The notes beneath the pieces were generated by a model that ran no database searches, was not told the DNA's origin, and saw nothing but the letters and a program-made list of their open reading frames with translations. Below, in pieces: positions 1 to 45,765 of a stretch of DNA of 45,765 nucleotides; positions within the stretch are counted from its first letter, which is position 1; each line of letters opens with the position of its first letter. Location: positions 1 through 45,765 of IMG/VR virus record IMGVR_UViG_3300025133_000204; one strand, 5' to 3'. A program made the position numbers and the translations under genes. Source of the stretch: a virus.

Positions 1-2
1 TC

Positions 3-848
3 CAAAAACAAAATCCTAATTGGTATTATTTATCATCTCACGATTGTGATTTAAGAAATGCTTCTGAATGTTTTGCAGTTTTTGATCTATTAAAGCCTGA
101 TGCAATTATACATTTGGCTGGCAGAGTAGGCGGAATAAAAGAAAACTCAGAAAACCAAGCTTCATTTTTTCACGATAATGTTTTAATAAATACGAATGTT
201 TTGCATCAAGCATCTTTATGCGGAATTAAAAGAGTGTTATCATCATTAAGCACTTGCGCGTTCCCAGACGTTGTTAAAGAATATCCCTTCACAGAAGAAC
301 AAATTTTTAATGGCCCACCAGCAAAAACAAACTTTTCCTATGGTTTTACAAAAAGAATGTTGCATGTTCAAAGTATAGCCTATCGCAAACAATTTGGTTT
401 AGACTATTCCACATTTTGCCCAACAAATGTTTATGGACCAGGTGATGATTTTGATTCTGACAAGTCGCATTTTGTTGCTGCTTTGGTTTCAAAGTTATAC
501 AAGACAAAAACTGGCGAATCTGTTGAATTTTGGGGAACCGGCAATCCATTAAGGCAACAACTCTACATCGAGGATTTAGCTCAAATTATTCCTATTTTAT
601 TGGAAAAACATCATAGTGAAACCCCATTGATTGTATCACCACCGGAGAACCTTTCCATTTCAAAAATGGTTAACATTTTAATATCAAAAATACAAAAAAA
701 CATTAAAGTAAGCTATAATAAACAACTAGATGGACAATTCCGTAAAGACGGCTCAAACAAGCAATTATTAGAGCTTATAGGAAATTATAATTTTACGAAA
801 TTTGAAGATGGAATCTTGAAAACTTATGAGTGGTACTCAAAAAAATAA
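3..848 (+). CDS. fcl: GDP-L-fucose synthase (5'-partial)
   Basis: The frame is open from the window edge, so the N-terminal Rossmann glycine motif lies outside. This extended short-chain dehydrogenase converts GDP-4-keto-6-deoxy-D-mannose to GDP-L-fucose by epimerisation and NADPH-dependent reduction. Visible family hallmarks are HLAGRVGG (about 110-134), the Ser-Thr-Cys of the active-site loop (LSTCAFPD), the catalytic Tyr (339-341) and Lys (351-353) of Y-x3-K in YGFTK, and the substrate-loop [12 protein letters not shown]. The TTG at 114 is an internal Leu codon, not a start. The last 23 bases overlap the GDP-mannose dehydratase gene, which supplies its substrate, so the pair is probably co-translated. 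In a virus this suggests alteration of host surface polysaccharide or glycosylation of a virion part; which one cannot be told here. Confidence 0.9.
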
Positions 849-1818
849 AAAAGCACTAATCACAGGAATAACTGGCCAAGACGGTTCCTATCTTGCAGAA
901 TTGTTATTAAACAAAGGTTATGAAGTTTATGGTTTAAAAAGGCGCACTTCAACAATTACTACTGATAGAGTTGACCACATTTTTAATAATCCTAATCTAC
1001 ACTTATCTTATTATGATTTAAATGACACTTCCAGAATGTGGGAGCTTTTAATAGATTTTAAACCCGATGAAATTTATAACTTGGCAGCGCAATCTCATGT
1101 TCGCGTTTCTTTTGATGTTCCAGAAAACACAGTTGATGGAATTGCGATGGGAACACTGAGAATTTTGAACGCATATAAGAAAGTTTGTCCTGAAGCCAGA
1201 TTTTATCAAGCATCATCTTCTGAAATGTTTGGCGATAATCCAAATTATCCATTCAATGAAGAATCTACACTAATGCCTGCTTCTCCATATGCCTGTGCAA
1301 AGGTTTTTGGACACAATTTAGTAAGAAATTATAGAGAAAGCTATGGGTTACACGCATCAAGCGGAATTCTTTTTAATCACGAATCACCACGTCGCGGAGA
1401 AACTTTTGTTACCCGAAAGATTACACTTGCAGCGGCAAGAATAAAACTAGGACTTCAAGACAAATTATTTTTAGGAAATTTAGATGCTAAACGAGACTGG
1501 GGCTATGCAGGAGATTATGTAGAATTAATGTGGAAGATGCTACAACACGACACACCAGATGATTATGTTATTGCGACTGGAGAAACACATAGCGTTAAAG
1601 ATTTTTTAAGTTGTGTGTTTGAACATGCAGAATTAGATCCAGACAAACACGTTGAAATAGATCCTCGCCTATTTCGACCACAAGAAGTTCCGTTCTTATT
1701 GGGCGATTCAACAAAAGCACAAACTGTGTTAAACTGGGAACCAAAAGTAAAGTTTCATAATTTATGCGAGATTATGTATCAAGCAGATTTAGAATTAATA
1801 AAAAAGGAGATAAAATGA
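826..1818 (+). CDS. gmd: GDP-mannose 4,6-dehydratase
   Basis: This enzyme converts GDP-D-mannose to GDP-4-keto-6-deoxy-D-mannose with tightly bound NADP(H), the first step to GDP-L-fucose. The 330-residue protein has the Rossmann motif GITGQDG (residues 14-20), the cofactor-binding KRRTS stretch, the catalytic Ser131/Ser132-Glu133 of ASSSEMFG, Tyr155 and Lys159 of YACAK, and the family-specific [17 protein letters not shown] loop that shapes the tetramer and cofactor site. [10 protein letters not shown] near residues 225-235 is also typical. It is slightly shorter than common bacterial versions but has all active-site residues. The ATG at 826 lies inside the end of the fucose synthase gene. 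The stop overlaps the next start (ATGA), so translation is probably coupled in both directions. Confidence 0.95.
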
Positions 1819-2009
1819 ATTTAAAATTATCGAATCAAGCAATTGGCGCAATTATGATGGCGCTACAAAAAGGTATCATGGAGAAGACTGACATTACAGA
1901 TCTGTTAAAGGGATTTGAATTAGTCCAGACAGCAGATGGATTAGTTGTGGAAAATCCCCCGATGGTGAAGGTTGAAAAATCAACTGAACAAGAGGAGCAG
2001 AGTGCCTAG
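1815..2009 (+). CDS. Small conserved phage-type protein, unknown function
   Basis: This is a 64-residue protein. I chose the ATG at 1815 because an AAGGAGA ribosome site lies just upstream and the ATG overlaps the gmd stop as ATGA; an in-frame ATG at 1764 would bury 51 bases in gmd. The N-terminal half ([23 protein letters not shown]) looks helical, followed by a short segment rich in Val, Pro and Glu and an acidic tail. The pattern resembles small uncharacterised proteins of large environmental myoviruses, but I know no function. It sits in the overlapping cluster that ends with the late sigma factor. Confidence 0.7.
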
Positions 2010-2271
2010 ATATGTTTATAATTGTCAAAATTGTTTAGAAACATTTACAAAAAGACACTCTATGAGCGAAAAATTAAGTGACTGTGTTTTATGTGATACA
2101 GTGAATTCCCTAAAAAGGATTCCATCTTCGGTTCTATTAAGCGGCAAGCAAGACAGTCGCCCATTAAAAACTGGAGAAATTGTAAAATCGGCAATAGAAG
2201 GTGGAAAAAAAGATTTGCAACAAGAGAAAGAAAGATTAAAAAACAATTTTTTTGAGATAGAGAATGAGTAA
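2002..2271 (+). CDS. FmdB-type zinc-ribbon protein
   Basis: This 89-residue protein has four cysteines in two pairs, Cys8-x2-Cys11 and Cys28-x2-Cys31, separated by FTKRHSMSEKLSDC. This is the FmdB/CxxC_CxxC regulatory zinc-ribbon pattern (typically MPRYxYxCxxC...HSMSEK...CxxC). The remainder, from about residue 40, is basic and helical with many Lys and Glu. I chose GTG at 2002 because it begins the family's MPRYVYNC start and has AGAGGAG upstream; an upstream TTG at 1972 would add ten residues with no family match. It overlaps the preceding gene by 8 bases. The domain is common in phages and usually called a putative regulator, but its molecular role is not established. Confidence 0.82.
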   Translation: MPRYVYNCQNCLETFTKRHSMSEKLSDCVLCDTVNSLKRIPSSVLLSGKQDSRPLKTGEIVKSAIEGGKKDLQQEKERLKNNFFEIENE

Positions 2272-2623
2272 TTTTACAATTTGGATAATTTTGGGAGTTG
2301 TTCTTGCGTGTTCTGTCTTTTTTAATGCGCTATTAGTTCTGTATATAAGAAAAACTATTGTTAGAGTATTTGCTGCTTCTGAAGAAGTCTCAGAAATTTT
2401 AACAAGATTGGATGCATTCCACACACATCTTGGATCAATTTACGAGATGGAAATGTTTTATGGAGATGAAACTTTAAAGTCCTTAATTTCTCATCTTAAG
2501 GAATTGATGGAATTTATGATTCGTTATGAAGAAGTTTATTCTTTTACACAGCCAGATTTATTAGAGCAACTAGAGCTTGCGGGCCAAGAAATGGATGGGG
2601 AAAATGAATCCGACGAAGCCTAA
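2264..2623 (+). CDS. Membrane-anchored small protein, unknown function
   Basis: This is a 119-residue protein whose N-terminus (about residues 5-28, IWIILGVVLACSVFFNALLVLY) is a single hydrophobic segment followed by RKTIVR, consistent with an N-terminal membrane anchor with the rest in the cytoplasm by the positive-inside rule. The C-terminal part is helical and acidic (LKSLISHLKELMEFMIRYEEVY, ending DGENESDEA). It overlaps the zinc-ribbon gene by 8 bases (ATGAGTAA). No enzymatic motif is visible. Its place between a zinc ribbon and the sigma factor is suggestive of a conserved cluster, but no function can be assigned. Confidence 0.72.
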   Translation: MSNFTIWIILGVVLACSVFFNALLVLYIRKTIVRVFAASEEVSEILTRLDAFHTHLGSIYEMEMFYGDETLKSLISHLKELMEFMIRYEEVYSFTQPDLLEQLELAGQEMDGENESDEA

Positions 2624-3284
2624 AAAGAAAAAGAATTATTTTACCAAAGTTCATGAAAATGCTATTTTGGATTTTGTTGCAACCACCAATCAAGATGATC
2701 GTAATCACATTTATAGAGATATAATCCAACCTGCTTTCACAGAAATGATCAATAAGATTGTTTTTACCTATAAATTTACCAATCTTCCAAACATCGAGAG
2801 TTTAAAGAGTGAATGCGAAGTTCATCTTATCACCATTTTAAGCAATTTTGATCCTTCTAAGGGTTCTAAAGCATTTTCCTATTTTAGTGTTATAACAAAA
2901 AATTGGTTCATCGCCAAAGTCAAAAAAACTTCATCGCGTTTAAAGCGAGAAGCCAATTATGATGAAATCTCTAAACGAGTCGAGCTGGAACATCTAACGA
3001 TTTATAATGAATATGCCGTAAAAAGAGAGAAAGAAGAATTTATGAAACATTTGTGGGGAGAAATTGAAAGATGGGACAAACAGAATCTAAAAGAAAACGA
3101 AAAAAAAGTTTTAGAAGCGATCAAAATCCTCTTTAATGAAGTAGACTCTATCGAGATTTTTAATAAAAAAGCTATTTATCTATACTTGAGGGAGATAACA
3201 AACTTGAATACCAAACAAGTTTTAAATAACTTGAACAAGTTTAGAGCAGAATACGCCAATTTTAAAAAGAAATGGAACGATTAA
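2604..3284 (+). CDS. gp55-like late-transcription sigma factor
   Basis: This is a 226-residue protein with a basic N-terminus (KPKKKK). Its centre resembles sigma region 2 as reduced in T4 gp55: ESLKSECEVHLITILSNFDPSKG leading into KAFSYFSVITKNWFIAKVKK (about residues 65-110), comparable to the T4 gp55 stretch in which FDExKYKNPHAYI is followed by NAFVQRIKKERKE. Such factors bind the host RNA polymerase core and direct it to TATAAATA-type late promoters. The start chosen is the ATG at 2604, with GGATGGGG upstream; ATG 2595 and TTG 2577 are in frame but have poorer ribosome sites. It overlaps the upstream gene by 20 bases and the downstream gene by 13. The C-terminal part (about 140-226) is helical and not recognised. 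Confidence 0.72.
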   Translation: MNPTKPKKKKNYFTKVHENAILDFVATTNQDDRNHIYRDIIQPAFTEMINKIVFTYKFTNLPNIESLKSECEVHLITILSNFDPSKGSKAFSYFSVITKNWFIAKVKKTSSRLKREANYDEISKRVELEHLTIYNEYAVKREKEEFMKHLWGEIERWDKQNLKENEKKVLEAIKILFNEVDSIEIFNKKAIYLYLREITNLNTKQVLNNLNKFRAEYANFKKKWND

Positions 3285-3571
3285 AGAAAGATTTTGACTC
3301 ACTTACCGATGAAGCTATCGAAAACATCCGTAAAGATAGAGAACAGACAAGCGAACTTTTAAAAGACCTCATAAAGTATATGGCTGGCGATGATCATCGT
3401 CACAAAGAGATCGGTTTTACAGCCGCAAAATACGTCGAAACACTTCAGCGTTCAAATGAACAGCTTGTTAAAATTGCTGGATTAAAACAAAAAACAGAAA
3501 AAGTAGATGTTGGCTTATCTGAAGAAGAACGACAAGAGATCTTTGAAAGCTTGAATGGTGATGTAGAATGA
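3272..3571 (+). CDS. Small helical protein, unknown (possible small-terminase-like)
   Basis: This 99-residue protein appears entirely helical and highly charged. The core AAKYVETLQRSNEQLVKIAGL (about residues 51-71) is the most distinctive segment and resembles small proteins of T4-like environmental phages, some of which have been loosely annotated as small terminase subunits. No helix-turn-helix or other motif proves that here, and no large terminase lies in this window. It overlaps the sigma gene by 13 bases and the next gene by 4 (ATGA), so it is translated as part of the same operon. Confidence 0.6.
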   Translation: MERLKKDFDSLTDEAIENIRKDREQTSELLKDLIKYMAGDDHRHKEIGFTAAKYVETLQRSNEQLVKIAGLKQKTEKVDVGLSEEERQEIFESLNGDVE

Positions 3572-4653
3572 GTAAAGATTTTTTTGGAGCCTATAATCCT
3601 GTTGCTAAATCTAAAGTAGCAAGAAACTATACTGACAATACATGGTCTGGTATGGTGATTGCTGGATTAAATACATTTTCAAATTTTGCACTTGGCGATC
3701 AGGGGCCATTATTTGCGAAAGTTTTGCGAGTTGAACCGACTGGAAAGCCTCCAGCTGGCGGCTGGGTAGAGAATTTTCAAGAAGGTAAAGACTTGGAGAA
3801 CCAAGTTTGGCTTTCGATAAAAGCGCGAATCCCTTCTATACATTCTCACTTGCCAGATCCATTCACCTATGGCCAGAATGCAGAGGATGCTAATTTGCAA
3901 ATTAATATGCATCACACTTTTACTTCCATTCAACCAGTCAAAGAAACTGAAGTCCCAGCCCCTTCTGATATTATTCAAGTTGATTTTATGGATAGAGTGA
4001 ATTTAACTTATCCAGTTTTTGTAAGAAACATTTCTCAAGGTTTTTTAAAGGTTTCGACGAGCGGTGCCAAACAAGCATTCGATAGCCCTGAAGGTGTTGC
4101 GAATTATAAAGCACAATTAATAGATGGGAAAATCTTCGCAAACAAAGGAGGAGTTACAGTTGATCCGTGTACGGATCCTGCCCAAAAACCCGATGTATGT
4201 GACTCAAGGAGTTTAGAACTTTACAAAAAAACTATAGATGATACTTTCAAATGGGGAAACAAAACGCAAGGAAGCCAAAAATTCGCTCGCTATAAAAAGA
4301 AACAGTGGCTTGGTAGTGGCGACAACGCCACGACTTTTTGCAACTTTTTTGTAATAGACGTTACTGAAAAGATGGGCGTCGGTGTGCCAGCGACAACTGC
4401 AAATGAAATGGTAAGAACTCTTGATGGACATGCTGGTTGGAAAGAGGTGACTGCCGCAGAAGCAAAAACAGCAGCCAAAGCGGGCCAACCCACAATTGCA
4501 GGAGCAATAAATCCAACAGGTCGTTCTGGTCATGTTGTAATGTTAAGACCAAATGGCAACATCGCGAATGTGGGATCTACAAATAATAAAAACATGCCCC
4601 TACCAAGGCGCTGGCCCGGTTTGAATAAGATACGCTACTTTACTCATGAATAA
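3568..4653 (+). CDS. Probable baseplate hub protein with papain-like peptidoglycan hydrolase domain
   Basis: This 361-residue protein has two parts. Residues about 45-110 (FAKVLRVEPTGKPPAGGW, then VWLSIKARIPSIHSHLPDP) look like the OB-fold seen at the start of gp5-like hub proteins. Residues about 240-361 look like a CHAP/NlpC-P60-type cysteine hydrolase: Cys258 in TFCNFFVIDV as nucleophile, His322 in SGHVVML, and Asn334 in NIANVG as a plausible third residue. Such a domain would cut peptide or amide bonds in peptidoglycan during tail penetration, replacing the lysozyme domain of T4 gp5. It begins with an ATGA overlap and lies directly before other tail genes. The hydrolase fold is moderately supported; the hub role is inferred from order and the N-terminal segment. 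Confidence 0.6.
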   Translation: MSKDFFGAYNPVAKSKVARNYTDNTWSGMVIAGLNTFSNFALGDQGPLFAKVLRVEPTGKPPAGGWVENFQEGKDLENQVWLSIKARIPSIHSHLPDPFTYGQNAEDANLQINMHHTFTSIQPVKETEVPAPSDIIQVDFMDRVNLTYPVFVRNISQGFLKVSTSGAKQAFDSPEGVANYKAQLIDGKIFANKGGVTVDPCTDPAQKPDVCDSRSLELYKKTIDDTFKWGNKTQGSQKFARYKKKQWLGSGDNATTFCNFFVIDVTEKMGVGVPATTANEMVRTLDGHAGWKEVTAAEAKTAAKAGQPTIAGAINPTGRSGHVVMLRPNGNIANVGSTNNKNMPLPRRWPGLNKIRYFTHE

Positions 4654-4658
4654 AAAAA

Positions 4659-5984
4659 ATGTCTGAAAATAATAACAATTTAGGATTCTTACTTGGTGCT
4701 GGTACAGCAGAAACTGTTGCCAATGATACAGATCGACAAGCAGCACAACTAATAGAAAAATTTTCCTCTAACGGTCAATTTGATAAAGCTGAAGAAGCAT
4801 TTCATAAATGGGCAGCAGAACGGTCAGAAGGTTTGCTTAACGAAGGCGGCGAATCAGATGTTCAAAATGCTACCGATGCGATGGGCGCATCTCTGGTTAT
4901 CGATGCCTTCCAGAAGTCTAACGAAACACAGACCGAATTTAATAAGAAGAACACAAAGACTGCTTCAAATGTAAAGAAAACAAAAACACCCAAATCTTCA
5001 CCGAATAAGTCTGACACTGACGTTTCTAAAACAAAGAAAGCAGTTCAAAAAACTGGTATTGTTAAAGATGCTTTGCAAGAAATGCCAGAAAAGCAAGCAA
5101 ACGATTATAAGGGTGTCGATGGTGATACATTAGTCGGAGATGGATCCCCTGTTTATATCCCGATGACGGGAGATTGGGTCAAGCAAGGTAAACATAATTC
5201 TAGAATTGTATTGGGCAGAGATCGTCCTGCAAGTCGCGCAAGCGGAAAAGGTGGTGTTGGACAAACTCAATGTGGAGCAATTGATTTAGTTGCGGGTGGA
5301 ATGGCCTATAAAGCAAAACCTTTCGCAGAAGATGGAGAAAAACTTTGGTGTGATCCAGACATAGTTCATGATGCGGCAAGAGTTTACATAAGCCAAAAAT
5401 CTGATGTAGATAATTATTTTAATATTGTTGAAGGAAAAGTCGGGGGCGCTATAGATCGTTCATGTGTGGGGATTAAAGCAGACGGAATTAGACTTGTCGC
5501 ACGAGAAGGGATTAAATTGGTTACTCAAACCGACGTAGTTAACTCTCAAGGTGGACTTTCGCCAGTCAATGACATTTACGGAATTGACTTAATTGCATTA
5601 AATGACGATTCTGATCTACAACCAATACCGAAAGGAGGGAATTTATCCGAGGCTTTGATTTCTCTAACTGATCAAGTTAGCAAATTAAATGGAATTGTTC
5701 ATTCAATGTTACAGTATCAGACCTATTTAAACGAACAATTAACGAATCACTATCACTATGCGCCAGCAGAAATAATTCCACTTGGACCTCCTGGTTTATA
5801 TATCTGGAAAACGTCGCCAAGCCCTCCTGTTGTGAGTGCTGGCATAACAACAACAATTAATCATCTGACTCAAACCTATAGGTCATTAATGGTGCAAAAA
5901 GCCAATTTAGAAAAATTCAAAGTTAACTATCTATATTCTCCGGGCGACAAGTACATCAATAGCAGGTTTAATAATACCAATTAA
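4659..5984 (+). CDS. Virion structural protein, probable tail hub or spike component
   Basis: This 441-residue protein has a charged, low-complexity N-terminal linker (residues about 85-130, rich in Lys, Thr and Ser) and a central beta-rich domain with GDGSPVYIPMTGDW and GKGGVGQTQCGAIDLVAGG. The segment SCVGIKADGIRLVAREGIKL (about 271-290) has the alternating hydrophobic/polar pattern of spike or VgrG-like beta structures and is a familiar feature of T4-like environmental phage structural proteins. A helical stretch and HYHY sequence follow near residue 365. It starts 5 bases after the hydrolase gene and ends 2 bases before the giant gene. The association with the hub is inferred from this position; no family name could be assigned. 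Confidence 0.55.
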   Translation: MSENNNNLGFLLGAGTAETVANDTDRQAAQLIEKFSSNGQFDKAEEAFHKWAAERSEGLLNEGGESDVQNATDAMGASLVIDAFQKSNETQTEFNKKNTKTASNVKKTKTPKSSPNKSDTDVSKTKKAVQKTGIVKDALQEMPEKQANDYKGVDGDTLVGDGSPVYIPMTGDWVKQGKHNSRIVLGRDRPASRASGKGGVGQTQCGAIDLVAGGMAYKAKPFAEDGEKLWCDPDIVHDAARVYISQKSDVDNYFNIVEGKVGGAIDRSCVGIKADGIRLVAREGIKLVTQTDVVNSQGGLSPVNDIYGIDLIALNDDSDLQPIPKGGNLSEALISLTDQVSKLNGIVHSMLQYQTYLNEQLTNHYHYAPAEIIPLGPPGLYIWKTSPSPPVVSAGITTTINHLTQTYRSLMVQKANLEKFKVNYLYSPGDKYINSRFNNTN

Positions 5985-5986
5985 TT

Positions 5987-8900
5987 ATGGCTAACAAAGA
6001 TAACATACGCAACACACGGAAAGCTCAACGAGCCACAAAGCCAGTTGTTACGACTGATTGGACATCAGATAAGGCTATGACGCCTTATTATGACCATGAA
6101 AATAAAAGATACGCTGTAACAGTAACTTTACGCTATGAAAATGCGGGACAGAATTTTCGTAGAGCCTATCCCGATGAATTTGTAGCAGAGGGTGTAAATA
6201 AGATTCTCTCATTTTATAATAAGACGCTGGTAGACGGAATAACTCCAGGATCTATAGCATCAGCTATGGATTTTTTTGTTCCTGAACGACCTCGCGCCAA
6301 AGTCAGAGTATCGGTTGGAATTCCGCAAGATAAGTTTGACAACCCCAATTTTCTAACAGATTCAGTATTATCAGCTGCGGGTTCTATGAAGGCAACTGAA
6401 GACCTTTCAATTAATACATTCAATTTAACTAAAAAGATGGCTGGTCTATCTGACATTTTAATGGAATTTCATTCTCAAATAAAGAAAATTGATGGCAAAG
6501 TTCATGGAATTGATTTAAAAGACGAAGCCGAAAATGTAAGCGCATTAGTCCCTGTTATTAATAATCTGATCGAAGCTAATGGATATCTCTATTCTGAAAA
6601 AAGATCCGACCTATTCTCGTTAGGCGTTGATTCTTCTTACAGGCCAGTTTATGCACAATTTAATCAAGGAAAGGACTTCAATGATTTAAGAGTGGAGTTC
6701 GGAAAATTTCAAAACTCCAGAATAGTAAAAAATTCTCAATCAATCTATTACATGAGCAAATTGGATGAGATTTATGGCGCAAATAAAAGTGTTCCTCCTA
6801 TGAATTGGGAGCAGTTTATAAGAAACTTTACAATTAAAGAATTTAGGATTGAACTTGGTTCAACTCGACCTTATTCGGCTGGCCGACAGGATCCAAATGC
6901 CCGCGTAACCGAACAAATGAATCAAACTCCTCTTAAGACCGCAACAGAATTAAAGAAGGAGGGTTGGAGACTCGCAAGCGCCAAGCGCAAAGCAGATGCT
7001 ATTAAAATCCAGAGCAATCTTGTAAGTAACGTTGAATCAGGGATTCTGTCTAACCTTAAAGATGCTGAAAACTCTTTGGTCGGTCTTGAATCAACCTATA
7101 GTCAATTTTTACATAGATACCAGTTGACTTATATCGTCAAACAAGCAATCATTTGTGCAGATCCAGATGGTGTGATTGCCAGAACTTACGCGCAAGTAAA
7201 ACAATTTTTAAGAGATGCAAATAGATTTGTCGAAGATCTAATTGACGTTTTAAAGATTCCAACTATTTCTTTAGATGATTTAATTCCAACTATTGACATT
7301 ATAGGTGATATTGGAAAGCAAATTTTCTTGGCCATAATGGATGCATTAAAAGTTGCTTTAAGTCAAATGTTAATTGAAATTGTGGAGATGATTATTTCTT
7401 CTTGTGGCAATCCCGATAAAATGAACTTCGGCGCATTAAAGATAAGTGAACTATTAAATGATCCAACAAGCTTGGCTCCTTGGACTGATCTCGCAAGCGA
7501 ATTAGGAGATAGAGCGTTAAAAGTAAGCATTTCTGGAATAGATGCTGGAATTAATACGTTTTCACAGGTTGGAGAAACTGAAATTGGAGGCATCACCGCA
7601 GGTATTAATGCAGGCACGACCGGCGAAGGACAAATAGGGACTGGCGGTTTGTTTACAGTTGGCGGAAGAAGTGGTCTTGAACTTGCAGCTTCCAAAAAGT
7701 TTATTTCAAATATAAAAGGTTTTCTCGGCAACGAACAAATACAGCAATTAATTGATGACGGCACCCTCTCAGGCGGCGAAGGTTCTGTGAAGCAACTTTT
7801 GAATGAAGTCTCAGCAGTTTTAACACCGGGCGAAGTCAGTCAGCTTCTATTGCGCGGCGGAACACCCGAAACCAAAACAATGGTTCAATCAATCGTTTCT
7901 CAGTCTGATAGTTACTCGCCAACTTTTAAAGCGATGTTATCCGATGATAATCAAGTTGCAGATTTCTTTACAAGTGCTGGCAAATTAATTGATGAAGACA
8001 AGTTGTTAGAAAAAGTTTCTCAAGCTTCAAATCTAGTGCCCGACGATTGGGGCGGATTGTGTTCTGACGATCCAAATGAAGAATTGAGAAAAAAACTTTT
8101 GGAAGGAAAAGGTTTAACACAGGATGAGATAGATAATCAAATTCAAAAAGCCAATGAACGACGAAGAAAAAGATTAGAACAATTACAGAATATCTTAGAG
8201 AAAGACAATCCTTTGGATGGCGCGATGCCGTCAACCTATTGCAGTATAGATGAAGATGGAAACGTTAAACCAGGTTTAGTAGATCTTGATCATCCAGCGT
8301 TTACATTCACTTTAAAGAAGACTATAAATACTTCTATGAGCAGCGTCTATTCTGCATTTAATACAGATGCTGCGGGTTTTGTCCCTTCTTTGAAAAGAGA
8401 TAAGAAAATAAAAGATAGGGAAATCGTAAGAACGCTTGTGCCTCCGAATCAAAGTGATATCATTTCATATAATGATAGTCAAGAAGATGAAGACAAGCTT
8501 CCGATTTATATGATCAATCCTGAATTTGAGCTTTACTATTCTCAAGGATATCGTTCTCCGAGAAACCATCCGAATCTTGGTTCATATCCTGGTCCGATTT
8601 CTTTCCCAGCACCTTATAAATTAACAACGGAAATCCTTTCACAATTAACTAACGAAGGTGGAATTGCCCAGTCGAGTACACGCCAATTAAGCCCAGATCC
8701 AGATAAAGAAAAAGCGGTTCAAGATGAGTTTGGTTCTGCGACTTCTATTTTCTTACCAGAGATTAAATCTTTTATTGCCCCTGGCCTTCAAGACAACCTT
8801 GCAAAGATCGCAGCCACAGGTTCATCGTATTATTATCATGCTTTCGTAGCTGACCCTTCTCGCCCATTCCGCAACTTTGACATGAGTAATAATATTCTTA

Positions 8901-11900
8901 AGCTCTCTTTTGAGACTCTTTTAACACAAGATATATCAGCATTCTCGGCAAATGGATCAACAGACCAAGAATTAAGCGAAGTTCTAAGGGCATCTGGCAG
9001 AGAGGAAGTGGGAATCACCAGGGCAGGCTCTTTCGGACCTTCTCGATGGTTTATTAGATATGATGCACAAGGAACAACTGGCCTTTTAAATGAAACTTAT
9101 TCAGTTGATTTTTTTGCCATTAATGACGAAGGTCGAGAAATTAGTCTTGCAAATGCAATCAATACCGCTGAAGAACTAAACCCACAAGCACTGGAAGTGA
9201 TTAGGAGAGAGGGTTTATGGGAACCCGAACTGGCCGTCCAGCAAGTAAGTCACGATCAATTCGCCTATGGTCCATCGACCGCTGGCAGACCATCATCTGG
9301 TATTGGAACCCAAGAATTCCAATTTTCTCAATTCGCGGATAAGGCATTTAGAGAAGGGAGCATTATTAGGAAACCTGGAGATCCTGAATTCTATGAAAGA
9401 ATTGGAGGTGTTGATTTTTCTATTCTTCAAGAACTTTTATGGGAACAAAAACGAGGTGAGTATAGAACTTTATACATAGAAATTTTTAAAGACTTTATGA
9501 CAGCTTTTTCTAGCGAAATCAGCAGATCTGATCTTTTTGAGGAAGGAGTTTTAGACTTAGCAAATTTAACTCCGAAATTAACACAGAGACAGATTTTAGA
9601 AGATTGTAAAGATCCACATCTTTTAAACATCGAAGAAATTAAAAAGATTATAGAAAATGAATATGCAATAACAAAGTGCATAGAAAACGTTCTTTCACAA
9701 GAAGATGGTTTAGGAACTAGTGCAAAGAATGCTCTGGAAAAGGCGTTGCTTGGTGGCGCTGTCGTTATTACAATCCGCTTATACGCTCTAGAAGTGGTGT
9801 TAAAGACCATCTTTGCTTTTGCTGAGTTTAATTTTTCTGACCATACAGATATACCAAAATTAATCTCTGTCTTTATTGAAAGAAAAATAGTCAATGAAAC
9901 TAAGAAACTTGGCTATTCTCAAAATTTCGTTCACGAAGCTCTCGAATCTTATAATAGGCTCGCAGAGCTGCCCAATTCACCAATAGAAACAGGTGCTACT
10001 CCCGACCAGTCGGTAGCTTTTGATTACTATATTCGTAGAGAAATGATGATTGTGCAAAAGAAAATGAACACGATCATTGGAACGAAAGAAGACACGACCA
10101 TTAATTCAATTTTATCTGAAGGTTTTATAAGATGTTTTGACGTTCCATCTGGTTCGGCTGAAGCTCGATTAAGTTTGGATAAGATTGAATCATTCAGCAA
10201 AGAAGGCGAACTTGATAGAGAATTGTTAAATGGTGCTTTGAGCGACGATGCTATTGCGAAAAGAAGAATCATGAGTGAACCAGACAGTCCCTATAAGTTT
10301 AAAACAATCATTAGGAATTTGGGAAGAGACATTTCTCAAGAACAAATCTCAGCTGCCGCCCGGTCCGCCCGATTCGGGACTGTGAATCCACTTGCTGGTC
10401 GGCCATCAATAGACTTTTTGCTTAATGAGCAATTTGAATTTACTCCTATTTTTGGAGGACCAAATATTAATGTGGTGGGACGTGTTGGCAACCCGCCCAC
10501 TACTTTAGATTTATGGCCAGACCACCTTTTTGGAGGTTCCTTAAGACCTACAACTTATGATTTGCCACCAATTAGGCCAACTACAACCTACACAATTCGA
10601 GGTGGTCAAAATTCTATTTATGGAGAGTTTGTTGAGTACGACGCCAGTGGAGACGCCATCTGGGGTTTTGGAGGGGATTATTATCAAACATATGCTAATG
10701 TCGGATTCACCCAAGGCGCGATTGATCCCACAATAGAAACATTTTGGAAAGTGGATCTATCCTATGAAGATCGGGGGAATTGGGGACAATGGGGTCTTGG
10801 AAATAATTCTGGGATAACTTGGGAAGAAATAGTTGATAGAGATGCGGGCGGCAATTATGTTGATGTTCCACCTCAATTCATTGGTGAATTGTGGCCGCTC
10901 TTTACTTTTACATTGGCACAATCTCCGAATTCAGGCGTTGGCCTCAATTATAGTACCATATACCCAAAATTTGGGTTTAATGATGAATTGTCCCAATCAC
11001 TTGCTCCAAATAAAACTGGATTTTATCAGTTATTTGAGCCTGCTCCGAATAATAGTGATCGTTTCCCAGAATGGTTTATAGATGGTTTAAACAATCGTCA
11101 TTGGTGGGATGATCATGCTTCCGATTTTGAACGCGATGCTATGATAACAATGTTTGAGGTTTTTAATAATCAAAACATTTTATTACCTGGAAATGCTGGT
11201 GCATCCTATACTGTCCCAACTGGTGCCAGTCACAATTGGAACGCTGTGTATCTCACCGATGCAACTCCTGGTGTTTTTTCCGGTGATCTTGATCCAGTAC
11301 CAGTCCGAGAACCGTTATATAAATTAGTAGAATTGCCATCACCGACTTATAGCAGAGTTGCTTTATGGCCTGCGGTGGCTGGATTGCCACATCACTTATT
11401 AGATTGGCAACACGGCAACTCCGGCCCAGGCCCTCAAAAGCTCGACAGTTTTAGCCATTACCATTTTATACCTGTAGACAATGCCACTGGGGATGTGAAC
11501 GATAGTCGTATAAGCACCTTCTCTAATGATCCTGAGATTCATAGTAGAAGCATCTATGATGTACTAGAAGTTAATACGCGAACGGATGACCAAAGCTATA
11601 AAATTTATAAAAATTCGGATCTTCCAATTCCTCCAACAAGCAGCCCATTCCAGACGCCAGATGGCGCTCCATTTTTGGTAGAATACAGTTTTCACCCAAA
11701 AATGCTGGAATATAACATACAAGATGCTACGATTGATAGCTTTCCAGAAGATATCCAGAAAGAGATTGATTATTATAAATCTTGGAGTGGGTTTAGTGAT
11801 AAGCATCTTTTGCGTGAATTAAGAAGGCAATTTACTTCTAATAGAACTCAATTTAGGTTTTCCTACACCCAGAATAATAAATTATTGAAAGTGGGCGAAG

Positions 11901-14900
11901 AACTTTTACAAGATAAATGGAATGGCCGACCAATACCAACTATTGAATATCTAGAAGATACTATTAAGCAAATTTATGGTGGTATGTTAGGAAGAAAAAT
12001 CCCAGATCATGCTGAGATCGACGGTCGCGACAATTATGGTGTTGGTGTTGTCTCGAAGGAATGGGGATCTGATATAGCCTCACCCACTTTCGTTGGGGGG
12101 GCACTACCGAATGATCGTGCCGTTGCTGGCGGCAACCCCCGCGACAACCCCGCCTATTCTGGCTTCGCGGATCCATTCAATGTGACTGGATATGAGGTTG
12201 CAGAAGAACAATCTGTCCACGATTTCTTGAATTCAAACCGTAGGGATGATCTTGGGTTCGATCAGAATCAAAAGTATCCACGCGGCTATGAAGAACATTT
12301 AGGGCTTAGAGGCGATCTTGAAAGTTTACCCAATCGTGGCCTTAAATGGGGATATACGCTTATTTATATCTTAGATCAGATCAGAAGTCGCTTAAGAAAT
12401 TTTAAAGGCATGACTGTGCTTGATGATGATCGGCCATCGGAACTCGGGTATTCCATACAACTCCATACATACCAAACTTACAAGGACAAGCCAAGCTGGG
12501 CTGTACTCGAAAACACTCGCACTGCGGACGGTGGCCTCTTTAGCAACCTGCACATTAATCAGCAACGAAAATTTGGTGTTACTGAAAAGAGCCATTTCGA
12601 TGACATCGGTAATCCACGTAGAGAATATTTTGGATGGGTTCCAGGCGCGGGAAGCCCTTTAAGCCACTGGCCACCGCATCTTCATACACAACAAGAGAGA
12701 AATAGACACCGATTTCCCTATACCACTACCAAAATCGGCCCAGACTCTGGAACAAGACCAACGGCCCACGAAGCCATCTCCCAAAGTCGTGGCGGGTTTA
12801 CAACTGTTTTTAATGAACTGAAAAACAATGCCGATTGGTACACTAATAATATGAGTAATTTATCAATTGGTTTGGAAGCTCCATTTGATAATCCTGAAAT
12901 TTATGGAGAGTATCAACAGTGGAAGATCCAACCCGGAACCGACGCCCGTAAGAAATATAAAACGGTCTTCGTCCAGTTATGGGAATTAGATTTTTGGATG
13001 AATAAGTTAACTGCACTTATGTTGCTTGAACCTAATTTTGTAAATTTTAGAAGCCTTAAGGATTACCCGCAATTCTTGGAAAAAGTAAAACTCGCAGCAG
13101 AACACATTCGAGATCAATTTAAGAAAGATCTAAAATGGAGAGAAAACGAACAACGGCGCATTAAAGATGAACTTGGAGATGTTTTTAATTCTCGTAAACC
13201 AAAGGGAAACATTTTAACCATGTTTATGGATAACGGTGGGCTGATCTATGAAAAATACATTCGCCTTAAAGAAAAGGATTGGCAGGCTCTTGAGGATAGA
13301 ATAACAGAGGCCGGAACTCGCGGCATGATAGATACAGCCCAGGCTCTGACTCAATTAGGGAAACTGAAGACCGAAGCCGAAGACAGGAATAATTGGCTAA
13401 AAGGGGCAGTTAATATTGATTACTTCCAAAGATGGCTTCAGGACCACCTTACTGTAATCGAACAAAATTATGATGAAGCTTTAGAAGCACCACAACAATT
13501 CTCGGTTCCTCGTGAAGTGATAGGCAGCGTTATCCCCGACGAAGACTGTGGAGAGGATTTGTTGGTTACTCGCACATTAACCGATTTTCCTGCAATCTGG
13601 GACCAGACTTTAAGTCTTAATGATCTTTTCGAAGAAGCTAGTTTTGGATTTAGAATCACAGCTGTTGCATCTCCACATGCTGAATTGTTGATTCAGAAGG
13701 TTAAAGCGACAGCACAAACCACAAGCCAATGGGAATTCACCAAGCTAACACAAATTGAGAAAGCCTATTTAATGCACGAGGAAGGAGAATACTATGAAAC
13801 ACTTGATCTTGATGACACTTCGGGGGAAAACATTGTAACACGCAAAGTTGAAATTAAATCTGACTATGTAACGATTCCTCTTGTTTCTGTTGAATTGCCG
13901 ATTGATCCCAATCTCTCACTATCTGAACTCATCGGAACGGTGGAGATTTCCTCTCCTGTAAGCACTGATACTATCAAAGTTGAAAAGATGAGATATCTTT
14001 ACAACAAAAAGCTTCCAGAATTACTTCGGGTTCTGAGAGAAACCGACGAGTTTAAATTCTTGTTTAAATACTGTTTCCCCGTTGATAGGATGTTTTCATT
14101 GAATCTGATGTATATTCTTCTTTATCTTGGACAAATACCCAACGTAGACAAGACTTTTAACAATACGAAGCAGACATTGAAAACAGTTTTTAATGCTTTC
14201 TTAAATTCAGGAAATTATCAGTACGAAAGCGACATCACTAATCAAACATTAGATAAATACGACATGGCAAATCCTGGTGATTCTCCCGGTGTTGATTTAT
14301 GGTCGATAGCAAAGAACTTTTCTTTGATGGCATTTCGTGCAATCACTGAGATGGTTGATCCTAACATTCAATTAAGCAGATTTATTTATAATGGGTTGGA
14401 GACAGGCGTCAGCGCAGCAAATAGCGTATTTGGCGAAGAATGCGGTGTAAGCATTGAACTCCCACCAGGAACCTTCTTCGCAATTTCATGGGGTCTGTTG
14501 CCTATAAACATTTTCGGCGCATTCGGATACGGCCCTCCCATAACTCCAATGGGAATTGCCTACGATGTGGTGTTTGGCATTATAGATCCTCTGGCTTCTT
14601 CTGCTACCAAGAATAATCAACGATGTCTTGCCAAAAAAGCCGGTGGTAGAGATTTTACAAATGCTATAGAATGTAACGACGATGAGGAAGAAGCTACATC
14701 TTCAGCCGATACCAACATCCCCTATGCAAACGAAGATGATTTCGCAGCCGGTCTAGTTGATAAAGACGGGAATCCCATTCCACCAGAAGAACAACCACCT
14801 TCATCTATTAGTGCTGGTCCAAAATATAAAGGGCACGTAGTTTCTTATATTGATGAACGAGGTCGAAGACGTGATGAGTTTGGAAGGGTTATTGACGATG

Positions 14901-14938
14901 ATGGAAACCTACGCGATGTGAATGGAAATCTAATTTAG
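5987..14938 (+). CDS. Giant tail/baseplate-associated structural protein (2983 aa)
   Basis: This is one continuous 2983-residue frame. Residues 1-330 are mixed alpha/beta (KAKVRVSVGIPQDKF region). Residues about 340-720 are helical with hydrophobic helices (DLIPTIDIIGDIGKQIFLAI, then MLIEIVEMIISSC) and a Gly-rich stretch near 530-560. Residues about 1450-2290 are unusually rich in Trp, Pro, Gly and His. Residues about 2290-2480 form long charged helices. A beta segment with a second helical domain follows, and the protein ends in four tandem heptads of D-x-x-G. Its place between the hub genes and gp25 argues for a baseplate or central tail component. It could be a tape measure, but the low coiled-coil content of most of its length argues against that. 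I recognise no named family. Confidence 0.6.
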   Translation: MANKDNIRNTRKAQRATKPVVTTDWTSDKAMTPYYDHENKRYAVTVTLRYENAGQNFRRAYPDEFVAEGVNKILSFYNKTLVDGITPGSIASAMDFFVPERPRAKVRVSVGIPQDKFDNPNFLTDSVLSAAGSMKATEDLSINTFNLTKKMAGLSDILMEFHSQIKKIDGKVHGIDLKDEAENVSALVPVINNLIEANGYLYSEKRSDLFSLGVDSSYRPVYAQFNQGKDFNDLRVEFGKFQNSRIVKNSQSIYYMSKLDEIYGANKSVPPMNWEQFIRNFTIKEFRIELGSTRPYSAGRQDPNARVTEQMNQTPLKTATELKKEGWRLASAKRKADAIKIQSNLVSNVESGILSNLKDAENSLVGLESTYSQFLHRYQLTYIVKQAIICADPDGVIARTYAQVKQFLRDANRFVEDLIDVLKIPTISLDDLIPTIDIIGDIGKQIFLAIMDALKVALSQMLIEIVEMIISSCGNPDKMNFGALKISELLNDPTSLAPWTDLASELGDRALKVSISGIDAGINTFSQVGETEIGGITAGINAGTTGEGQIGTGGLFTVGGRSGLELAASKKFISNIKGFLGNEQIQQLIDDGTLSGGEGSVKQLLNEVSAVLTPGEVSQLLLRGGTPETKTMVQSIVSQSDSYSPTFKAMLSDDNQVADFFTSAGKLIDEDKLLEKVSQASNLVPDDWGGLCSDDPNEELRKKLLEGKGLTQDEIDNQIQKANERRRKRLEQLQNILEKDNPLDGAMPSTYCSIDEDGNVKPGLVDLDHPAFTFTLKKTINTSMSSVYSAFNTDAAGFVPSLKRDKKIKDREIVRTLVPPNQSDIISYNDSQEDEDKLPIYMINPEFELYYSQGYRSPRNHPNLGSYPGPISFPAPYKLTTEILSQLTNEGGIAQSSTRQLSPDPDKEKAVQDEFGSATSIFLPEIKSFIAPGLQDNLAKIAATGSSYYYHAFVADPSRPFRNFDMSNNILKLSFETLLTQDISAFSANGSTDQELSEVLRASGREEVGITRAGSFGPSRWFIRYDAQGTTGLLNETYSVDFFAINDEGREISLANAINTAEELNPQALEVIRREGLWEPELAVQQVSHDQFAYGPSTAGRPSSGIGTQEFQFSQFADKAFREGSIIRKPGDPEFYERIGGVDFSILQELLWEQKRGEYRTLYIEIFKDFMTAFSSEISRSDLFEEGVLDLANLTPKLTQRQILEDCKDPHLLNIEEIKKIIENEYAITKCIENVLSQEDGLGTSAKNALEKALLGGAVVITIRLYALEVVLKTIFAFAEFNFSDHTDIPKLISVFIERKIVNETKKLGYSQNFVHEALESYNRLAELPNSPIETGATPDQSVAFDYYIRREMMIVQKKMNTIIGTKEDTTINSILSEGFIRCFDVPSGSAEARLSLDKIESFSKEGELDRELLNGALSDDAIAKRRIMSEPDSPYKFKTIIRNLGRDISQEQISAAARSARFGTVNPLAGRPSIDFLLNEQFEFTPIFGGPNINVVGRVGNPPTTLDLWPDHLFGGSLRPTTYDLPPIRPTTTYTIRGGQNSIYGEFVEYDASGDAIWGFGGDYYQTYANVGFTQGAIDPTIETFWKVDLSYEDRGNWGQWGLGNNSGITWEEIVDRDAGGNYVDVPPQFIGELWPLFTFTLAQSPNSGVGLNYSTIYPKFGFNDELSQSLAPNKTGFYQLFEPAPNNSDRFPEWFIDGLNNRHWWDDHASDFERDAMITMFEVFNNQNILLPGNAGASYTVPTGASHNWNAVYLTDATPGVFSGDLDPVPVREPLYKLVELPSPTYSRVALWPAVAGLPHHLLDWQHGNSGPGPQKLDSFSHYHFIPVDNATGDVNDSRISTFSNDPEIHSRSIYDVLEVNTRTDDQSYKIYKNSDLPIPPTSSPFQTPDGAPFLVEYSFHPKMLEYNIQDATIDSFPEDIQKEIDYYKSWSGFSDKHLLRELRRQFTSNRTQFRFSYTQNNKLLKVGEELLQDKWNGRPIPTIEYLEDTIKQIYGGMLGRKIPDHAEIDGRDNYGVGVVSKEWGSDIASPTFVGGALPNDRAVAGGNPRDNPAYSGFADPFNVTGYEVAEEQSVHDFLNSNRRDDLGFDQNQKYPRGYEEHLGLRGDLESLPNRGLKWGYTLIYILDQIRSRLRNFKGMTVLDDDRPSELGYSIQLHTYQTYKDKPSWAVLENTRTADGGLFSNLHINQQRKFGVTEKSHFDDIGNPRREYFGWVPGAGSPLSHWPPHLHTQQERNRHRFPYTTTKIGPDSGTRPTAHEAISQSRGGFTTVFNELKNNADWYTNNMSNLSIGLEAPFDNPEIYGEYQQWKIQPGTDARKKYKTVFVQLWELDFWMNKLTALMLLEPNFVNFRSLKDYPQFLEKVKLAAEHIRDQFKKDLKWRENEQRRIKDELGDVFNSRKPKGNILTMFMDNGGLIYEKYIRLKEKDWQALEDRITEAGTRGMIDTAQALTQLGKLKTEAEDRNNWLKGAVNIDYFQRWLQDHLTVIEQNYDEALEAPQQFSVPREVIGSVIPDEDCGEDLLVTRTLTDFPAIWDQTLSLNDLFEEASFGFRITAVASPHAELLIQKVKATAQTTSQWEFTKLTQIEKAYLMHEEGEYYETLDLDDTSGENIVTRKVEIKSDYVTIPLVSVELPIDPNLSLSELIGTVEISSPVSTDTIKVEKMRYLYNKKLPELLRVLRETDEFKFLFKYCFPVDRMFSLNLMYILLYLGQIPNVDKTFNNTKQTLKTVFNAFLNSGNYQYESDITNQTLDKYDMANPGDSPGVDLWSIAKNFSLMAFRAITEMVDPNIQLSRFIYNGLETGVSAANSVFGEECGVSIELPPGTFFAISWGLLPINIFGAFGYGPPITPMGIAYDVVFGIIDPLASSATKNNQRCLAKKAGGRDFTNAIECNDDEEEATSSADTNIPYANEDDFAAGLVDKDGNPIPPEEQPPSSISAGPKYKGHVVSYIDERGRRRDEFGRVIDDDGNLRDVNGNLI
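14852..14935 (+). repeat. Four tandem D-x-x-G heptads at the C-terminus of the giant protein
   Basis: The last 28 residues (2956-2983) divide exactly into four seven-residue units, each D-x-x-G-[R/N]-x-x: DERGRRR, DEFGRVI, DDDGNLR and DVNGNLI. A related unit, DKDGNPI, occurs about 65 residues earlier. The DNA copies are diverged, so the repeat is maintained at protein level rather than being a recent slippage product. The Asp/Gly pattern could form tight turns or bind a divalent ion; this is inference. Confidence 0.8.
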
Positions 14939-15022
14939 TCGTAATTCACAAAACACCAAAGTGCCAATCGTTAAAATTCATTTAGTAAATTTCTAAAACA
15001 AGAAGATAATTAGAGTAACATT
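14939..15022 (+). other. Longest intergenic gap (84 bases), no clear regulatory element
   Basis: This AT-rich stretch separates the giant gene from gp25. It holds a short ATTTA-G-TAAAT palindrome (14980-14990) and a GATAAT (15005-15010) that could be a weak -10 element, but the bases about 17 upstream do not form a good -35 box. No strong ribosome site or terminator is visible. Confidence 0.4.
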
Positions 15023-15415
15023 ATGGCAGGCGTAACTCCACAATTACCATTAAATGTAGACAGCATTGATGGACATTATAAACTCATTAAATCGTATAAA
15101 AATACGGTTAGACAAAATTTTAAAAACCTGATTTTAACATCCCCTGGCGAACGAATGATGGATCCAGAATTCGGCGTTGGAATAAGAAACTTCTTATTCG
15201 AAAATGCAAGTGCCGAACTTACTTCTCAAATAGAAGCTAGAATCTATGAACAGGTTGAAATTTATTTGCCTTTTGTAGAAGTTACCAATGTCAGTTTTAA
15301 TCTTACATCTGGTGAAGTTTTTAATAATCCAAATGCTCTCAATGTAACTGTTAGCTATTATATTATCCCGTTGCAGTTTTATGACAATTTAGAAATAACA
15401 ACACCAGTTTACTAA
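15023..15415 (+). CDS. Baseplate wedge protein, gp25-like
   Basis: This is a 130-residue protein, the usual length for T4 gp25 (and P2 W / TssE relatives). The core signature is ILTSPGERMMDPEFGVGIRNFLFE (about residues 36-59), matching the family's 'nPGER.m.PefG.gl...lFe' pattern. This is followed by an amphipathic helix (ELTSQIEARIYEQVEIYLP) and paired beta strands. In contractile tails gp25 joins the wedge core (gp6 and gp7) to the first sheath ring and nucleates sheath assembly. The gp6-like gene follows directly, the canonical neighbourhood. No good Shine-Dalgarno site precedes the ATG. Confidence 0.93.
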   Translation: MAGVTPQLPLNVDSIDGHYKLIKSYKNTVRQNFKNLILTSPGERMMDPEFGVGIRNFLFENASAELTSQIEARIYEQVEIYLPFVEVTNVSFNLTSGEVFNNPNALNVTVSYYIIPLQFYDNLEITTPVY

Positions 15416-15437
15416 TTATTCAAAGAGGACTTATGCA

Positions 15438-17237
15438 TTGACCGTCAAAAACAGATTTCCAACGATAAATTATACATCCCGAGATTTTAACACAATTAAA
15501 AACGATCTTGTGGATTATGCGAAAAGGTATTATCCAGATACTTTTCAAGATTTCAATGAAGCTGGTTTTGGTTCTTTAATGTTGGATACTGTCTCTTACA
15601 TTGGAGATATTTTATCCTTTTATGTGGATTATAGCGTCAATGAATCTTTTTTAGATACTGCAATTGAATTTGATAATGTCTTAAAACTTGGAAAACAATT
15701 AGGTTATCAATTTCGAGGAAATCCGTCTTCTTTTGGAATGGCTGATTTTTATATCATTGTTCCCGCAAATGAAAATGGAATTGGCCCCAATACAGCCTAT
15801 TTGTGTTATTTGAGGAGAGGGTCAGAATTTTCATCGGCCAGTGGAATTGGGTTTATTTTAAACGAAGACGTAAGTTTTGCTGATACAAGTAACGAAGTGG
15901 TTGTTGCCAAAGTTAATGAATCAACTGGCCTTCCAACTCACTATGCAGTTAAAGCTTCGGGGCAAGTTGTTTCTGGAGAAATAACACAAGAAAAAGTCAC
16001 TATCGGTGGCTATGAAGAATTCAGAAAAATTGCATTAAACGGAAATAACATAACTGAAATTTTATCAGTCACCGATGATCAAGGCTATTCCTATTTTGAA
16101 GTTGATTATTTGTCACAAGATGTTGTTTTTGTTCCTATCAAAAATTATGATTCCAACAGTGGAAAAACGCCATCAGTGATAAAACCAGTTATTGTTCCAA
16201 GGCGATTTACTGTTGAAAAATTGCAGGATACAACTTTCTTGCAATTTGGTGGCGGCACTGAAGTGAGCACTACCGTCGATCCTCTTACAGATCCAAGCAC
16301 AACAATAGTTGATTTTCATGCTAAAGAATTTTTTACTTCTTTATCCTTTGATCCAACCAATCTCCTAAAAACTCCTTCTTTGGGCATTCCTCCATCAAAT
16401 ACTGTTTTAACAATTGCCTATCGAGCCAATACTCAAAGTTCTGTTAATTTGGCACCTACATCATTGACACAAATTAATAATGCCATAATCAACTTTGATG
16501 ACATCGTACAACTTGATTCCTCTGTTGTTAAAGATGTTAAAAGTTCATTGGAAATTTCTAATGCAAATCCTATCAATGGCGATGTGACTACTCCGAGCAT
16601 AGAAGAATTAAAGCTAAGAGTTTATGATACTTTCGCTGCACAACGCAGAGCCGTAACGCAACAAGATTATAAAAGCTTAATCTATGCGATGCCACCTCAA
16701 TTTGGTGCCATTAAAAGAACCAACATTATAAGAGATCCAGATTCTTTTAAGAGAAATCTAAATATCTATGTAATTTCTGAAGATTCCGATGCCGCTTTAG
16801 AAGCGACCAATACAACCATTAAGAATAATTTAAAAACTTGGTTGAACCAAGGAAGAATGCTCAATGATACAATTGATATTATCGATGCAAAAATTGTAAA
16901 CGTTGGAATTGAGTTTGAAGTGGTTGGAGATTTAGAAACAAACAAGTTTCAGATTCTAAACAGATGCGTTCAGTCATTAGCTCTAAGTTATCAAGAAAAG
17001 TTTGAAATTGGAGAGAGATTTGTTATAACAGACATTTATAACATTCTCAATCAAGTAAATGGTGTCGTTGACACCACCAGTGTTAAAATTGCTCCCAAAA
17101 CAGGTATAAACTATTCAGAAACGAGATTTAATTTTGAAAGACAGACATCACCAGATGGAAGATTTATAAATGTTCCAGATAATGTAATAATGGAAATAAA
17201 ATTCCCAAGTGTAGATATTGTAGGAAGCGTTAAATAA
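15438..17237 (+). CDS. Baseplate wedge protein, gp6 / J-like
   Basis: This 599-residue protein (T4 gp6 has 660) carries the J-like baseplate signatures: INYTSRDFNTIKNDLVDYAK at the N-terminus, FQDFNEAGFGSLMLDTVSYIGDILSFYVDYSVNESFLDTA (about residues 35-75), and the C-terminal region with RRAVTQQDYKSLIYAMPPQFGAIKRTNI followed by NIYVISED and LKTWLNQGRMLNDTIDI. gp6 forms the ring dimer that holds the wedges together and drives the baseplate switch. The start is TTG at 15438, nine bases after AGAGG; the upstream ATG at 15433 reads only two codons before TGA. The stop overlaps the next start by one base (TAATG). Confidence 0.93.
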   Translation: MTVKNRFPTINYTSRDFNTIKNDLVDYAKRYYPDTFQDFNEAGFGSLMLDTVSYIGDILSFYVDYSVNESFLDTAIEFDNVLKLGKQLGYQFRGNPSSFGMADFYIIVPANENGIGPNTAYLCYLRRGSEFSSASGIGFILNEDVSFADTSNEVVVAKVNESTGLPTHYAVKASGQVVSGEITQEKVTIGGYEEFRKIALNGNNITEILSVTDDQGYSYFEVDYLSQDVVFVPIKNYDSNSGKTPSVIKPVIVPRRFTVEKLQDTTFLQFGGGTEVSTTVDPLTDPSTTIVDFHAKEFFTSLSFDPTNLLKTPSLGIPPSNTVLTIAYRANTQSSVNLAPTSLTQINNAIINFDDIVQLDSSVVKDVKSSLEISNANPINGDVTTPSIEELKLRVYDTFAAQRRAVTQQDYKSLIYAMPPQFGAIKRTNIIRDPDSFKRNLNIYVISEDSDAALEATNTTIKNNLKTWLNQGRMLNDTIDIIDAKIVNVGIEFEVVGDLETNKFQILNRCVQSLALSYQEKFEIGERFVITDIYNILNQVNGVVDTTSVKIAPKTGINYSETRFNFERQTSPDGRFINVPDNVIMEIKFPSVDIVGSVK

Positions 17238-18817
17238 TGAGCCTAAAAAGATATACAGCAATAGCAGATAATACAATTACGAATGCCTATCAACCCGATA
17301 TGACTACGAGAGGAACTGGCAGTAACATTGGTGCTGCGGATTCTTTAGAAGTATTTTCAATCTTTGCACAAGCCACAAGTTCATCCTATGAAAAAACTAG
17401 AATGTTGATAAAATTTCCAGTAGTGGCTGCTGATGAGATCGGCAGCATTACAAGTATTGCAACTGATAGAACAGCCGGTGACATTCCGGCCAGCGGTAGC
17501 GTTAATTTCTTTTTAAGAATGTTTAACGTGAGAACTGATCAAACACTTCCTCGTGAATTTTATTTAATGTCTGTTCCCGTTTCACAATCCTGGGAAGAAG
17601 GAATTGGAGTTGATTTAGAAACCTATAAAGATTTAACTTACGGTGGAACTGGATCAAATTGGATAAATTCAGCTGCTCATACAACTTGGAAAGTTGCTGA
17701 CGAAGCCGGAACTTTGGTTGTGGTAGAAGGCGGAAGTTATCTAAGCGGAACACAACTCGGAGCAGCAACTGATCGTTATGATGAATTTAATTATACTTCC
17801 TATTTTGACAAAGGCACAGAAGACCTATCAGTAGACATTACGGGTCTTGTTGAACAATGGATTAAAGGAACAGGCGATAGCGGATTTTCCAACTATGGTA
17901 TGGGATTGATGCTGACTGGAAGTCAAGAGAGTGGAAGTCTGAGATCCTATTATACAAAAAGGTTTTCAGCCAGAAGCAGTGAATATTTCTTTAAACGCCC
18001 GATTATTGAAGCAAGATGGGATTCTACTACGCAAGATAATCGTGGAAATTTTGTTTTGTCCAGTTCTGCTCGCTCTCCTTCTAATAATTTAAATACCCTT
18101 TATTTATACAATTATGAAAAAGGACAATTAGCAAACTTCTATCATCCTCAAGGAGAAGTCTCAGGAACGATTTACTTGCAGGTTTATACTTCTGCAAGCA
18201 CAGGAACACAAGTTACAACTACACCAGAAATGATTGTAACTGGTGGTTATGTGAGCACAGGCGTCTATTCTGCTTCATTCGCTGTTGCTTCAAGTAGTGT
18301 TGTTTTTTACGATAGATGGTTTAGTGGTTCTGCCGATACATCTCCTGGTGAATCTCCAACTGTTGTTTATTATCATACAGGTTCGTTTAAACCACAACCA
18401 TATGATTCTTCTGGTTATTACACTATTCCTGATTATGTTACAAATATAACCAATTTAAAACCACGATACAACGAAAATGAACTGGGCCGTTTCAGATTAT
18501 ACACTCGCCAAAGAAATTGGAGCCCAACTATTTATACAGTAGCATCGAAGAACATTGAAACTTCAATAGTCAACGATGCGTATTTTAAAATTTATAGGGT
18601 TGTAGATAATTATCCGGTTATACCATTTGGAACAGGCAGTTTAAACCATACTAGACTTTCTTATGATGTTTCTGGCAGTTATTTTGATTTAGATATGAAG
18701 ATGTTAGAACCTGGTTATTCCTATGGAGTCAAATTTGTTTATAAAATAAATAATTCCTATCAAGAACAGCCAGAGAATTTTCAGTTTAGGATCGAGAAAT
18801 TTAACCCAAATGTATAA
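17237..18817 (+). CDS. Virion structural protein with DNRLRE-like beta domain
   Basis: This is a 526-residue, beta-rich protein. Residues about 20-265 resemble DNRLRE-type carbohydrate or surface modules: FAQATSSSYEKTRMLIKF, then VSQSWEEGIGVDLETYKDL and a NWINSAAHTTWK block, with LVEQWIKGTGDSGFSNYGMGLML later. The C-terminal part (TGSLNHTRLSYDVSGSYFDLDM region) looks like a second beta domain. It follows gp6 with a one-base overlap and precedes the giant LamG protein, so it is likely part of the baseplate periphery or a fibre attachment. The family call is tentative; T4 gp8-11 functional equivalents are possible but not shown. Confidence 0.55.
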   Translation: MSLKRYTAIADNTITNAYQPDMTTRGTGSNIGAADSLEVFSIFAQATSSSYEKTRMLIKFPVVAADEIGSITSIATDRTAGDIPASGSVNFFLRMFNVRTDQTLPREFYLMSVPVSQSWEEGIGVDLETYKDLTYGGTGSNWINSAAHTTWKVADEAGTLVVVEGGSYLSGTQLGAATDRYDEFNYTSYFDKGTEDLSVDITGLVEQWIKGTGDSGFSNYGMGLMLTGSQESGSLRSYYTKRFSARSSEYFFKRPIIEARWDSTTQDNRGNFVLSSSARSPSNNLNTLYLYNYEKGQLANFYHPQGEVSGTIYLQVYTSASTGTQVTTTPEMIVTGGYVSTGVYSASFAVASSSVVFYDRWFSGSADTSPGESPTVVYYHTGSFKPQPYDSSGYYTIPDYVTNITNLKPRYNENELGRFRLYTRQRNWSPTIYTVASKNIETSIVNDAYFKIYRVVDNYPVIPFGTGSLNHTRLSYDVSGSYFDLDMKMLEPGYSYGVKFVYKINNSYQEQPENFQFRIEKFNPNV

Positions 18818-18820
18818 ATA
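18813..18820 (+). promoter_or_regulatory. Candidate T4-type late promoter (TATAAATA)
   Basis: The octamer TATAAATA is an exact match to the T4 late-promoter -10 consensus recognised by gp55-type factors. It spans the stop codon of the preceding gene and ends 12 bases before the ATG of the 9.9-kb gene, so a transcript would start about 18826-18828 with a very short leader. The same octamer also occurs inside coding sequence (for example 8323, 35648 and 35873), so sequence alone is not proof; the position is what makes this one credible. Confidence 0.5.
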
Positions 18821-18832
18821 GAAGTGTAAATT

Positions 18833-21800
18833 ATGGCGAACATTAAAAATCTTTTTAATAATAATCCGAAAAAAATTCTCTCTTCTGCCAGTTTAAATGA
18901 TATCGGAGCTTCTATTGAATCCGCTGATTATGTCAAGAGAAATTTTCAAGACCATCAGAGGTTTATTCCGCATGTAGATTTTACGTCTGCTTCTAATTTC
19001 GCATTTTATGGTTCTGCCGAAAAGTACGGCGATGATGCATTTACTTATATTTCCAACGAATACCCGTATGATGGTTCGCTGAAAGAAAAGATAGAATGGG
19101 AACTCTCAGGAACCTATTACGACAAATACATTTTTGACAGTGTTTATCCGAGGACTACTGGATACATTAATCATGGTTTAGATTATGGAACTGTTATTAC
19201 TATTCCAGAAATCGGCGGCGGATTTTATGATTATAGTCGTCATGAATACATAAAATTTCTTGGTGGACCACATACTGGTTCTAGTAATGTATCTTCTAAT
19301 TTGACTAAAAATTTTACTGGTTCAAATGTTTATAAAGCTAGTGTTAATCAAGAATCTAACATCGAATTAGATGGTGATAGTGGTTTTGCTGTAGAATTCT
19401 GGTTCAAAAAAGATGCATGGGTCGAACCGACTGGTGAATGTAGAGCACAAGTTATTTTAGATATATGGAATAGCTCATCTGCAACACCTGGTCGCCTTAC
19501 AATTTGGGCGGATCGATCTGCCCCAAATGTTTTATTTCTAGAAATTGTATCTGGCTCTGTCCAAACTTACATTTCAGACCTTGGCTCATCGCTGCCCATT
19601 GTAGGGAGCGATTGGAATCATTACGCTTTAAATTTTGAAAATGTAGGAAACGATCTTCAAACTAAACTTTATCTCAATGGCGGTTTAAACAATACCAATA
19701 CGTCAACTGGCAACGCCATTCAGAAAGTTACAGGCTCCTTTTTGGGCTACATTGGCGCTCTTACTAGAGCCACTGAAGTTTTGGGCTACGGCGGCGAAGG
19801 TTACGGTAAACTTTCTGCCTCTCTTGACGAATTTCGCTATTGGAAAACAAAAAGAACACCAGAACAAATTGCTAGAAATTGGTTTACGCAAGTCGCAGGC
19901 GGCACCAACACAGACTATTCCACACTAGGAACAGGCTCTACAAAGTATAGTCCAGGTCGTCCAGTAGATTTGGGTATCTATTATAAATTTAATGAAGGCA
20001 TTTTTGATAGTGGAAGTGCCAATTCAAAAGATGCTGTTGTTTTAGACTATTCAGGACGACTATCAAATGGTAACTGGATCGGCTATTCTCTCGGTGCTCG
20101 CAGCACTGGCTCTGCGATGATTGAAAGTTCTGCGTCTGCGACTGAGTTTAAAGACCCAATCTTGGATCTGGCGAGTCCGCTTGTTAGCGCCTCATTAAGC
20201 GATTTAAAGATAGAAGGGCAATTTTATGATTCTACAAATAATGCCTCCATTTTCCACACACTCCCTGGATGGATACGCGAAGATGATTTAGAAAATAGCG
20301 GTGAAGTTCTTTATAAATTAACCCAAATAATCGGAAGTTATTTCGATACTCTACAACTTCAGATTCAGTCAGTTCCAAGACTCAAAGATCAAAACTATTT
20401 CAGCGGAAGTTATAAACCCTATCCGTTTACCAATAGAATAATTGAAAACCTTGGTTTTGAAGTTGGAGAACTTTTTACCGAAGCAGATGCATTAGAATCT
20501 TGTGCATCAAGAGATGATTTTAGAAATTTTGAACAGAAGTTAAACGAAGTAAAAAATAGAATTTATTCAAACCTTTATAACAATCTAGTTGGAGTTTTAA
20601 AGTCAAAAGGAACAGAAAAAGCATTCAGAAACATTATTAGGTGTTATGGAATAGACGAAAATCTTGTAAAACTAAACCTCTACGCCGATCAATCAGAATA
20701 CATTCTAAGAGATAATTTTGATTCTTCCACAATTCGAAAGAGATATGCCGATTTTAATGCCTACAATCGCGTTGAATCCACAGTCTATCAATCAACATCC
20801 AGTGTCGAAACCGCAAATACTAGAGCCTATCTAAGTTCTTCTGAAGAAATGAAGTATCGTGGCAATACTTTTGAAGCAGAAGTTATCTTTCCACAAAAAA
20901 TCTCACGGGAATTGGACAACTATTTTGCTAATAATTTTGTAGAAAGCTCAATTTTTGGAGCACATACAGTTAATCCAGCTTCTCCAAATGATGATCAATG
21001 GCATCTCCCAGATGCTTCAAATTTTGTTGTTAGTTCTGTTAGACCAAGCCGTGGCTCTGAATCAGTCTATTTTAAATTAAGTGCAAGTTCCGGCTTTAGT
21101 TCTTTCCCAGTTTTAACCAGTTCTTTAATCAATGATGTTTATACAGACACAAGATGGAATTTAAGCGTTAGAGTAAAGCCAAAAGCAAATCCCTATGCGA
21201 GTGATGTTGTTACTGGCAGTATGGATTATGAATACGATGTTATCTTTTCTGGATTTCAACCAATCGCAGATTCATTTCACAATTCGTTTACAGCAACAGG
21301 CACACTTTCAAATGATGCAGGCGTTCAGTTTTTAACAGGTTCTAAAAAAATGTTTGCTGGTGCCCATCGCACAAACTTCACTGGTTCTACAATAACCAAG
21401 TCAGATGTTAAGATTTCTTCTGTTCGCGCTTGGATGGATTACCTAGATGACGCTACAGTTAAATTTCATGCCAAAGATTCTGCAAATTTTGGAACTAAAT
21501 CTCCATTAAAGAGTGCATACATGACTCCAAGTGGAAGCGGCTTTTTTGGCAAAAATGTTGATAAAATTCCACAACTAAAGACACTTGCTATGGATTGGGA
21601 TTTTGAGACTGTCACAAGCTCAACTGCGGCTGGAGTATTTACAGTTCAAGACGCATCATCCGGTTCGCAAGCAGATACTCTCGAATATGGTTGGCTTGGA
21701 CCAATTTCTCTCTATCAACATACTGGTCGTGGCTTTGGATTTCCAGTTTCAAGTACAAGCTCCATTAGTCGAGAGTATGTCCAAACTGCAAAACAATTAC

Positions 21801-24800
21801 TTCCAGAAGTTCTTAATAGTTCTGACATGGTTAATCTTGTTGATTCAAACGATGATTCTTTATTTACACGCGAATCTCGTCCTATTACTTTTTTCTTTGC
21901 AGCCGAAAAGAGCATGTATCGGATAATCTCAGATCAAATTTTAAAGATTTTTGCAACCATTGTTGATTTTAATAATTTAATCGGAGAGCCAGTTAATAGA
22001 TACCGGCCAGAATATAAGCAATTAGAAAAATTAAGAAATGCCTATTTTAAGAGAATTGAAAACAATACTATTGATTTTGAGAAGTTTGTAGATTATTATA
22101 AATGGATCGATCAATCCATTACGATTGCTCTTTTGCAGATTTTCCCTGCGTCCGCAGATTATTCAAATAAACTTTGGACCATGATCGAAAGTCACATTCT
22201 TGAGAGAAATAAATACTGGACCAAATTTCCTCTTGTAAAGAAATTTCCCGCAACTGAAGGTTCTGTTCGCGGCATTAATGAATTAAGTTATAATTGGAAA
22301 TTTGGTCATGCGCCAAATTATCTTCCTATTTCTTTAAATACTAGCTCAAGTATAGTTTGGGGAAACTTGATCAATACTACTGCTTCTGCAAATGGGGGAC
22401 TTAATAAAGGCACTGGCCTTACTGGATATAATGCTTGGGCGTCGGCACCACCCATCGATCAAGATGATGCTTTTACGGTTTCATCCAATTTTACAACCAG
22501 ATTCAATAGCATGTATGTCGGACTTAATACAAGCTCGGCTCCAGAATACGATGTTTCCAATTGGCAATTTTCTTGGCTCTTGGGCGGCGGTCTTTTTGGG
22601 ACTGATGGGTCTGTAGCTGCTAAAGTAGATAATGCTACGGTCTGGTCATGTTTGGAGTGTCTTGATACCACACACTACTATCGAATCAAACGGGAATATG
22701 GAAAAATAATTTTCCAAAGAAGTACGGATGGTAGTGTAACATTTGATGATCTCTACACTCATGAGTCCTCTTGCGGTAATTATGAAGATTTGTATCCCGT
22801 TTTTACTTCTGTGACAGCAGGAGGCAGCAACACAGGACTTTCGGCTGCAACAGCAAGTCAAGGTTCTACTAGTAATTGTCTTTGGTGGAAAGACAGATTC
22901 GAACCATGCGGCACTGACGTTAATAACCAAAGAAATACTTTTAGAATGTTAAATGCAACAACGCCATTTTCTACGGCTAGCATTTCTCAATCTAATGTTT
23001 TTCCAACACTATTTCAACCAGATGGCACAGCCTATTATGGCGATGTTTATGGGATAAGAAATTTTTCTCAAATTTATCAGTTTAAAGTTCAAGAATCTAA
23101 AGAATTTAAAGGTGGTGCGAATGTACCAAGAATAAAAAACCTGCAATATGCTCACACTGAACTTCCATTTGGAACTTCTACACAACTTAAGATTTCAGCT
23201 CCTAGTATTGAAAATAATGATACTTGTAATGATGTAATTGATCCGAACGATAAAGATAGATTAAGTTATAAGTTAATAAACAATCCAACAAGTTACAAAT
23301 CAGGAAAAGGTGAAATCTTTGCGCCATTTAGCTTATTTAGTTCTTCCGTCACAACTGGATATGTTGCAGACCTGGCATCAAATTTCAAAACAAGTACAGA
23401 TTTGGTTAATTATCATAACGACGTTTATGGCGGCGATAACGAAGTCCCACTGCAAGGTCCATTCACAGAAAAGTATGTCGGTGGTCGAGAATACAGACAT
23501 GTGCGTTTTCCAACTACAAGCAGCACTGTAAGACCAGAAGCTTGGGATCTAGACCTTGAGTTGGGCAATCAAAAAAGTATTCAATTTGATAATTCCAACA
23601 ATAACGAATGTATTACAGTAGCATCATCTTCCGCAATACCCGCAGGTTTTGCTGATGGCGATTTTTCAGTTTCCGTATGGGTATATGGCACTGGTGGGAA
23701 AACAACTTGTGATAAGGTATTTGATAGAGGATCAAGCACTTGGGCAAACGGCTGGGGAATGAACCTCGGATGTAGTGATTCAACAAAAATGACCTTTTGG
23801 GTCGGTCAATACACCCGTTTTGCCGAAGCAGCCTTCGCTGAAGATGAGTGGGTTCATTATATAGCAACGTATAATCAATCAGATGAAGAATTCATTATTT
23901 ATAGAAATGGTGTAGCGGGGACGACTCAAACAAGATTGGCTGGTGCAATTCGCACAACGCCACTTTTTATTGGAAATAGTGATCCAACATCCACTTCAAA
24001 TTATACTTGGCCGGGATATATAAATGATGTTGTTTTTTGGAGAAATACGTTAAGCCAAGAAGAAATCACAGCCATTTATAATGACGGTTGTACTCTAGAC
24101 CCAAGATTTGCTCGAACTGCGGAGAATAGCAGAGTAGCTCGTCCAGTCAGTTGGTTTAGAATGGGTGATGATGATACATACCCAATTATTAAAAATGTAA
24201 TAAATTCAGCAGCCAGTGGCACGATGACCAATATGGCTGCTGATGATATAGTTTTAGCATCACCTTGTTCTAGCAGTAACAAACTAGCAATAAAAACCCG
24301 CACAGCTCACCAACCACGTTCAACAATTTTACGTGAACCTCTTGCCAAACGCCCAGTAAACATTCGTAACATTCGAATGACAACTGGTTCAACAATTCTT
24401 GGAAACTATGAACGTTCCTATGAATTAGTTCAAACAAATGGCAGATCTATAAACAATAGATTCTTTGTTAAGTCTGGTGGATTTATTCCAACAGCATCAG
24501 CATCGACCTATTTGGTAAACACTGTTGAGTATGCGTTGCCGAGATTTGATTTAACAGGAACTAATCAATACATCTTTGTTAATCATTTTAATGCTCCGGG
24601 TGGACCTGATGTTTCCTCAAGAGGCGTTTTAGATTACATAGCAGAAGAATATGCAATCTATAATGATTTAAATTTTAGAAATTCGGTTGTCAGAGATGCA
24701 TTAAAAGAATGGCAAACTGAATACTGTGGACAGTTTGGGATTAAACCTCCAAATACTGCAAGCGCATTAAATTACGATACGAGCGCATCCTATCAGAAAG

Positions 24801-27800
24801 TTAATCGCAACACAAGGATTTTAGCAGCAACTACAACCACAACTGGGACTTTGCGGGACAATTGGTTTGTTCAACATGCAATTCCACAAAGCGCATATCA
24901 GTATAGTTGGATTACTGCATCCGTTAGTAAAAGCGCAACAGACATTGAAGAAATGGCCTATGGTTATACTTCAAATGCCAGCATTCCGTCTGGAACAACC
25001 TCTATGACTCAATCAATGCCACCATTTATTTTGGCAAGTGATAGCGGATCAGGTCCAGTTTTGAGTGATTTTGTTGGATTAAATACACTTATTTATGATC
25101 CATTAAATTCAAGTGAACGAATTTTAAGTGCTTCTGATGACATTTATCGAAACGATTTTTTGACGGGAGGCTTAAAACAAGCCAGCGTCTTGAACGCACT
25201 TCTTTTGCATAGAAATGGACCCTATCAAAATCCGTCTTGGAAGCAAATTAGAGGTTATGAAAATCCGATTGTTCGCAATCAGCGAAACAACAACATTTTA
25301 AGTATGAGAGAACAGCCTTCCGATTCTCTCTATGTTGATAGTAAATTAGGAAGAAGAATTGATCCAGGCGTAAGTGGAACTGCTGTTAAGTTTATGCCGC
25401 CCTTCCGTTCTAAAACAAATAAAACTCCAACAACTTTATGGGTTACTGCAAGCCTTACAGAACCGCCAGTCTCATTTAAATATAAGCCGATTGTAACTGT
25501 TTTGAGATCAAATGATGCCACGGAAAAATGCGATTTTACTTATCTTGCACATTCTTATGGAAATAACATCGCAACTTTTGCGAACAATACATTTATAGAC
25601 CTGTTGGCAATTGACGAAGACTTGGTTGAAAGCCGACAAAACTATCACAAAATAAGAAAACTTTATGAAAATAATGCGTCTGCTGTTTTAAAGAAATTTA
25701 CTTACGGCGAAGTTGTTTATCCTCGTGATGTTAATACTGGTCTTAATAAAGTTAGAATGCGAACAAATTATGCGGAAGTTGCAAACAGTATTGGAAGTAA
25801 TGGTATAAATCGCGGACTCTTATCTCGTAGAACTTTTTGGAGAAATTCGAGAGATGACAGAATTCAGGGAAGATGGTCTGGTTCAGCGGGTGTTACAACG
25901 CCAGCCTATAACACACTTAATTTTCCCGATCAAGGAGCGATGAGCGTTTGGCCTTTAGATAGTATTTTAAATGCTGAATTTCCTGGTTGTGAAGGCGCAA
26001 GTGCAGGAGAAGACCAATATTATCCTGGCTCTGAGTTGATTAGATATAGCACAGGACATGCAGTGGTAGCTCCTATGTTTTTCACGGGCGCTTCCGGCCC
26101 CGATGCCGCACCAAATTCAAGGTATGATGGACAACAGACTACAGCTTCACTATTATACGCATATGAAGCTTCTTATCAGACACCTATCACCAGCGTTGAT
26201 AACGTAGAATGGGTTACAAATCGTGAAGCACCTTATGGTTCAGGAATAAATCCTTGGTTTGATTCCTACGAAGAATATTCTAATGATATTAAACGAGTTG
26301 CTAAAGAGTTTACAATTTTGCCAGAGTTTAAAATTTCAGATCACGTAGATTATTACGTGAATGAAAATGGAGGAGATTTTAGAGTAATAAACAACAACTT
26401 CTTAGATCTTGATGGCGCTTCTATAACTTCTAGTGCTGATTCTGCGACTGCAAATCTTAATCAAGAGTTTTTTGCCACCTATTCGAATTCTGATTTTCAA
26501 AAGTATTTTGGAACGTTTTCTGACGATGCTGCGTTAAACAAAATTACTTTAACGTGTAATGGTGTTAAAAAACTGCTCCCTTATAATGGGTTCTATCCCG
26601 TATTAAGAACCACACAAATTGGAGGCATTTTATCTCAATCTCTTGCTTCAAGCATTGGCGGAATTGGAATTAAAGATGGGCAACCAATAAGTTCTGAGTT
26701 TGGATTATCTGGTACTTTATCCGTTCAATCTGCCATGCAACCATTTTTTGCTCCCGGTGTGATGTTTAATTCTATTAAATCGGGTATTGCAGTCGATTGG
26801 CCTGTTTTTACAGGATCGTTAAATGTTTCTGCATCAACTGCGGGTGCTTTTTATGTTGGGGGTATGATAACCGAGACTCCAAACTATAGAATACCATTCG
26901 AGTCGTTAGTTTCTTTTGCAGATCATATTCCAATTTCGTCTTCTGATGGAGAGGGGAAGGTGAGTTTATTGGATACCAATGGTTTCGGATATCTCGTTCA
27001 AGGCTCTCACGAGAGATTACCTTATTTTGATTGGAATGGTTCAATAAAACCAACTTTTGAAATGGCCACTAACAACTTCTTAGCAGAAGTTCCCAATTTC
27101 TTTTTGAAAGATAATTCTTTTACAGTAATTGCTTCAAACCCTGAAAATCAATTTAAAACGTTCAAATCAGGTTCTTCCTATTATATGGACGTATTTTTGG
27201 AAATGCCGTGGTCAGGATCTTCTCGTACCGTTATGTTTGAAGGTAAAAATAGTCCCGGCGATCCCGATATAACACTCCCAACAACCACTTTACCAACTTC
27301 GGGCTCAAACCCAGAGGTAAAAGGGCTTCGAGGCAAGTGGTTCGGCCCTACTTACCAATTTACCAGTTCTTATTGGCAGCAAGACGATTCGGCTATTGGC
27401 AATAATTTAAATCTAGATCCAGCCCAAGCCCCTTGCACACCACCCTATTATTATGGAAAAAGTATTGCAACTATTAAGTACGTCTCAGATGGAACAGAAT
27501 CAGGCGCTGGAATTTTGGAAAAGATTTTATCCCAAGCAGAAATAACTTATTCAAATCCTGAATTGTTAAAAATGGTTGCTGGTGATGAAGGCACGAATTC
27601 ACCCGCAATTCAGGGAGCGATGATGCTTTCATCATCCTTAAATTTGCTTGGTAAAACAAGACTAAAACAAATAGAATATAACTTAAACCAAAGCAAGGGG
27701 AATCAATTTGTACCTGCTACTGCAAAAGACCCTGCTGATTCTTCTTTTGATGCGTGGGCGATTAGTCCAAAATTTGAAACTCCAATTTTGGATTTTTCGA

Positions 27801-28762
27801 ATCAAGTTAGTTGTGGTCAAAGTGGACTTCTTAATACAGCCCGTGGAATGTGGTCTGGTTATGGCGAATTTTGCACTGGTAGCAAAGGACTAATTTTAGG
27901 AATCGAAGAAACTTATCCAACATTACCACAAGGTTCGGGAGAAAATACAACAGGATTAACAGGTTCTTTGTTGAAACAATGCGGTTTCGACTCAGCTAAA
28001 AAACGCGAGAAAGTTGGAGAAATTGCAGATAAAAAAGTCATTTCAGAAGCTATTGTAGCAATTCCTTATTTGGAAGGTTCAATTCCATCTAAAACTTCTT
28101 TTGCAAAAACTATCGGAAGCCCAATTTTACAAAAATGGTTCTTTACATTGTCTGGAAAAACCAAGAAACAATCCAGAAAATTGTATAATCAAACAAAAAT
28201 AAATGTTCAAAATGATGTTGAGCCTTTGACTAATTTGCCGTTTAAAACAACAGACGCAATTACAGAAACATCAGTTTCAGATTTAACGGAGAAAATGGAG
28301 AATTATGTTATCCCTCCACAACTGAATTTTGATCTTTATTCTGACATTGAGCCATTTGTAATGTATTTTATGGAATTTGAACATGAACTAGATCGTCAAG
28401 ATTTGGCAGACATTTGGCAGGGAGTAATGCCAAAAATTTCAAGAATTGCAGAAAAAGACACATCTATAGTCGAGCATCAAGTTGCGCCTTGGGAATTCTT
28501 CGGCGGACAACAACTTCCAGAAGGAATAAAATGGATGGTATTTAAAGTTAAGAAAAAGGCAGCAATTAATTATTTCGCAGCCACAGCAGATTCATCGGAT
28601 GATGATCGCTTTAAATTTAACTTTAAAAACAACAAAAATGCAGTCCCTGATTATAGTTATAACTGGCCCTATGATTACTTTTCACTTGTAGAGTTAGCTC
28701 AAATTGAAGTAGAAGATGAGTTTAAAACTGTTCGGAATGTACCAGGCGAGGAAGAAACGTAA
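18833..28762 (+). CDS. Giant baseplate protein with two LamG domains and a gpI/gp7-like segment (3309 aa)
   Basis: This is one 3309-residue frame. Residues about 165-350 form a LamG/concanavalin-like jelly roll (SGFAVEFWFKKDAW, DWNHYALNFENVG, LDEFRYWKTKRTPEQIARNW). A second LamG lies at about 1577-1755 (DFSVSVWVYGTGG, EWVHYIATYNQSDEEFIIYRNG, NDVVFWRNTLSQEEITAIYN). Between them, residues about 470-625 resemble P2 gpI / the I-like part of T4 gp7 (HTLPGWIREDDLENSG, then LKSKGTEKAFRNIIRCYG), which contacts gp6 in the wedge. The gene follows gp6 after one intervening gene, as expected for a gp7 equivalent. LamG domains commonly bind glycans, so a receptor or cell-surface contact role is plausible. 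The C-terminus (about 3150-3309) has a further folded domain ending in YNWPYDYFSLVELAQIEVED. No break or frameshift was seen. Confidence 0.65.
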   Translation: MANIKNLFNNNPKKILSSASLNDIGASIESADYVKRNFQDHQRFIPHVDFTSASNFAFYGSAEKYGDDAFTYISNEYPYDGSLKEKIEWELSGTYYDKYIFDSVYPRTTGYINHGLDYGTVITIPEIGGGFYDYSRHEYIKFLGGPHTGSSNVSSNLTKNFTGSNVYKASVNQESNIELDGDSGFAVEFWFKKDAWVEPTGECRAQVILDIWNSSSATPGRLTIWADRSAPNVLFLEIVSGSVQTYISDLGSSLPIVGSDWNHYALNFENVGNDLQTKLYLNGGLNNTNTSTGNAIQKVTGSFLGYIGALTRATEVLGYGGEGYGKLSASLDEFRYWKTKRTPEQIARNWFTQVAGGTNTDYSTLGTGSTKYSPGRPVDLGIYYKFNEGIFDSGSANSKDAVVLDYSGRLSNGNWIGYSLGARSTGSAMIESSASATEFKDPILDLASPLVSASLSDLKIEGQFYDSTNNASIFHTLPGWIREDDLENSGEVLYKLTQIIGSYFDTLQLQIQSVPRLKDQNYFSGSYKPYPFTNRIIENLGFEVGELFTEADALESCASRDDFRNFEQKLNEVKNRIYSNLYNNLVGVLKSKGTEKAFRNIIRCYGIDENLVKLNLYADQSEYILRDNFDSSTIRKRYADFNAYNRVESTVYQSTSSVETANTRAYLSSSEEMKYRGNTFEAEVIFPQKISRELDNYFANNFVESSIFGAHTVNPASPNDDQWHLPDASNFVVSSVRPSRGSESVYFKLSASSGFSSFPVLTSSLINDVYTDTRWNLSVRVKPKANPYASDVVTGSMDYEYDVIFSGFQPIADSFHNSFTATGTLSNDAGVQFLTGSKKMFAGAHRTNFTGSTITKSDVKISSVRAWMDYLDDATVKFHAKDSANFGTKSPLKSAYMTPSGSGFFGKNVDKIPQLKTLAMDWDFETVTSSTAAGVFTVQDASSGSQADTLEYGWLGPISLYQHTGRGFGFPVSSTSSISREYVQTAKQLLPEVLNSSDMVNLVDSNDDSLFTRESRPITFFFAAEKSMYRIISDQILKIFATIVDFNNLIGEPVNRYRPEYKQLEKLRNAYFKRIENNTIDFEKFVDYYKWIDQSITIALLQIFPASADYSNKLWTMIESHILERNKYWTKFPLVKKFPATEGSVRGINELSYNWKFGHAPNYLPISLNTSSSIVWGNLINTTASANGGLNKGTGLTGYNAWASAPPIDQDDAFTVSSNFTTRFNSMYVGLNTSSAPEYDVSNWQFSWLLGGGLFGTDGSVAAKVDNATVWSCLECLDTTHYYRIKREYGKIIFQRSTDGSVTFDDLYTHESSCGNYEDLYPVFTSVTAGGSNTGLSAATASQGSTSNCLWWKDRFEPCGTDVNNQRNTFRMLNATTPFSTASISQSNVFPTLFQPDGTAYYGDVYGIRNFSQIYQFKVQESKEFKGGANVPRIKNLQYAHTELPFGTSTQLKISAPSIENNDTCNDVIDPNDKDRLSYKLINNPTSYKSGKGEIFAPFSLFSSSVTTGYVADLASNFKTSTDLVNYHNDVYGGDNEVPLQGPFTEKYVGGREYRHVRFPTTSSTVRPEAWDLDLELGNQKSIQFDNSNNNECITVASSSAIPAGFADGDFSVSVWVYGTGGKTTCDKVFDRGSSTWANGWGMNLGCSDSTKMTFWVGQYTRFAEAAFAEDEWVHYIATYNQSDEEFIIYRNGVAGTTQTRLAGAIRTTPLFIGNSDPTSTSNYTWPGYINDVVFWRNTLSQEEITAIYNDGCTLDPRFARTAENSRVARPVSWFRMGDDDTYPIIKNVINSAASGTMTNMAADDIVLASPCSSSNKLAIKTRTAHQPRSTILREPLAKRPVNIRNIRMTTGSTILGNYERSYELVQTNGRSINNRFFVKSGGFIPTASASTYLVNTVEYALPRFDLTGTNQYIFVNHFNAPGGPDVSSRGVLDYIAEEYAIYNDLNFRNSVVRDALKEWQTEYCGQFGIKPPNTASALNYDTSASYQKVNRNTRILAATTTTTGTLRDNWFVQHAIPQSAYQYSWITASVSKSATDIEEMAYGYTSNASIPSGTTSMTQSMPPFILASDSGSGPVLSDFVGLNTLIYDPLNSSERILSASDDIYRNDFLTGGLKQASVLNALLLHRNGPYQNPSWKQIRGYENPIVRNQRNNNILSMREQPSDSLYVDSKLGRRIDPGVSGTAVKFMPPFRSKTNKTPTTLWVTASLTEPPVSFKYKPIVTVLRSNDATEKCDFTYLAHSYGNNIATFANNTFIDLLAIDEDLVESRQNYHKIRKLYENNASAVLKKFTYGEVVYPRDVNTGLNKVRMRTNYAEVANSIGSNGINRGLLSRRTFWRNSRDDRIQGRWSGSAGVTTPAYNTLNFPDQGAMSVWPLDSILNAEFPGCEGASAGEDQYYPGSELIRYSTGHAVVAPMFFTGASGPDAAPNSRYDGQQTTASLLYAYEASYQTPITSVDNVEWVTNREAPYGSGINPWFDSYEEYSNDIKRVAKEFTILPEFKISDHVDYYVNENGGDFRVINNNFLDLDGASITSSADSATANLNQEFFATYSNSDFQKYFGTFSDDAALNKITLTCNGVKKLLPYNGFYPVLRTTQIGGILSQSLASSIGGIGIKDGQPISSEFGLSGTLSVQSAMQPFFAPGVMFNSIKSGIAVDWPVFTGSLNVSASTAGAFYVGGMITETPNYRIPFESLVSFADHIPISSSDGEGKVSLLDTNGFGYLVQGSHERLPYFDWNGSIKPTFEMATNNFLAEVPNFFLKDNSFTVIASNPENQFKTFKSGSSYYMDVFLEMPWSGSSRTVMFEGKNSPGDPDITLPTTTLPTSGSNPEVKGLRGKWFGPTYQFTSSYWQQDDSAIGNNLNLDPAQAPCTPPYYYGKSIATIKYVSDGTESGAGILEKILSQAEITYSNPELLKMVAGDEGTNSPAIQGAMMLSSSLNLLGKTRLKQIEYNLNQSKGNQFVPATAKDPADSSFDAWAISPKFETPILDFSNQVSCGQSGLLNTARGMWSGYGEFCTGSKGLILGIEETYPTLPQGSGENTTGLTGSLLKQCGFDSAKKREKVGEIADKKVISEAIVAIPYLEGSIPSKTSFAKTIGSPILQKWFFTLSGKTKKQSRKLYNQTKINVQNDVEPLTNLPFKTTDAITETSVSDLTEKMENYVIPPQLNFDLYSDIEPFVMYFMEFEHELDRQDLADIWQGVMPKISRIAEKDTSIVEHQVAPWEFFGGQQLPEGIKWMVFKVKKKAAINYFAATADSSDDDRFKFNFKNNKNAVPDYSYNWPYDYFSLVELAQIEVEDEFKTVRNVPGEEET

Positions 28763-29700
28763 TGAAATTTTTAAATAAAAAAGAAAGAGTTTTGGACGTT
28801 CAACTCACACAATACGGCAAAGCGATGTTGTCTGTGGGAGATTTCGAGCCACACTATTATGCTTTTTTTGATGACGACGTAACCTATGACTCAAATTATG
28901 GTGGAGTTAACGAAGGACAAAACGAATCAGAGCCAAGAATTAAAGAAGATCTTCAGATGCAAGCGCCATATGTTTTTAAAAGTGTCGAGCCAACATTACG
29001 ACCGACTCCAACAATTTGGTATAATGATGCATTTACTCTTGGAAATGCAGATCTTGGCACCAAAAATAATGCTGCATGGTCAATCAATGCACTGAAAGGC
29101 GCAATTTCATCGTCAACTTCATACTATACTGGATCTTTGGGAGTTACAAGCTCTATTGTGCAATTGAATTTTTCTCCCATAACCTATCGTTCAGAAGTTA
29201 ATTTTGGAGATCCAAACGAAACAGAGATTACTGAAAGTTATACTTCTGTTCCCTTTTCTGATGACACTTATTTAAGGGTGTTTGAAGATTCTATTGTATT
29301 AGAAATAAATGAAAATAATACTCCTTTTGAAAGTGAAAATTTTGAAATAGAGGTTTTTCAAGTCGAAAAAGATTATACGAACAATCAAGAAATTTTGCAT
29401 AGACTTAATTTCACTCAAGATCCTATTGAAATTAAAGACAACATTCTCTTGGACACTCCAGAAGGACAAGATCAGCCACTTCCCTTAATGCGCTCTGATG
29501 TTTCATACTGGCTTGACATCTTAATTGATAATGAAATTGGAGAAAAAACTTTATGTGATCTCTATCCAGAAGATAAAGCTGATGGTGTTTTCAACTCAAG
29601 AATGTTAAGCTGTGAAAAAATAACTAAGGAAGAAAAAGTCAATAATCGAAACCTTTATAGTTCTGATGTCTCAATTAGTGATTTGGATGAGGATTGCTAA
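28762..29700 (+). CDS. Virion structural protein (N-terminal domain shared with gene at 37053)
   Basis: This is a 312-residue protein starting with a one-base stop/start overlap (TAATG) after the LamG giant. The N-terminus (FLNKKERVLDVQLTQYG, then AFFDDDVTYD) is a pattern seen in structural proteins of T4-like environmental phages. It matches position by position the N-terminus of the protein at 37053. The remainder is acidic and beta-rich, ending in SDLDEDC. No catalytic motif is visible. The next gene begins at the base after its stop. Confidence 0.6.
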   Translation: MKFLNKKERVLDVQLTQYGKAMLSVGDFEPHYYAFFDDDVTYDSNYGGVNEGQNESEPRIKEDLQMQAPYVFKSVEPTLRPTPTIWYNDAFTLGNADLGTKNNAAWSINALKGAISSSTSYYTGSLGVTSSIVQLNFSPITYRSEVNFGDPNETEITESYTSVPFSDDTYLRVFEDSIVLEINENNTPFESENFEIEVFQVEKDYTNNQEILHRLNFTQDPIEIKDNILLDTPEGQDQPLPLMRSDVSYWLDILIDNEIGEKTLCDLYPEDKADGVFNSRMLSCEKITKEEKVNNRNLYSSDVSISDLDEDC

Positions 29701-32700
29701 ATGTTTTATACTTTAAATAAAAGTCCTACTATTAACGAATCCATTTTACCATATGTAATCATTTCTAAAGTTACTCTAGCAGTTGGCCCTTCAATCTTGG
29801 ACAACACCACAGATCTCCTATCGGCGGTTGATGGTATAACAGTACCAGAGCCGTCTAATTCAACCTATCGCCCATTAGAAATACAAATTGATCTTGTGTG
29901 CAGAGATTTATCTTGTAAAAAAGATCCATTAAATAATTCTATTTTTCTGAACGACAAGCTGAGAAAAAAACTGAAAATTTACTTGAAAGAAACCATTAAT
30001 GGATTTTCAAGAGTAGAAGTCTTTCAGATTGACTCTAAATTTAACTCAAAAGATTTTCAAAACAGAAATAACAGCTATACTTTAAAGCATAAAAGTCAAA
30101 TTTCATTTTTGCAACCAGATGAGTTAAAATATGAAGCCTGGATAGAAATGGATAATAGAGGACAAGTTTCTGAAGATTTAAGTAATCTGGCCTTTTATCC
30201 AAATTCATCAAATCTTTCGGGAGTTAGAAATAGAGAAACTATTATTGAAGGTGGGAAACTAAAGAAGCTTGTTGGATTTTCGTATACCACAAGTTATGAT
30301 AGCGGGCATTCTCACGAAATTAAAAGCGAAAGTTTTAATAATAGTGGATATACTTCCTATCACACTCATAATAACAGAAAACATCGACACGTCATTACAG
30401 ATGGCGACGTGGAAGTCGCTGGTGAATTCCCCCATAGTCATAAATTAGTTCCTATTATCTCTATCGTCGATAAGAGACGAATGTTTTACTTGGAGGAATC
30501 TAAGATACAAACCATTGTTCCTGAAAATACTTTGATCTCTCAACAATATAAAAACATCTATCCCGGCAAAGGTATAACAAAAGCTGATCCAATAAATGGA
30601 TTTACACCTGTTTGGTTTTCGAGAAACAAAAAGGGCGCAAACAATTTTCTTTTTGGGATTAACATGAGAAGATTAATGGAAAAACATTCCCTCTTTAATC
30701 GTATTTCGATAAAACCATCCTCTTATAAAGAATTGATTCAAAAATCTCCTCCATTGATTTATTCTATGGAAGTTTTTAGAAAAAGGGTGAAAGGAAATAC
30801 AGAAACATCTTCACGCCCTATTGAAAAAACAAATTCACAGTTCATTACTCCTTTTTTTGGGTCCAAGAAGGAAAATGAAATAGAAAGTTTCGACGATCAA
30901 GGAGAGAAAGAGATTTTATGTATGACACAACAGCCAAGAGGTTCGGATGTTATAATGACTCAAAACTATAACAATCAAGCACCTTTTCGCAGTTTTAGGG
31001 GTAGTGCAATTGAAGAAATTACTTTATCATTTAATTCTGGAGATGGATTTAGGTTTTTTGGATTTTCTGATAACAATATCCAGGCGAAAACTGATGGCTT
31101 TTATGAGTATAGTGTTAGGTTAAAGATCCGCGATCCATCAATTGAAGTATTTCAGATGCAGATGAGAGAATTAATAAATTCTAAAAAAGTATTAAGCGAG
31201 TTCTTAAATAATGTTATGAAAGTTAACTTGCCGTCAAGACAACCCTTCCAAGTTCCAGGCGCAAATCCTACTAATAGTCATCAAAAAACTTTTAGAGATA
31301 AGTCTCCTCCATTATCAGAATTTACTGCTCAAACTGGCAAGGATTTAGATCAAATCTATAGACAAGGCGGATTCTACAAAGACACCCAAAATGTAACTGG
31401 GCCAAATACGGGGAAAGCTCCAATGCTTTCGCAAAAAGATGAATACGTGCCAGGAAATTTTAATGTTTATACCAACAGTTTTGAGCCATCATTTCAAAAA
31501 ACTACTTCCTTTGGCATGGGCGAGCGAGGATTTAAAATAACTGAAGAGTTAAAGTCCGCCTTGAGAAGCTATTTACGAATCTTAAGTTTCTTTTCTGATA
31601 ACGACGTACCGATTGAACAAGAATTAAAGATACTTTCAAATTTCATTTCTCCATTTGCAGGTTCTCCAGGTGGAATAAGAGATGTTATTTCGATGATGGA
31701 CAAACTGGAAAACCAAATTAAATCTTTTATCAATCTTGCAGGTCTTCCAATGACAAAACACTCAGATTCAACCATTGATTCTTTGCCACAAAAAAGTCAT
31801 GTCGGTGCAGGAACAAGGAATCGAATGCCAGTTTTTATTGTTGAACATACGTTTTCTGATTTCTTTAACGCTGGTATTCCCAAAGAGATTGGGATTGATT
31901 TTATGTCTCTTAATGATTCAGTTATTGGCTTAAAGCAAATAACCAAAAAGCAATTTATGAGCATAATGGATTTTGAGAACAATAAACACTTCATAGACAA
32001 AAGAACAGATCTCAGCATTCCTGGTCGAAATGATAATGATACAAGTGAAACCACTAAATTAACTTATGTAACTCCAAACGAAATAAAAATTAATCCAACT
32101 TTAAATTTAAAGAATGTTGGAAATAATCCATCTTTTGGTCGAAAAGAAACCTATGAAGATATTGCTACAATTACAGCATTGTCAAATAAGGGAATGGAAA
32201 TAAGAACAAAAACATCTTCTCTTATTGATTTTTCCACCAACAAGATCGAGCAGGACAAGAAAAAGAACAACTTTAATAAAACACACAAAGCCTATACAAA
32301 ATCAGAAGAAAACAAAATAAAAAATGGCATAAACCTTGACACTGAAATAAAAATTGCCAATAAATTAGCAGAATCTTTTGCTATTACACAAGGAATTACT
32401 GTTGTTAATCCATTTAAAACTGGCAATAAAGACGACAAGGGGAAAGAAGTTTCTTCTGACGCTGAAGTTGATAAAACTAAATCGTATCTTAATAATGATT
32501 TAGGAGCAGCTTCCACTACTTTACAGAATCGTTCGGCTTCTCCAATCCTTAAGCAATTGTTAAAAATGGATAATCCAAAAAAAGAGATGAGAACTCAAGA
32601 TTATAACTTAAACTCTGGGGATTCTATTATAAAGCGACAATTTGATGAGTGGACAAAAAAAGGAATGTCACCAGAACAAGAATTAAAAAGCGCACCAAAT

Positions 32701-33096
32701 GTTGTTAAGATCTTGTTTAAAAATAATCAAAACGTCACACGAGATACGAATTCTTCTTTTCAGATTAAAGAAGAATTATCGAATCTATTGAGCGAAGGTG
32801 TAAATAAAAACAATAGAGATGTCTTTAGGTTTAAATTTGAAACAATCAGCCGCATTGAAGTGTTGGTTGGTTTTGGAACCACATCCAAGAAAACTTTAAC
32901 TAATTATGATTTTACTCAAAATCAATTATCGATACCCAGATGGAAACCAATGACAAAAGAGATTTTAGCCAAATCCAAAAGCGGAAATATGCTGTGTCGG
33001 CTTACACCTTATGAGAGCAAGACCTTCAATGTCAAAAGAGACAAAAACTATGATTTACCTATTTACGATGAGTATTTCATTATAAGGAGCAGTTAA
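29701..33096 (+). CDS. Large virion structural protein with four HxH motifs
   Basis: This is a 1131-residue protein beginning directly after the previous stop. Residues about 190-250 carry a histidine-rich block with four His-x-His pairs (203/205, 221/223, 228/230, 245/247), a pattern that coordinates iron in some phage fibre and spike tips. Residues about 370-460 contain a beta domain (FRSFRGSAIEEITLSFNSGD). Residues about 620-690 and 850-1000 are helical and charged, with long Lys/Asn/Glu-rich stretches. The C-terminus returns to beta structure (RFKFETISRIEVLVGFGTTS). Tail or baseplate membership is inferred from the surrounding genes. I recognise no named family. Confidence 0.58.
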   Translation: MFYTLNKSPTINESILPYVIISKVTLAVGPSILDNTTDLLSAVDGITVPEPSNSTYRPLEIQIDLVCRDLSCKKDPLNNSIFLNDKLRKKLKIYLKETINGFSRVEVFQIDSKFNSKDFQNRNNSYTLKHKSQISFLQPDELKYEAWIEMDNRGQVSEDLSNLAFYPNSSNLSGVRNRETIIEGGKLKKLVGFSYTTSYDSGHSHEIKSESFNNSGYTSYHTHNNRKHRHVITDGDVEVAGEFPHSHKLVPIISIVDKRRMFYLEESKIQTIVPENTLISQQYKNIYPGKGITKADPINGFTPVWFSRNKKGANNFLFGINMRRLMEKHSLFNRISIKPSSYKELIQKSPPLIYSMEVFRKRVKGNTETSSRPIEKTNSQFITPFFGSKKENEIESFDDQGEKEILCMTQQPRGSDVIMTQNYNNQAPFRSFRGSAIEEITLSFNSGDGFRFFGFSDNNIQAKTDGFYEYSVRLKIRDPSIEVFQMQMRELINSKKVLSEFLNNVMKVNLPSRQPFQVPGANPTNSHQKTFRDKSPPLSEFTAQTGKDLDQIYRQGGFYKDTQNVTGPNTGKAPMLSQKDEYVPGNFNVYTNSFEPSFQKTTSFGMGERGFKITEELKSALRSYLRILSFFSDNDVPIEQELKILSNFISPFAGSPGGIRDVISMMDKLENQIKSFINLAGLPMTKHSDSTIDSLPQKSHVGAGTRNRMPVFIVEHTFSDFFNAGIPKEIGIDFMSLNDSVIGLKQITKKQFMSIMDFENNKHFIDKRTDLSIPGRNDNDTSETTKLTYVTPNEIKINPTLNLKNVGNNPSFGRKETYEDIATITALSNKGMEIRTKTSSLIDFSTNKIEQDKKKNNFNKTHKAYTKSEENKIKNGINLDTEIKIANKLAESFAITQGITVVNPFKTGNKDDKGKEVSSDAEVDKTKSYLNNDLGAASTTLQNRSASPILKQLLKMDNPKKEMRTQDYNLNSGDSIIKRQFDEWTKKGMSPEQELKSAPNVVKILFKNNQNVTRDTNSSFQIKEELSNLLSEGVNKNNRDVFRFKFETISRIEVLVGFGTTSKKTLTNYDFTQNQLSIPRWKPMTKEILAKSKSGNMLCRLTPYESKTFNVKRDKNYDLPIYDEYFIIRSS

Positions 33097-33980
33097 TGGC
33101 AATTGTAACTTTCGCCCCAGGCGGCATCACCGCTGATACAATCTCAGAGATAAGTCCAGTCACCGTAACAACTCCAATCACGGCGGGAGGCGCAGGCGGT
33201 ATTACAGTAGTCGGTCACACACGCCCGACACACACAAGCGCCCCCTTCGTAGCACCACCAGCTGTAGTCAACACCGAAGTAGCGTTGGTTGCTCCAACTT
33301 TTGAAGGGCCTCCAAATCTGGGGCCGATTTCGAATTTAATTGTTGAAGGTCCAACACAAAGAGGAGAAAATAATTTTCCTTCTAATGGCATTAGCTTGAC
33401 CAGGCAGATGCCACCGGAAGCGAACCCCTATCGTTTGTTACCAGAAAATTATATTATGGAACAGTCTGGACCTGAAGCACCAGTTCTACAAAGGGGCACA
33501 CCGCCTTTTTATAATTACGAACGCCCATTAGATCTATTACGCTACAAGTCAGATAGGTATTGGAATGTTTTAAGTTATGCTGGAGGCTATTCTCTATCGC
33601 AAAATGAAATCAACATTATACCTTTTGCTTCTATTAATTATCTGACTGTTAATAATAGTTCCGATAGATGGAGTTTGAGACAAGGTTCTATAGTTGATGG
33701 GATTGCCCACGTCACACAAGGCCAGCTAACGATGGATAACACCAACTTTCTTGGTGTTTTCATAAAAGAGATAATTCTACTAGAAGCCAACTATAATGTA
33801 TTTTCTGCAAGTGCTCCAACTGCTCAAACGCTTGGCGGGGCTGCGGCTCCGACAACCAACACAAACTTTGAAGCTCGGCTCGGGCCTCTCGACCGCAACC
33901 AAGTTGGTGGCGGCGGCACCAGATTCGGAGGCGGCGGCGGATTCGGAGGCGGCGGATTTGGTGGAGGTGGATATCCATGA
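33096..33980 (+). CDS. Virion protein with glycine-rich C-terminal tail
   Basis: This is a 294-residue protein starting in a one-base overlap (TAATG). The first 110 residues are rich in Pro, Thr, Val and Gly with little predicted helix. Residues about 140-240 form a compact domain (ERPLDLLRYKSDRYWNVLSYAGGY, then VKEIILLEANY-like strands). The last 26 residues are a glycine run broken by Phe, Arg and Tyr, ending GGGGFGGGGFGGGGYP. Such tails are flexible and may mediate contacts or self-association. It overlaps the next gene by 4 bases (ATGA). Function is unknown. Confidence 0.55.
   Translation: MAIVTFAPGGITADTISEISPVTVTTPITAGGAGGITVVGHTRPTHTSAPFVAPPAVVNTEVALVAPTFEGPPNLGPISNLIVEGPTQRGENNFPSNGISLTRQMPPEANPYRLLPENYIMEQSGPEAPVLQRGTPPFYNYERPLDLLRYKSDRYWNVLSYAGGYSLSQNEINIIPFASINYLTVNNSSDRWSLRQGSIVDGIAHVTQGQLTMDNTNFLGVFIKEIILLEANYNVFSASAPTAQTLGGAAAPTTNTNFEARLGPLDRNQVGGGGTRFGGGGGFGGGGFGGGGYP
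33904..33977 (+). repeat. GC-rich glycine-codon repeat
   Basis: This local GC-rich tract is made of GGCGGCGG and TTCGGAGG-type units in an otherwise AT-rich genome. It encodes the glycine-rich tail of the 294-residue protein. Repeated units such as ATTCGGAGGCGGCGG make it a likely site of slippage and length variation between related viruses. Confidence 0.75.
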
Positions 33981-36900
33981 AATTAAAGTTATTTACTCCC
34001 ACAGTTCCACCGCTTACTGCTGAAGAAACAAAAACTTCAATCGCCACTTTATCGTCTTCTCCATTATCTGGAAAATCTTCTTCAGGTCTTGCTGGTGTTA
34101 CTTTTACAGCCGCCCCTCCCGAAGAAGGGGGAAATCTGGTGGAGATTTCTACTCCGACGCTTACTCCGCCGACCAATCCGCCAACACGCGCTGGCCCCAC
34201 GCCGCCAGTGCAACCATCACCGCCGAAACCCAAAGCAACAACGCCTATGGAAAATGTCGTTTATACCGATTATGCTTTTGAAATCACACAACCACAATAC
34301 AAGGGGTTTGCTGCTGCTCAAGGACGTTCTCCTGCTGCAAAGTATTTTGATTTTGCATCAGTTTATAATTTTCATATTCAACCCTATGAAAAAGCGACAA
34401 CAAGATTCGAAGAAATAGAAGGAACTTCTCTGGTTCCAGAACACCTTCTTCCCAATCTCTATGTATTTTTGGCAGAATTGGATCAGGCACAGCTTGATCC
34501 TGCAAATATTGCGAATGCTGGTCCGTTTTATAGACATATTACTTTAGAGGGACAGATAACCGATGTTCTCAAAGACATTTCAGCCCCCGCTGCTTCTCCG
34601 TATGCTAGTTCTTTACAACAACCATTTAAAAAACGAAACATAGAAGTAACGCCTCAAACATTTTTAGGTTCAGAGAAAGATACGGCTTCCTATTATGAAG
34701 AATGGTCGCGAGCGATAAACACAATAAGAACTCAGGCTTTTAATGCAGCATTTAATCCGTCTACAACAGGACTTCCAACTCAAGAAATTGGACCTTATAA
34801 CACCGGCTTAAATTCGCAATTGGCTTCTCAGTATTCCAATTTAGATGTTTTTAAAAACATAATTGTTCCAACAATTGGTCTTCCGCTTTTAAATGATTCA
34901 AGCGAACGACGAAGAATGTTTCCAATGTGGGTCAATGTTGAATTTAATACCGGCTATCGCCCGAAAAGTTCCAGAAATTGGATTGGTGATCAATTTCGCT
35001 CAGTGGGTTTAACAGCGTTTTTGATGAAAGAAATAGTTGAAGATACAGAGGTGTTTTTTCATCAGGTTTATGATAAGGCCACTAATTCGACGCATAGCTA
35101 CTCTTGGGCATCAACTTGGCATAAATGGATGCAATTAGATCGAGCTTCTGATGAACGAATTATTGGAGAAGATCCTAGTAAACTAAACTTAAGTCACGGC
35201 AACTACTATCGTACTTGGGATATAGGACAATTTTTATTGCAGGATCCCACTCTTGAAGGTGAAGTAGTTAATGAAGATTTAATTTCGAATAAATGGGTTT
35301 TATTAAACGATGCTTCATCTCGTACAGAACTTGAGTCACAATTATGTGGCGGTGCCCTTCAAGCATCAAGTGTTTTTAATGCTTGCATTCAACAAAGAAG
35401 AGATGCTTTCGACCAAATCCGAACCAAAATCGCAGGTAAAATGACTCCTGGGAAGAAATTTTGGCGAACACATAAAGAAATTTTAGAGGGCCGAAAAGCA
35501 TATTCAGAAACTATTTTCTACAAGATTGAAAAAAGAGCTTTAACAAACAGTGAAGATCCAGAAGGCACAGTTGTCCAAAACATTTATTTGCCCCACGCCC
35601 AAAATATTTTAAGTTACATCGACACACAAGTTACTTATGGCGTTAAATATAAATACAGAATCTATGCCTATCAAATCGTTTGCGGAAACAAGTATCGATA
35701 CAAAATAAATAACATGCCAGTTTCCCCAACAGATGGACGCTATACCATTTTCTTTGAAAAAAATGCAGAAACATCTGGATTAGAAGGCTCTGTGGATGTT
35801 CATACAGGAGAGGTTGTGACTGTTCCACAAGAAGGTTTCTATGGAAAAGATTGGATAACTTTTATAAATAAAACTTTTGCTGCAAATGCGTTTACTAATG
35901 CTGAGAACCCGACTGGAGTTCCAGACAAGGAAATTGTTCATGACCCGCAGGACGCATCCAATTCACTATATAAACATGAAGCCGAAGTTTGCGCTCTATC
36001 TGAACTATCAATGATTTTGGTGGAAGTCCCACAGTTTGAATTTGATACCACTGTTGTTGATCAACCGCCAATTGCTCCAGAAGTTAATCTTGTTCCCTAT
36101 CGAGCGATTAGCAACAAAATGCTTATTAATTTGAATGGATCAACTGGAACCAATGTTCGGCAATTTAAAATAATGACAGATTCCGATCAACCCTTTTTAG
36201 ATTCCTATATTTTGAATCAGAAAGCAAAAATTCAAGGAGAGATTGATGTTCTTCAACAAGGTTCTGCCTATCAACGGCCCAATCCCACGCTGGGGCAAGG
36301 TCGTCGCCCAGGTCTGCAAGTTACAATCCCCGCCGCCTCACAAATTACGTTTAGGAGTGATGATCCTTCCACTCAATTTGAGATCTGGAGAACTGATTCA
36401 AAACCTGAAAAATGGACAGATTTTAAATTAGTGGAAATAGTTGACAGTTCTAAATTTTTTGATAAACCAGATCAAAAAGCAGCATCAGCCGCATTTGTTG
36501 ACGACATTAAACCAAACAAAAAATACTGGTATACTTTTAGATCTGTTGACATTCATGGAAATATTTCAAATCCAACAACAGTTTATGAAATTATGATGCA
36601 TGATGACAACGGTACAGTCTGGTTGGACATAGATCTTTTCCCAGATTCTGGATTGCACGTCGGAGAACTTGGACCAGTAAACCTAAAAACCCCTTCTAAA
36701 ATGGGCCAAAGGTTTATTCAAATAAAACCATCAGCGATGCAAACTACCATAAATGAAGTAGAGAGCGACTTTATCGATCAAACAACTGGTAATAGAGTTC
36801 CTTCTTTAAGACCATTTAACTTAACTGGAGATCCTGCTGTTTTGGGAAGTTCGCAGAATCATGAATCGTTATGGTCAGGTGAATCTGCTCCTGAAAAATT

Positions 36901-37003
36901 TAAAATTAGATTAACTTCTAAAAAATCAGGAAGGAAAATGGATTTAAATTTTTATGCAACTGTAAAGCATATTAAGAACCCACAGGTTAAACTTAAAAAA
37001 TAG
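33977..37003 (+). CDS. Large virion protein with fibronectin-III-like domain
   Basis: This is a 1008-residue protein. After about 50 residues comes a Pro/Thr-rich linker (residues about 55-92, with TPTLTPPTNPP and PSPPKPKATTP), then a long globular part. Residues about 775-880 look like an Fn3 domain: ITFRSDDPSTQFEIWRTDS, then NKKYWYTFRSVDIHGNISNP, the usual 'Y.Y...a.D..Gn.S.p' ending. A similar strand pattern (VTYGVKYKYRIYAYQIV) appears near 555. Fn3 domains are frequent in tail and fibre proteins, where they contact polysaccharide or act as spacers. The four-base overlap with the upstream gene couples translation. The exact structural role is not known. Confidence 0.58.
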   Translation: MKLKLFTPTVPPLTAEETKTSIATLSSSPLSGKSSSGLAGVTFTAAPPEEGGNLVEISTPTLTPPTNPPTRAGPTPPVQPSPPKPKATTPMENVVYTDYAFEITQPQYKGFAAAQGRSPAAKYFDFASVYNFHIQPYEKATTRFEEIEGTSLVPEHLLPNLYVFLAELDQAQLDPANIANAGPFYRHITLEGQITDVLKDISAPAASPYASSLQQPFKKRNIEVTPQTFLGSEKDTASYYEEWSRAINTIRTQAFNAAFNPSTTGLPTQEIGPYNTGLNSQLASQYSNLDVFKNIIVPTIGLPLLNDSSERRRMFPMWVNVEFNTGYRPKSSRNWIGDQFRSVGLTAFLMKEIVEDTEVFFHQVYDKATNSTHSYSWASTWHKWMQLDRASDERIIGEDPSKLNLSHGNYYRTWDIGQFLLQDPTLEGEVVNEDLISNKWVLLNDASSRTELESQLCGGALQASSVFNACIQQRRDAFDQIRTKIAGKMTPGKKFWRTHKEILEGRKAYSETIFYKIEKRALTNSEDPEGTVVQNIYLPHAQNILSYIDTQVTYGVKYKYRIYAYQIVCGNKYRYKINNMPVSPTDGRYTIFFEKNAETSGLEGSVDVHTGEVVTVPQEGFYGKDWITFINKTFAANAFTNAENPTGVPDKEIVHDPQDASNSLYKHEAEVCALSELSMILVEVPQFEFDTTVVDQPPIAPEVNLVPYRAISNKMLINLNGSTGTNVRQFKIMTDSDQPFLDSYILNQKAKIQGEIDVLQQGSAYQRPNPTLGQGRRPGLQVTIPAASQITFRSDDPSTQFEIWRTDSKPEKWTDFKLVEIVDSSKFFDKPDQKAASAAFVDDIKPNKKYWYTFRSVDIHGNISNPTTVYEIMMHDDNGTVWLDIDLFPDSGLHVGELGPVNLKTPSKMGQRFIQIKPSAMQTTINEVESDFIDQTTGNRVPSLRPFNLTGDPAVLGSSQNHESLWSGESAPEKFKIRLTSKKSGRKMDLNFYATVKHIKNPQVKLKK

Positions 37004-37052
37004 CAGAATATTAAAAAAAATAAACTAATTATGATAAGAATAGGAGAAATTT

Positions 37053-37997
37053 ATGGGATTTTTAGACAATAGTGGAGATATCATTCTCGATGCCGTTTTA
37101 ACGGATACTGGGCGCTTTCGACTTGCACGGGGCGATGGCTCATTTAGGATCACAAAATTTGCATTTGGAGATGATGAAATAAATTATACTCTCTATGACA
37201 AAACTAATCCTAACGGAAGTGCCTTTTATGACTTAGAAATTATGCAAACACCTGTGTTGGAGGCTTTTACAAACAATACTGCAACGATGAACAGCAAACT
37301 ATTATCAATTTCGAGAGACAATTTGCTATACTTGCCGGTTTTGAAATTAAATGGTTCCGGCAATAGTTCTCATCAAGAGTCTGCTCTTGGAGGATTTATT
37401 GTTGCAGTTGACTCAAAAAGTGAAGAAGCAACTGCCGATGGAGGTTATGGAATTGAACCCGGAGTTATTCGCGGAGAAACACTCAATGGCGCTTTTATTC
37501 GAGTTGATCAAGGACTAGACACAACTGAAGTTTCTCCTCAATTTACTTTAGCAGCCGAACTTACTGAAACGCAGTACATCATTGAAATGGACAATCGTTT
37601 AGGATTTATCGTAAGTCCTTCTCTTGGGACAAATACTCAAGTAACTCGCGCTGATGTTTCATTTATTGACGATGATAACATCGCAAGTTACTTTTTGTCC
37701 TTAAACAACAAAAATTTTGTAGTATCAAATACTTCAAGAAACACAGAGCAGTATAGCCCTGAACAAGTAATTGCTGGACCCCGAGGGACAACTATTACTT
37801 TCTCGCTCGGTGCATCAATCGATTTAAATACGAGCGATTTTCTCTTTGACCAATTGGGCAGTACACAAGCCGCAGGGACTACAGGAAATCCGACAGGGCA
37901 AATTGTAAAATTTATTGACACTATTATAAGAGTCACAGGAGCTACAACCGGATATCGCATCGACATTCCAGTTAGATTCGCAAAGGTTCCACTCTAA
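37053..37997 (+). CDS. Virion structural protein (paralogous N-terminus to gene at 28762)
   Basis: This is a 314-residue protein with a good ribosome site (AGGAG, seven bases before the ATG). The N-terminus GFLDNSGDIILDAVLTDTG followed by FAFGDDEINY is of the same type as the 28762 protein, suggesting a shared assembly or attachment domain. The rest is beta-rich, with SKLLSISRDNLLYLPVLKLNG and a C-terminal strand region ending IDIPVRFAKVPL. It opens a block of three structural genes separated by short gaps rather than overlaps. Specific role is unknown. Confidence 0.6.
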   Translation: MGFLDNSGDIILDAVLTDTGRFRLARGDGSFRITKFAFGDDEINYTLYDKTNPNGSAFYDLEIMQTPVLEAFTNNTATMNSKLLSISRDNLLYLPVLKLNGSGNSSHQESALGGFIVAVDSKSEEATADGGYGIEPGVIRGETLNGAFIRVDQGLDTTEVSPQFTLAAELTETQYIIEMDNRLGFIVSPSLGTNTQVTRADVSFIDDDNIASYFLSLNNKNFVVSNTSRNTEQYSPEQVIAGPRGTTITFSLGASIDLNTSDFLFDQLGSTQAAGTTGNPTGQIVKFIDTIIRVTGATTGYRIDIPVRFAKVPL

Positions 37998-38009
37998 AAG
38001 GAATAAAAA

Positions 38010-39107
38010 ATGGCAGCAACTTTTAAAGAACTAAACAATAACGACATAACAAACACAAGGACGCTTTTGCATGAATCCATTCCCCTCACGGGAACGATTG
38101 TGTCAGGCACTTACGGTGGAGCTACTGTCGCACTTGGAAGTGAACCAAATATTAAAACCTATTCACACGGCATGTTTGAAAGTGTTTATGATTATCCATA
38201 TCTATCTTCTTCCGCCAATCACATTTTTGACTTAACTGTGGGTTATTCATCGGATTCTGTTTTCTCAGGATCTGGAACTCAAAACGCAAAAAAGATCAAC
38301 ATTTATAATCAAATGGCCGCTGTTTTAATGGGTCACGATGTTTCAGGAAACATCCAAAAATTTGATGAAGACGGTGATATTACAGGCGGCGGAACAAAAT
38401 TAGAATCTTGCATGTTTGTTAATTTTGCACGGCTTTTAACAAAAGATGAAATCAAGAAAGGTTCATTTAGTTTGCAACTTGGAGCAAGCGCATCTTTTGA
38501 TAGTGGCTCAACTAATCGAACAGAAATGAATTCTCTTATAACTATTGCAGATACAAATGCTGCAACTAGTTTTAAAGTAAATTCACCAACTGGCGAATAC
38601 GGAATTCTTTACGGAACGGGTTCTGTGATGCCCGCAAGCACACCCGTTGGCCTTCTATTTTATCAAGCTGGCGTTGCAGTTTTAACAAGCAGCATTTGGG
38701 ATACTTATGGTTATAATGGTGCAGCTGGCAGCGGCACAATGGACATGAGCAGTTCCACAAACTCTCTTACAAACTTTTTGACTGGCGCAACTATTGGTGC
38801 AGCCGCAGACTATGCTTTTAGGCATCGCTTGTATAATTTAAGTTTTAATAATACAACGGAGTTGAATTCAACGATTTATTTCTGCCGCGCAGGTAATTCA
38901 GAATTTAATTATAGTTCTAACCCCACCTATCTTTCAGCGAGTAAGATGCGTGTTAAGAATACCACAACTGATGATCCAGTTGCATACATGACGACGGTTG
39001 GCTTATATTCTCCAGATAATGAACTTCTTGCAGTTGCAAAATTGTCTGAACCACTTAAGAAGACTCCAACAAATGAATTAACTCTGCGTGTAAGACTCGA
39101 TTATTAG
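38010..39107 (+). CDS. Virion structural protein, member of tandem paralogous pair (first copy)
   Basis: This is a 365-residue protein rich in Ser, Thr, Gly and Asn, typical of tail or fibre proteins. Motifs include KKGSFSLQLG, then VGLLFYQAGVAVLTSSIWD near residues 210-230, and the C-terminal VGLYSPDNELLAVAKLSEP leading to LRVRLDY. All three recur in the next protein (KGTVSLKF, GVVLYDEGIFMLTGSW and VGIYDKDKNLIGLAKMATP, ending LKLKLDF). An AAAAGGAA ribosome site precedes the ATG. The pair probably arose by tandem duplication and then diverged. Function is otherwise unknown. Confidence 0.62.
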   Translation: MAATFKELNNNDITNTRTLLHESIPLTGTIVSGTYGGATVALGSEPNIKTYSHGMFESVYDYPYLSSSANHIFDLTVGYSSDSVFSGSGTQNAKKINIYNQMAAVLMGHDVSGNIQKFDEDGDITGGGTKLESCMFVNFARLLTKDEIKKGSFSLQLGASASFDSGSTNRTEMNSLITIADTNAATSFKVNSPTGEYGILYGTGSVMPASTPVGLLFYQAGVAVLTSSIWDTYGYNGAAGSGTMDMSSSTNSLTNFLTGATIGAAADYAFRHRLYNLSFNNTTELNSTIYFCRAGNSEFNYSSNPTYLSASKMRVKNTTTDDPVAYMTTVGLYSPDNELLAVAKLSEPLKKTPTNELTLRVRLDY

Positions 39108-39119
39108 TTTGCAACTAAT
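39103..39119 (+). other. Perfect 7-bp inverted repeat at the end of the first paralogue
   Basis: ATTAGTT-TGC-AACTAAT forms a 7-bp stem with a 3-base loop and includes the TAG stop at 39105-39107. It is AT-rich and is followed by mixed sequence, not a T run, so it is at best a weak terminator or RNA-processing hairpin. Confidence 0.35.
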
Positions 39120-39130
39120 TAATTGTATCA

Positions 39131-40363
39131 ATGCCACTTTATAAATTTGACAGAAACGATGTTTTTCGTAATCAGATAAAAACATTTCCAACTATAAATT
39201 TATTTACCTACACTGGTTCTACTTTTTATAACAATCAAATTGCTGAAAGTGGCGCTTTCAGTTATAACATAAACGGAATTCCAATTTTGCCACCAAGTTC
39301 TTCGTGGTCTGGAAGTATCAGTTTATTTGAATTGAACATAGATCCGGCACCTGGAAGTTACATTAGTGCATCCATGATCAAAGGTTCAAACCGCGAGGGA
39401 TTTAAACATCGACTCCCGCATGGATTTGGCACTTTAAAGCAGCGAATAGACGAAGAAAATTTAGAATACAGCCGAGCCGCATTCGGTGACGAATTTGCCA
39501 AACATTATCCAATGTCGGCTTCTGTAACAAATGCTTTTTACAGTGCAATTTCTCCAAGCGCAACTTCTCGCACTGGTTCAGCAAATTACTTTTCTTCTCT
39601 TATGCAGCCAATAAAAAAATACACAATTCTGAATAGGAATTTTATTTTTAGTTCTAGCGGAAATTGGGACAAGGGCCGACAAGAAATGCGACTCATTAGT
39701 GTTCCTTCAATTTTCTATGGCTCGTCTATTGCAAAAGGAACAGTCTCGCTTAAGTTTATTATTAATGGAACCGCATCACAAGAAGTCACAGATTATTATA
39801 AAGATGGAACTTTAAGAGTGACAGGTTCAACATCGGACGATGGAAAAATTGCTGGTGTCGTTCTTTACGATGAAGGCATTTTTATGCTTACTGGGTCTTG
39901 GAATATTGTAAATGACTGGCAAGATGACTATAACGAGGATGGCAATTTAGAATATCCTCGCTGGACCTATTTTGGAGTCACAAGTTCAGCCACTACTGGT
40001 TCAAGTTTTCACATGGCGTTTAGCGGAACTAACTATGTTCCGGTGGTTACAATGTTAGCCCACGCGCCAAAAGGACAACTTAATCAATCTAATAATCCAA
40101 CTTTTGTTGTTTCTGGATCGTCGCGTTTGGCCTATACTGGTTCTACTGCATACCGAGAAAATAAATCCTTGCCAATTAAAAACATTACAAAGTCAAATTT
40201 AACTGGTGCATTGGTCAGCGCAAGTTTTGAAAAAACAACTTTTATAAGCAAAGTTGGGATCTATGATAAAGATAAAAACCTTATTGGACTTGCAAAAATG
40301 GCAACTCCTGTACGAAAAAGAGAAATAGATGAATTTACATTTAAATTAAAGTTAGATTTTTAG
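39131..40363 (+). CDS. Virion structural protein, member of tandem paralogous pair (second copy)
   Basis: This is a 410-residue protein with many Ser, Gly and aromatic residues. The C-terminal half is clearly related to the preceding protein: a strand pair with AKGTVSLKF, GVVLYDEGIFMLTGSW (about residues 245-260) and the final 45 residues with VGIYDKDKNLIGLAKMATP and FKLKLDF. The N-terminal half (MPLYKFDRNDVF, SGAFSYNINGIP) differs from the first copy, suggesting a shared C-terminal fold with different N-terminal attachment or display parts. No clear ribosome site precedes the ATG. It is the last structural gene before the replication block. Confidence 0.62.
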   Translation: MPLYKFDRNDVFRNQIKTFPTINLFTYTGSTFYNNQIAESGAFSYNINGIPILPPSSSWSGSISLFELNIDPAPGSYISASMIKGSNREGFKHRLPHGFGTLKQRIDEENLEYSRAAFGDEFAKHYPMSASVTNAFYSAISPSATSRTGSANYFSSLMQPIKKYTILNRNFIFSSSGNWDKGRQEMRLISVPSIFYGSSIAKGTVSLKFIINGTASQEVTDYYKDGTLRVTGSTSDDGKIAGVVLYDEGIFMLTGSWNIVNDWQDDYNEDGNLEYPRWTYFGVTSSATTGSSFHMAFSGTNYVPVVTMLAHAPKGQLNQSNNPTFVVSGSSRLAYTGSTAYRENKSLPIKNITKSNLTGALVSASFEKTTFISKVGIYDKDKNLIGLAKMATPVRKREIDEFTFKLKLDF

Positions 40364-40371
40364 TATAATTA
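40364..40371 (+). promoter_or_regulatory. Possible promoter element (TATAATTA)
   Basis: TATAATTA matches the T4 late-promoter octamer at seven of eight positions and also contains a perfect sigma70 -10 hexamer (TATAAT). It begins at the base after the last structural stop and ends 16 bases before the next ATG. The bases about 17 upstream do not give a good -35 box, so a late-type or weak promoter is more likely than a strong early one. Chance occurrence in AT-rich DNA is a real alternative. Confidence 0.3.
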
Positions 40372-40387
40372 AATTCTAATTACTGTA

Positions 40388-40738
40388 ATGAAAGAGCAAA
40401 TAAAAAAATGGAAAAAGTTTTTGAGTGAAACTAAAATTTCTTTGCAAGATTCATATGAAGCTAATTTTATTTTACAAATAATTAAATCGGAAAAAATTGA
40501 TAGAACCGAAGTTATGGGATTTATTCGCGCCATTCCAAATGTCACAACAGTTCAGAATGAAGGTGAAATTTCTTCATCAAAGCGTTATTATATTGCATCT
40601 TATAGGGTTCGCTTTGTTCTACGCCCTGGCCAAGATGCATCTTTATTTTATTATAAATCTCTTAAACCATTATTAAATAAGATCGATGGAGTGACAATAC
40701 AAAGAGATAGGGGTTTTAAAAAGGTCGAACAAGATTGA
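40388..40738 (+). CDS. Small alpha/beta protein with leader-like N-terminus, unknown function
   Basis: This is a 116-residue protein. The N-terminus MKEQIKKWKKFLSETK is a short basic amphipathic helix ending in L-S-E, resembling T4 capsid-targeting leaders (MKTYQEFIxE). Residues about 40-116 look like a ferredoxin-like beta-alpha-beta fold (RTEVMGFIRAIPNVTTVQ, YYIASYRVRFVLRPG, LLNKIDGVTIQRD). Similar small proteins occur in T4-like environmental phages without an assigned function. Its stop overlaps the resolvase start as TTGA. Confidence 0.6.
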   Translation: MKEQIKKWKKFLSETKISLQDSYEANFILQIIKSEKIDRTEVMGFIRAIPNVTTVQNEGEISSSKRYYIASYRVRFVLRPGQDASLFYYKSLKPLLNKIDGVTIQRDRGFKKVEQD

Positions 40739-41262
40739 TTCTAGGATTAGATATATCGACATCCATCACAGGCTATACAATCTTAAATTCAGAAGGAGAG
40801 ATTGTTAAAATTGGTCATTGGGATTTGAGGAATAAAAAGTATTTCCCAGATTTATTTTCCAAAGCTAAATTTATTAAGAATAAGCTTGGCGAACTTAATT
40901 ATAAAATTAATCATGTCTTTATTGAGCCAGCCCTCAACATGTTTATGATGGGTCGTTCTTCTGCTCACACTATTTCAACTTTAATTAAATTTAATGGCAT
41001 TATCTCTTGGATGTGCTATGAACAATTTGGGATTGAACCTGAATTTATTCCTGCTATTTCCGCCCGCAAAAAATGCGGCATTTCTATAAAACGGGGCACA
41101 AAAGCTAAAGAACAAGTAATGGCTTTTTTGCTTGACAATGAACCCAATTTTCGTGTAGAATTAACAAAGAATGGAAACCCAAAACCATATTGTTATGATG
41201 AAGCGGATTCATTAATAATAGCGCGGGCAGGAATTGAATGTCTCAAAAGCAAATTAAAATAA
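40735..41262 (+). CDS. RuvC-like Holliday-junction resolvase
   Basis: This is a 175-residue RNase H-fold nuclease that would resolve branched DNA before packaging, the job done by endonuclease VII in T4. The RuvC acidic residues are visible: Asp6 in MILGLDISTS, Glu64 in VFIEPAL, and Asp155/Glu156 with Asp158 in YDEADSLIIARAG. The middle (AHTISTLIKFNGIISWMCYE, then FIPAISARKKCGI) follows the family order. The start is TTG at 40735, giving MILGLDIS, with the upstream stop overlapping it. It shares 25 bases with the primase gene, so the two are probably co-translated. Confidence 0.87.
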   Translation: MILGLDISTSITGYTILNSEGEIVKIGHWDLRNKKYFPDLFSKAKFIKNKLGELNYKINHVFIEPALNMFMMGRSSAHTISTLIKFNGIISWMCYEQFGIEPEFIPAISARKKCGISIKRGTKAKEQVMAFLLDNEPNFRVELTKNGNPKPYCYDEADSLIIARAGIECLKSKLK

Positions 41263-42149
41263 TAAAAGATTTTCTCGGATCTCATTATAAATCCAAAGAT
41301 GAGTATCTTTTTTATTGTCCGAAATGCAAACACCACAAAAGAAAACTTTCTTTAAATTTTGACAAAAATGTTTTTAAATGTTGGATCTGCGATTATATTG
41401 GAAAAGACATTGGAAGATTAGTTTATTCCTATGGCACACCAGAGAACAAAAGACAATGGAAAGTAATCGCTGGTGTTGTCGATTTTTCAGAATTGGACGA
41501 GAAAGAAGAAAAGCTAACAGTAAAATTACCAGAAGAATTTATTACATTAACTGGAAAGAAGGTAAAGCCTTTATCAATTCCTGCTAGAAAATACTTGAAG
41601 GAAAGAAATTTAACAAGAAGCGATCTTGTTTGGTGGAAGATAGGTTATTGTCCAGATGGAGAATTTGAGAAAAGAATTATTATTCCCTCATTCGATCTAA
41701 GTGGAAGTGTAGATTATTTTATTGCTCGCTCATACACTTCTGGTTCTTGGCAAAAGTATAAAAATCCACCTTCAGAAAAAGATTTTATCTTTAATGAACT
41801 GTATCTTGATTGGAATAGTGGTGTGACAATTGTTGAAGGAGTTTTCGATGCGATGGTCGCCGGTAATGCTATTCCTTTATTGGGCTCTACATTACGTGAA
41901 AATAGCTATGTTTTTCAAAAAATCCTAGACAACTGTCAAGAGATTTACATCGCCCTCGATGCAGACGCCACAGAAAAAGAATTAAAAATAGGCAAACTAT
42001 TTATGTCATATGGCGTGGATGTTTACAGGATTGATACTTCGGGGTTTGGAGACATTGGAGAGATGGATAAGGAAACATTCCAAACTCGCAAGAAAACTGC
42101 CACTTTTCTTTCTTTAGATAACTATTTAGTGGAGAAACTTTCGTTTTAG
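41238..42149 (+). CDS. DnaG/gp61-like DNA primase
   Basis: This is a 303-residue compact primase. A CHC2-type zinc ribbon lies at the N-terminus with Cys27, Cys30, Cys48 and Cys51 (CPKC and CWIC). A short RNA-polymerase-like N-domain (LKERNLTRSDLVWWKIGYCP, RIIIPSFDLSG) and a Toprim domain follow. Toprim acidic residues are Glu200 in VEGVFDAM and Asp241/Asp243 in ALDADAT. It would lay RNA primers for lagging-strand synthesis with a helicase partner not in this window. T4 gp61 has 342 residues, so the size fits a phage primase without a fused helicase. It overlaps the resolvase gene by 25 bases. Confidence 0.88.
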   Translation: MSQKQIKIIKDFLGSHYKSKDEYLFYCPKCKHHKRKLSLNFDKNVFKCWICDYIGKDIGRLVYSYGTPENKRQWKVIAGVVDFSELDEKEEKLTVKLPEEFITLTGKKVKPLSIPARKYLKERNLTRSDLVWWKIGYCPDGEFEKRIIIPSFDLSGSVDYFIARSYTSGSWQKYKNPPSEKDFIFNELYLDWNSGVTIVEGVFDAMVAGNAIPLLGSTLRENSYVFQKILDNCQEIYIALDADATEKELKIGKLFMSYGVDVYRIDTSGFGDIGEMDKETFQTRKKTATFLSLDNYLVEKLSF

Positions 42150-42205
42150 GAGAAAAAATGAAAATTACAAAAGCAAAACTTCAAAAACTTATTAAAGAGG
42201 AATTG
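42147..42205 (+). repeat. Leader cassette, copy 1 (stop + ribosome site + 16-codon leader)
   Basis: From the primase stop TAG, the sequence TAGGAGAAAA is followed by an ATG (42158) and codons for MKITKAKLQKLIKEEL. The same arrangement recurs at 42530. Over the 16 leader codons the two copies differ at six of 48 bases, while the proteins diverge completely afterwards. Confidence 0.75.
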
Positions 42206-42532
42206 GCAGAAATTTCCGAACCGTCTTATAATTTTGCTCCAAAAGCAGATCCTGAATTTGGAAACAGACCTGAAGATTTAGCCAAAGATGCTGAAAGATT
42301 AAAAGGGCATCTTGGAACTGATATGGCTTATATAACAGATCTTCACACAGGCATTGGAGAACTTGCTGAAAAGCATGGCGGAAAAGTTGCTAAAGATATT
42401 TATGATGCTTTAAGAAAGGCAGCAAGCGATCATTACACCCGTGTGATGATGGCAGTGCAAGAGGTTGGCAAAGCTCATGGTGGAGACATCGATGAAGACA
42501 TTTATTACTTTTTTGAAGAATTTGATACCTAG
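42158..42532 (+). CDS. Small protein with duplicated MKxTKxKLQxxIKEE leader, unknown function
   Basis: This is a 124-residue, mostly helical acidic protein. The first 16 residues (MKITKAKLQKLIKEEL) form a basic amphipathic helix shared with the next protein. IKEE contains the [L/I]-x-E pattern used by T4-type prohead proteases. After a Pro/Ala-rich hinge (about 20-40), two or three charged helices follow (AYITDLHTGIGELAEKHGG, DIYDALRKAASDHYTRVMMAVQEV), ending in a very acidic tail (DIDEDIYYFFEEFDT). A strong ribosome site (TAGGAG) precedes the ATG. If the leader is a capsid-targeting signal, this would be an internal virion protein, but that is inference. Confidence 0.6.
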   Translation: MKITKAKLQKLIKEELAEISEPSYNFAPKADPEFGNRPEDLAKDAERLKGHLGTDMAYITDLHTGIGELAEKHGGKVAKDIYDALRKAASDHYTRVMMAVQEVGKAHGGDIDEDIYYFFEEFDT

Positions 42533-42591
42533 GAGAAAAGAAGGTGAAACTTACAAAAACAAAACTTCAACAAATTATTAAAGAGGAATTT
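42530..42591 (+). repeat. Leader cassette, copy 2 (stop + ribosome site + 16-codon leader)
   Basis: From the stop TAG of the upstream gene, TAGGAGAAAA leads to GTG at 42544 and codons for MKLTKTKLQQIIKEEF. It is the partner of the copy at 42147. The upstream stop and Shine-Dalgarno are part of the duplicated unit, with three extra bases before the start. Confidence 0.75.
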
Positions 42592-43083
42592 GAAAAGGTC
42601 ATTTACGAAGGTGGGGAGTTTCCTCACGATTTGTGGAAAGAATATGGAGTGCTAAAAAACAGGGCTCCTCTTTTTGCCCTTATGGATGAATTGGGCGAGA
42701 GGTTTGAAGACCTATTGCAACTTAAACAGGCTTATCAGCAAGCCTCCGATTCTGAAGGCGAAGTAGAAGATGAAGATGGTGTTATGCAGAGTGTCTCATA
42801 TGTTGAAGGATCCAAAATAGTTTCTCAAGCGGAAAGTTTGTTGAATGACCTGGGAATTAAATTCGCCAGAAATATTGCGAATCGTTTATTAAAGGGTCAC
42901 GGCCACTATTATTTTCGCGATGACCCAAACGTAATGAAAGCACGCTATGAAGAATTGAAGGGTCAATTTAAGACTAAACCTGAAGACAATTTAGAGGGTG
43001 GTAATTATATAACTACTATTACACACACTCCATCTGGCACTTCAACCAGCGAAGAAAGCGGGATGGCAAAATACGGTTCTTAA
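42544..43083 (+). CDS. Second protein with duplicated MKxTKxKLQxxIKEE leader, unknown function
   Basis: This is a 179-residue protein. Residues 1-16 (MKLTKTKLQQIIKEEF) match the leader of the preceding protein at 11 of 16 positions. The rest is different: a helical acidic domain (FALMDELGERFEDLLQLKQAY), an acidic loop (SEGEVEDEDG), a basic/aromatic patch (RLLKGHGHYYFRDDP) and a Ser/Thr/Gly-rich tail (TPSGTSTSEESGMAKYGS). GTG at 42544 is chosen for its ribosome site and the leader match. No enzymatic motif is visible. The stop is followed within ten bases by the promoter of the Mre11-Rad50 gene, so this gene probably ends the upstream transcription unit. Confidence 0.6.
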   Translation: MKLTKTKLQQIIKEEFEKVIYEGGEFPHDLWKEYGVLKNRAPLFALMDELGERFEDLLQLKQAYQQASDSEGEVEDEDGVMQSVSYVEGSKIVSQAESLLNDLGIKFARNIANRLLKGHGHYYFRDDPNVMKARYEELKGQFKTKPEDNLEGGNYITTITHTPSGTSTSEESGMAKYGS

Positions 43084-43092
43084 TTTTTTCTC

Positions 43093-43120
43093 TTGACTTA
43101 TCTGGTCAATGTGATATAAT
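43093..43120 (+). promoter_or_regulatory. Strong sigma70-type promoter with extended -10
   Basis: TTGACT (43093-43098) and TATAAT (43115-43120) are separated by 16 bases, and TG stands one base before the -10 (TGA-TATAAT), an extended -10 element. This is close to the bacterial housekeeping consensus and suits early or middle transcription by unmodified host polymerase. The expected transcript start is about 43126-43128, within a few bases of the ATG at 43129. Confidence 0.75.
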
Positions 43121-43128
43121 AACATTAG

Positions 43129-45765
43129 ATGAAATTTGCCCACATCGCGGACACCCACATACGCAATCTTAAATACCACACAGAATATCAAACAATTTTT
43201 AATAAAATCTATGACGATCTTAAAAAAGAGCAAGTAGATTGTATTGTTCACTGTGGAGACATTTGCCACACAAAGACACAAATCTCGCCAGAGTATGTGG
43301 AAATGACCTCAAATTTTCTATCAAGTTTAGCCGACATAGCTCCGACTTACATTATTTTAGGAAATCACGATGGAAATCTCAGAAATGAAAATCGTCAAGA
43401 TTCAATCACTCCGATCATTGATGCGTTAAATCATAAAAATTTACACCTTCTAAAGAATTCTGGTGAAACAAAATTAAATGATAATTTTACATTAAATGTT
43501 CTTTCAGTCTTTGATGACACAAATTGGAAAAAACCAACCGATAAAAACAAGACAAACATCGCTCTCTATCACGGTTCTGTGAGTGGGTGTTTGACTGACA
43601 TTGGTTGGAAAATGGAACATGGCGAAAATGAAATTTCAATTTTTAAAGACTTCGATTATGCGATGCTTGGAGATATACATTTAGAAAATCAAATACTCGA
43701 CAAAGAAGGTCGCATCCGATACGCAGGTTCAACCATTCAACAAAACTTTGGAGAATCAACTTGTAAGGGTTTTTTGCTTTGGGACATCAAAGATAAAGAA
43801 AACTTTACTTGTAAACCATTTCTATACACAAGTCCAAAGCCATTTATCTCAGTGTCGTTAACAGCTGATGGGAAAATACCTGAACTCGAAATCCCGGAAG
43901 GTGCTCGTGTGCGATTGATGGTTGAAAATAGCTTGTCTGTGATAGCTCTCAAAAAAGCTGTCGATGTCGCAAAAAAGACATTTAAACCAGAGTCTATTTC
44001 TGTAATCAATAAAGCGACCTTCATAAACAATGTGGAATTTGAAGAAGGCTTTAAAAAAGAAAATTTAAGAGATCTTGTAGTCCAAGAAAAATTAATTCGT
44101 GAATACTTGGAAGATTATAGGATTAATAAAAATTTAGAAAAGCGGATCATGGAACTCAATAAAAAGTATAAACAGATTGTTGAAGAAACTGATGAAACAT
44201 ATCGTAATACAGACTTTGAAATTCTTGAACTCAAATGGGATAACCTGTTTAATTACGGAAAAGGCAATCGCATTAACTTCACGAATTTCACTGGAATTAC
44301 GGGGATTTTTGGGAAGAACTTTTCTGGCAAGTCAAGTATCGTTGATTCACTTTTGTTCACGATTTATAACTCAATTTCAAAGAATTCTCGCAAAAACATC
44401 AACATTATCAACAATGACAAGACCACAGGAATGGGTCGAGTAAGAATCAAGCGTGGAACCAAAATTTATACAATTACAAGGCGTATGGAAAAGTGGTTAA
44501 AAAAATTAAAAGGTAATGAAACTGTCGAAGCCCGAACAATTGTTGATTTTGAATGTTATGATCTTGTAAGCGAAAAAAACACTTCGTTAAATGGTGTGAC
44601 AAGAGCCGAAACAGATCGAAACATTGTTAAGTATTTCGGAACAATTGATGACTTCCTTTTAACATCAATGTCTTCTCAACTTGGATCTTTGGCTTTTATT
44701 AATGAAGGTTCAACAAAGAGGAAAGAAATTCTTGCAAAGTTTCTTGATCTTGAACTTTTTGATAAGAAATTTAAAAATGCAAAAGACGACGCAGCAGAAT
44801 TAAAGGCCAAGATTAAAATTTTAGAAAATGTTGACTATGATTCAGAACTGAAAAAACATAGAGATTTGCTCTTTGACAATGAGATAACAACTCTTAAGAG
44901 AAAAAATAAGTGTCAATTATTGAAAGATGAAATTGGAAAAAATCAAAAAGAAGTGATCGAGTTGGAAAATAAAATAAATTCAGCTCCAACTGAGATTATA
45001 AATATTGTCAATGTTCGCAAAGGAATCAGTGAAAACGAACAAAAATTATTAACTTATGAAAAAGAAATTGTAGAGCAAGAAGAAGATAACGAAAAAAATA
45101 AAAATAAAATTGAAAAAGCAAATGAATTTTTAAAGACTTTTGAACTTGAAGCTTTGACTCAAAAGAAAGCGCAAATTTCAGATATGGAAAAAGAGTTAGA
45201 AAATTTATTAGAAGAAATAAAATTCGATAACCTAGAACTACAGCGAAAAGAATCTCAAACGAAACTCTTGGATGTAGTCCCATGTGGTCCTGAGTTTTCT
45301 CATTGTAAATTTATTCGTCATGCCTATGAAGCAAAAGAATCAATCCCAACATTTCATCTTTCAATAGATAACAATAATAAAATTTTGGATTTGTTAAATG
45401 ATAAAATTTCAGATTTAGATTCAGAAAAGGTGGAAAGCGAGCTTGAAAAATTTAATCATCTTTTGCAACTAAAAAAAGAATTAGAAAACAAAACTCCTTC
45501 AAATGAACTTCTTGTCGAAAATTATAAATCAAAAAAATCAATTGTTGAATTAGAATTAATAAATTTGCAAAGAAAAGAAAAGATTTATGAAAAGAATAAA
45601 GAGGTTATTGAAGATTTAGAAGGAATTATAAAGGACAAAAACAAGGTCCAGTCTCAACTGATAAATTATAATAATGATCTTGAAGGGTGTGAAAGCGCTT
45701 TATTAGAACTTTATAAATCTCATGGATATCTTGAACAGAGAATTGAAAATTTAGAACAAAAGCAA
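43129..45765 (+). CDS. Single-chain Mre11-Rad50 (SbcD-SbcC / gp47-gp46) recombination protein, 3'-partial
   Basis: The frame is open for all 879 codons to the window end. Residues 1 to about 335 are an Mre11/SbcD-type nuclease: Asp8-Thr-His10, Gly43-Asp44, Gly-Asn79-His80-Asp81, His148 in YHGS, and Gly-Asp182-Ile-His184, plus the YAGSTIQQNFGE capping strand. After a helical linker (about 335-365) a Rad50/SbcC ATPase begins: LKWDNLFNYGKGNRI, Walker A GKNFSGKS (395-402) and a Q-loop-like SMSSQ near 515. From about 545 a long coiled coil runs to a hook-like Cys719-x6-Cys726 and then returns. Walker B and the signature motif must lie beyond the window. In T4, gp46/gp47 are separate genes processing DNA ends for recombination-dependent replication. 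The start is fixed by the family's MKFxHIADTH opening. No ribosome site is visible. Confidence 0.9.
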   Translation, partial: MKFAHIADTHIRNLKYHTEYQTIFNKIYDDLKKEQVDCIVHCGDICHTKTQISPEYVEMTSNFLSSLADIAPTYIILGNHDGNLRNENRQDSITPIIDALNHKNLHLLKNSGETKLNDNFTLNVLSVFDDTNWKKPTDKNKTNIALYHGSVSGCLTDIGWKMEHGENEISIFKDFDYAMLGDIHLENQILDKEGRIRYAGSTIQQNFGESTCKGFLLWDIKDKENFTCKPFLYTSPKPFISVSLTADGKIPELEIPEGARVRLMVENSLSVIALKKAVDVAKKTFKPESISVINKATFINNVEFEEGFKKENLRDLVVQEKLIREYLEDYRINKNLEKRIMELNKKYKQIVEETDETYRNTDFEILELKWDNLFNYGKGNRINFTNFTGITGIFGKNFSGKSSIVDSLLFTIYNSISKNSRKNINIINNDKTTGMGRVRIKRGTKIYTITRRMEKWLKKLKGNETVEARTIVDFECYDLVSEKNTSLNGVTRAETDRNIVKYFGTIDDFLLTSMSSQLGSLAFINEGSTKRKEILAKFLDLELFDKKFKNAKDDAAELKAKIKILENVDYDSELKKHRDLLFDNEITTLKRKNKCQLLKDEIGKNQKEVIELENKINSAPTEIINIVNVRKGISENEQKLLTYEKEIVEQEEDNEKNKNKIEKANEFLKTFELEALTQKKAQISDMEKELENLLEEIKFDNLELQRKESQTKLLDVVPCGPEFSHCKFIRHAYEAKESIPTFHLSIDNNNKILDLLNDKISDLDSEKVESELEKFNHLLQLKKELENKTPSNELLVENYKSKKSIVELELINLQRKEKIYEKNKEVIEDLEGIIKDKNKVQSQLINYNNDLEGCESALLELYKSHGYLEQRIENLEQKQ

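Follow-up and report, generated by a model that had tools for sequence, protein, structure and literature searches.

The window, by which we mean the whole stretch of DNA that was analysed, is a 45.8-kb virus record carrying tail and baseplate genes (including a gp25-type gene at 15023), a primase gene and an SbcC-like gene. The record is probably a fragment, and no head genes are present on it. In the tail and baseplate region there are two very large ORFs, at 5987-14938 (2983 aa) and 18833-28762 (3309 aa). Two small genes with a common N-terminal leader, here called tagged genes, lie between the primase and the SbcC-like gene. The features of this region are as follows (↓ marks a candidate cut):

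41238..42149, plus strand: DnaG-type primase gene, the left neighbour (phrog_47, E 1.3e-34; PF08275)
42147..42157, plus strand: Shine-Dalgarno region preceding gene 1, which shares bases with the primase stop; ordinary, and outside the tag
42158..42532, plus strand: tagged gene 1, 124 aa (ORF list and sequence)
42158..42205, plus strand: leader 1, MKITKAKLQKLIKEEL, which fits the leader consensus of at least 251 proteins
42203..42220, plus strand: two candidate cuts in gene 1, L16-A-E18↓I and I19-S-E21↓P, both poorer than the typical site (sequence)
42530..42539, plus strand: stop codon of gene 1, sharing bases with the gene 2 Shine-Dalgarno region
42544..43083, plus strand: tagged gene 2, 179 aa, with a GTG start (ORF list and sequence)
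42544..42591, plus strand: leader 2, MKLTKTKLQQIIKEEF (sequence and leader consensus)
42601..42612, plus strand: candidate cut in gene 2 at I20-Y-E22↓G23 (the nearest relative, L185, likewise has I-x-E↓G)
43129..45765, plus strand: SbcC/gp46-47-like gene, running off the window (Pfam, synteny)

The DNA of the two leaders (42158-42205 and 42544-42591) is identical at 42 of 48 bases, exactly as and where a sequence-only reading of this DNA had reported, and the peptide common to both ORFs is MKxTKxKLQxxIKEE, the remainder of the proteins being unrelated. A 29-base leader pattern matches the window twice, both times at the leaders, where shuffles expect 0, and TAGGAGAAAA is present in exactly two copies (42147 and 42530; 0.22 expected). 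The same reading had held the mature parts to be dissimilar, and indeed the two bodies do not resemble each other and neither matched a Pfam or PHROG family. AlphaFold models of both proteins are of low confidence (mean pLDDT 57 and 51); the sequence of the leader is that of a basic amphipathic helix, and these low-confidence models likewise predict one.

Viral contigs were scanned with a degenerate pattern for MK[ILMV]TKx[QK]L[KRQ][QK][IL]I[KR]EE, and at least 120 stretches matched. The leader begins at least 251 distinct proteins, in the form MK[IL]TKxQLKQIIKEE[LI] with the consensus MKITKSQLKQIIKEEL. Among the matches listed, the tagged proteins have a median length of 108 aa, up to at least seven are found in one stretch of less than 10 kb, and the 235 complete cargos fall into 185 clusters (first 25 residues removed; threshold E<1e-3). 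The suggestion that the leader is a portable tag on assorted small proteins, to be found again in relatives, was thereby borne out, with at least 185 unrelated cargo clusters. Comparison of 143 cargo representatives with Pfam and PHROGs returned few families, none of them seen in more than two members. In four tagged stretches (L066 1675-2940, L048 4014, L059 484 and L094, minus strand) there are proteins with an internal second leader-like stretch, as if two tagged genes had fused.

Whole tagged records carry one to six pattern matches per genome and none to the reversed pattern. Only 2 of 84,980 bacterial and archaeal species genomes contain the strict pattern; both are metagenome-assembled and encode a gp21-type protease, in one case on the tagged contig itself. 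PBIO01000025.1 and NHDW01000006.1 (L354 and L355), from a Halobacteriovorax and a Methylococcaceae MAG respectively, hold runs of tagged genes and look like phage contigs binned with bacteria. On C5, a 305-kb contig of one of the two metagenome-assembled genomes, there are 18 looser matches and 18 consecutive leader-bearing genes; since tagged genes and a gp21-type protease share this one contig, it is probably a jumbo phage. When the leader and two tagged proteins were compared with cultured phages by short-peptide tblastn, no usable match came back, although so short a query may be filtered, and the open-access literature searched yielded no publication that names these leaders. The tagged phages are uncultured, mostly marine and T4-like, and number in the hundreds.

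The sequence-only reading had included the stop codon and the Shine-Dalgarno sequence in the duplicated cassette. This part was rejected: the 10-mer TAGGAGAAAA occurs in only 2 of the 251 tagged genes listed, both in the window, and is therefore an ordinary Shine-Dalgarno sequence, so that the portable unit is the peptide and not the stop, Shine-Dalgarno and leader DNA together. A recent duplication of DNA within the genome as the sole origin of the leaders was likewise rejected, because the copies of the leader carry different synonymous codons. Codon similarity of leaders is 0.667 within a contig and 0.559 between contigs, above the codon-usage control (0.498 and 0.446), which argues that some leader copying does occur; despite this copying of DNA, sequence comparison indicates that the peptide is what is conserved.

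Behind the leader, one probable exchange of cargo was seen. In comparison with the nearest relative, L185, DNA identity is 73-77% in the flanking genes, 83% in leader 2 and 97% in the core of cargo 2; a core at 97% in such a background has probably been swapped recently, with identity stepping up at or close to the leader. In the same relative, unrelated sequence takes the place of the second half of cargo 1 (window 42281-42532), and the relatives of gene 1 in L185 and L050 have the leader and an N-terminal part in common with it and nothing further.

The prohead protease that the sequence-only reading had proposed to look for was found in the lineage, the window fragment itself being without head genes. 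A gp21-type protease (Peptidase_S77, PF03420, over the Pfam cut-off) is encoded by 18 of 24 tagged viral records and by 13 of the 14 tagged records of at least 99 kb, and 15 of the 18 protease-bearing records also encode a gp23-type capsid protein (PF07068). By sequence, the genomes carrying the leader are T4-type. Some tag blocks precede the terminase and portal genes and others sit between portal and protease, a slot that genes 67 and 68 occupy in T4. The same arrangement is evident in 80 loci collected by the protease alone, regardless of the tag. These contain 24 tags, all on the protease strand, of which 9 lie at most 1 kb upstream of the protease (between portal and protease), 15 at -8 to -10 kb (preceding the terminase) and 0 elsewhere; the reversed motif gave 0 matches in these loci. 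A tag is present in the flank examined in 20 of the 80 loci, and in 11 of the 23 with at least 9 kb upstream, while 679 kb of HTVC010P-type podovirus loci, used as a non-T4 control, contained 0 tags. A conserved small protein of the head region, MKKSELKxxIKPLxKECIxE, has a similar helix at its start. As for the window, its genes are collinear with those of G005 and G012; in both, the tags and head genes come after the SbcC-like gene (immediately after it in G012). G013 carries a tag in the exact primase-SbcC slot of the window and encodes both the gp21-type protease and gp23. From this synteny it is very probable that the window derives from a phage of this type, the head genes being located past the window's right end.

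T4 gp21 cleaves after L/I-X-E (PMC9026906). In the leader proteins listed, [LIVM]xE with the E at position 20-25 is found in 136 of 237, against 33±5 after residue shuffling and 79±5 after column shuffling, kinship being ignored in these counts. The residue that follows this motif behind the leader is enriched for G and A, and where an aliphatic residue stands at 19 or 20 the residue two on (P1) is E in 59% and D in 5%. Independently of this, LLENQAxxLL[RK]E↓[AST] is conserved at the propeptide end in the capsid proteins of tagged phages, and the putative post-leader site [LIVM]-x-E matches the LL[RK]E↓[AST] of the same phages' capsid proteins. Part of the LxE signal could come from a continuing amphipathic helix.

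The cut after I-x-E that the earlier reading had drawn from the T4 pattern is supported in that L/I-x-E sites are enriched; the IKE of the leader itself appears to be the cut chiefly in variants ending IKE↓A/S/T. A second site downstream is found in 241 of 314 leaders with E15 (IKE↓E) and in 15 of 46 leaders with IKE↓(A,S,T,G,V,C) (Fisher 6e-9, kinship ignored). This contrast is seen in both sets, the jumbo one and the other, and is absent at control positions 30-37; it fits IKE being itself the site if a small residue follows, a second site being needed otherwise; 73 of the 314 E15 leaders are without one. In E15 leaders, those of both window genes among them, the main cut is thus predicted to fall probably after the second L/I-x-E, near residues 18-22, and not at IKE. 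Gene 2 of the window has a good site of this kind (IYE22↓G, with ISE↓G in its relative) and gene 1 has poor ones only (LAE↓I and ISE↓P).

The cargo bodies avoid the same motif. [LI]xE is found in them at 0.90 of shuffled expectation, against 1.29 in background genes of the same contigs, and [LI]xE[AGSTV] at 0.69 against 1.35 (permutation p 2e-4, kinship ignored), with no significant depletion of [LI]xD, [LI]xK or [VM]xE. Cargo that is exposed to the protease and has to come through whole would be expected to show such avoidance. In the small jumbo-phage set of MKITK leaders the effect did not reach significance, and it is not universal among head proteins, because the mature capsid protein is not depleted.

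The leader is not the only one of its kind. Clustering of N-termini gave a second leader, MA[RI]RKN[KT]xx[IF]DPRYF[LM]xE, on 27 proteins with largely unrelated bodies, which has an [LIM]xE end in 27 of 27 and is found in the same blocks as the MKITK tags; the first 20 proteins clustered belong to 19 cargo families. Genes with this leader are located as follows:

L165, 19609-19944, minus strand: RKN-type leader genes (N-terminal clustering)
L167, 387-758 and 6281-6739, and L170, 2317-2580: RKN-type leader genes
L023, 678; L098, 401 and 895; L111, 301 and 1401: RKN-type leader genes

A third leader, MKHLRQYIRQILxE, ends in [LIM]xE in 17 of the 17 proteins listed (two of these entries are alternative starts of a single gene). 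It is carried by a long run of unrelated genes (L358 16151-19579 and L359 1-6929) on NHDW01000006.1, a jumbo-phage-like contig of 305 kb assigned to the Methylococcaceae MAG TMED69, with cargos that include HD, PAP2 and Zeta-toxin-kinase-like proteins. One 305-kb contig has about 40 leader-bearing genes of all types, about 25 of them of the MKITK type. In the public 484-kb phage LR756508.1 (L362, 151967-193517) about 20 genes have looser leaders of the same type, in a block upstream of and around a T4-like head module, and several neighbours of 250-280 aa start with MKxKxLLKE and contain a YRGT motif. Identification of these last proteins as Alt-like ADP-ribosyltransferases on account of the YRGT motif was not retained, as neither Pfam nor PDB comparison supported it.

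On these sequence data we consider it likely that the leader acts as a propeptide which, in the manner of the T4 internal proteins, targets exchangeable cargo to the capsid and is removed by the prohead protease. The basic amphipathic helix MK[IL]TKxxLKQIIKEE would dock the tagged protein onto the prohead core, and the gp21-type protease would then cut after an L/I-x-E located at the leader or shortly after it (about residues 18-22), or after IKE14 where a small residue follows. The mature protein would stay in the head and be ejected with the DNA. A small gene acquiring the leader would become virion cargo, and as this would apply to any small gene, cargo could be swapped between phages. The features by which a T4-type CTS system can be recognised in sequence are present in the lineage, the window itself being without the head region.

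Tagged proteins could instead be components of the prohead core or scaffold, like T4 gp67 and gp68, whose helix joins the core and which the protease degrades, with nothing delivered. The position of some tagged genes directly upstream of the protease, in the gp67/68 slot, and the similar helix at the start of the MKKSELKxxIKPLxKECIxE protein would suit this explanation, which we nevertheless judge unlikely: at least 185 unrelated cargos in rapid exchange are unlike a core structure, enzyme folds (Zeta-toxin-type kinase, HD, PAP2) are found among the cargos of the parallel leaders, and the bodies avoid L/I-x-E, whereas core proteins are cut repeatedly (PMC9026906). Less probable again is that the leader is an expression or recombination cassette, providing a good translation start or a homology arm with no address at the level of the protein. 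The codon likeness within contigs and the change of identity around the leader where cargo is swapped are what such a cassette would produce, and it may exist as a side effect of capsid targeting; conservation is however at the amino acid level, with many synonymous changes, the upstream DNA is not common to tagged genes, the tags are confined to two slots near head genes in the protease-anchored loci, and the L/I-x-E statistics have no place in this model. That the helix, basic and amphipathic by sequence and in the low-confidence models, serves oligomerisation or binds a membrane or host partner unrelated to the capsid is the least probable of all, given the head-gene slots, the co-occurrence with the protease and the cut-site statistics.

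Beyond the capsid-targeting propeptide itself, it is plausible, though a little less likely than not, that these uncultured phages of the T4 superfamily have a modular system for loading effectors into the virion, with several interchangeable leaders (MKITK..IIKEE, MKHLRQYIRQILxE and RKN..DPRYFLxE) that might serve different places or stages in the assembly of the head, tens of different proteins per phage, and cargo traded via recombination around the leader. The internal proteins of T4 include the restriction inhibitor IPI and the RNA polymerase modifier Alt, and to our knowledge internal cargo of this style has come to light phage by phage. With a recognisable leader, packaged and probably injected proteins could be predicted directly from metagenomes; the leader gives a catalogue of the proteins that such phages may carry into their hosts, and would make candidate anti-defence or takeover factors of hundreds of small genes of unknown function. 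Two questions become testable, namely how the prohead core recognises a short helix and how phages exchange delivered cargo.

Among known systems the closest is the CTS of T4 (IPI to IPIII and Alt; gp21). A short N-terminal CTS suffices for capsid targeting (PMC9026906, PMC5694885), and the internal proteins of T-even phages are diverse with the conserved CTS alone in common (PMC3012670). Both systems have a short N-terminal propeptide with an L/I-x-E end on unrelated small proteins, a gp21-type protease and gp23-type capsid protein in the same genomes, and cargo varying behind a conserved leader (PMC3012670, PMC9026906). The present leader differs in its sequence and its greater length (16 plus about 5 residues), in being known from sequence alone, in the up to 18 consecutive tagged genes, the about 25 on one 305-kb contig and the parallel leader types, and in belonging to uncultured, mostly marine lineages. 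Its resemblance to the T4 sequence is a general one (a helix ending in I-x-E), the leader being too short for homology to be judged.

The giant phages phiKZ and SPN3US likewise have N-terminal propeptides on ejected head proteins which are removed by the prohead protease at x-x-E, with redundant sites (PMC5694885, PMC9026906); those of SPN3US are mostly longer than 100 residues with no single short sequence, in distinction to the one 16-residue consensus described here. In phage P1 the N-terminal signal of DarB is enough for a reporter to be loaded (PMC9024508), but no common consensus was found among the Dar proteins, where here it is clear. The cultured Flavobacterium phage immuto (NC_055915) has a related gp23 and, adjacent to the terminase, genes with short leaders ending in L/I-x-E, one of them MKKSQLRQIIKEAL. 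The MKITK pattern had no match in the whole immuto genome, whose leaders differ: immuto (L190) carries its own at 10730-12030, 6287-7045 and 16677-17759 (MxNFxLxxFLxENKLTxNxxxLKE and the one just named) beside terminase and protease, and one body in these head-region genes reads HFIAEA. As a cultured T4-like phage, immuto offers a practical test system.

Follow-up and report, generated by a model that had tools for sequence, protein, structure and literature searches.

A single-chain Mre11-Rad50 fusion protein encoded by a contractile-tailed phage and its conservation among phage contigs

The gene at the 3′ end of the window, which is the whole stretch of DNA analysed here, a virus record of 45,765 bp, encodes an Mre11-type nuclease and a Rad50-type ATPase in one open reading frame and belongs to the already described Mre11/Rad50 fusion proteins. 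We consider it highly probable that its product is a single-chain Mre11-Rad50 machine, corresponding to SbcD-SbcC and to T4 gp47-gp46, with which a contractile-tailed phage processes DNA ends by the mechanism outlined below.

The frame (Table 1) is free of stop codons from the ATG at 43129 through position 45765, over the full 879 codons named in a first-pass annotation of this DNA. Pfam searches detected Metallophos over residues 1-184 (2.4e-12) and AAA_23 over residues 368-585 (7.8e-8), which agrees with that annotation's description of one chain with the nuclease N-terminal to the ATPase. This is the arrangement by which Mre11/Rad50 fusions have been defined (PMC3175470), the complete chain being seen in homologues. 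The full length of the relatives is about 1047 aa, and the last ~168 residues are absent from the window copy. The annotation had also announced a Rad50 N-lobe with Walker A and the start of a coiled coil. All of these are present, but their extent was understated, as the frame additionally holds the hook (C719 to C726) and most of the returning coil.

Table 1. Features of the fused gene and its upstream region (all coordinates refer to the window).
Feature	Position	Strand	Remarks
RuvC-like Holliday junction resolvase	40735..41262	+	phrog_159, 5.6e-10
DNA primase	41238..42149	+	phrog_47, 1.3e-34
Promoter-like TTGACT-16-TATAAT	43093..43120	+	consensus match alone; ends 8 nt before ATG
Fused Mre11-Rad50 CDS	43129..45765	+	ATG start, 879 codons, 3′ end cut by contig end
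Mre11-type phosphoesterase domain	43129..43818	+	residues 1-230; motif residues invariant in alignment rows covering them; homologue model
Capping-domain equivalent	43819..44028	+	residues 231-300; model of 81%-identical homologue and Foldseek to SbcD nuclease-plus-capping structures
Helix pair, equivalent of the Rad50-binding Mre11 helix-loop-helix	44074..44190	+	residues 316-330, 334-354; secondary structure in homologue model
Junction linker, about 7 residues	44191..44211	+	residues 355-361; without stop or frameshift; homologue model
Rad50 N-lobe	44212..44751	+	residues 362-541; AAA_23 match, homologue model
Walker A GKNFSGKSS	44311..44337	+	residues 395-403
Ascending coiled coil	44752..45282	+	residues 542-718; homologue model, low conservation
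Hook region CGPEFSHC	45283..45306	+	C719-x6-C726
Descending coiled coil, cut by contig end before Rad50 C-lobe	45307..45765	+	sequence and homologue model

The domain layout was refined with an AlphaFold2 model of the full-length homologue P0002, which is 81% identical to the window protein, calculated from a 44-row alignment. The model has a mean pLDDT of 83 and a pTM of 0.53, at which value the placement of the nuclease relative to the ATPase is not reliable. It shows the phosphoesterase and capping parts up to about residue 296, a poorly predicted stretch at 297-307, helices at 316-330 and 334-354, and a 7-residue linker. The Rad50 head begins with the N-lobe at 362 and carries a long coil from 542 with the hook near 719-726; the coil returns to 899 and is followed by the C-lobe to 1047. 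A capping and helix-loop-helix region leading over a short linker into Rad50, as expected of such a fusion, is thus predicted for this homologue. By analogy with Mre11 of T. maritima (PMC3175470), the helix pair would be the equivalent of the Rad50-binding element.

In Foldseek searches against the PDB, parts of the model matched Mre11-Rad50-Nbs1, SbcC, SbcD and archaeal Rad50 and Mre11. Among viral models, the best whole-length matches were “DNA repair exonucleases” of Tupanvirus, Harvfovirus, Yasminevirus and other giant viruses, together with proteins of phages PTm1 and pT24; the giant-virus matches (Tupanvirus, Harvfovirus and others) share 16-23% identity. The listed sequence and fold matches include no solved structure of a fused chain.

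In T4-like, SPO1-like and T5-like phages, as in E. coli, nuclease and ATPase normally come from two genes, and such a pair, adjacent as in T4, could in principle have been joined by a sequencing or assembly error, a missed stop or a frameshift. Such an artefact has a negligible probability here, as one frame is retained in 162 relatives from many metagenomes, substitutions at the junction follow the codon structure, and isolate genomes show the same fusion. In detail, three close homologues come from viral contigs and are 81, 68 and 66% identical to the window protein across its 879 residues; in each, the gene is likewise one frame, of 1047 aa, which includes the C-lobe. Among 599 candidate stretches from a profile scan of viral contigs, at least 498 proved to be relatives, the best 80 of which were kept, and a genome scan added two MAG contigs. 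The resulting 82 close loci all have the gene in a single frame, but they do not equal 82 independent phages, because some of the viral ones are near-duplicates or coincide in part with an earlier locus on the same contig; in L053, this frame covers 3171 of 3353 matched bases in an ORF of 1063 aa. A second scan with a more distant member as query provided 80 further viral loci, and again all were in one frame (68 by motif pattern, the remaining 12 open on direct reading). The same domain order, at about 1,000-1,070 aa, is found in all 162 relatives (80+80 viral loci, 2 MAG contigs), a set of best-scoring loci in which sampling favours full-length matches.

The first-pass annotation had named two observations that would speak against a fusion. 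One was a stop or frameshift between about 44130 and 44220; none exists, and the junction at residues 355-361 is open. Between the window and L002, differences at codon positions 1/2/3 number 7/6/17 over junction codons 301-365 and 33/20/131 over codons 1-300, and this third-position bias indicates protein-coding sequence across the junction. The other, an equivalent sequence split into two genes, occurs in no close relative; two-gene sets exist in distant phages (T4, S-SSM7, SPO1-like, T5-like). The domain order that the annotation proposed to search for was found in viral contigs, MAG contigs and isolated phages.

One copy of the fused gene is interrupted. In L006 (LR756508.1, a 484-kb phage), a 305-aa ORF at 6665-7582 splits the gene directly after nuclease motif V and encodes a TnsA-like endonuclease domain (PF08722, 5.8e-6); a group I or II intron was rejected, as no Rfam match was found. 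A cellular or plasmid origin of the fusion was likewise rejected. The plasmid records hold only short metallophosphoesterase matches, and both MAG hits look like phage contigs, L087 with a phage RuvC and a primase, L088 with a primase and a phage endonuclease I.

All five Mre11 motifs that had been claimed for the frame were located: DTH (8-10), GDICH (43-47), GNHD (78-81), HG (148-149) and GDIH (181-184). In an alignment of 84 proteins, D8, H10, D44, H47, N79, H80, D81, H148, D182 and H184 are invariant wherever a row covers them. When compared with the canonical ligands of Pf Mre11 (D8, H10, D49, N84, H173, H206, H208), six of seven are matched. The exception is motif V, which reads GDIH instead of GHIH, with Asp182 at the H206 position, that is, for the first His of the canonical GHxH, in 84/84 sequences. 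Judged from the alignment, the nuclease site is a variant Mre11-type site, and the Asp could alter metal binding. GDxH is found in most fused phage proteins, and GHxH is kept in T4, S-SSM7, both SPO1-like phages and E. coli. This distribution would also fit a chain in which the exchange has changed catalysis and whose main function is to tether or clamp DNA. We regard this as very improbable: none of the other ligands varies, Asp commonly coordinates metal ions, mimivirus R555 shows the identical exchange in motif V (PMC3175470), and the two-gene Providencia phage PSTCR5 carries GDLH. The strict conservation of the Asp-type motif V suggests a working site.

GDxxH in motif II combined with Asp at the position of Pf Mre11 His206 is a combination that the window protein shares with the R555-like subgroup, although these features are not exclusive to it, given GDLFH in the SPO1-like phages and GDLH in PSTCR5. 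The motif II form was rejected as a novelty on account of the same SPO1-like GDLFH. GDxxH in this motif also occurs in archaeal and eukaryotic Mre11.

On the ATPase side, the window itself has the Walker A motif, whereas the contig stops before the C-lobe motifs. These were found in all 83 relatives that cover them. The C-lobe supplied by the relatives has the signature SGAEK, a Walker B of the form ILDEP and an H-loop; the three close homologues read SGAEK, LDEPGTALD and, in the H-loop, SH. Walker B and signature are thus in frame downstream in homologues, as the first-pass annotation had proposed to verify, and the window's own C-lobe is assumed from homologues that are 66-81% identical. G400-K401-S402, D989-E990 and H1022 are invariant wherever a row of the 84-protein alignment covers them. 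Two hook forms exist within this one family, C-x6-C in the window and altogether 54/84 proteins and CxxC, the canonical Rad50 zinc hook, in 22/84, with other forms in 8; the window hook therefore differs from the canonical one. Mean pairwise identity is 26% in the coil and 60-66% in head and nuclease, as would be expected of a working Mre11-Rad50.

From its baseplate wedge proteins, late sigma factor and tail-fibre-like genes, the window is recognized as a fragment of a myovirus, a contractile-tailed phage, which was probably aquatic. Two giant genes lie among the baseplate and tail genes, 5987-14938 (2983 aa, no Pfam match) and 18833-28762 (3309 aa, lectin-like Laminin_G_3 domains). Neither structured RNAs nor tRNAs were found in the window. 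Among the 69 relatives with enough flanking sequence, the primase is located upstream of the fusion in every case and the RuvC-like resolvase is a neighbour in 61. Further upstream of the primase, the genes 38010-39107 and 39131-40363 are kept in 56-57 of these 69 relatives; they are without Pfam or PHROG match and cross-match each other in some loci.

In each of 12 larger related contigs (91-191 kb), Metallophos has a single match, which lies in the fused frame every time, and AAA_23 is confined to this frame in 10 of them. A RecA-family gene is present in 9/12 of these contigs, which are relatives and not the window. With a single Metallophos match per large contig and these neighbours, the fusion appears to be the only Mre11-Rad50 of the phage and to lie within a replication-recombination block. 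In one related contig (G005, the contig of L050, 156,945 bp), a RecA-family gene occurs at both ends, 518-1315 and 155931-156728, and scores equally at each, pointing to terminal redundancy or to the assembly overlap of a complete genome.

The genomic context also bears on the idea that the fused chain serves the phage as a weapon or in counter-defence, as an ATPase-nuclease which degrades host or rival DNA. Defence systems do include Rad50-like ATPases with nuclease partners, and according to the T4 record gp46/gp47 are needed for host-DNA degradation as well as for recombination. Defence genes are usually patchy in their distribution, whereas this fusion is conserved as the sole Mre11-type gene and adjoins primase and resolvase in nearly all relatives. 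Furthermore, degradation of host DNA could be a second job and not an alternative. We therefore consider a weapon improbable as the main role and favour end processing.

Upstream of the start codon, the TATAAT is kept at the same place in five members of the window's subclade (window, L002, L003, L004, L009). No Shine-Dalgarno sequence was found before the fused-gene start in this subclade, and most other relatives have a GGAG-type site. This pattern suggests a nearly leaderless transcript in the subclade. Throughout the window, the TATAAT-ATG pattern was found 7 times against 6.5 expected, so there is no excess over chance.

The first-pass annotation knew of no characterised single-chain version. 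The novelty implied by this does not stand, as Yoshida, Claverie and Ogata described Mre11/Rad50 fusions in 2011 from mimivirus (R555), Bacillus phage 0305phi8-36, bacteria, plasmids and eukaryotes (PMC3175470); at bench level the remark may hold, and a limited literature search found no biochemical or experimental study of the fused chain. The same authors reported R555-like genes to be abundant in aquatic viral metagenomes, proposed that they belong largely to phages, and presented the order of the fused parts as compatible with the T. maritima complex, with a 28 A gap and 9-12 linker residues (PMC3175470).

R555 and its relatives resemble the window protein in being viral and having the same domain order in one chain, and R555 as described shares the GDxxH of motif II and the Asp of motif V (PMC3175470). 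With 1351 aa, R555 is longer than the about 1047 aa found here, where the coil is shorter, and in contrast to R555 the window-type fusion occurs in tailed phages next to primase and RuvC. Fusions encoded as a single CDS, Mre11 then Rad50, are also known from isolated phages (Microcystis phage Mel-JY01, WWT39521.1; Tenacibaculum phages PTm1 and pT24; Sphingomonas phage PAU, gp288; Chryseobacterium phage MA9V-1), and annotated phage records carry such fusions as “metallo-phosphoesterase” or “DNA repair exonuclease”. Mel-JY01 has a primase just upstream, like the window, and its protein is about 31% identical to P0002; those of PTm1, PAU, pT24 and MA9V-1 form a separate, longer-coiled branch of 1300-1330 aa. 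T4 gp47/gp46 and the SbcD/SbcC of SPO1-like and T5-like phages are the same two enzymes but come from two genes and mostly have GHxH in motif V; the SPO1-like pairs likewise lie near genes for primase and sigma factors. E. coli SbcCD and archaeal Mre11-Rad50, whose structures and profiles are matched by each half of the fusion, consist of two chains, and the fused protein falls far short of the equivalog cut-offs for the SbcC, SbcD and Rad50 models.

In a quick tree of 40 rows, one branch (SH-aLRT 96) separates 34 fused phage proteins from six two-gene sets, and the window falls within a group of 16 fused proteins with a support of 100. With several long branches and E. coli as the sole cellular set, the tree does not establish that the fusion arose only once. 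We tentatively entertain, at somewhat less than even chances, that, within a tailed-phage lineage of very great extent, the fusion is old and the only form, with a fixed primase-nuclease block, an Asp-type site and interchangeable hooks, and that this phage-specific branch is the likely source pool of the scattered fusions in giant viruses and plasmids.

Under the preferred reading of an end-processing machine, the chain would be ordered as nuclease, capping domain, Rad50-binding helices, short linker, ATPase N-lobe, coil, hook, coil and ATPase C-lobe. For quaternary structure, nuclease activity and role in infection, we infer the following. Two chains would most likely pair through the nuclease and the ATP-bound heads into a two-plus-two assembly like that of the separate gene products; the retained helix pair would probably link each nuclease to the head on which it docks, and catalysis would presumably be otherwise conventional. 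Head movements driven by ATP binding and hydrolysis would admit DNA ends to the nuclease or shut them out. The products, 3′-tailed ends or opened hairpins, would pass to a RecA-type recombinase of the phage for recombination-dependent replication. By analogy with T4 gp46/gp47 (PMC3175470 and the notes of the T4 record), end processing for this mode of replication is the likely role. A fixed stoichiometry and a constrained opening of the complex would plausibly follow from the fusion.

What is added here is scale and context, that is, the fusion on long phage contigs, with fixed neighbours and as the sole copy. The long contigs confirm what the 2011 paper confirmed for few reads, namely that the fusions of aquatic metagenomes sit in the genomes of tailed phages. 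Thus, the fused Mre11-Rad50 is a major conserved phage form and not a sporadic one, a result of modest scientific weight. In addition, structural work on the ATP-driven movement of the nuclease could profit from a single chain of ~1,050 aa in which the ratio is fixed at 1:1.
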